DNA of 39,739 bases from Utricularia gibba. Its lineage: Eukaryota; Streptophyta; Magnoliopsida; Lamiales; Lentibulariaceae. The stretch is from positions 1-39,739 of the forward strand of contig NEEC01000357.1 of the NCBI GenBank assembly GCA_002189035.1. Reading direction: 5' to 3'. Under the pieces are notes generated by a model that was not told the DNA's origin, did no database searches, and worked only from the letters and a program-made list of their open reading frames with translations. Positions 1 through 39,739 of this stretch are shown here, piece after piece. A program made the position numbers and the translations under genes. The number at the start of each line of letters is the position of its first letter. The first letter of the stretch is position 1.

Positions 1-3000
1 TTTCTCAAGGAAAAGCTTGTCGTTTTTGGGCGGGTGATGTCGTTGTGAACTTCGTTCTGACCCAAGGTTCGGTCTGACTCCTTTGCCACATCGGGTCCTA
101 CTCGACGAAAATCGTGATGCAGTTATTGAAGTTAGGATTCATGAGCACCCAAAATGGTTTTTCAACCGCATGCTTTATATTTGATAAGGCGCTCTCGTGG
201 GGCAACGGTATCGAGCAGGAGGTCGAGTCGAGCTCGGGCCCATAGTCATTTGTAGCCGGCAAAAAATTGATGCATTTATTAACGTTGGGTTTTAATAGGC
301 GCCTACATGTTTTTCTCAAGGAAAAGCTTGTCGTTTTTGGGCGGGTGATGTCGTTGTGAACTTCGTTCTGACCAAGGTTCGGTCTGACTCCTTTGCCACA
401 TCGGGTCCTACTCGACGAAAATCGTGATGCAGTTATTGAAGTTAGGATTCATGAGCACCCAAAATGTTTTCTCAACCGCATGCTTTATATTTGATAAGGC
501 GCTCTCGTGGGGCAACGGTATCGAGCAGGAGGTCGAGTCGAGCTCGGGCCCATAGTCATTTGTAGCTCGGCAAAAAAATTGATGCATTTATTAACGTTGG
601 GTTTAATAGGCTGCCTACATGTTTTCTCAAGGAAAAGCTTGTCGTTTTTGGGCGGGTGATGTCGTTGTGAACTTCGTTCTGACCCAAGGTTCGGTCTGAC
701 TCCTTTGCCACATCGGGTCCTACTCGACGAAAATCGTGATGCAGTTATTGAAGTTAGGATTCATGAGCACCCAAAATGGTTTTCTCAACCGCATGCTTTT
801 ATTTGATAAGGCGCTCTCGTGGGGCAACGGTATCGAGCAGGAGGTCGAGTCGAGCTCGGGCCCATAGTCATTTGTAGCCGGCAAAAAATTGATGCATTTA
901 TTAACGTTGGTTATTAGGCTGCCTACATAGTTTCTCAAGGAAAAGCTTGTCGTTTTGGGCGGGTGATGTCGTTGGGAACTTCGTTCGGACCCAAGGTTCT
1001 GTCTGACTCCTTTGCCACATCGGGTCCTACTCGACGAAAATCGTGATGCAGTTATTGAAGTTAGGATGTCATGAGCACCCAAAATGGTTTTCTCAACCGC
1101 ATGCTTTATATTTGAGGAGGCGCTCTCGTGGGGCAACGGTATCGAGCAGGAGGTCGAGTCGAGCTCGGCCCATAGTCATTTGTAGCTCGGCAAAAATTGA
1201 TGCATTTATTAACGTTGGGTTTTAATAGGCTGCCTACATGTTTTCTCAAGGAAAAGCTTGTCGTTTTGGGCGGGATGTCGTTGTGAACTTCGTTCTGACC
1301 CAAGGTTCGGTCTGACTCCTTTGCCACATCGGGTCCTACTCGACGAAAATCGTGATGCAGTTATTGAAGTTAGGATTCATGAGCACCCAAAATGGTTTTC
1401 TCAACCGCATGCTTTATATTTGATAAGGCGCTCTCGTGGGGCAACGGTATCGAGCAGGAGGTCGAGTCGAGCTCGGGCCCAGAGTCATTTGTAGCCCGGC
1501 AAAAAATTGATGCATTTATTAACGTTCGGTAATTAGGCTGCCTACATAGTTTCTCAAGGAAAAGCTTGTCGTTTCTGGCGGGTGATGTCGTTGGAACTTC
1601 GTTCGACCCAAGGTTCGTCTGACTCCTTTGCCACATCGGGTCCTACTCGACGAAAATCGTGATGCAGTTATTGAAGTTAGGATTCATGAGCACCCAAAAT
1701 GGTTTTCTCAACCGCATGCTTTATATTTGAGGAGGCGCTCTCGTGGGGCAACGGTATCGAGCAGGAGGTCGAGTCGAGCTCGGGCCCATAGTCATTTGTA
1801 GCTCGGCAAAAAACTTGATGCATTTATTAACGTTGGGTTTTAATAGGCTGCCTACATTTTTTCTCAAGGAAAAGCTTGTCGTTTTTGGGCGGGTGATGTC
1901 GTTGTGAACTTCGTTCTGACCCAAGGTTCGGTCTGACTCCTTTGCCACATCGGGTCCTACTCGACGAAAATCGTGATGCAGTTATTGAAGTTAGGATTCA
2001 TGAGCACCCAAAATGGTTTTCAACCGCATGCTTTATATTTGATAAGGTGCTCTCGTGGGGCAACGGTATCGAGTAGGAGGTCGAGTCGAGCTCGGGCCCA
2101 TAGTCATTTGTAGCCCGGCAAAAAATTGATGCATTTATTAACGTTGGTTTATTAGGCTGCCTACATGTTTTCTCAAGGAAAAGCTTGTCGTTTTGGGCGG
2201 GTGATGTCGTTGTGAACTTCGTTCTGACCCAAGGTTCGGTCTGACTCCTTTGCCACATCGGGTCCTACTCGACGAAAATCGTGATGCAGTTATTGAAGTT
2301 AGGATTTCATGAGCACCCAAAATGGTTTTCTCAACCGCATGCTTTATATTTGAGGAGGCGCTCTCGTGGGGCAACGGTATCGAGTAGGAGGTCGAGTCGA
2401 GCTCGGGCCCATAGTCATTTGTAGCTCGGCAAAAAATTGATGCATTTATTAACGTTGGTTTTAATAGGCTGCCTACATGTTTTCTCAAGGAAAAGCTTGT
2501 CGTTTTGGGCGGGTGATGTCGTTGGAACTTCGTTCTGACCCAGGTTCGGTCTGACTCCTTTGCCACATCGGGTCCTACTCGACGAAAATCGTGATGCAGT
2601 TATTGAAGTTAGGATCATGAGCACCCAAAATGGTTTTCTCAACCGCATGCTTTATATTTGATAAGGCGCTCGTGGGGCAACGGTATCGAGCAGGAGGTCG
2701 AGTCGAGCTCGGCCCATAGTCATTTGTAGCTCGGCAAAAAATTGATGCATTTATTAACGTTGGTTTTAATAGGCTGCCTACATGTTTCTCAAGGAAAAGC
2801 TTGTCGTTTTGGGCGGGTGATGTCGTTGGGAACTTCGTTCTGACCAAGGTTCGTCTGACTCCTTTGCCACATCGGGTCCTACTCGACGAAAATCGTGATG
2901 CAGTTATTGAAGTTAGGATTCATGAGCACCCAAAATGGTTTTCTCAACCGCATGCTTTATATTTGATAGGCGCTCTCGTGGGGCAACGGTATCGAGCAGG

Positions 3001-6000
3001 AGGTCGAGTCGAGCTCGGGCCCAGAGTCATTTGTAGCCCGGCAAAAAATTGATGCATTTATTAACGTTGGTTATTAGGCTGCCTACATAGTTTCTCAAGG
3101 AAAAGCTTGTCGTTTCTGGCGGGTGATGTCGTTGGGAACTTCGTTCGACCCAAGGTTCGTCTGACTCCTTTGCCACATCGGGTCCTACTCGACGAAAATC
3201 GTGATGCAGTTATTGAAGTTAGGATTCATGAGCACCCAAAATGGTTTTCTCAACCGCATGCTTTATATTTGACTCTCGTGGGGCAACGGTATCGAGCAGG
3301 AGGTCGAGTCGAGCTCGGGCCCATAGTCATTTGTAGCTCGGCAAAAAATGATGCATTTATTAACGTTGGGTTTTAATAGGCCTACATGTTTTCTCAAGGA
3401 AAAGCTTGTCGTTTTTGGGCGGGTGATGTCGTTGTGAACTTCGTTCTGACCCAAGGTTCGGTCTGACTCCTTTGCCACATCGGGTCCTACTCGACGAAAA
3501 TCGTGATGCAGTTATTGAAGTTAGGATTCATGAGCACCCAAAATGGTTTTCTCAACCGCATGCTTTATATTTGATAAGGCGCTCTCGTGGGGCAACGGTA
3601 TCGAGCAGGAGGTCGAGTCGAGCTCGGGCCCATAGTCATTTGTAGCTCGGCAAAAAATTGATGCATTTATTAACGTTTTATTAGGCTGCCTACATGTTTT
3701 CTCAAGGAAAAGCTTGTCGTTTTGGCGGGTGATGTCGTTGGAACTTCGTTCGACCCAAGGTTCGTCTGACTCCTTTGCCACATCGGGTCCTACTCGACGA
3801 AAATCGTGATGCAGTTATTGAAGTTAGGATTCATGAGCACCCAAAATGGTTTTCTCAACCGCATGCTTTATATTTGAGGAGGCGCTCTCGTGGGGCAACG
3901 GTATCGAGCAGGAGGTCGAGTCGAGCTCGGGCCCATAGTCATTTGTAGCTCGGCAAAAAATTGATGCATTTATTAACGTTGGGTTTTAATAGGCTGCCTA
4001 CATGTTTTCTCAAGGAAAAGCTTGTCGTTTTTGGGCGGGATGTCGTTGTGAACTTCGTTCTGACCCAAGGTTCGGTCTGACTCCTTTGCCACATCGGTCC
4101 TACTCGACGAAAATCGTGATGCAGTTATTGAAGTTAGGATTCATGAGCACCCAAAATGGTTTTCTCAACCGCATGCTTTATATTTGATAGGCGCTCTCGT
4201 GGGGCAACGGTATCGAGCAGGAGGTCGAGTCGAGCTCGGGCCAGAGTCATTTGTAGCCCGGCAAAAAATTGATGCATTTATTAACGTTCATTAGGCCTAC
4301 ATGTTTCTCAAGGAAAAGCTTGTCGTTTCTGGCGGGTGATGTCGTTGGAACTTCGTTCGGGTTCGTCTGACTCCTTTGCCACATCGGTCCTACTCGACGA
4401 AACGTGATGCAGTTATTGAAGTTAGGATTCATGAGCACCCAAAATGGTTTTCTCAACCGCATGCTTTATATTTGAGGAGGCGCTCTCGTGGGGCAACGGT
4501 ATCGAGCAGGAGGTCGAGTCGAGCTCGGGCCCATAGTCATTTGTAGCTCGGCAAAAAACTTGATGCATTTATTAACGTTGGTTTTAATAGGCTGCCTACA
4601 TTGTTTTCTCAAGGAAAAGCTTGTCGTTTTTGGGCGGGTGATGTCGTTGTGAACTTCGTTCTGACCCAAGGTTCGGTCTGACTCCTTTGCCACATCGGGT
4701 CCTACTCGACGAAAATCGTGATGCAGTTATTGAAGTTAGGATTCATGAGCACCCAAAATGGTTTTCTCAACCGCATGCTTTATATTTGATAAGGCGCTCT
4801 CGTGGGGCAACGGTATCGAGCAGGAGGTCGAGTCGAGCTCGGGCCCATAGTCATTTGTAGCCGGCAAAAAATTGATGCATTTATTAACGTTGGTAATAGG
4901 CTGCCTACATGGTTTCTCAAGGAAAAGCTTGTCGTTTTGGCGGGTGATGTCGTTGGGAACTTCGTTCTGACCCAAGGTTCGTCTGACTCCTTTGCCACAT
5001 CGGGTCCTACTCGACGAAAATCGTGATGCAGTTATTGAAGTTAGGATTCATGAGCACCCAAAATGGTTTTCTCAACGCATGCTTTATATTTGAGGAGGCG
5101 CTCTCGTGGGGCAACGGTATCGAGCAGGAGGTCGAGTCGAGCTCGGCCCATAGTCATTTGTAGCTCGGCAAAAAACTTGATGCATTTATTAACGTTGGGT
5201 TTTAATAGGCTGCCTACATGTTTCTCAAGGAAAAGCTTGTCGTTTTTGGGCGGGTGATGTCGTTGTGAACTTCGTTCTGACCCAGGTTCGGTCTGACTCC
5301 TTTGCCACATCGGGTCCTACTCGACGAAAATCGTGATGCAGTTATTGAAGTTAGGATTTCATGAGCACCCAAAATGGTTTTCTCAACCGCATGCTTTATA
5401 TTTGATAAGGTGCTCTCGTGGGGCAACGGTATCGAGCAGGAGGTCGAGTCGAGCTCGGGCCCATAGTCATTTGTAGCTCGGCAAAAAATTGATGCATTTA
5501 TTAACGTTGGTTTAGGCTGCCTACATGTTTCTCAAGGAAAAGCTTGTCGTTTCTGGGCGGGTGATGTCGTTGGGAACTTCGTTCTGACCAAGGTTCGGTC
5601 TGACTCCTTTGCCACATCGGGTCCTACTCGACGAAAATCGTGATGCAGTTATTGAAGTTAGGATTCATGAGCACCCAAAATGGTTTTCTCAACGCATGCT
5701 TTATATTTGAGGAGGCGCTCTCGTGGGGCAACGGTATCGAGCAGGAGGTCGAGTCGAGCTCGGGCCCAGAGTCATTTGTAGCCCCAAAAATTGATGCATT
5801 TATTAACGTTCGGCTTATTAGGCTGCCTACATAGTTTCTCAAGGAAAAGCTTGTCGTTTCTGGGCGGGTGATGTCGTTGGAACTTCGTTCTCCCAAGGTT
5901 CGTCTGACTCCTTTGCCACATCGGGTCCTACTCGACGAAAATCGTGATGCAGTTATTGAAGTTAGGATTCATGAGCACCCAAAATGGTTTTCTCAACCGC

Positions 6001-9000
6001 ATGCTTTATATTTGATAGGCGCTCTCGTGGGGCAACGGTATCGAGCAGGAGGTCGAGTCGAGCTCGGGCCCATAGTCATTTGTAGCTCGGCAAAAAACTT
6101 GATGCATTTATTAACGTTGGTTTTAATAGGCTGCCTACATGGTTTCTCAAGGAAAAGCTTGTCGTTTTTGGGCGGGTGATGTCGTTGTGAACTTCGTTCT
6201 GACCCAAGGTTCGGTCTGACTCCTTTGCCACATCGGTCCTACTCGACGAAAATCGTGATGCAGTTATTGAAGTTAGGATTCATGAGCACCCAAAATGGTT
6301 TTCTCAACCGCATGCTTTATATTTGAGGAGGCGCTCTCGTGGGGCAACGGTATCGAGCAGGAGGTCGAGTCGAGCTCGGGCCCATAGTCATTTGTAGCTC
6401 GGCAAAAAACTTGATGCATTTTAACGTTGGTTTTAATAGGCTGCCTAATGGTTTTCAAGGAAAAGCTTGTCGTTTTGGGCGGGTGATGTCGTTGTGAACT
6501 TCGTTCTGACCCAAGGTTCGGTCTGACTCCTTTGCCACATCGGTCCTACTCGACGAAAATCGTGATGCAGTTATTGAAGTTAGGATTTCATGAGCACCCA
6601 AAATGGTTTTCTCAACCGCATGCTTTATATTTGATAGGCGCTCTTGGGGCAACGGTATCGAGCAGGAGGTCGAGTCGAGCTCGGGCCCAGAGTCATTTGT
6701 AGCCGGCAAAAAATTGATGCATTTATTAACGTTGGTTTTAATAGGCTGCCTACATGGTTTCTCAAGGAAAAGCTTGTCGTTTTGGGCGGGTGATGTCGTT
6801 GGAACTTCGTTCTGACCAAGGTTCGGTCTGACTCCTTTGCCACATCGGGTCCTACTCGACGAAAATCGTGATGCAGTTATTGAAGTTAGGATTTCATGAG
6901 CACCCAAAATGGTTTTCTCAACCGCATGCTTTATATTTGATAAGGCGCTCTCGTGGGGCAACGGTATCGAGCAGGAGGTCGAGTCGAGCTCGGGCCCATA
7001 GTCATTTGTAGCTCGGCAAAAAACTTGATGCATTTTTAACGTTTGGTTTTAATAGGCTGCCTACATGGTTTTCTCAAGGAAAAGCTTGTCGTTTTTGGGC
7101 GGGTGATGTCGTTGTGAACTTCGTTCTGACCAAGGTTCGGTCTGACTCCTTTGCCACATCGGGTCCTACTCGACGAAAATCGTGATGCAGTTATTGAAGT
7201 TAGGATTCATGAGCACCCAAAATGGTTTTCTCAACCGCATGCTTTATATTTGAGGAGGCGCTCTCGTGGGGCAACGGTATCGAGCAGGGTCGAGTCGAGC
7301 TCGGGCCCAGAGTCATTTGTAGCTCAAAAAATTGATGCATTTATTAACGTTGGTTTTAATAGGCTGCCTACATGTTTCTCAAGGAAAAGCTTGTCGTTTC
7401 TGGCGGGTGATGTCGTTGGGAACTTCGTTCTGACCCAAGGTTCGGTCTGACTCCTTTGCCACATCGGGTCCTACTCGACGAAAATCGTGATGCAGTTATT
7501 GAAGTTAGGATTCATGAGCACCCAAAATGGTTTTCTCAACCGCATGCTTTATATTTGAGGAGGCGCTCTCGTGGGGCAACGGTATCGAGCAGGAGGTCGA
7601 GTCGAGCTCGGGCCCATAGTCATTTGTAGCTCGGCAAAAAACTTGATGCATTTATTAACGTTGGTTTTAATAGGCTGCCTACATGGTTTCTCAAGGAAAA
7701 GCTTGTCGTTTTTGGGCGGGTGATGTCGTTGTGAACTTCGTTCTGACCAAGGTTCGGTCTGACTCCTTTGCCACATCGGGTCCTACTCGACGAAAATCGT
7801 GATGCAGTTATTGAAGTTAGGATTCATGAGCACCCAAAATGGTTTTCTCAACCGCATGCTTTATATTTGATAAGGCGCTCTCGTGGGGCAACGGTATCGA
7901 GCAGGAGGTCGAGTCGAGCTCGGCCCAGAGTCATTTGTAGCCCGGCAAAAAAATTGATGCATTTATTAACGTTGGTTATTAGGCTGCCTACATAGTTTCT
8001 CAAGGAAAAGCTTGTCGTTTCTGGGCGGGTGATGTCGTTGGAACTTCGTTCTGACCCAAGGTTCGGTCTGACTCCTTTGCCACATCGGGTCCTACTCGAC
8101 GAAAATCGTGATGCAGTTATTGAAGTTAGGATTCATGAGCACCCAAAATGGTTTTCTCAACCGCATGCTTTATATTTGATAAGGCGCTCTCGTGGGGCAA
8201 CGGTATCGAGCAGGAGGTCGAGTCGAGCTCGGGCCCATAGTCATTTGTAGCTCGGCAAAAAACTTGATGCATTTATTAACGTTGGTTTTAATAGGCTGCC
8301 TACATGGTTTCTCAAGGAAAAGCTTGTCGTTTTTGGGCGGGTGATGTCGTTGTGAACTTCGTTCTGACCAGGTTCGGTCTGACTCCTTTGCCACATCGGG
8401 TCCTACTCGACGAAAATCGTGATGCAGTTATTGAAGTTAGGATTCATGAGCACCCAAAATGGTTTTCTCAACCGCATGCTTTATATTTGATAGGCGCTCT
8501 CGTGGGGCAACGGTATCGAGCAGGAGGTCGAGTCGAGCTCGGGCCCAGAGTCATTTGTAGCCCGGCAAAAAATTGATGCATTTATTAACGTTGGTTAATA
8601 GGCTGCCTACATGTTTCTCAAGGAAAAGCTTGTCGTTTCTGGCGGGTGATGTCGTTGGGAACTTCGTTCTGACCCAAGGTTCGGTCTGACTCCTTTGCCA
8701 CATCGGGTCCTACTCGACGAAAATCGTGATGCAGTTATTGAAGTTAGGATTCATGAGCACCCAAAATGGTTTTCTCAACCGCATGCTTTATATTTGATAG
8801 GCGCTCTCGTGGGGCAACGGTATCGAGCAGGAGTCGAGTCTCGGGCCCATAGTCATTTGTAGCTCGGCAAAAAACTTGATGCATTTATTAACGTTGGTTT
8901 TTAATAGGCTGCCTACATGGTTTCTCAAGGAAAAGCTTGTCGTTTTGGGCGGGTGATGTCGTTGTGAACTTCGTTCTGACCAAGGTTCGGTCTGTCTCCT

Positions 9001-10160
9001 TTGCCACATCGGTCCTACTCGACGAAAATCGTGATGCAGTTATTGAAGTTAGGATTTCATGAGCACCCAAAATGGTTTTCTCAACCGCATGCTTTATATT
9101 TGAGGAGGCGCTCTCGTGGGGCAACGGTATCGAGCAGGAGGTCGAGTCGAGCTCGGGCCATAGTCATTTGTAGCCGGCAAAAAATTGATGCATTTATTAA
9201 CGTTGGTTTTTAATAGGCTGCCTACATGGTTTCTCAAGGAAAAGCTTGTCGTTTTTGGGCGGGTGATGTCGTTGGAACTTCGTTCTGACCAAGGTTCGGT
9301 CTGACTCCTTTGCCACATCGGGTCCTACTCGACGAAAATCGTGATGCAGTTATTGAAGTTAGGATTCATGAGCACCCAAAATGGTTTTCTCAACCGCATG
9401 CTTTATATTTGATAGGCGCTCTCGTGGGGCAACGGTATCGAGCAGGAGGTCGAGTCGAGCTCGGGCCCATAGTCATTTGTAGCTCGGCAAAAAATTGATG
9501 CATTTATTAACGGTTGGTTTTAATAGGCTGCCTAAATGGTTTTCTCAAGGAAAAGCTTGTCGTTTTTGGGCGGGTGATGTCGTTGTGAACTTCGTTCTGA
9601 CCCAAGGTTCGGTCTGTCCTTTGCCACATCGGTCCTACTCGACGAAAATCGTGATGCAGTTATTGAAGTTAGGATTTCATGAGCACCCAAAATGGTTTTC
9701 TCAACCGCATGCTTTATATTTGATAAGGCTCTCGTGGGGCAACGGTATCGAGCAGGAGGTCGAGTCGAGCTCGGGCCCAGAGTCATTTGTAGCCCGAAAA
9801 AATTGATGCATTTATTAACGTTGGTTTTAGGCTGCCTACATAGTTTCTCAAGGAAAAGCTTGTCGTTTCTGGGGGTGATGTCGTTGGAACTTCGTTCTGA
9901 CCAAGGTTCGTCTGACTCCTTTGCCACATCGGGTCCTACTCGACGAAAATCGTGATGCAGTTATTGAAGTTAGGATTCATGAGCACCCAAAATGGTTTTC
10001 TCAACCGCATGCTTTATATTTGATAGGCGCTCTCGTGGGGCAACGGTATCGAGCAGGAGGTCGAGTCGAGCTCGGGCCCATAGTCATTTGTAGCTCGGCA
10101 AAAAACTTGATGCATTTATTAACGTTGGTTTTAATAGGCTGCCTAATGGTTTTCTCAAGG

Positions 10161-11386
10161 AAAAGCTTGTCGTTTTTGGGCGGTGATGTCGTTGTGAACT
10201 TCGTTCTGACCCAAGGTTCGGTCTGACTCCTTTGCCACATCGGTCCTACTCGACGAAAATCGTGATGCAGTTATTGAAGTTAGGATTTCATGAGCACCCA
10301 AAATGGTTTTCAACCGCATGCTTATTTGAGGAGGCGCTCTCGTGGGGCAACGGTATCGAGCAAAGGTCGAGTCGAGCTCCCCATAGTCATTTGTAGCTCG
10401 GCAAAAAAATTGATGCATTTATTAACGTTGGTTTTAATAGGCTGCCTACATGGTTTCTCAAGGAAAAGCTTGTCGTTTTTGGGCGGTGATGTCTTTGGAA
10501 CTTCGTTCTGACCAAGGTTCGGTCTGACTCCTTTGCCACATCGGGTCCTACTCGACGAAAATCGTGATGCAGTTATTGAAGTTAGGATTCATGAGCACCC
10601 AAAATGGTTTTCTCAACCGCATGCTTTATATTTGATAAGGCGCTCTCGTGGGGCAACGGTATCGAGCAGGAGGTCGAGTCGAGCTCGGGCCCAGAGTCAT
10701 TTGTAGCCGGCAAAAAATTGATGCATTTATTAACGTTCATTAGGCTGCCTACATGTTTCTCAAGGAAAAGCTTGTCGTTTCTGGCGGGTGATGTCGTTGG
10801 GAACTTCGTTCTGACCCAAGGTTCGGTCTGACTCCTTTGCCACATCGGGTCCTACTCGACGAAAATCGTGATGCAGTTATTGAAGTTAGGATTCATGAGC
10901 ACCCAAAATGGTTTTCTCAACCGCATGCTTTATATTTGAGGAGGCGCTCTCGTGGGGCAACGGTATCGAGCAGGAGGTCGAGTCGAGCTCGGGCCCATAG
11001 TCATTTGTAGCTCGGCAAAAAACTTGATGCATTTATTAACGTTGGGTTTTAATAGGCTGCCTACATGTTTTCTCAAGGAAAAGCTTGTCGTTTTTGGGCG
11101 GGTGATGTCGTTGTGAACTTCGTTCTGACCCAAGGTTCGGTCTGACTCCTTTGCCACATCGGGTCCTACTCGACGAAAATCGTGATGCAGTTATTGAAGT
11201 TAGGATTTCATGAGCACCCAAAATGGTTTTCTCAACCGCATGCTTTATATTTGATAAGGCGCTCTCGTGGGGCAACGGTATCGAGCAGGAGGTCGAGTCG
11301 AGCTCGGGCCCATAGTCATTTGTAGCTCGGCAAAAAACTTGATGCATTTATTAACGTTGGTTTAATAGGCTGCCTATTTCTCAAGG
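10161..11386. repeat. Degenerate 4-monomer block, F-G-H-E order (copy a)
   Basis: The four monomers at 10161, 10464, 10766 and 11079 carry the same ordered marker set as the clear 4-mer found after 17 kb: GTGAAC with TTTCATG and GAGGAGG; then GGAAC with GATAAGG and CCAGAG; then TTTCTGG with GGGAAC, GAGGAGG and CCATAG; then GTGAAC with GATAAGG and CCATAG. The first unit has collapsed sequence near 10365-10382 (gagcaaagg and gagctcccc). The assignment rests on a few diagnostic sites, so it is tentative. Confidence 0.45.
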
Positions 11387-13220
11387 AAAAGCTTGTCGTT
11401 TTTGGGCGGGTGATGTCGTTGGAACTTCGTTGACCAAGGTTCGGTCTGACTCCTTTGCCACATCGGGTCCTACTCGACGAAAATCGTGATGCAGTTATTG
11501 AAGTTAGGATTCATGAGCACCCAAAATGGTTTTCTCAACCGCATGCTTTATATTTGAGGAGGCGCTCTCGTGGGGCAACGGTATCGAGCAGGAGGTCGAG
11601 TCGAGCTCGGGCCCATAGTCATTTGTAGCCCGGCAAAAATTGATGCATTTATTAACGTTGGTTAATAGGCTGCCTACATGTTTCTCAAGGAAAAGCTTGT
11701 CGTTTTGGGCGGGTGATGTCGTTGGGAACTTCGTTCTGACCCAAGGTTCGGTCTGACTCCTTTGCCACATCGGGTCCTACTCGACGAAAATCGTGATGCA
11801 GTTATTGAAGTTAGGATTCATGAGCACCCAAAATGGTTTTCTCAACCGCATGCTTTATATTTGATAGGCGCTCTCTGTGGGCAACGGTATCGAGCAGGAG
11901 GTCGAGTCGAGCTCGGGCCCATAGTCATTTGTAGCTCGGCAAAAAATTGATGCATTTATTAACGTTGGTTTTAATAGGCTGCCTACATGGTTTCTCAAGG
12001 AAAAGCTTGTCGTTTTGGGCGGGTGATGTCGTTGTGAACTTCGTTCTGACCAAGGTTCGGTCTGACTCCTTTGCCACATCGGTCCTACTCGACGAAAATC
12101 GTGATGCAGTTATTGAAGTTAGGATTCATGAGCACCCAAAATGGTTTTCTCAACCGCATGCTTTATATTTGATAAGGCGCTCTCGTGGGGCAACGGTATC
12201 GAGCAGGAGGTCGAGTCGAGCTCGGGCCCATAGTCATTTGTAGCCGGCAAAAAACTTGATGCATTTATTAACGTTGGTTTTAATAGGCTGCCTAATGGTT
12301 TCTCAAGGAAAAGCTTGTCGTTTTTGGGCGGGTGATGTCGTTGTGAACTTCGTTCTGACCAAGGTTCGGTCTGACTCCTTTGCCACATCGGGTCCTACTC
12401 GACGAAAATCGTGATGCAGTTATGAAGTTAGGATTCATGAGCACCCAAAATGGTTTTCTCAACCGCATGCTTTATATTTGAGGAGGCGCTCTCGTGGGGC
12501 AACGGTATCGAGCAGGAGGTCGAGTCGAGCTCGGGCCCATAGTCATTTGTAGCCGGCAAAAAATTGATGCATTTATTAACGTTGGTTTTAATAGGCTGCC
12601 TACATGGTTTCTCAAGGAAAAGCTTGTCGTTTTTGGGCGGGTGATGTCGTTGGAACTTCGTTCTGACCCAGGTTCGGTCTGACTCCTTTGCCACATCGGG
12701 TCCTACTCGACGAAAATCGTGATGCAGTTATTGAAGTTAGGATTTCATGAGCACCCAAAATGGTTTTCTCAACCGCATGCTTTATATTTGATAGGCTCTC
12801 GTGGGGCAACGGTATCGAGCAGGAGGTCGAGTCGAGCTCGGGCCCATAGTCATTTGTAGCTCGGCAAAAATTGATGCATTTATTAACGTTGGTTATTAGG
12901 CTGCCTACATGTTTCTCAAGGAAAAGCTTCGTTTTGGGGTGATGTCGTTGGAACTTCGTTCTGACCAAGGTTCGTCTGACTCCTTTGCCACATCGGGTCC
13001 TACTCGACGAAAATCGTGATGCAGTTATTGAAGTTAGGATTCATGAGCACCCAAAATGGTTTTCTCAACCGCATGCTTTATATTTGATAGGCGCTCTCGT
13101 GGGGCAACGGTATCGAGCAGGAGGTCGAGTCGAGCTCGGCCCATAGTCATTTGTAGCCGGCAAAAAAATTGATGCATTTATTAACGTTGGTTTAATAGGC
13201 TGCACATGGTTTTCTCAAGG

Positions 13221-14452
13221 AAAAGCTTGTCGTTTTTGGGCGGGTGATGTCGTTGTGAACTTCGTTCTGACCCAAGGTTCGGTCTGACTCCTTTGCCAAT
13301 CGGTCCTACTCGACGAAAATCGTGATGCAGTTATTGAAGTTAGGATTTCATGAGCACCAAAATGGTTTTCTCAACCGCATGCTTTATATTTGAGGAGGCG
13401 CTCTCGTGGGGCAACGGTATCGAAAAGGTCGAGTCGAGCTCGGCCCAGAGTCATTTGTAGCCGGCAAAAAATTGATGCATTTATTAACGTTGGGTTTTAA
13501 TAGGCTGCCTACATGGTTTCTCAAGGAAAAGCTTGTCGTTTCTGGGCGGGTGATGTCAACTTCGTTCTGACCAAGGTTCGGTCTGACTCCTTTGCCACAT
13601 CGGGTCCTACTCGACGAAAATCGTGATGCAGTTATTGAAGTTAGATTCATGAGCACCCAAAATGGTTTTCTCAACCGCATGCTTTATATTTGATAAGGCG
13701 CTCTCGTGGGGCAACGGTATCGAGCAGGAGGTCGAGTCGAGCTCGGGCCCAGAGTCATTTGTAGCCCGGCAAAAAAATTGATGCATTTATTAACGTTGGT
13801 TTTAGGCTGCCTACATAGTTTCTCAAGGAAAAGCTTGTCGTTTCTGGCGGGTGATGTCGTTGGGAACTTCGTTCTGACCCAGGTTCGTCTGACTCCTTTG
13901 CCACATCGGGTCCTACTCGACGAAAATCGTGATGCAGTTATTGAAGTTAGGATTCATGAGCACCCAAAATGGTTTTCTCAACCGCATGCTTTATATTTGA
14001 GGAGGCGCTCTCGTGGGGCAACGGTATCGAGCAGGAGGTCGAGTCGAGCTCGGGCCCATAGTCATTTGTAGCTCGGCAAAAAACTTGATGCATTTATTAA
14101 CGTTGGGTTTAATAGGCTGCCTACATAGTTTTCTCAAGGAAAAGCTTGTCGTTTTTGGGCGGGTGATGTCGTTGGAACTTCGTTCTGACCCAAGGTTCGG
14201 TCTGACTCCTTTGCCACATCGGGTCCTACTCGACGAAAATCGTGATGCAGTTATTGAAGTTAGGATTCATGAGCACCCAAAATGGTTTTCTCAACCGCAT
14301 GCTTTATATTTGATAAGGCGCTCTCGTGGGGCAACGGTATCGAGCAGGAGGTCGAGTCGAGCTCGGGCCCATAGTCATTTGTAGCTCGGCAAAAAATTGA
14401 TGCATTTATTAACGTTGGTTTTTTAATAGGCTGCCTACATGGTTTCTCAAGG
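13221..14452. repeat. Degenerate 4-monomer block, F-G-H-E order (copy b)
   Basis: Monomers at 13221, 13527, 13829 and 14140 follow the same marker order as the block starting at 10161, ten monomers earlier. The preceding units (9854 and 12922) also share unusual losses: GGGGTGATG in place of GGCGGGTGATG, and GGTTCGTCTG in place of GGTTCGGTCTG. The first unit has a contracted TATCGAAAAGG where most copies read TATCGAGCAGGAGG. Confidence 0.45.
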
Positions 14453-15069
14453 AAAAGCTTGTCGTTTTTGGCGGGTGATGTCGTTGTGAACTTCGTTCTG
14501 ACCAAGGTTCGGTCTGACTCCTTTGCCACATCGGGTCCTACTCGACGAAAATCGTGATGCAGTTATTGAAGTTAGGATTCATGAGCACCCAAAATGGTTT
14601 TCTCAACCGCATGCTTTATATTTGAGGAGGCGCTCTCGTGGGGCAACGGTATCGAGCAGGAGGTCGAGTCGAGCTCGGGCCAGAGTCATTTGTAGCCCGG
14701 CAAAAAATTGATGCATTTATTAACGTTGGTTATTAGGCTGCCTACATGTTTCTCAAGGAAAAGCTTGTCGTTTCTGGCGGGTGATGTCGTTGGGAACTTC
14801 GTTCTGACCCAAGGTTCGGTCTGACTCCTTTGCCACATCGGGTCCTACTCGACGAAAATCGTGATGCAGTTATTGAAGTTAGGATTCATGAGCACCCAAA
14901 ATGGTTTTCTCAACCGCATGCTTTATATTTGATAGGCGCTCTCGTGGGGCAACGGTATCGAGCAGAGGTCGAGTCGAGCTCGGGCCCATAGTCATTTGTA
15001 GCTCGGCAAAAAACTTGATGCATTTATTAACGTTGGTTTTAATAGGCTGCCTACATGGTTTTCTCAAGG

Positions 15070-16306
15070 AAAAGCTTGTCGTTTTTGGGCGGGTGATGTC
15101 GTTGTGAACTTCGTTCTGACCCAAGGTTCGGTCTGTCTCCTTTGCCAAATCGGTCCTACTCGACGAAAATCGTGATGCAGTTATTGAAGTTAGGATTTCA
15201 TGAGCACCCAAAATGGTTTTCTCAACCGCATGCTTTATATTTGAGGAGGCGCTCTCGTGGGGCAACGGTATCGAGCAGGAGGTCGAGTCGAGCTCGGGCC
15301 CATAGTCATTTGTAGCCGGCAAAAAACTTGATGCATTTATTAACGTTGGTTTTAATAGGCTGCCTACATGTTTTCTCAAGGAAAAGCTTGTCGTTTTTGG
15401 GCGGGTGATGTCGTTGGAACTTCGTTCTGACCCAAGGTTCGGTCTGACTCCTTTGCCACATCGGGTCCTACTCGACGAAAATCGTGATGCAGTTATTGAA
15501 GTTAGGATTCATGAGCACCCAAAATGGTTTTCTCAACCGCATGCTTTATATTTGATAAGGCGCTCTCGTGGGGCAACGGTATCGAGCAGGAGGTCGAGTC
15601 GAGCTCGGCCCAGAGTCATTTGTAGCCCGGCAAAAAATTGATGCATTTATTAACGTTCTATTAGGCTGCCTACATAGTTTCTCAAGGAAAAGCTTGTCGT
15701 TTCTGGCGGGTGATGTCGTTGGGAACTTCGTTCTGACCCAAGGTTCGGTCTGACTCCTTTGCCACATCGGTCCTACTCGACGAAAATCGTGATGCAGTTA
15801 TTGAAGTTAGGATGTCATGAGCACCCAAAATGGTTTTCTCAACCGCATGCTTTATATTTGAGGAGGCGCTCTCGTGGGGCAACGGTATCGAGCAGGAGGT
15901 CGAGTCGAGCTCGGGCCCATAGTCATTTGTAGCAAAAAAAATTGATGCATTTATTAACGTTGGGTTTTAATAGGCTGCCTACATTGTTTCTCAAGGAAAA
16001 GCTTGTCGTTTTTGGGCGGGTGATGTCGTTGGAACTTCGTTCTGACCCAAGGTTCGGTCTGACTCCTTTGCCACATCGGGTCCTACTCGACGAAAATCGT
16101 GATGCAGTTATTGAAGTTAGGATTCATGAGCACCCAAAATGGTTTTCTCAACCGCATGCTTTATATTTGATAAGGCGCTCTCGTGGGGCAACGGTATCGA
16201 GCAGGAGGTCGAGTCGAGCTCGGGCCATAGTCATTTGTAGCTCGGCAAAAAACTTGATGCATTTATTAACGTTGGTTTTAATAGGCTGCCTACATGTTTC
16301 TCAAGG
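15070..16306. repeat. Degenerate 4-monomer block, F-G-H-E order (copy c)
   Basis: Monomers at 15070, 15382, 15688 and 15997 repeat the F-G-H-E marker order. The first has the F-type changes GTCTGTCTCC and CCAAATCGG plus TTTCATG. The third has GATGTCATG, GAGGAGG and CCATAG like type H. This is the nearest relative, within segment I, of the sharper 4-mers that begin at 17237. Confidence 0.45.
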
Positions 16307-17236
16307 AAAAGCTTGTCGTTTTGGGCGGTGATGTCGTTGGAACTTCGTTCTGACCAAGTTCGGTCTGACTCCTTTGCCACATCGGTCCTACTCGACGAAA
16401 ATCGTGATGCAGTTATTGAAGTTAGGATTTCATGAGCACCCAAAATGGTTTTCTCAACCGCATGCTTTATATTTGATAAGGCGCTCTCGTGGGGCAACGG
16501 TATCGAGCAGGAGGTCGAGTCGAGCTCGGGCCCATAGTCATTTGTAGCCGGCAAAAAACTTGATGCATTTATTAACGTTGGTTTTAATAGGCTGCCTACA
16601 TGGTTTTCTCAAGGAAAAGCTTGTCGTTTTGGGCGGGTGATGTCGTTGGAACTTCGTTCTGACCATAGGTTCGGTCTGACTCCTTTGCCACATCGGGTCC
16701 TACTCGACGAAAATCGTGATGCAGTTATTGAAGTTAGGATTCATGAGCACCCAAAATGGTTTTCTCAACCGCATGCTTTATATTTGATAGGCGCTCTCGT
16801 GGGGCAACGGTATCGAGCAGGAGGTCGAGTCGAGCTCGGGCCCAGAGTCATTTGTAGCCCGGCAAAAAATTGATGCATTTATTAACGTTCGGCTTTATTA
16901 GGCTGCCTACATAGTTTCTCAAGGAAAAGCTTGTCGTTTCTGGCGGGTGATGTCGTTGGGAACTTCGTTCGGACCCAAGGTTCGTCTGACTCCTTTGCCA
17001 CATCGGGTCCTACTCGACGAAAATCGTGATGCAGTTATTGAAGTTAGGATTCATGAGCACCCAAAATGGTTTTCTCAACCGCATGCTTTATATTTGAGGA
17101 GGCGCTCTCGTGGGGCAACGGTATCGAGCAGGAGGTCGAGTCGAGCTCGGGCCCATAGTCATTTGTAGCTCGGCAAAAAACTTGATGCATTAATTAACGT
17201 TGGGTTTTAATAGGCGCCTACATTGTTTTCTCAAGG

Positions 17237-18483
17237 AAAAGCTTGTCGTTTTGGGCGGGTGATTTCGTTGTGAACTTCGTTGACCCAAGTTCGGTCTGAC
17301 TCCTTTGCCACATCGGGTCCTACTCGACGAAAATCGTGATGCAGTTATTGAAGTTAGGATGTCATGAGCACCCAAAATGGTTTTCTCAACCGCATGCTTT
17401 ATATTTGATAAGGTGCTCTCGTGGGGCAACGGTATCGAGTAGGAGGTCGAGTCGAGCTCGGGCCCATAGTCATTTGTAGCTCGGCAAAAAACTTGATGCA
17501 TTTATTAACGGTTGGTTTTAATAGGCTGCCTAAATGGTTTTCTCAAGGAAAAGCTTGTCGTTTTTGGGCGGGTGATGTCGTTGTGAACTTCGTTCTGACC
17601 CAAGGTTCGGTCTGTCTCCTTTGCCAAATCTGGTCCTACTCGACGAAAATCGTGATGCAGTTATTGAAGTTAGGATTTCATGAGCACCCAAAATGGTTTC
17701 TCAATCGCATGCTTTATATTTGAGGAGGCTCTCTAGTGGGGCAACGGTATCGGGCAGAGGTCGAGTCGAGCTCGGCCCAGAGTCATTTGTAGCCCGGCAA
17801 AAAAATTGATGCATTATTAACGTTCGGTTTATTAGGCTGCCTACATAGTTTCTCAAGAAAAAGCTTGTCGTTTCTGGGCGGGTGATGTCTTTTGGAACTT
17901 CGTTCTCACCATAGGTTCGGTCTGACTCCTTTGCCACATCGGGTCCTACTCGACGAAAATCGTGATGCAGTTATTGAAGTTAGGATATCATGAGCACCCA
18001 AAATGGTTTTCTCAACCGCATGCTTTATATTTGATAAGGCACTCTCGTGGGCAACGGTATCGAGCACAGGTCGAGTCGAGCTCGGGCCAGAGTCATTTGT
18101 AGCCCGGCAAAAAAATTGATGCATTTATTAATGTTCGGCTTTATAGGCTGCCTACATAGTTTCTCAAGGAAAAGCTTGTCGTTTTTACGCGGGTGATGTC
18201 GTTGAGAACTTCGTTCGACCCAAGGTTCTGTCTGACTCCTTTGCCACATCGGGTCCTACTCGACGAAAATCGTGATGCAGTTATTGAAGTTAGGATGTCA
18301 TGAGCACCCAAAATGCTTTTCTCAACCGCATGCTTTATATTTGAGGAGGCGCTCTCGTGGGGCAACGGTATCGAGTAGGAGGTCGAGTCGAGCTCGGCCC
18401 ATAGTCATTTGTAGCTCGGCAAAAAAACTTGATGCATTAATTAACGTTGGGTTTTAATAGAACGCCTACATTGTTTCTCAAGG
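17237..18483. repeat. 4-monomer higher-order repeat E-F-G-H, isolated copy (1247 bp)
   Basis: E (17237) follows a CATTAATTAACG linker and has GATTTCGTTG, GATAAGGTGC and ATCGAGTAGG. F (17549) has GTCTGTCTCC, CCAAATCTGG, TTTCATG, CTCAATCGC and GGCTCTCTAGTGG. G (17859) has GATGTCTTTTGGAAC, CTCACCATAGG, ATATCATG and AAGGCACTCTCG. H (18170) has TTGAGAAC, GGTTCTGTC, GATGTCATG and GAGTAGG, and ends in CATTAATTAACG again. The same four types recur in this order at 27.2-31.0 kb and 35.3-39.0 kb. Units F-G-H here are also the first three units of the 13-monomer repeat. Confidence 0.8.
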
Positions 18484-21400
18484 AAAAGCTTGTCGTTTTT
18501 GGGCGGGTGATGTCGTTGTGAACTTCGTTTTGACCATAGGTTCTGTCTGACTCCTTTGCCACATCGGTCCTACTCAAACAAAAATCGTGATGCAGTTATT
18601 GAAGTTAGGATGTCATGAGCACCCAAAATGGTTTTCTCAACCGCATGCTTTATATTTGAGGAGGCGCTCTCGTGGGGCAACGGTATCGAGCAGGAGGTCG
18701 AGTCGAGCTCGGGCCCATAGTCATTTGTAGCTCGGCAAAAAACTTGATGCATTTATTAACGGTTGGTTTTAATAGGCCGCCTAAATGGTTTTCTCATGGA
18801 AAAGATTGTCGTTTTTGGGGGTGATGTCGTTGTGAACTTCGTTGTGACCAAGGTTCGGTCTGTCACCTTTGCCAAATCTGGTCCTACTCGACGAAAATCG
18901 TGATGCAGTTATTGAAGTTAGATTTCATGAGCACCCAAAATGGTTTTCTCAACCGCATGCTTTATATTTGAGGAGGCGCTCTTGGGGCAACGGTATCGAG
19001 CAGAGGTCGAGTCGAGCTCGGCCCATAGTCATTTGTAGCTCGGCAAAAAACTTGATGCATTTATTAACGGTTGGTTTTAATAGGCCGCCTAAATGGTTTT
19101 CTCATGAAAAGCTTGTCGTTTTTGGCGGGTGATGTCGTTGTGAACTTCGTTCTGACCATAGGTTCGGTCTGACTCCTTTGCCACATCGGGTCCTACTCGA
19201 CGAAAATCGTGATGCAGTTATTGAAGTTAGGATGTCATGAGCACCCAAAAGTGTTTTTCTCAACCGCATGCTTTATATTTGAGGAGGCGCTCTCGTGGGG
19301 CAACGGTATCGAGCAGGACGTCGAGTCGAGCTCGGGCCCAGAGTCATTTGTAGCCCGACAAAAATATTGATGCATTTATTAACGTTCGGGCTATTAGGCT
19401 GCCTACATAGTTTCTCAAGGAAAAGCTTGTCGTTTCTGGCGGGTGATGTCGTTGGGAACTTCGTTCGACCCAAGGTTCTGTCTGACTCCTTTGCCACATC
19501 GGGTCCTACTCAACGAAAATCGTGATGCAGTTATTGAAGTTAGGATGTCATGAGCACCCAAAATGGTTTTCTCAACCGCATGCTTTATATTTGAGGAGGC
19601 GCTCTCGTGGGGCAACGGTATCGAGCAGGAGGTCGAGTCGAGCTCGGGCCCATAGTCATTTGTAGCTCGGCAAAAAACTTGATGCATTTATTAACGGTTG
19701 GTTTTAATAGGCCGCCTAAATGGTTTTCTCAAGGAAAAGCTTGTCGTTTTTGGCGGGTGATGTCGTTGTGAACTTCGTTCTGACCATAGGTTCGGTCTGA
19801 CTCCTTTGCCACATCGGGTCCTACTCGACGAAAATCGTGATGCAGTTATTGAAGTTAGGATTTCATGAGCACCCAAAATGTTTTCTCAACCGCATGCTTT
19901 ATATTTGAGGAGGCGCTCTCGTGGGGCAACGGTATCGAGCAGGAGGTCGAGTCGAGCTCGGGCCCATAGTCATTTGTAGCTCGGCAAAAAATTTGATGCA
20001 TTTATTAACGTTGGTTTTAATAGGCTGCCTAAATGGTTTTCTCAAGGAAAAGCTTGTCGTTTTTGGGCGGGTGATGTCGTTGTGAACTTCGTTTGACCCA
20101 AGGTTCGGTCTGACCTTTGCCAAATCGGGTCCTACTCGACGAAAATCGTGATGCAGTTATTGAAGTTAGGATTTCATGAGCACCCAAAAGGGTTTTCTCA
20201 ACCGCATGCTTTATATTTGATAAGGCACTCTCGTGGGGCAACGGTATCGAGCAGGAGGTCGAGTCGAGCTCGGTCCCAGAGTCATTTGTAGCCGCAAAAA
20301 ATATTGATGCATTTATTAACGTTGGGCTATAGGCTGCCTACATAGTTTCTCAAGGAAAAGCTTGTCGTTTCTGCGCGGGTGATGTCGTTGGGAACTTCGT
20401 TCGGACCCAAGGTTCTGTCTGACTCCTTTGCCACATCGGGTCCTACTCGACGAAAATCGTGATGCAGTTATTGAAGTTAGGATGTCATGAGCACCCAAAA
20501 TGGTTTTCTCAACCGCATGCTTTATATTTGAGGCGCTCTCGTGGGCAACGGTATCGAGCAGGAGGTCGAGTCGAGCTCGGGCCCATAGTCATTTGTAGCT
20601 CGGCAAAAAACTTGATGCATTTATTAACGGTTGGTTTTAATAGGCCGCCTAAATGGTTTTCTCAGGAAAAGCTTGTCGTTTTTGGGCGGGTGATGTCGTT
20701 GTGAACTTCGTTCTGACCCAAGGTTCGGTCTGTCACCTTTGCCAAATCTGGTCCTACTCGACGAAAATCGTGATGCAGTTATTGAAGTTAGGATTTCATG
20801 AGCACCCAAAATGGTTTTCTCAACCGCATGCTTTATATTTGAGGAGGCGCTCTCGTGGGGCAACGGTATCGAGCAGGAGGTCGAGTCGAGCTCGGGCCCA
20901 TAGTCATTTGTAGCTCGGCAAAAAACTTGATGCATTTATTAACGTTGGTTTTAATAGGCCGCCTAAATGGTTTTCTCAAGGAAAAGCTTGTCGTTTTTGG
21001 GCGGGTGATGTCGTTGTGAACTTCGTTCTGACCATAGGTTCGGTCTGACTCCTTTGCCACATCGGGTCCTACTCGACGAAAATCGTGATGCAGTTATTGA
21101 AGTTAGGATGTCATGAGCACCCAAAATGGTTTTCTCAACCGCATGCTTTATATTTGAGGAGGCGCTCTCGTGGGGCAACGGTATCGAGCAGGAGGTCGAG
21201 TCGAGCTCGGGCCCATAGTCATTTGTAGCTCGGCAAAAAATTTGATGCATTTATTAACGGTTGGTTTTAATAGGCCGCCTAAATGGTTTCTCAGGAAAAG
21301 CTTGTCGTTTTTGGGCGGGTGATGTCGTTGTGAACTTCGTTGTGACCAGGTTCGGTCTGACTCCTTTGCCACATCGGGTCCTACTCGACGAAAATCGTGA

Positions 21401-21608
21401 TGCAGTTATTGAAGTTAGGATGTCATGAGCACCCAAAATGGTTTTCTCAACCGCATGCTTTATATTTGAGGAGGCGCTCTCGTGGGGCAAACGGTATCGA
21501 GCAGGAGGTCGAGTCGAGCTCGGGCCCATAGTCATTTGTAGCTCGGCAAAAAATTGATGCATTTATTAACGGTTGGTTTTAATAGGCCGCCTAAATGGTT
21601 TTCTCAGG
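17549..21608. repeat. 13-monomer higher-order repeat, copy 1 (4060 bp)
   Basis: HindIII phase positions are 17549, 17859, 18170, 18484, 18800, 19107, 19421, 19735, 20048, 20356, 20667, 20982 and 21296. Nearly every unit matches the unit 13 places downstream by private markers: CTCAATCGC (about 17700 against 21765), CGTTTTGACCATAGG (18525 against 22589), GTCTGTCACC with GCAGAGG (the 18800 and 22860 units), GACAAAAATATTG (19358 against 23420), ACTCAACG (19511 against 23576) and CAAAAGGGTTTTC (20185 against 24251). The offset is 4064-4066 bp. The linker is mostly CCGCCTAAATGG. The unit at 18800 has lost HindIII (AAAAGATT). Confidence 0.85.
18800..19106. repeat. Monomer lacking the HindIII site
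   Basis: The phase motif reads AAAAGATTGTCG instead of AAAAGCTTGTCG, following CTCATGG. The equivalent unit in the second 13-mer (22860) keeps HindIII, so this change is private and recent relative to the block duplication. It was the only HindIII loss I saw among the 129 phase positions. Confidence 0.85.
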
Positions 21609-24600
21609 AAAAGCTTGTCGTTTTTGGGCGGGTGATGTCGTTGTGAACTTCGTTGTGACCCAAGTTCGGTCTGTCACCTTTGCCAAATCTGGTCCTACTC
21701 GACGAAAATCGTGATGCAGTTATTGAAGTTAGGATTTCATGAGCACCCAAAATGGTTTCTCAATCGCATGCTTTATATTTGAGGAGGCTCTCTAGTGGGG
21801 CAACGGTATCGGGCAGGAGGTCGAGTCGAGCTCGGTCCCAGAGTCATTTGTAGCCCGGCAAAAAAATTGATGCATTTATTAACGTTCGGCTTTATTAGGC
21901 TGCCTACATAGTTTCTCAAGGAAAAGCTTGTCGTTTCTGGGCGGGTGATGTCTTTTGGAACTTCGTTCTCACCATAGGTTCGGTCTGACTCCTTTGCCAC
22001 ATCGGGTCCTACTCGACGAAAATCGTGATGCAGTTATTGAAGTTAGGATATCATGAGCACCCAAAATGGTTTTCTCAACCGCATGCTTATATTTGATAAG
22101 GCACTCTCGTGGGCAACGGTATCGAGCAACAGGTCGAGTCGAGCTCGGGCCAGAGTCATTTGTAGCCCGGCAAAAAAATTGATGCATTTATTAATGTTCG
22201 GCTTTATTAGGCTGCCTACATAGTTTCTCAAGGAAAAGCTTGTCGTTTCTGGGCGGGTGATGTCGTTGAGAACTTCGTTCGGACCCAAGGTTCTGTCTGA
22301 CTCCTTTGCCACATCGGGTCCTACTCGACGAAAATCGTGATGCAGTTATTGAAGTTAGGATGTCATGAGCACCCAAAATGTTTTTTCAACCGCATGCTTT
22401 ATATTTGAGGAGGCGCTCTCGTGGGGCAACGGTATCGAGTAGGAGGTCGAGTCGAGCTCGGGCCCATAGTCATTTGTAGCTCGGCAAAAAACTTGATGCA
22501 TTAATTAACGTTGGGTTTTAATAGCGCCTACATTGTTTCTCAAGGAAAAGCTTGTCGTTTTTGGGCGGGTGATGTCGTTGTGAACTTCGTTTTGACCATA
22601 GGTTCTGTCTGACTCCTTTGCCACATCGGGTCCTACTCGACGAAAATCGTGATGCAGTTATTGAAGTTAGGATGTCATGAGCACCCAAAATGGTTTTCTC
22701 AACCGCATGCTTTATATTTGAGGAGGCGCTCTCGTGGGGCAACGGTATCGAGCAGGAGGTCGAGTCGAGCTCGGGCCCATAGTCATTTGTAGCCGGCAAA
22801 AAACTTGATGCATTTATTAACGTTGGTTTTAATAGGCCGCCTAAATGGTTTTCTCAAGGAAAAGCTTGTCGTTTTTGGGCGGGTGATGTCGTTGTGAACT
22901 TCGTTCTGACCAAGGTTCGGTCTGTCACCTTTGCCAATCTGGTCCTACTCGACGAAAATCGTGATGCAGTTATTGAAGTTAGGATTTCATGAGCACCCAA
23001 AATGGTTTTCTCAACCGCATGCTTTATATTTGAGGAGGCGCTCTCGTGGGGCAACGGTATCGAGCAGAGGTCGAGTCGAGCTCGGCCCATAGTCATTTGT
23101 AGCTCGGCAAAAAACTTGATGCATTTATTAACGGTTGGTTTTAATAGGCCGCCTAAATGGTTTTCTCAGGAAAAGCTTGTCGTTTTTGGGCGGGTGATGT
23201 CGTTGTGAACTTCGTTCTGACCATAGGTTCGGTCTGACTCCTTTGCCACATCGGGTCCTACTCGACGAAAATCGTGATGCAGTTATTGAAGTTAGGATGT
23301 CATGAGCACCCAAATGGTTTTCTCAACCGCATGCTTTATATTTGAGGAGGCGCTCTCGTGGGGCAACGGTATCGAGCAGGAGGTCGAGTCGAGCTCGGGC
23401 CCAGAGTCATTTGTAGCCCGACAAAAATATTGATGCATTTATTAACGTTGGCGCTATTAGGCTGCCTACATAGTTTCTCAAAGAAAAGCTTGTCGTTTCT
23501 GCGCGGGTGATGTCGTTGGGAACTTCGTTCGGACCCAAGGTTCTGTCTGACTCCTTTGCCACATCGGGTCCTACTCAACGAAAATCGTGATGCAGTTATT
23601 GAAGTTAGGATGTCATGAGCACCCAAAATGGTTTTCTCAACCGCATGCTTTATATTTGAGGAGGCGCTCTCGTGGGGCAACGGTATCGAGCAGGAGGTCG
23701 AGTCGAGCTCGGGCCCATAGTCATTTGTAGCTCGGCAAAAAACTTGATGCATTTATTAACGGTTGGTTTTAATAGGCCGCCTAAATGGTTTCTCATGGAA
23801 AAGCTTGTCGTTTTGGGCGGGTGATGTCGTTGTGAACTTCGTTCTGACCATAGGTTCGGTCTGACTCCTTTGCCACATCGGGTCCTACTCAACGAAAATC
23901 GTGATGCAGTTATTGAAGTTAGGATGTCATGAGCACCCAAAATGGTTTTCTCAACCGCATGCTTTATATTTGAGGAGGCGTTCTCGTGGGGCAACGGTAT
24001 CGAGCAGGAGGTCGAGTCGAGCTCGGGCCCATAGTCATTTGTAGCTCGGCAAAAAAATTTGATGCATTTATTAACGGTTGGTTTTAATAGGCGCCTAAAT
24101 GGTTTTCTCAGGAAAAGCTTGTCGTTTTTGGCGGGTGATGTCGTTGTGAACTTCGTTGTGACCCAAGGTTCGGTCTGTCTCCTTTGCCAATCTGGTCCTA
24201 CTCGACGAAAATCGTGATGCAGTTATTGAAGTTAGGATTTCATGAGCACCCAAAAGGGTTTTCTCAACCGCATGCTTTATATTTGATAAGGCACTCTCGT
24301 GGGGCAACGGTATCGAGCAGGAGGTCGAGTCGAGCTCGGCCCAGAGTCATTTGTAGCCCGACAAAAATATTGATGCATTTATTAACGTTGGCGCTATAGG
24401 CTGCCTACATAGTTTCTCAAGGAAAAGCTTGTCGTTTCTGGGCGGGTGATGTCGTTGGAACTTCGTTCGGACCCAAGGTTCTGTCTGACTCCTTTGCCAC
24501 ATCGGGTCCTACTCGACGAAAATCGTGATGCAGTTATTGAAGTTAGGATGTCATGAGCACCCAAAATGGTTTTCTCAACCGCATGCTTTATATTTGAGGA

Positions 24601-25037
24601 GCGCTCTCGTGGGGCAACGGTATCGAGCAGGAGGTCGAGTCGAGCTCGGGCCCATAGTCATTTGTAGCTCGGCAAAAAACTTGATGCATTTATTAACGGT
24701 TGGTTTTAATAGGCCGCCTAAATGGTTTTCTCAAGGAAAAGCTTGTCGTTTTTGGGCGGGTGATGTCGTTGTGAACTTCGTTGTGACCCAAGGTTCGGTC
24801 TGTCACCTTTGCCAAATCTGGTCCTACTCGACGAAAATCGTGATGCAGTTATTGAAGTTAGGATTTCATGAGCACCCAAAATGGTTTTCTCAACCGCATG
24901 CTTTATATTTGAGGAGGCGCTCTCGTGGGGCAACGGTATCGAGCAGGAGTCGAGTCGAGCTCGGGCCCATAGTCATTTGTAGCTCGGCAAAAAAACTTGA
25001 TGCATTTATTAACGGTTGGTTTTAATAGGCCGCCTAA

Positions 25038-25195
25038 ATGGTTTTCTCATGAAAAGCTTGTCGTTTTTGGGCGGGTGATGTCGTTGTGAACTTCGTTCTG
25101 ACCATAGGTTCGGTCTGACTCCTTTGCCACATCGGGTCCTACTCGACGAAAATCGTGATGCAGTTATTGAAGTTAGGATGTCATGAGCACCCAAA
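25038..25195 (+). repeat. Half-unit A of the monomer (158 bp)
   Basis: This is the first half of the reference monomer, running from one ATGGTTTTCTC block to the base before the next. It aligns over its whole length with half-unit B at an almost fixed offset: ATGGTTTTCTC (158 bp apart), TCGT (157), AAC (158), CGACGAAAA against CGGCAAAAA (155) and GATGCAGTTATTGAA against GATGCATTTATTAAC (157). The HindIII site belongs to this half only. The alignment was made by eye, so I give no identity figure. Confidence 0.75.
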
Positions 25196-25365
25196 ATGGT
25201 TTTCTCAACCGCATGCTTTATATTTGAGGAGGCGCTCTCGTGGGGCAACGGTATCGAGCAGGAGGTCGAGTCGAGCTCGGGCCCATAGTCATTTGTAGCT
25301 CGGCAAAAAATTTGATGCATTTATTAACGTTGGTTTTAATAGGCGCCTAAATGGTTTTCTCATGG
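25052..25365 (+). repeat. Representative full-length monomer (314 bp)
   Basis: This unit is close to the majority sequence and serves as the reference. Sites relative to its first base: HindIII at +1, the GATGTCGTTGTGAAC block near +25, GGTTCGG at about +56, a small inverted repeat ACGA-AAA-TCGT at +95, GATGCA at +106, the second ATGGTTTTC block at +145, SphI GCATGC at +160, SacI GAGCTC at +222, ApaI GGGCCC at +228, an A-tract at about +254 and NsiI ATGCAT at +264. I counted 20 CpG dinucleotides. Variable positions that define sub-types are GTGAAC or GGGAAC, GTCATG, TTCATG or ATCATG, TTTGAGGAGG or TTTGATAAGG, CCATAG or CCAGAG, and the closing linker (ccgcctaaatgg, ctgcctacatag or aacgcctacattg). 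Confidence 0.93.
25196..25350 (+). repeat. Half-unit B of the monomer (155 bp)
   Basis: This is the second half of the reference monomer, homologous to half-unit A. It carries the SphI, SacI, ApaI and NsiI sites. The closing linker variant GCCGCCTAAATGG, seen in many units of the 18.5-25.7 kb block, resembles the end of half A (GCACCCAAAATGG) more than the CTGCCTACATAG linker does. The aaatgg linker may therefore be nearer the ancestral state (inference). Confidence 0.72.
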
Positions 25366-25678
25366 AAAAGCTTGTCGTTTTTGGGCGGGTGATGTCGTTG
25401 TGAACTTCGTTGTGACCATAGGTTCGGTCTGACTCCTTTGCCACATCGGGTCCTACTCAACGAAAATCGTGATGCAGTTATTGAAGTTAGGATGTCATGA
25501 GCACCCAAAATGGTTTTCTCAACCGCATGCTTTATATTTGAGGAGGCGCTCTCGTGGGGCAACGGTATCGAGCAGGAGGTCGAGTCGAGCTCGGGCCCAT
25601 AGTCATTTGTAGCTCGGCAAAAAATTTGATGCATTTATTAACGGTTGGTTTTAATAGGCCGCCAATGGTTTTCTCAGG

Positions 25679-25993
25679 AAAAGCTTGTCTTTTTTTGGGC
25701 GGGTGATGTCGTTGTGAACTTCGTTGTGACCCAAGGTTCGGTCTGTCACCTTTGCCAATCTGGTCCTACTCGACGAAAATCGTGATGCAGTTATTGAAGT
25801 TAGGATTTCATGAGCACCCAAAATGGTTTTCTCAACCGCATGCTTTATATTTGATAAGGCACTCTCGTGGGGCAACGGTATCGAGCAGGAGGTCGAGTCG
25901 AGCTCGGTCCCAGAGTCATTTGTAGCCCGACAAAAATATTGATGCATTTATTAACGTTCGGCGCTATTAGGCTGCCTACATAGTTTCTCAAGG
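25679..25993. repeat. Chimeric monomer ending the 13-mer series
   Basis: The first half matches the F unit expected here (CGTTGTGACC, GTCTGTCACC and CCAATCTGG, as at 21609). The second half matches the units at 20048 and 24113 instead (TTTGATAAGGCACTC, GGTCCCAGAG, GACAAAAATATTG). The following unit at 25994 continues in the 20356/24423 pattern. This is the structure expected from unequal crossover between non-equivalent monomers. It also has CTTGTCTTTTTTTGGG, a lengthened T run. Confidence 0.65.
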
Positions 25994-27222
25994 AAAAGCT
26001 TGTCGTTTCTGGCGGGTGATGTCGTTGGGAACTTCGTTCGGACCAAGGTTTTGTCTGACTCCTTTGCCACATCGGGTCCTACTCGACGAAAATCGTGATG
26101 CAGTTATTGAAGTTAGGATGTCATGAGCACCCAAAATGGTTTTCTCAACCGCATGCTTTTATTTGAGGAGGCGCTCTCGTGGGGCAACGGTATCGAGCAG
26201 GAGGTCGAGTCGAGCTCGGGCCCATAGTCATTTGTAGCTCGGCAAAAAACTTGATGCATTTATTAACGTTGGTTTTAATAGGCGCCTAATGGTTTTCTCA
26301 AGGAAAAAGCTTGTCGTTTTTGGGCGGGTGATGTCGTTGTGAACTTCGTTCTGACCAAGGTTCGGTCTGACTCCTTTGCCAATCTGGTCCTACTCGACGA
26401 AAATCGTGATGCAGTTATTGAAGTTAGGATATCATGAGCCCAAAATGGTTTTCTCAACCGCATGCTTTATATTTGATAAGGCGCTCTCGTGGGGCAACGG
26501 TATCGAGCAGGAGGTCGAGTCGAGCTCGGGCCCATAGTCATTTGTAGCTCGGCAAAAAACTTGATGCATTTATTAATGTTGGGTTTAATAGCTGCCTACA
26601 TTGTTTCTCAAGGAAAAGCTTGTCGTTTTTGGGCGGGTGATGTCGTTGTGAACTTCGTTCTGACCCAAGGTTCGGTCTGTCTCCTTTGCCAAATCTGGTC
26701 TACTCGACGAAAATCGTGATGCAGTTATTGAAGTTAGGATTTCATGAGCACCCAAAATGTTTTCTCAATCGCATGCTTTGTATTTGAGGAGGCGCTCTAG
26801 TGGGGCACGGTATCGGGCAAAGGTCGAGTCGGGCTCGCTCAGAAGTGAAAAAGTGATGCATTTATTAACGTTGGTTTTAATAGGCTGCCTACATGGTTTC
26901 TCAAGGAAAAGCTTGTCGTTTCTGGGCGGGTGATGTCTTTTGGAACTTCGTTCTGACCATAGGTTCGGTCTGACTCCTTTGCCACATCGGGTCCTACTCG
27001 ACGAAAATCGTGATGCAGTTATTGAAGTTAGGATGTCATGAGCACCCAAAATGGTTTTCTCAACCGCATGCTTTATATTTGAGGAGGCGCTCTCGTGGGG
27101 CAACGGTATCGAGCAGGAGGTCGAGTCGAGCTCGGGCCCATAGTCATTTGTAGCTCGGCAAAAAACTTGATGCATTAATTAACGTTGGGTTTTAATAGAA
27201 CGCCTACATTGTTTTCTCAAGG
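25994..27222. repeat. Transition segment between the 13-mer and 4-mer domains
   Basis: There are four monomers, at 25994, 26304, 26614 and 26907. The first continues the 13-mer pattern. The second has ATATCATGAGCCC with a small deletion and an AATGTTGGG linker. The third is the divergent unit described separately. The fourth is a G/H hybrid: it opens with GATGTCTTTTGGAAC and ACCATAGG (type G) but ends with GATGTCATG, GAGGAGG, CCATAG and CATTAATTAACG (type H). Confidence 0.65.
26614..26906. repeat. Divergent monomer K1 (293 bp, shortest unit)
   Basis: The second half departs strongly from the rest of the array: GCTTTGTATTTG, CTCTAGTGGGGCACGG, ATCGGGCAAAGG and GTCGGGCTCGCTC (SacI destroyed), followed by AGAAGTGAAAAAGTG in place of the usual tag and A-tract region. 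About 20 bases are missing near 26840. The first half is ordinary type F (GTCTGTCTCC, CCAAATCTGG, TTTCATG). Its closest relative lies 15 monomers downstream at 31292. Confidence 0.8.
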
Positions 27223-28480
27223 AAAAGCTTGTCGTTTTTGGGCGGGTGATTTCGTTGTGAACTTCGTTCTGACCCAACGTTTGGTCTGACTCCTTTGCCA
27301 CATCGGGTCCTACTCGACGAAAATCGTGATGCAGTTATTGAAGTTAGGATGTCATGAGCACCCAAAATGGTTTTCTCAACCGCATGCTTTATATTTGATA
27401 AGGCGCTCTCGTGGGGCAACGGTATCGAGTAGGAGGTCGAGTCGAGCTCGGGCCCATAGTCATTTGTAGCTCGGCAAAAAACTTGATGCATTTATTAACG
27501 GTTGGTTTTAATAGGCTGCCTTAATGGTTTTCTCAAGGAAAAGCTTGTCGTTTTTGGGCGGGTGATGTCGTTGTGAACTTCGTTCTGACCAAGGTTCGGT
27601 CTGTCTCCTTTGCCAAATCTGGTCCTACTCGACGAAAATCGTGATGCAGTTATTGAAGTTAGGATTTCATGAGCACCCAAAATGGTTTTCTCAATCGCAT
27701 GCTTTTATTTTATATTTGAGGAGGCTCTGTAGTGGGGGCAACGGTATCGGGCCAGAGGTCGAGTCGAGCTCGGGCCCAGAGTCATTTGTAGCCCGGCAAA
27801 AAAAATTGATGCATTTATTAACGTTCGGCTTTATTAGGCTGCCTACATAGTTTCTCAAGGAAAAGCTTGTCGTTTCTGGCGGGTGATGTCTTTTGGAACT
27901 TCGTTCTCACCATAGGTTCGGTCTGACTCCTTTGCCACATCGGGTCCTACTCGACGAAAATCGTGATGCAGTTATTGAAGTTAGGATATCATGAGCACCC
28001 AAAATGGTTTTCTCAACCGCATGCTTTATATTTGATAAGGCACTCTCGTGGGCAACGGTATCGAGCAAGGTCGAGTCGAGCTCGGGCCAGAGTCATTTGT
28101 AGCCGGCAAAAAATTGATGCATTTATTAACGTTCGGCTTTATTAGGCTGCCTACATAGTTTCTCAAGGAAAAGCTTGTCGTTTCTGGCGGGTGATGTCGT
28201 TGGAACTTCGTTCGGACCAAGGTTCTGTCTGACTCCTTTGCCACATCGGGTCCTACTCGACGAAAATCGTGATGCAGTTATTGAAGTTAGGATGTCATGA
28301 GCACCCAAAATGGTTTTCTCAACCGCATGCTTTATATTTGAGGAGGCGCTCTCGTGGGGCAACGGTATCGAGTAGGAGGTCGAGTCGAGCTCGGCCCATA
28401 GTCATTTGTAGCTCGGCAAAAAACTTGATGCATTAATTAACGTTGGGTTTTAATAGAACGCCTACATTGTTTTCTCAAGG
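27223..28480. repeat. 4-monomer higher-order repeat E-F-G-H, tandem copy 1 (1258 bp)
   Basis: Units are at 27223 (E), 27539 (F), 27861 (G) and 28169 (H). E has GATTTCG and CCCAACGTTTGG. F has CTCAATCGC, GGCTCTGTAGTGG and an internal repeat of TTTTA near 27702, making it the longest monomer (322 bp). G has GATGTCTTTTGGAAC, CTCACCATAGG and ATATCATG. H has GAGTAGG and ends with CATTAATTAACG. Confidence 0.88.
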
Positions 28481-29738
28481 AAAAGCTTGTCGTTTTTGGG
28501 CGGGTGATTTCGTTGTGAACTTCGTTCTGACCCAACGTTTGGTCTGACTCCTTTGCCACATCGGGTCCTACTCGACGAAAATCGTGATGCAGTTATTGAA
28601 GTTAGCATGTCATGAGCACCCAAAATGGTTTTCTCAACCGCATGCTTTATATTTGATAAGGTGCTCTCGTGGGGCAACGGTATCGAGTAGGAGGTCGAGT
28701 CGAGCTCGGGCCCATAGTCATTTGTAGCTCGGCAAAAAACTTGATGCATTTATTAACGGTTGGTTTTAATAGGCTGCCTAAATGGTTTTCTCAAGGAAAA
28801 GCTTGTCGTTTTTGGGCGGGTGATGTCGTTGTGAACTTCGTTCTGACCAAGGTTCGGTCTGTCTCCTTTGCCAAATCTGGTCCTACTCGACGAAAATCGT
28901 GTGATGCAGTTATTGAAGTTAGGATTTCATGAGCACCCAAAATGGTTTCTCAATCGCATGCTTTATATTTGAGGAGGCTCTGTAGTGGGGCAACGGTACG
29001 AGCAGAGGTCGAGTCGAGCTCGGTCCCAGAGTCATTTGTAGCCCGGCAAAAAAATTGATGCATTTATTAACGTTCGGCTTTATTAGGCTGCCTACATAGT
29101 TTCTCAAGGAAAAGCTTGTCGTTTCTGGGCGGGTGATGTCTTTTGGAACTTCGTTCTGACCATAGGTTCGGTCTGACTCCTTTGCCACATCGGGTCCTAG
29201 TCGACGAAAATCGTGATGCAGTTATTGAAGTTAGGATATCATGAGCACCCAAAATGGTTTTCTCAACCGCATGCTTTATATTTGATAAGGCACTCTCGTG
29301 GGCAACGGTATCGAGAACAGGTCGAGTCGAGCTCGGGACAGAGTCATTTGTAGCCCGGCAAAAAAAATTGATGCATTTATTAACGTTCGGCTTTATTAGG
29401 CTGCCTACATAGTTTCTCAAGGAAAAGCTTGTCGTTTCTACGCGGGTGATGTCGTTGAGAACTTCGTTCGGACCCAAGGTTCTGTCTGACTCCTTTGCCA
29501 CATCGGGTCCTACTCGACGAAAATCGTGATGCAGTTATTGAAGTTAGGATGTCATGAGCACCCAAAATGGTTTTCTCAACCGCATGCTTTATATTTGAGG
29601 AGGCACTCTCGTGGGGCAACGGTATCGAGTAGGAGGTCGAGTCGAGCTCGGGCCCATAGTCATTTGTAGCTCGGCAAAAAACTTGATGCATTAATTAACG
29701 TTGGGTTTTAATAGAACGCCTACATTGTTTTCTCAAGG
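28481..29738. repeat. 4-monomer higher-order repeat E-F-G-H, tandem copy 2 (1258 bp)
   Basis: Units are at 28481, 28797, 29110 and 29423. E again has CCCAACGTTTGG, as in copy 1. F has GGCTCTGTAGTGG plus a duplicated GT (TCGTGTGATG) near 28900. G has CTGACCATAGG and CTAGTCGACG at about 29198. H has TTCTACGCGGG and AGGCACTCTCG. Confidence 0.88.
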
Positions 29739-30978
29739 AAAAGCTTGTCGTTTTTGGGCGGGTGATTTCGTTGTGAACTTCGTTCTGACCCAACGTTCGG
29801 TCTGACTCCTTTGCCACATCGGGTCCTACTCGACGAAAATCGTGATGCAGTTATTGAAGTTAGATTCATGAGCACCCAAAATGGTTTTCTCAACCGCATG
29901 CTTTATATTTGATAAGGTGCTCTCGTGGGGCAACGGTATCGAGTAGGAGGTCGAGTCGAGCTCGGGCCCATAGTCATTTGTAGCTCGGCAAAAAACTTGA
30001 TGCATTTATTAACGGTTGGTTTTAATAGGCTGCCTAAATTTTCTCAAGGAAAAGCTTGTCGTTTTTGGGCGGGTGATGTCGTTGAACTTCGTTCTGACCC
30101 AAGGTTCGGTCTGTCTCCTTTGCCAAATCTGGTCCTACTCGACGAAAATCGTGATGCAGTTATTGAAGTTAGGATTTCATGAGCAACCAAAATGGTTTCT
30201 CAATCGCATGCTTTATATTTGAGGAGGCTCTCTAGTGGGGCAACGGTATGAGCAGAGGTCGAGTCGAGCTCCCCAGAGTCATTTGTAGCCGGCAAAAAAA
30301 TTGATGCATTTATTAACGTTCGGCTTTATAGGCTGCCTACATAGTTTCTCAAGGAAAAGCTTGTCGTTTCTGGGCGGGTGATGTCTTTTGGAACTTCGTT
30401 CTGACCATAGGTTCGGTCTGACTCCTTTGCACATCGGGTCCTACTCGACGAAAATCGTGATGCAGTTATTGAAGTTAGGATTCATGAGCACCCAAAATGG
30501 TTTTCTCAACCGCATGCTTTATATTTGATAAGGCACTCTCGTGGGCAACGGTATCGAGCAAAGGTCGAGTCGAGCTCGGGCCAGAGTCATTTGTAGCCCG
30601 GCAAAAAAAATTGATGCATTTATTAACGTTCGGTTTTATTAGGCTGCCTACATAGTTTCTCAAGGAAAAGCTTGTCGTTTCTGGGGGTGATGTCGTTGGA
30701 ACTTCGTTCGGACCCAAGGTTCTGTCTGACTCCTTTGCCACATCGGGTCCTACTCGACGAAAATCGTGATGCAGTTATTGAAGTTAGGATGTCATGAGCA
30801 CCCAAAATGGTTTTCTCAACCGCATGCTTTATATTTGAGGAGGCGCTCTCGTGGGGCAACGGTATCGAGTAGGAGGTCGAGTCGAGCTCGGGCCCATAGT
30901 CATTTGTAGCTCGGCAAAAAACTTGATGCATTAATTAACGTTGGGTTTTAATAGAACGCCTACATTGTTTTCTCAAGG
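29739..30978. repeat. 4-monomer higher-order repeat E-F-G-H, tandem copy 3 (1240 bp)
   Basis: Units are at 29739, 30050, 30355 and 30666. E has CCCAACGTTCGG. F keeps CTCAATCGC and GGCTCTCTAGTGG but has GAGCAACCAAAATGG and a shortened GAGCTCCCCAG. G has GATGTCTTTTGGAAC but TTCATG rather than ATATCATG. H ends with CATTAATTAACG. It is slightly more decayed by small deletions than copies 1 and 2. Confidence 0.86.
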
Positions 30979-31602
30979 AAAAGCTTGTCGTTTTTGGGCG
31001 GGTGATTTCGTTGTGAACTTCGTTCTGACCCAACGTTCGGTCTGACTCCTTTGCCACATCGGGTCCTACTCGACGAAAATCGTGAGCAGTTATTGAAGTT
31101 AGATGTCATGAGCACCCAAAATGGTTTTCTCAACCGCATGCTTTATATTGATAAGGTGCTCTCGTGGGGCAACGGTATCGAGTAGGAGGTCGAGTCGAGC
31201 TCGGGCCCATAGTCATTTGTAGCTCGGCAAAAAACTTGATGCATTTATTAACGGTTGGTTTTAATAGGCTGCCTAAATGGTTTTCTCAAGGAAAAGCTTG
31301 TCGTTTTTGGGCGGTGATGTCGTTGTGAACTTCGTTCTGACCCAAGGTTCGGTCTGTCTCCTTTGCCAAATCTGGTCCTACTCGACGAAAATCGTGATGC
31401 AGTTATTGAAGTTAGGATTTCATGAGCACCCAAAATGCTTTTGTCAATCGCATGCTTTGTAGTTGAGGAGGCGCTCTAGTGGGGCACGGTATCGGGCAAA
31501 GGTCGAGTCGGGCTCGCTCCCAGAGTTTTTTTAGCCTGTCAAAAAAAGTGATGCATTTATTAACGTTGGGTTTTAATAGGCTGCCTACATGGTTTCTCAA
31601 GG
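30979..31602. repeat. Truncated 4-mer copy: E plus divergent F
   Basis: E at 30979 (GATTTCG, CCCAACGTTCGG, GATAAGGTGC, GAGTAGG) is followed by an F-type unit at 31292 whose second half is the divergent K form. The expected G and H units do not follow. The next unit at 31603 joins a G-like opening to a CCAGAG, GACAAAAAATATTG ending of the 13-mer kind. The tandem series therefore breaks here. Confidence 0.7.
31292..31602. repeat. Divergent monomer K2
   Basis: Shares with K1 the changes GCTTTGTA, CTCTAGTGGGGCACGG, ATCGGGCAAAGG, GTCGGGCTCGCTC and AAAGTGATGC. K2 has no 20-base loss and reads CCCAGAGTTTTTTTAGC then CTGTCAAAAAAAGTG, where most monomers read CATAGTCATTTGTAGC and CTCGGCAAAAAACTTG. 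It also has AATGCTTTTGTCAATCG. K2 is thus the fuller version of this sub-type. Confidence 0.8.
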
Positions 31603-34600
31603 AAAAGCTTGTCGTTTCTGGGCGGGTGATGTCGTTTGGAACTTCGTTCTGACCAAGGTTCGGTCTGACTCCTTTGCCACATCGGGTCCTACTCGACGAA
31701 AATCGTGATGCAGTTTTGAAGTTAGGATGTCATGAGCACCCAAAATGGTTTTCTCAACCGCATGCTTTATATTTGAGGAGGCGCTCTCGTGGGGCAACGG
31801 TATCGAGCAGGAGGTCGAGTCGAGCTCGGGCCAGAGTCATTTGTAGCCCGACAAAAAATATTGATGCATTTATTAACGTTCGGGCTATTAGGCTGCCTAC
31901 ATAGTTTTCAAGGAAAAGCTTGTCGTTTCTGGGCGGGTGATGTCGTTGGGAACTCGTTCGACCCAAGGTTCTGTCTGACTCCTTTGCCACATCGGGTCCT
32001 ACTCGACGAAAATCGTGATGCAGTTATTGAAGTTAGGATGTCATGAGCACCCAAAATGGTTTTCTCAACCGGATGCTTTATATTTGAGGAGGCGCTCTCG
32101 GGGCAACGGTATCGAGCAGGAGGTCGAGTCGAGCTCGGCCCATAGTCATTTGTAGCTCGGCAAAAAACTTGATGCATTTATTAACGTTGGGTTTTAATAG
32201 GCCTACATTGTTTTCTCAAGGAAAAGCTTGTCGTTTTTGGGCGGGTGATTTCGTTGTGAACTTCGTTCTGACCCAAGTTCGTCTGACTCCTTTGCCACAT
32301 CGGGTCCTACTCGACGAAAATCGTGATGCAGTTATTGAAGTTAGGATGTCATGAGCACCCAAAATGGTTTTCTCAACCGCATGCTTTATATTTGATAAGG
32401 TGCTCTCGTGGGGCAACGGTATCGAGCAGGAGGTCGAGTCGAGCTCGGGCCCATAGTCATTTGTAGCTCGGCAAAAAATTGATGCATTTATTAACGTTGG
32501 TTTTAATAGGCTGCCTACATTTTTCTCAAGGAAAAGCTTGTCGTTTTTGGGCGGGTGATGTCGTTGTGAACTTCGTTCTGACCCAAGGTTCGGTCTGACT
32601 CCTTTGCCACATCGGTCCTACTCGACGAAAATCGTGATGCAGTTATTGAAGTTAGGATGTCATGAGCACCCAAAATGGTTTTCTCAACCGCATGCTTTAT
32701 ATTTGAGGAGGCGCTCTCGTGGGGCAACGGTATCGAGCAGGAGGTCGAGTCGAGCTCGGGCCCAGAGTCATTTGTAGCCCGACAAAAATTGATGCATTTA
32801 TTAACGTTCGGCGCTATTAGGCTGCCTACATAGTTTCTCAAGGAAAAGCTTGTCGTTTCTGCCGGGTGATGTCGTTGGAACTTCGTTCGGACCCAAGGTT
32901 CTGTCTGACTCCTTTGCCACATCGGGTCCTACTCGACGAAAATCGTGATGCAGTTATTGAAGTTAGGATGTCATGAGCACCCAAAATGGTTTTCTCAACC
33001 GCATGCTTTATATTTGAGGAGGCGCTCTCGTGGGGCAACGGTATCGAGCAGGAGGTCGCGAGTCGAGCTCGGGCCATAGTCATTTGTAGCTCGGCAAAAA
33101 ACTTGATGCATTTATTAACGTTGGTTTTAATAGGCCGCCTAAATGGTTTTCTCAAGGAAAAGCTTGTCGTTTTTGGGCGGGTGATGTCGTTGTGAACTTC
33201 GTTCTGACCCAAGGTTCGGTCTGACCTTTGCCACATCGGTCCTACTCGACGAAAATCGTGATGCAGTTATTGAAGTTAGGATGTCATGAGCACCCAAAAT
33301 GGTTTTCTCAACCGCATGCTTTATATTTGAGGAGGCGCTCTCGTGGGGCAACGGTATCGAGCAGGAGGTCGAGTCGAGCTCGGGCCCATAGTCATTTGTA
33401 GCTCGGCAAAAAACTTGATGCATTTATTAACGGTTGGTTTTAATAGGCTGCCTAAATGGTTTTCTCAAGGAAAAGCTTGTCGTTTTTGGGCGGGTGATGT
33501 CGTTGTGAACTTCGTTCTGACCCAAGGTTCGGTCTGACTCCTTTGCCACATCGGGTCCTACTCGACGAAAATCGTGATGCAGTTATTGAAGTTAGGATTC
33601 ATGAGCACCCAAAATGGTTTTCTCAACCGCATGCTTTATATTTGATAAGGCGCTCTCGTGGGGCAACGGTATCGAGCAGGTCGAGTCGAGCTCGGCCCAT
33701 AGTCATTTGTAGCCCGACAAAAAATTGATGCATTTATTAACGTTGGTTTTTAATAGGCTGCCTACATAGTTTTTCAAGGAAAAGCTTGTCGTTTCTGCGC
33801 GGGTGATGTCGTTGGAACTTCGTTCGGACCCAAGGTTCTGTCTGACTCCTTTGCCACATCGGGTCCTACTCGACGAAAATCGTGATGCAGTTATTGAAGT
33901 TAGGATGTCATGAGCACCCAAAATGGTTTTCTCAACCGCATGCTTTATATTTGAGGAGGCGCTCTCGTGGGGCAACGGTATCGAGCAGGAGGTCGAGTCG
34001 AGCTCGGGCCCATAGTCATTTGTAGCTCGGCAAAAAACTTGATGCATTTATTAACGTTGGTTTTAATAGGCCGCCTAAATGGTTTTCTCAAGGAAAAGCT
34101 TGTCGTTTTTGGGCGGGTGATGTCGTTGTGAACTTCGTTCTGACCCAAGGTTCGGTCTGTCTCCTTTGCCAATCTGGTCCTACTCGACGAAAATCGTGAT
34201 GCAGTTATTGAAGTTAGGATTCATGAGCACCCAAAATGGTTTTCTCAACGCATGCTTTATATTTGAGGAGGCGCTCTAGTGGGGCACGGTATCGGGCAGG
34301 AGGTCGAGTCGAGCTCGGTCCCAGAGTCATTTGTAGCCCGAAAAATTGATGCATTTATTAACGTTGGTATTAGGCTGCCTACATAGTTTCTCAAGGAAAA
34401 GCTTGTCGTTTCTGGCGGGTGATGTCGTTGGGAACTTCGTTCGGACCCAAGGTTCGTCTGACTCCTTTGCCACATCGGGTCCTACTCGACGAAAATCGTG
34501 ATGCAGTTATTGAAGTTAGGATGTCATGAGCACCCAAAATGGTTTTCTCAACCGCATGCTTTATATTTGAGGAGGCGCTCTCGTGGGGCAACGGTATCGA

Positions 34601-35330
34601 GCAGGAGGTCGAGTCGAGCTCGGGCCCATAGTCATTTGTAGCTCGGCAAAAAACTTGATGCATTTATTAACGTTGGGTTTTAATAGGCGCCTACATTGTT
34701 TTCTCAAGGAAAAGCTTGTCGTTTTTGGGCGGGTGATGTCGTTGTGAACTTCGTTCTGACCCAAGGTTCGGTCTGACTCCTTTGCCAAATCGGTCCTACT
34801 CGACGAAAATCGTGATGCAGTTATTGAAGTTAGGATTCATGAGCACCCAAAATGGTTTTCTCAACCGCATGCTTTATATTGAGGAGGCGCTCTCGTGGGG
34901 CAACGGTATCGAGCAGAGGTCGAGTCGAGCTCGGCCCAGAGTCATTTGTAGCTCAAAAAAATTGATGCATTTATTAACGTTGGTTTTAATAGGCTGCCTA
35001 CATGGTTTCTCAAGGAAAAGCTTGTCGTTTCTGGGCGGGTGATGTCGTTTGGAACTTCGTTCTGACCAAGGTTCGGTCTGACTCCTTTGCCACATCGGGT
35101 CCTACTCGACGAAAATCGTGATGCAGTTATTGAAGTTAGGATGTCATGAGCACCCAAAATGGTTTTCTCAACCGCATGCTTTATATTTGAGGAGGCGCTC
35201 TCGTGGGGCAACGGTATCGAGCAGGAGGTCGAGTCGAGCTCGGGCCCATAGTCATTTGTAGCTCGGCAAAAAACTTGATGCATTAATTAACGTTGGGTTT
35301 TAATAGAACGCCTACATTGTTTTCTCAAGG
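31603..35330. repeat. Mixed segment without a clean higher-order period
   Basis: There are twelve monomers, at 31603, 31914, 32222, 32532, 32844, 33158, 33471, 33780, 34094, 34397, 34710 and 35016 (mean 310.7 bp). Pieces of both systems are present: 13-mer-type pairs with GACAAAAAATATTG then GGTTCTGTC (31603/31914) and a similar pair at 32532/32844; an E-like GATTTCG unit (32222); and CCGCCTAAATGG linkers (33158, 34094). The order does not match either HOR. The last unit (35016) is a G/H hybrid like that at 26907 and ends in CATTAATTAACG, leading into the next 4-mer series. Confidence 0.7.
34094..34396. repeat. Partly divergent monomer related to K1/K2
   Basis: Carries CTCTAGTGGGGCACGG and ATCGGGCAGGAGG, shared with the K units, but keeps the normal GTCGAGCTCGGTCCC (SacI intact) and GTCATTTGTAGC. 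It looks intermediate between ordinary F units and K1/K2, or like a K unit partly overwritten by gene conversion. Confidence 0.6.
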
Positions 35331-36571
35331 AAAAGCTTGTCGTTTTTGGCGGGTGATTTCGTTGTGAACTTCGTTCTGACCCAACGTTCGGTCTGACTCC
35401 TTTGCCACATCGGGTCCTACTCGACGAAAATCGTGATGCAGTTATTGAAGTTAGGATGTCATGAGCACCCAAAATGGTTTTCTCAACCGCATGCTTTATA
35501 TTTGATAAGGCGCTCTCGTGGGGCAACGGTATCGAGCAGGAGGTCGAGTCGAGCTCGGGCCCATAGTCATTTGTAGCTCGGCAAAAAATTGATGCATTTA
35601 TTAACGGTTGGTTTTAATAGGCTGCCTAAATGGTTTTCTCAAGGAAAAGCTTGTCGTTTTTGGGCGGGTGATGTCGTTGTGAACTTCGTTCTGACCCAAG
35701 GTTCGGTCTGTCCCTTTGCCACATCGGTCCTACTCGACGAAAATCGTGATGCAGTTATTGAAGTTAGGATGTCATGAGCACCCAAAATGGTTTTCTCAAC
35801 GCATGCTTTATATTTGAGGAGGCTCTCTCGTGGGGCAACGGTATCGAGCAGAGGTCGAGTCGAGCTCGGGCCCAGAGTCATTTGTAGCCCGGCAAAAAAT
35901 TGATGCATTTATTAACGTTCGGTTTAATAGGCTGCCTACATAGTTTCTCAAGGAAAAGCTTGTCGTTTCTGGGCGGGTGATGTCGTTGGAACTTCGTTCA
36001 CCAAGGTTCGGTCTGACTCCTTTGCCACATCGGGTCCTACTCGACGAAAATCGTGATGCAGTTATTGAAGTTAGGATCATGAGCACCCAAAATGGTTTTC
36101 TCAACCGCATGCTTTATATTTGATAAGGCACTCTCGTGGGGCAACGGTATCGAGCAGAGGTCGAGTCGAGCTCGGGCCATAGTCATTTGTAGCCGGCAAA
36201 AAAAATTGATGCATTTATTAACGTTCGGCTTTATTAGGCTGCCTACATAGTTTCTCAAGGAAAAGCTTGTCGTTTGCGGGTGATGTCGTTGGAACTTCGT
36301 TCGGACCCAAGGTTCTGTCTGACTCCTTTTGCCACATCGGGTCCTACTCGACGAAAATCGTGATGCAGTTATTGAAGTTAGGATGTCATGAGCACCCAAA
36401 ATGGTTTTCTCAACCGCATGCTTTATATTTGAGGAGGCGCTCTCGTGGGGCAACGGTATCGAGCAGGAGGTCGAGTCGAGCTCGGGCCCATAGTCATTTG
36501 TAGCTCGGCAAAAAAATTGATGCATTTATTAACGTTGGTTTTAATAGGCTGCCTACATGGTTTTCTCAAGG
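35331..36571. repeat. 4-monomer higher-order repeat, distal series copy 1 (1241 bp)
   Basis: Units are at 35331 (E: GATTTCG, CCCAACGTTCGG), 35645 (F-like: GGCTCTCTCG, GCAGAGG, CCAGAG), 35954 (G-like: GATAAGGCACTC) and 36261 (H-like: GGTTCTGTC, GATGTCATG, GAGGAGG, CCATAG). F and G have lost some diagnostic changes (CCACATCGG rather than CCAAATCTGG; GTCGTTGG rather than GTCTTTTGG). This is consistent with local homogenisation. Confidence 0.65.
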
Positions 36572-37815
36572 AAAAGCTTGTCGTTTTTGGGCGGGTGATG
36601 TCGTTGTGAACTTCGTTCTGACCCAAGGTTCGGTCTGACTCCTTTGCCACATCGGGTCCTACTCGACGAAAATCGTGATGCAGTTATTGAAGTTAGGATG
36701 TCATGAGCACCCAAAATGGTTTTCTCAACCGCATGCTTTATATTTGATAAGGTGCTCTCGTGGGGCAACGGTATCGAGTAGGAGGTCGAGTCGAGCTCGG
36801 GCCCATAGTCATTTGTAGCTCGGCAAAAAACTTGATGCATTTATTAACGTTGGTTTTAATAGCTGCCTAAATGGTTTTCTCAAGGAAAAGCTTGTCGTTT
36901 TTGGGCGGGTGATGTCGTTGTGAACTTCGTTCTGACCCAAGGTTCGGTCTGTCTCCTTTGCCAAATCTGGTCCTACTCGACGAAAATCGTGATGCAGTTA
37001 TTGAAGTTAGGATTTCATGAGCACCCAAAATGGTTTCTCAACCATGCTTTATATTTGAGGAGGCTCTCGTGGGGCAACGGTATCGAGAGGTCGAGTCGAG
37101 CTCGGTCCCAGAGTCATTTGTAGCCCGGCAAAAAAATTGATGCATTTATTAACGTTGGTTTATTAGGCTGCCTACATAGTTTTCAAGGAAAAGCTTGTCG
37201 TTTCTGGGCGGGTGATGTCTTTTGGAACTTCGTTCTGACCAAGGTTCGGTCTGACTCCTTTGCCACATCGGGTCCTACTCGACGAAAATCGTGATGCAGT
37301 TATTGAAGTTAGGATATCATGAGCACCCAAAATGGTTTTCTCAACCGCATGCTTTATATTTGATAAGGCACTCTCGTGGGCAACGGTATCGAGCAGGAGG
37401 TCGAGTCGAGCTCGGGCCAAGAGTCATTTGTAGCCCGGCAAAAAAATTGATGCATTTATTAACGTTCGGCTTTATTAGGCTGCCTACATAGTTTCTCAAG
37501 GAAAAGCTTGTCGTTTCTACGCGGGTGATGTCGTTGGAACTTCGTTCGGACCCAAGGTTCTGTCTGACTCCTTTGCCACATCGGGTCCTACTCGACGAAA
37601 ATCGTGATGCAGTTATTGAAGTTAGGATGTCATGAGCACCCAAAATGGTTTTCTCAACCGCATGCTTTATATTTGAGGAGGCGCTCTCGTGGGGCAACGG
37701 TATCGAGCAGGAGGTCGAGTCGAGCTCGGGCCCATAGTCATTTGTAGCTCGGCAAAAAACTTGATGCATTTATTAACGTTGGTTTTAATAGGCCGCCTAC
37801 ATGGTTTTCTCAAGG
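36572..37815. repeat. 4-monomer higher-order repeat, distal series copy 2 (1244 bp)
   Basis: Units are at 36572 (E-like: GATAAGGTGC, GAGTAGG, but GATGTCG), 36886 (F: GTCTGTCTCC, CCAAATCTGG, TTTCATG, GAGGAGGCTCTCG), 37189 (G: GATGTCTTTTGGAAC, ATATCATG, AAGGCACTCTCG) and 37502 (H: TTCTACGCGGG, GGTTCTGTC, GATGTCATG). Confidence 0.75.
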
Positions 37816-39048
37816 AAAAGCTTGTCGTTTTTGGGCGGGTGATGTCGTTGTGAACTTCGTTCTGACCCAAGGTTCGGTCTGACTCCTTTGCCACATCGGG
37901 TCCTACTCGACGAAAATCGTGATGCAGTTATTGAAGTTAGGATGTCATGAGCACCCAAAATGGTTTTCTCAACCGCATGCTTTATATTTGATAAGGCGCT
38001 CTCGTGGGGCAACGGTATCGAGCAGGAGGTCGAGTCGAGCTCGGGCCCATAGTCATTTGTAGCTCGGCAAAAAACTTGATGCATTTATTAACGTTGGTTT
38101 TAATAGGCTGCCTAATGGTTTTCTCAAGGAAAAGCTTGTCGTTTTTGGGCGGGTGATGTCGTTGTGAACTTCGTTCTGACCCAAGGTTCGGTCTGTCTCC
38201 TTTGCCAAATCGGTCCTACTCGACGAAAATCGTGATGCAGTTATTGAAGTTAGGATTTCATGAGCACCCAAAATGGTTTCTCAACGCATGCTTTATATTT
38301 GAGGAGGCTCTCGTGGGGCAACGGTATCGAGCAGGAGGTCGAGTCGAGCTCGGGCCCATAGTCATTTGTAGCTCGGCAAAAAATTGATGCATTTATTAAC
38401 GTTGGTTTAATAGGCTGCCTACATGTTTTCTCAAGGAAAAGCTTGTCGTTTTGGGGGTGATGTTTTTGGAACTTCGTTCTGACCCAAGGTTCGGTCTGAC
38501 CTTTGCCACATCGGTCCTACTCGACGAAAATCGTGATGCAGTTATTGAAGTTAGGATATCATGAGCACCCAAAATGGTTTTCTCAACCGCATGCTTTTAT
38601 TTGATAAGGCGCTCTCGTGGGCAACGGTATCGAGCAGAGGTCGAGTCGAGCTCGGGCCCAGAGTCATTTGTAGCCCGGCAAAAAAATTGATGCATTTATT
38701 AACGTTCGGTTTATTAGGCTGCCTACATAGTTTCTCAAGGAAAAGCTTGTCGTTTCTGGCGGGTGATGTCGTTGGAACTTCGTTCGGACCCAAGGTTCTG
38801 TCTGACTCCTTTGCCACATCGGGTCCTACTCGACGAAAATCGTGATGCAGTTATTGAAGTTAGGATGTCATGAGCACCCAAAATGGTTTTCTCAACCGCA
38901 TGCTTTATATTGAGGAGGCGCTCTCGTGGGGCAACGGTATCGAGCAGGAGGTCGAGTCGAGCTCGGGCCCAGAGTCATTTGTAGCCCGGCAAAAAATTGA
39001 TGCATTTATTAACGTTGGTTTATTAGGCTGCCTACATAGTTTCTCAAG
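37816..39048. repeat. 4-monomer higher-order repeat, distal series copy 3 (1233 bp)
   Basis: Units are at 37816 (E-like: GATAAGGCGC), 38130 (F: GTCTGTCTCC, CCAAATCGG, TTTCATG), 38437 (G: GATGTTTTTGGAAC, ATATCATG) and 38741 (H: TTTCTGGCGGG, GGTTCTGTC, GATGTCATG). Several small deletions are present in G. Confidence 0.7.
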
Positions 39049-39739
39049 AAAAGCTTGTCGTTTCTGGCGGGTGATGTCGTTGGGAACTTCGTTCTGACCC
39101 AAGGTTCTGTCTGACTCCTTTGCCACATCGGGTCCTACTCGACGAAAATCGTGATGCAGTTATTGAAGTTAGGATGTCATGAGCACCCAAAATGGTTTTC
39201 TCAACCGCATGCTTTATATTTGAAGGCGCTCTCGTGGGGCAACGGTATCGAGCAGGAGGTCGAGTCGAGCTCGGGCCCATAGTCATTTGTAGCTCGGCAA
39301 AAAACTTGATGCATTTATTAACGGTTGGTTTTAATAGGCTGCCTAAATGGTTTTCTCAAGGAAAAGCTTGTCGTTTTTGGGCGGGTGATGTCGTTGTGAA
39401 CTTCGTTCTGACCCAAGGTTCGGTCTGACTCCTTTGCCACATCGGGTCCTACTCGACGAAAAATCGTGATGCAGTTATTGAAGTTAGGATGTCATGAGCA
39501 CCCAAAATGGTTTTCTCAACCGCATGCTTTATATTGATAAGGTGCTCTCTCGTGGGGCAACGGTATCGAGTAGGAGGTCGAGTCGAGCTCGGGCCCATAG
39601 TCATTTGTAGCTCGGCAAAAAACTTGATGCATTTATTAACGGTTGGTTTTAATAGGCTGCCTAAATGGTTTCTCAAGGAAAAGCTTGTCGTTTTTGGGCG
39701 GGTGATGTCGTTGTGAACTTCGTTCTGACCCAAGGTTCG
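39049..39739. repeat. Terminal monomers, array continues past the window
   Basis: An additional H-like unit (39049; TTTCTGGCGGG, GGGAAC, GGTTCTGTC) is followed by an E-like unit (39362; GATAAGGTGC, GAGTAGG) and the first 61 bases of the next unit (39679). The extra H-like monomer breaks strict 4-mer phase. The sequence stops inside the GGTTCGG block, so the array extends beyond the edge. Confidence 0.85.

Follow-up and report, generated by a model that had tools for sequence, protein, structure and literature searches.

The 311-bp satellite of Utricularia gibba as a probable phase-locked, diverged dimer of a ~155-bp unit

Introduction

Satellite repeats with an internal higher-order structure are widespread and were reported for 76 of 171 species in the available text of the survey by Melters et al. 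(2013; PMC4053949). Among the systems described there, the 343-bp alpha satellite of New World monkeys consists of two weakly related halves and has replaced a 171-bp monomer, which survives in relatives. The centromere repeat of Sorghum bicolor is an AB dimer, whose A and B copies are distinguished by SNPs and cluster separately in a tree (PMC4053949). In human, the dimeric alpha satellite of the SF1 and SF2 families is built from two alternating units that differ by up to about 30% and are amplified as a dimer; this satellite has CENP-B boxes and is occupied by CENP-A (PMC8122249, in the sections available). Within the plant family of U. gibba, the 161-bp repeat Gn7c161 of Genlisea nigrocaulis is associated with centromeres (PMC4542322, in the sections available).

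The U. gibba genome comprises ca. 100 Mb, with 18 contigs above 1 Mb and four putatively entire chromosomes, and its putative centromeres are described as being without satellites in the accessible parts of the published account (PMC8333044). A lack of tandem repeats at the centromeres of some chromosomes is also known from potato (Melters et al., PMC4053949, available text). Here, we analyze a contig of U. gibba that consists of a 311-bp satellite. No description of this repeat was found in searches of the open-licence literature, including the accessible parts of PMC10663240 and PMC8333044.

Results

Tandem Repeats Finder resolved contig C116 (39,739 bp), which is the whole stretch of DNA that was analyzed and is referred to as the window, solely into a 311-bp satellite with a period of 311. 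Parsed at the level of half units, the window reads A-B-A-B throughout, with a single 6-base step and not one missing or doubled half (Table 1). Autocorrelation of the raw window gave top lags of 309-315 and 154-157.

Table 1. Position of the satellite array and its internal features in the window
Feature	Coordinates	Strand	Basis
311-bp satellite array, uninterrupted, 128.2 copies, equal to the whole contig C116	1..39739	+	Single row in Tandem Repeats Finder, 93% matches; half-level parse
Half A of the reference unit	25037..25195	+	Sequence; A/B consensus halves
Half B of the reference unit	25196..25349	+	Sequence; A/B consensus halves
ATGGTTTTCTC, shared box opening half A	25038..25048	+	First ~35 bp of A vs B: 0 of 3,000 shuffles as good
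ATGGTTTTCTC, shared box opening half B, 158 bp downstream of the half-A box	25196..25206	+	
GATGCAGTTATT, within the final third of half A, where A and B are most alike	25157..25168	+	Columns 111-130: 74% A/B identity, four representatives
GATGCATTTATT, last third of half B	25314..25325	+	Counterpart of the most similar A/B segment
Locally occurring higher-order repeat of four dimers (about 1.25 kb)	25994..37815	+	Lag-4 identity in units 84-121; variant strings

A sequence-only reading of the window had proposed that the repeat of about 310 bp is a diverged A+B dimer of a ~155-bp unit, based on a series of anchors that recur in both halves. The opening box and GATGCA.TTATT (Table 1) as well as TCGT (25081 and 25238) and AAC (25089 and 25247) were found exactly where they had been placed. 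The remaining anchor, CGACGAAAA, is present too and begins about two bases before its given position. From A to B, the anchors are offset by 155-158 bp. Individual units frequently differ by one base in length within short runs of the same base, which is typical of an unpolished long-read consensus; given these homopolymer-type differences, the real divergence between the units is probably lower than the apparent one. Homogeneity also changes along the window: the first 30 units (positions 1-9,500) are about 0.97-0.98 alike, compared with about 0.93-0.95 beyond unit 50 (15,500-39,739).

To compare the halves, we derived a window consensus from 124 units (127 seed hits yielded 126 intervals, two of which fell outside 290-330 bp and were excluded) and divided it at the shared box, which gave 159 bp for A and 156 bp for B. 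The global alignment of A and B scored 26.5, with 104 identities in 170 columns (61%, or 72% without gap columns). A score no better than that of shuffled sequence had been named beforehand as the result that would speak against a dimer. None of 5,000 mononucleotide shuffles of the halves (mean -5.5, sd 5.0, maximum 13.0) and none of 5,000 dinucleotide shuffles (mean -6.6, sd 4.9, maximum 15.5) reached the observed score, and the dimer claim stands. Rotation of B by at least 15 bp against A gave a score of at most 11.5. In an alignment of 24 half consensuses, the A-B identity of four representatives was 0.52 overall, compared with 0.25 for rotated halves (sd 0.03, maximum 0.34); this alignment was optimised while its rotated controls were not realigned, in contrast to the shuffle and rotation tests of the global score, which do realign. 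As in a cryptic dimer, the two halves are homologous beyond chance in the right register, except for alignment columns 81-110.

The satellite extends well beyond the window. In the genome assembly (100.09 Mb, 516 contigs), a degenerate 21-mer with up to two mismatches had 25,607 matches, compared with one for the control and 3,991 for an exact 23-mer. The resulting ratio of 6.4 exceeds the 1.8-2.1 observed in ten window-like stretches and therefore indicates further subfamilies. In a contig sample chosen blind to content (20 positions, 18 of them existing), 10 of the 18 positions carry the satellite family, three are all N and five are without a match. We distinguish three subfamilies, the first of which comprises the window, C34 and C213. 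Subfamily 2 (C130, C160) has A halves that are 89% and B halves that are 86-87% identical to the window, and subfamily 3 (C8, C10, C15, C20, C25, C300 and, as the deepest branch, C190) is about 69-73% identical to it. A further contig, C250, provided only three A and two B halves and was left out of the later steps; in all 11 other contigs the consensus half length is 154-160 bp.

The likeness of A and B recurs in all three subfamilies: for each of the 12 contig consensuses, 0 of 1,000 shuffles were as good, although these tests are not independent. With z-scores of 3.4-4.6, the likeness is weaker in subfamily 3 than in the other two subfamilies (5.3-8.1). A GTR+G tree of the contig consensuses separated the A halves from the B halves with a support of 100/100 and a branch of 0.58. 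At this level, A and B form separate clades across the subfamilies, as in a cryptic dimer.

We also considered whether the halves converge backwards in time. A majority sequence of three lineages (C116, C160 and C190, ties given to C160) had an A-B score of 35.0 (z 8.1) versus 26.5 (z 6.4) for the window, both against mononucleotide shuffles. C160 alone also scores 35.0, so the increase shows only that subfamily 2 retained more A-B likeness and is not in itself a sign of convergence. A matched constraint on A and B was not supported: their smoothed conservation profiles across the subfamilies are uncorrelated (0.05, a value reached by 48 of 130 rolled controls), and the correlation of conservation with A=B identity was 0.35, which 16 of 130 controls reached.

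The strict order of the halves was followed genome-wide using junction patterns that are degenerate for all three subfamilies. These patterns matched 11,748 A-to-B junctions, a single A-to-A and a single B-to-B junction. In 60 non-overlapping stretches covering satellite and other sequence (238,764 bp), 442 A-to-B, 228 B-to-A and neither A-to-A nor B-to-B junctions were found; the presence of both A-to-B and B-to-A junctions indicates that both anchor sets detect. In the only B-to-B match (L095, C129), the sequence passes from B to the corresponding point in the terminal part of an A half and then continues with the next B, as a product of out-of-step homologous exchange would. The only A-to-A match (L096, C213) adjoins an irregular stretch and could result from misassembly.

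Judged by the order of blastn hits in 12 contigs, 6 of 464 neighbours were of the same half (three in C20, one in C190 and two in C300). All of them involve partial halves, and three of the six pairs are a single half with an internal gap. Shorter breaks of the alternation occur in C34 (L009, L055), and C213 3,498,000-3,501,100 (L054) is made up of scrambled, truncated satellite pieces. Irregular stretches of this type were also observed in C10, C20 and C300. They look more like a consensus that collapsed or was poorly polished than like a biological arrangement. Apart from these few exceptions (one A-A, one B-B, 6 of 464 and the breaks in L009, L054 and L055), A and B alternate strictly.

A search for a free ~155-bp relative in the host genome had been proposed together with the dimer, and here the outcome was negative: the genome-wide junction patterns revealed no free monomer with intact known anchors, a result that would miss more diverged monomers. 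At the left edge of the array on C213, as set by blastn, the satellite begins inside an A half with a first unit that is just 86-88% identical; there is no monomer run, and blastn finds no half further left within the 5.5-kb stretch. The missing monomer fits a complete replacement of the founder unit that we infer.

With regard to longer periods, both a 4-mer and a 13-mer higher-order repeat had been suggested. Using 200 permutations of the unit order across the whole window, lag 4 stood out with an identity of 0.962 (z 7.8), followed by its multiple, lag 8 (z 3.5). Lag 13 was not raised (z 0.3), and no 13-mer was observed. The 4-mer is real and is concentrated at about 26.0-37.8 kb, where the lag-4 identity of units 84-121 amounts to 0.964 versus 0.927-0.953 for all remaining lags up to 20. 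Units four and eight steps apart are thus more alike than neighbouring ones, as in a higher-order repeat, but mainly locally. On C7, matches of a pattern at the end of B recur mostly every 600-630 bp among the matches listed, which suggests a two-unit higher-order repeat in subfamily 3. The ~155-bp unit had further been described as being of nucleosome scale. This description is based on length; an AT-dinucleotide periodicity of about 10 bp, as a mark of nucleosome phasing, was not significant in any of four consensuses.

To estimate the abundance of the satellite, we calibrated two patterns on 13 stretches with ~382 expected units, where the A-to-B pattern detected 272 (71%) and the B-end pattern 235 (62%); the former is poorly sensitive to subfamily 2 (5 of about 29 units). 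The A-to-B matches given above and 8,670 matches of the B-end pattern correspond to about 16,500 and 14,100 dimers, respectively. Based on these two sensitivity-corrected patterns, the satellite makes up roughly 4.4-5.1 Mb, or ~4-5% of the assembly. A plasmid collection contained no match to the window. A tandem repeat of another kind (period about 533-535 bp), with no match to the 311-bp family, is present on contigs C100 and C400.

Genomic context is provided by C213 (3,704,653 bp), in which the array extends from about 3,486,175 to the contig end and occupies the last ~218 kb. Sampling hit satellite at each of 11 points between 3,490,000 and the contig end and at none of nine points between 3,300,000 and 3,480,000; at 3,500,000, within the scrambled stretch, satellite covers 537 of 700 bases. 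The final 754 bases are entirely satellite. At the opposite end, the first 600 bases contain 52 CCCTAAA units and represent a telomere (the telomere repeat of the genome is TTTAGGG). A Ty1/copia-type coding sequence (RVT_2) stops about 300 bp short of the array, and sequence of the Ty3/gypsy type (RVT_1, RNase H, integrase) lies further out. The Ty1/copia-type element has long open frames and directly adjoins the array (flank C213:3,471,700-3,486,175). In C15, the satellite passes into other sequence at about 10,185 and is present again in 12,001-17,000.

The first four contigs, C1 (8.50 Mb), C2 (6.19 Mb), C3 (5.35 Mb) and C4 (3.85 Mb), are of chromosome scale. Telomere repeats are present at both ends of C3 and C4; in C1 and C2, they occur at the start and are absent from the last 600 bases. 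No copy of the satellite was found on C1-C6 among the matches listed for four exact or degenerate patterns, which diverged copies could escape. The first match listed is on C7, and for the subfamily of the window on C34, with the absence on earlier contigs read from the order of the list, which appears to follow contig number. The mismatch-tolerant lists are ordered by number of mismatches first and are informative about C1-C33 for exact hits. No telomere unit was present in five stretches taken from further array contigs (C7, C103 twice, C117 and C164).

Discussion

Taken together, our results indicate that the 311-bp satellite is very probably a fossil head-to-tail dimer, which is phase-locked and amplified as A+B. 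The chance-level columns 81-110, the weaker A-B likeness in subfamily 3, the lack of a free monomer with intact anchors and the six same-half neighbours count against this reading. An alternative to which we assign little probability is that the halves merely have short boxes in common (ATGGTTTTCTC, GATGCA.TTATT), kept or copied for protein binding or recombination, and are otherwise unrelated. This would agree with the uneven distribution of the likeness, which is pronounced over the initial ~35 bp and the final ~45 bp of the halves, weak in between and at chance level in columns 81-110. In the window alone, both ends beat 3,000 of 3,000 shuffles, whereas similarity in the two middle quarters is weak and was reached by 97 and 358 of 3,000 shuffles. 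However, when the first 15 bases are removed from both halves, A and B still score 20.5 against a maximum of 14.0 for dinucleotide shuffles (0 of 5,000 as good), and the order and offset of the anchors are preserved from end to end. Moreover, in the three-lineage majority only 5 and 28 of 3,000 shuffles were as good in the middle segments, and in the alignment of half consensuses 13 of 15 overlapping 20-column windows were above all 140 rotations, the exceptions being the two that cover columns 81-110 (14 and 17 of 140 as high). Removal of the boxes and the segment tests therefore mostly reject a similarity confined to boxes, even though the middle stays weak.

If the halves are related, the subfamilies could still have dimerised independently from a common ~155-bp monomer, and doubled repeats are indeed common among satellites generally (PMC4053949, available text). 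We regard this as extremely improbable, as A halves cluster with A and B halves with B across the subfamilies in the contigs sampled. A comparison of three trees with four representatives, in which the groupings inside each half were fixed, points in the same direction: the tree with a single ancestral dimer leads by 57 log units over one in which subfamilies 1/2 and subfamily 3 dimerised separately, and by 245 log units over one in which every lineage did so, and the AU test rejects both alternatives. The proposal of a diverged dimer is strongly supported by these data, and, as far as the sequences compared can tell, the dimer is older than the present array and predates the split of the three subfamilies.

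The most probable history would start with a single tandem duplication of a ~155-bp unit, after which A and B would have diverged to the point where one half no longer paired with the other. Unequal exchange and conversion would since have occurred almost only in whole A+B steps, which would have locked the phase and made 311 bp the unit of amplification. The subfamilies may then have arisen through separate expansions, and the local 4-unit blocks later. With less certainty, each half would be long enough for one nucleosome, and the arrays would represent centromeric or pericentromeric heterochromatin of some chromosomes.

Judged from its sequence context, this putative centromeric or pericentromeric role of the arrays on some chromosomes is likely, although the lack of listed copies on C1-C6 and the non-significant AT-dinucleotide periodicity count against it. 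The arrays might instead be subtelomeric or knob-like heterochromatin, a reading that we consider possible but not probable. In its favour, the array on C213 sits at the end of a 3.70-Mb contig, near the size of the complete 3.85-Mb C4, so that the missing end could be a telomere, and C1-C4 carry no copy among the matches listed. Against this, the end of C213 consists wholly of satellite, the stretches of C7, C103, C117 and C164 are devoid of telomere units (albeit in a thin sample) and the known edge of the C213 array borders retrotransposons. Continuing with a centromeric role, U. gibba could tentatively have centromeres of two types: those of the fully assembled chromosomes would be satellite-free, and those of chromosomes that are broken in the assembly would be based on the dimer superfamily. 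If so, the published statement about satellite-free centromeres would be an effect of which chromosomes were assembled, and the subfamilies may mark different chromosomes. A satellite superfamily that accounts for ~4-5% of the assembly and is located largely in unplaced contigs turns this discrepancy with the published account into a directly testable question.

A cryptic dimer is a well-known kind of satellite with an ordinary history, which is unusually clear in this case. For the specialist, the interest may lie in the near-perfect phase lock, the failure to detect any monomer and the considerable share of satellite that seems to be located outside the complete chromosomes of a genome whose putative centromeres are described as satellite-free. 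The repeat also provides a worked case of how the unit length of a satellite changes by duplication, divergence, loss of pairing between the halves and amplification as a pair. In addition, the scarcity of half-step junctions relative to about 11,700 scored A-to-B junctions sets a bound on the frequency of exchange between sequences that are ~60-70% identical.

Concerning known systems, the titles and beginnings of abstracts did not yield a plant precedent of a cryptic dimer that we judged to be closer than those considered here. The G. nigrocaulis repeat Gn7c161 is close to one U. gibba half in length. A relation between the two is unsupported, as two published primers of Gn7c161, which were compared in place of the full repeat, have no clear similarity to the unit; in the best of 16 primer comparisons (four primers of two repeats against four consensuses), 2.2% of 500 shuffles were as good. 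The New World monkey satellite resembles the U. gibba repeat in its weakly related halves and in the replacement of the monomer by the doubled unit, as far as the available text describes it (Melters et al., 2013; PMC4053949). There, the monomer survives in relatives, whereas in U. gibba no free monomer with intact known anchors was found in its own genome. With the human SF1/SF2 arrays, the U. gibba satellite shares the two alternating units and their amplification as a dimer, a likeness in organisation. CENP-B boxes and CENP-A occupancy are described for human in the sections available (PMC8122249). The separate clustering of A and B in a tree is shared with the sorghum centromere repeat. 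While the sorghum A and B are told apart by SNPs in the available description (PMC4053949), the two halves in U. gibba are 61-72% identical and predate the subfamilies.
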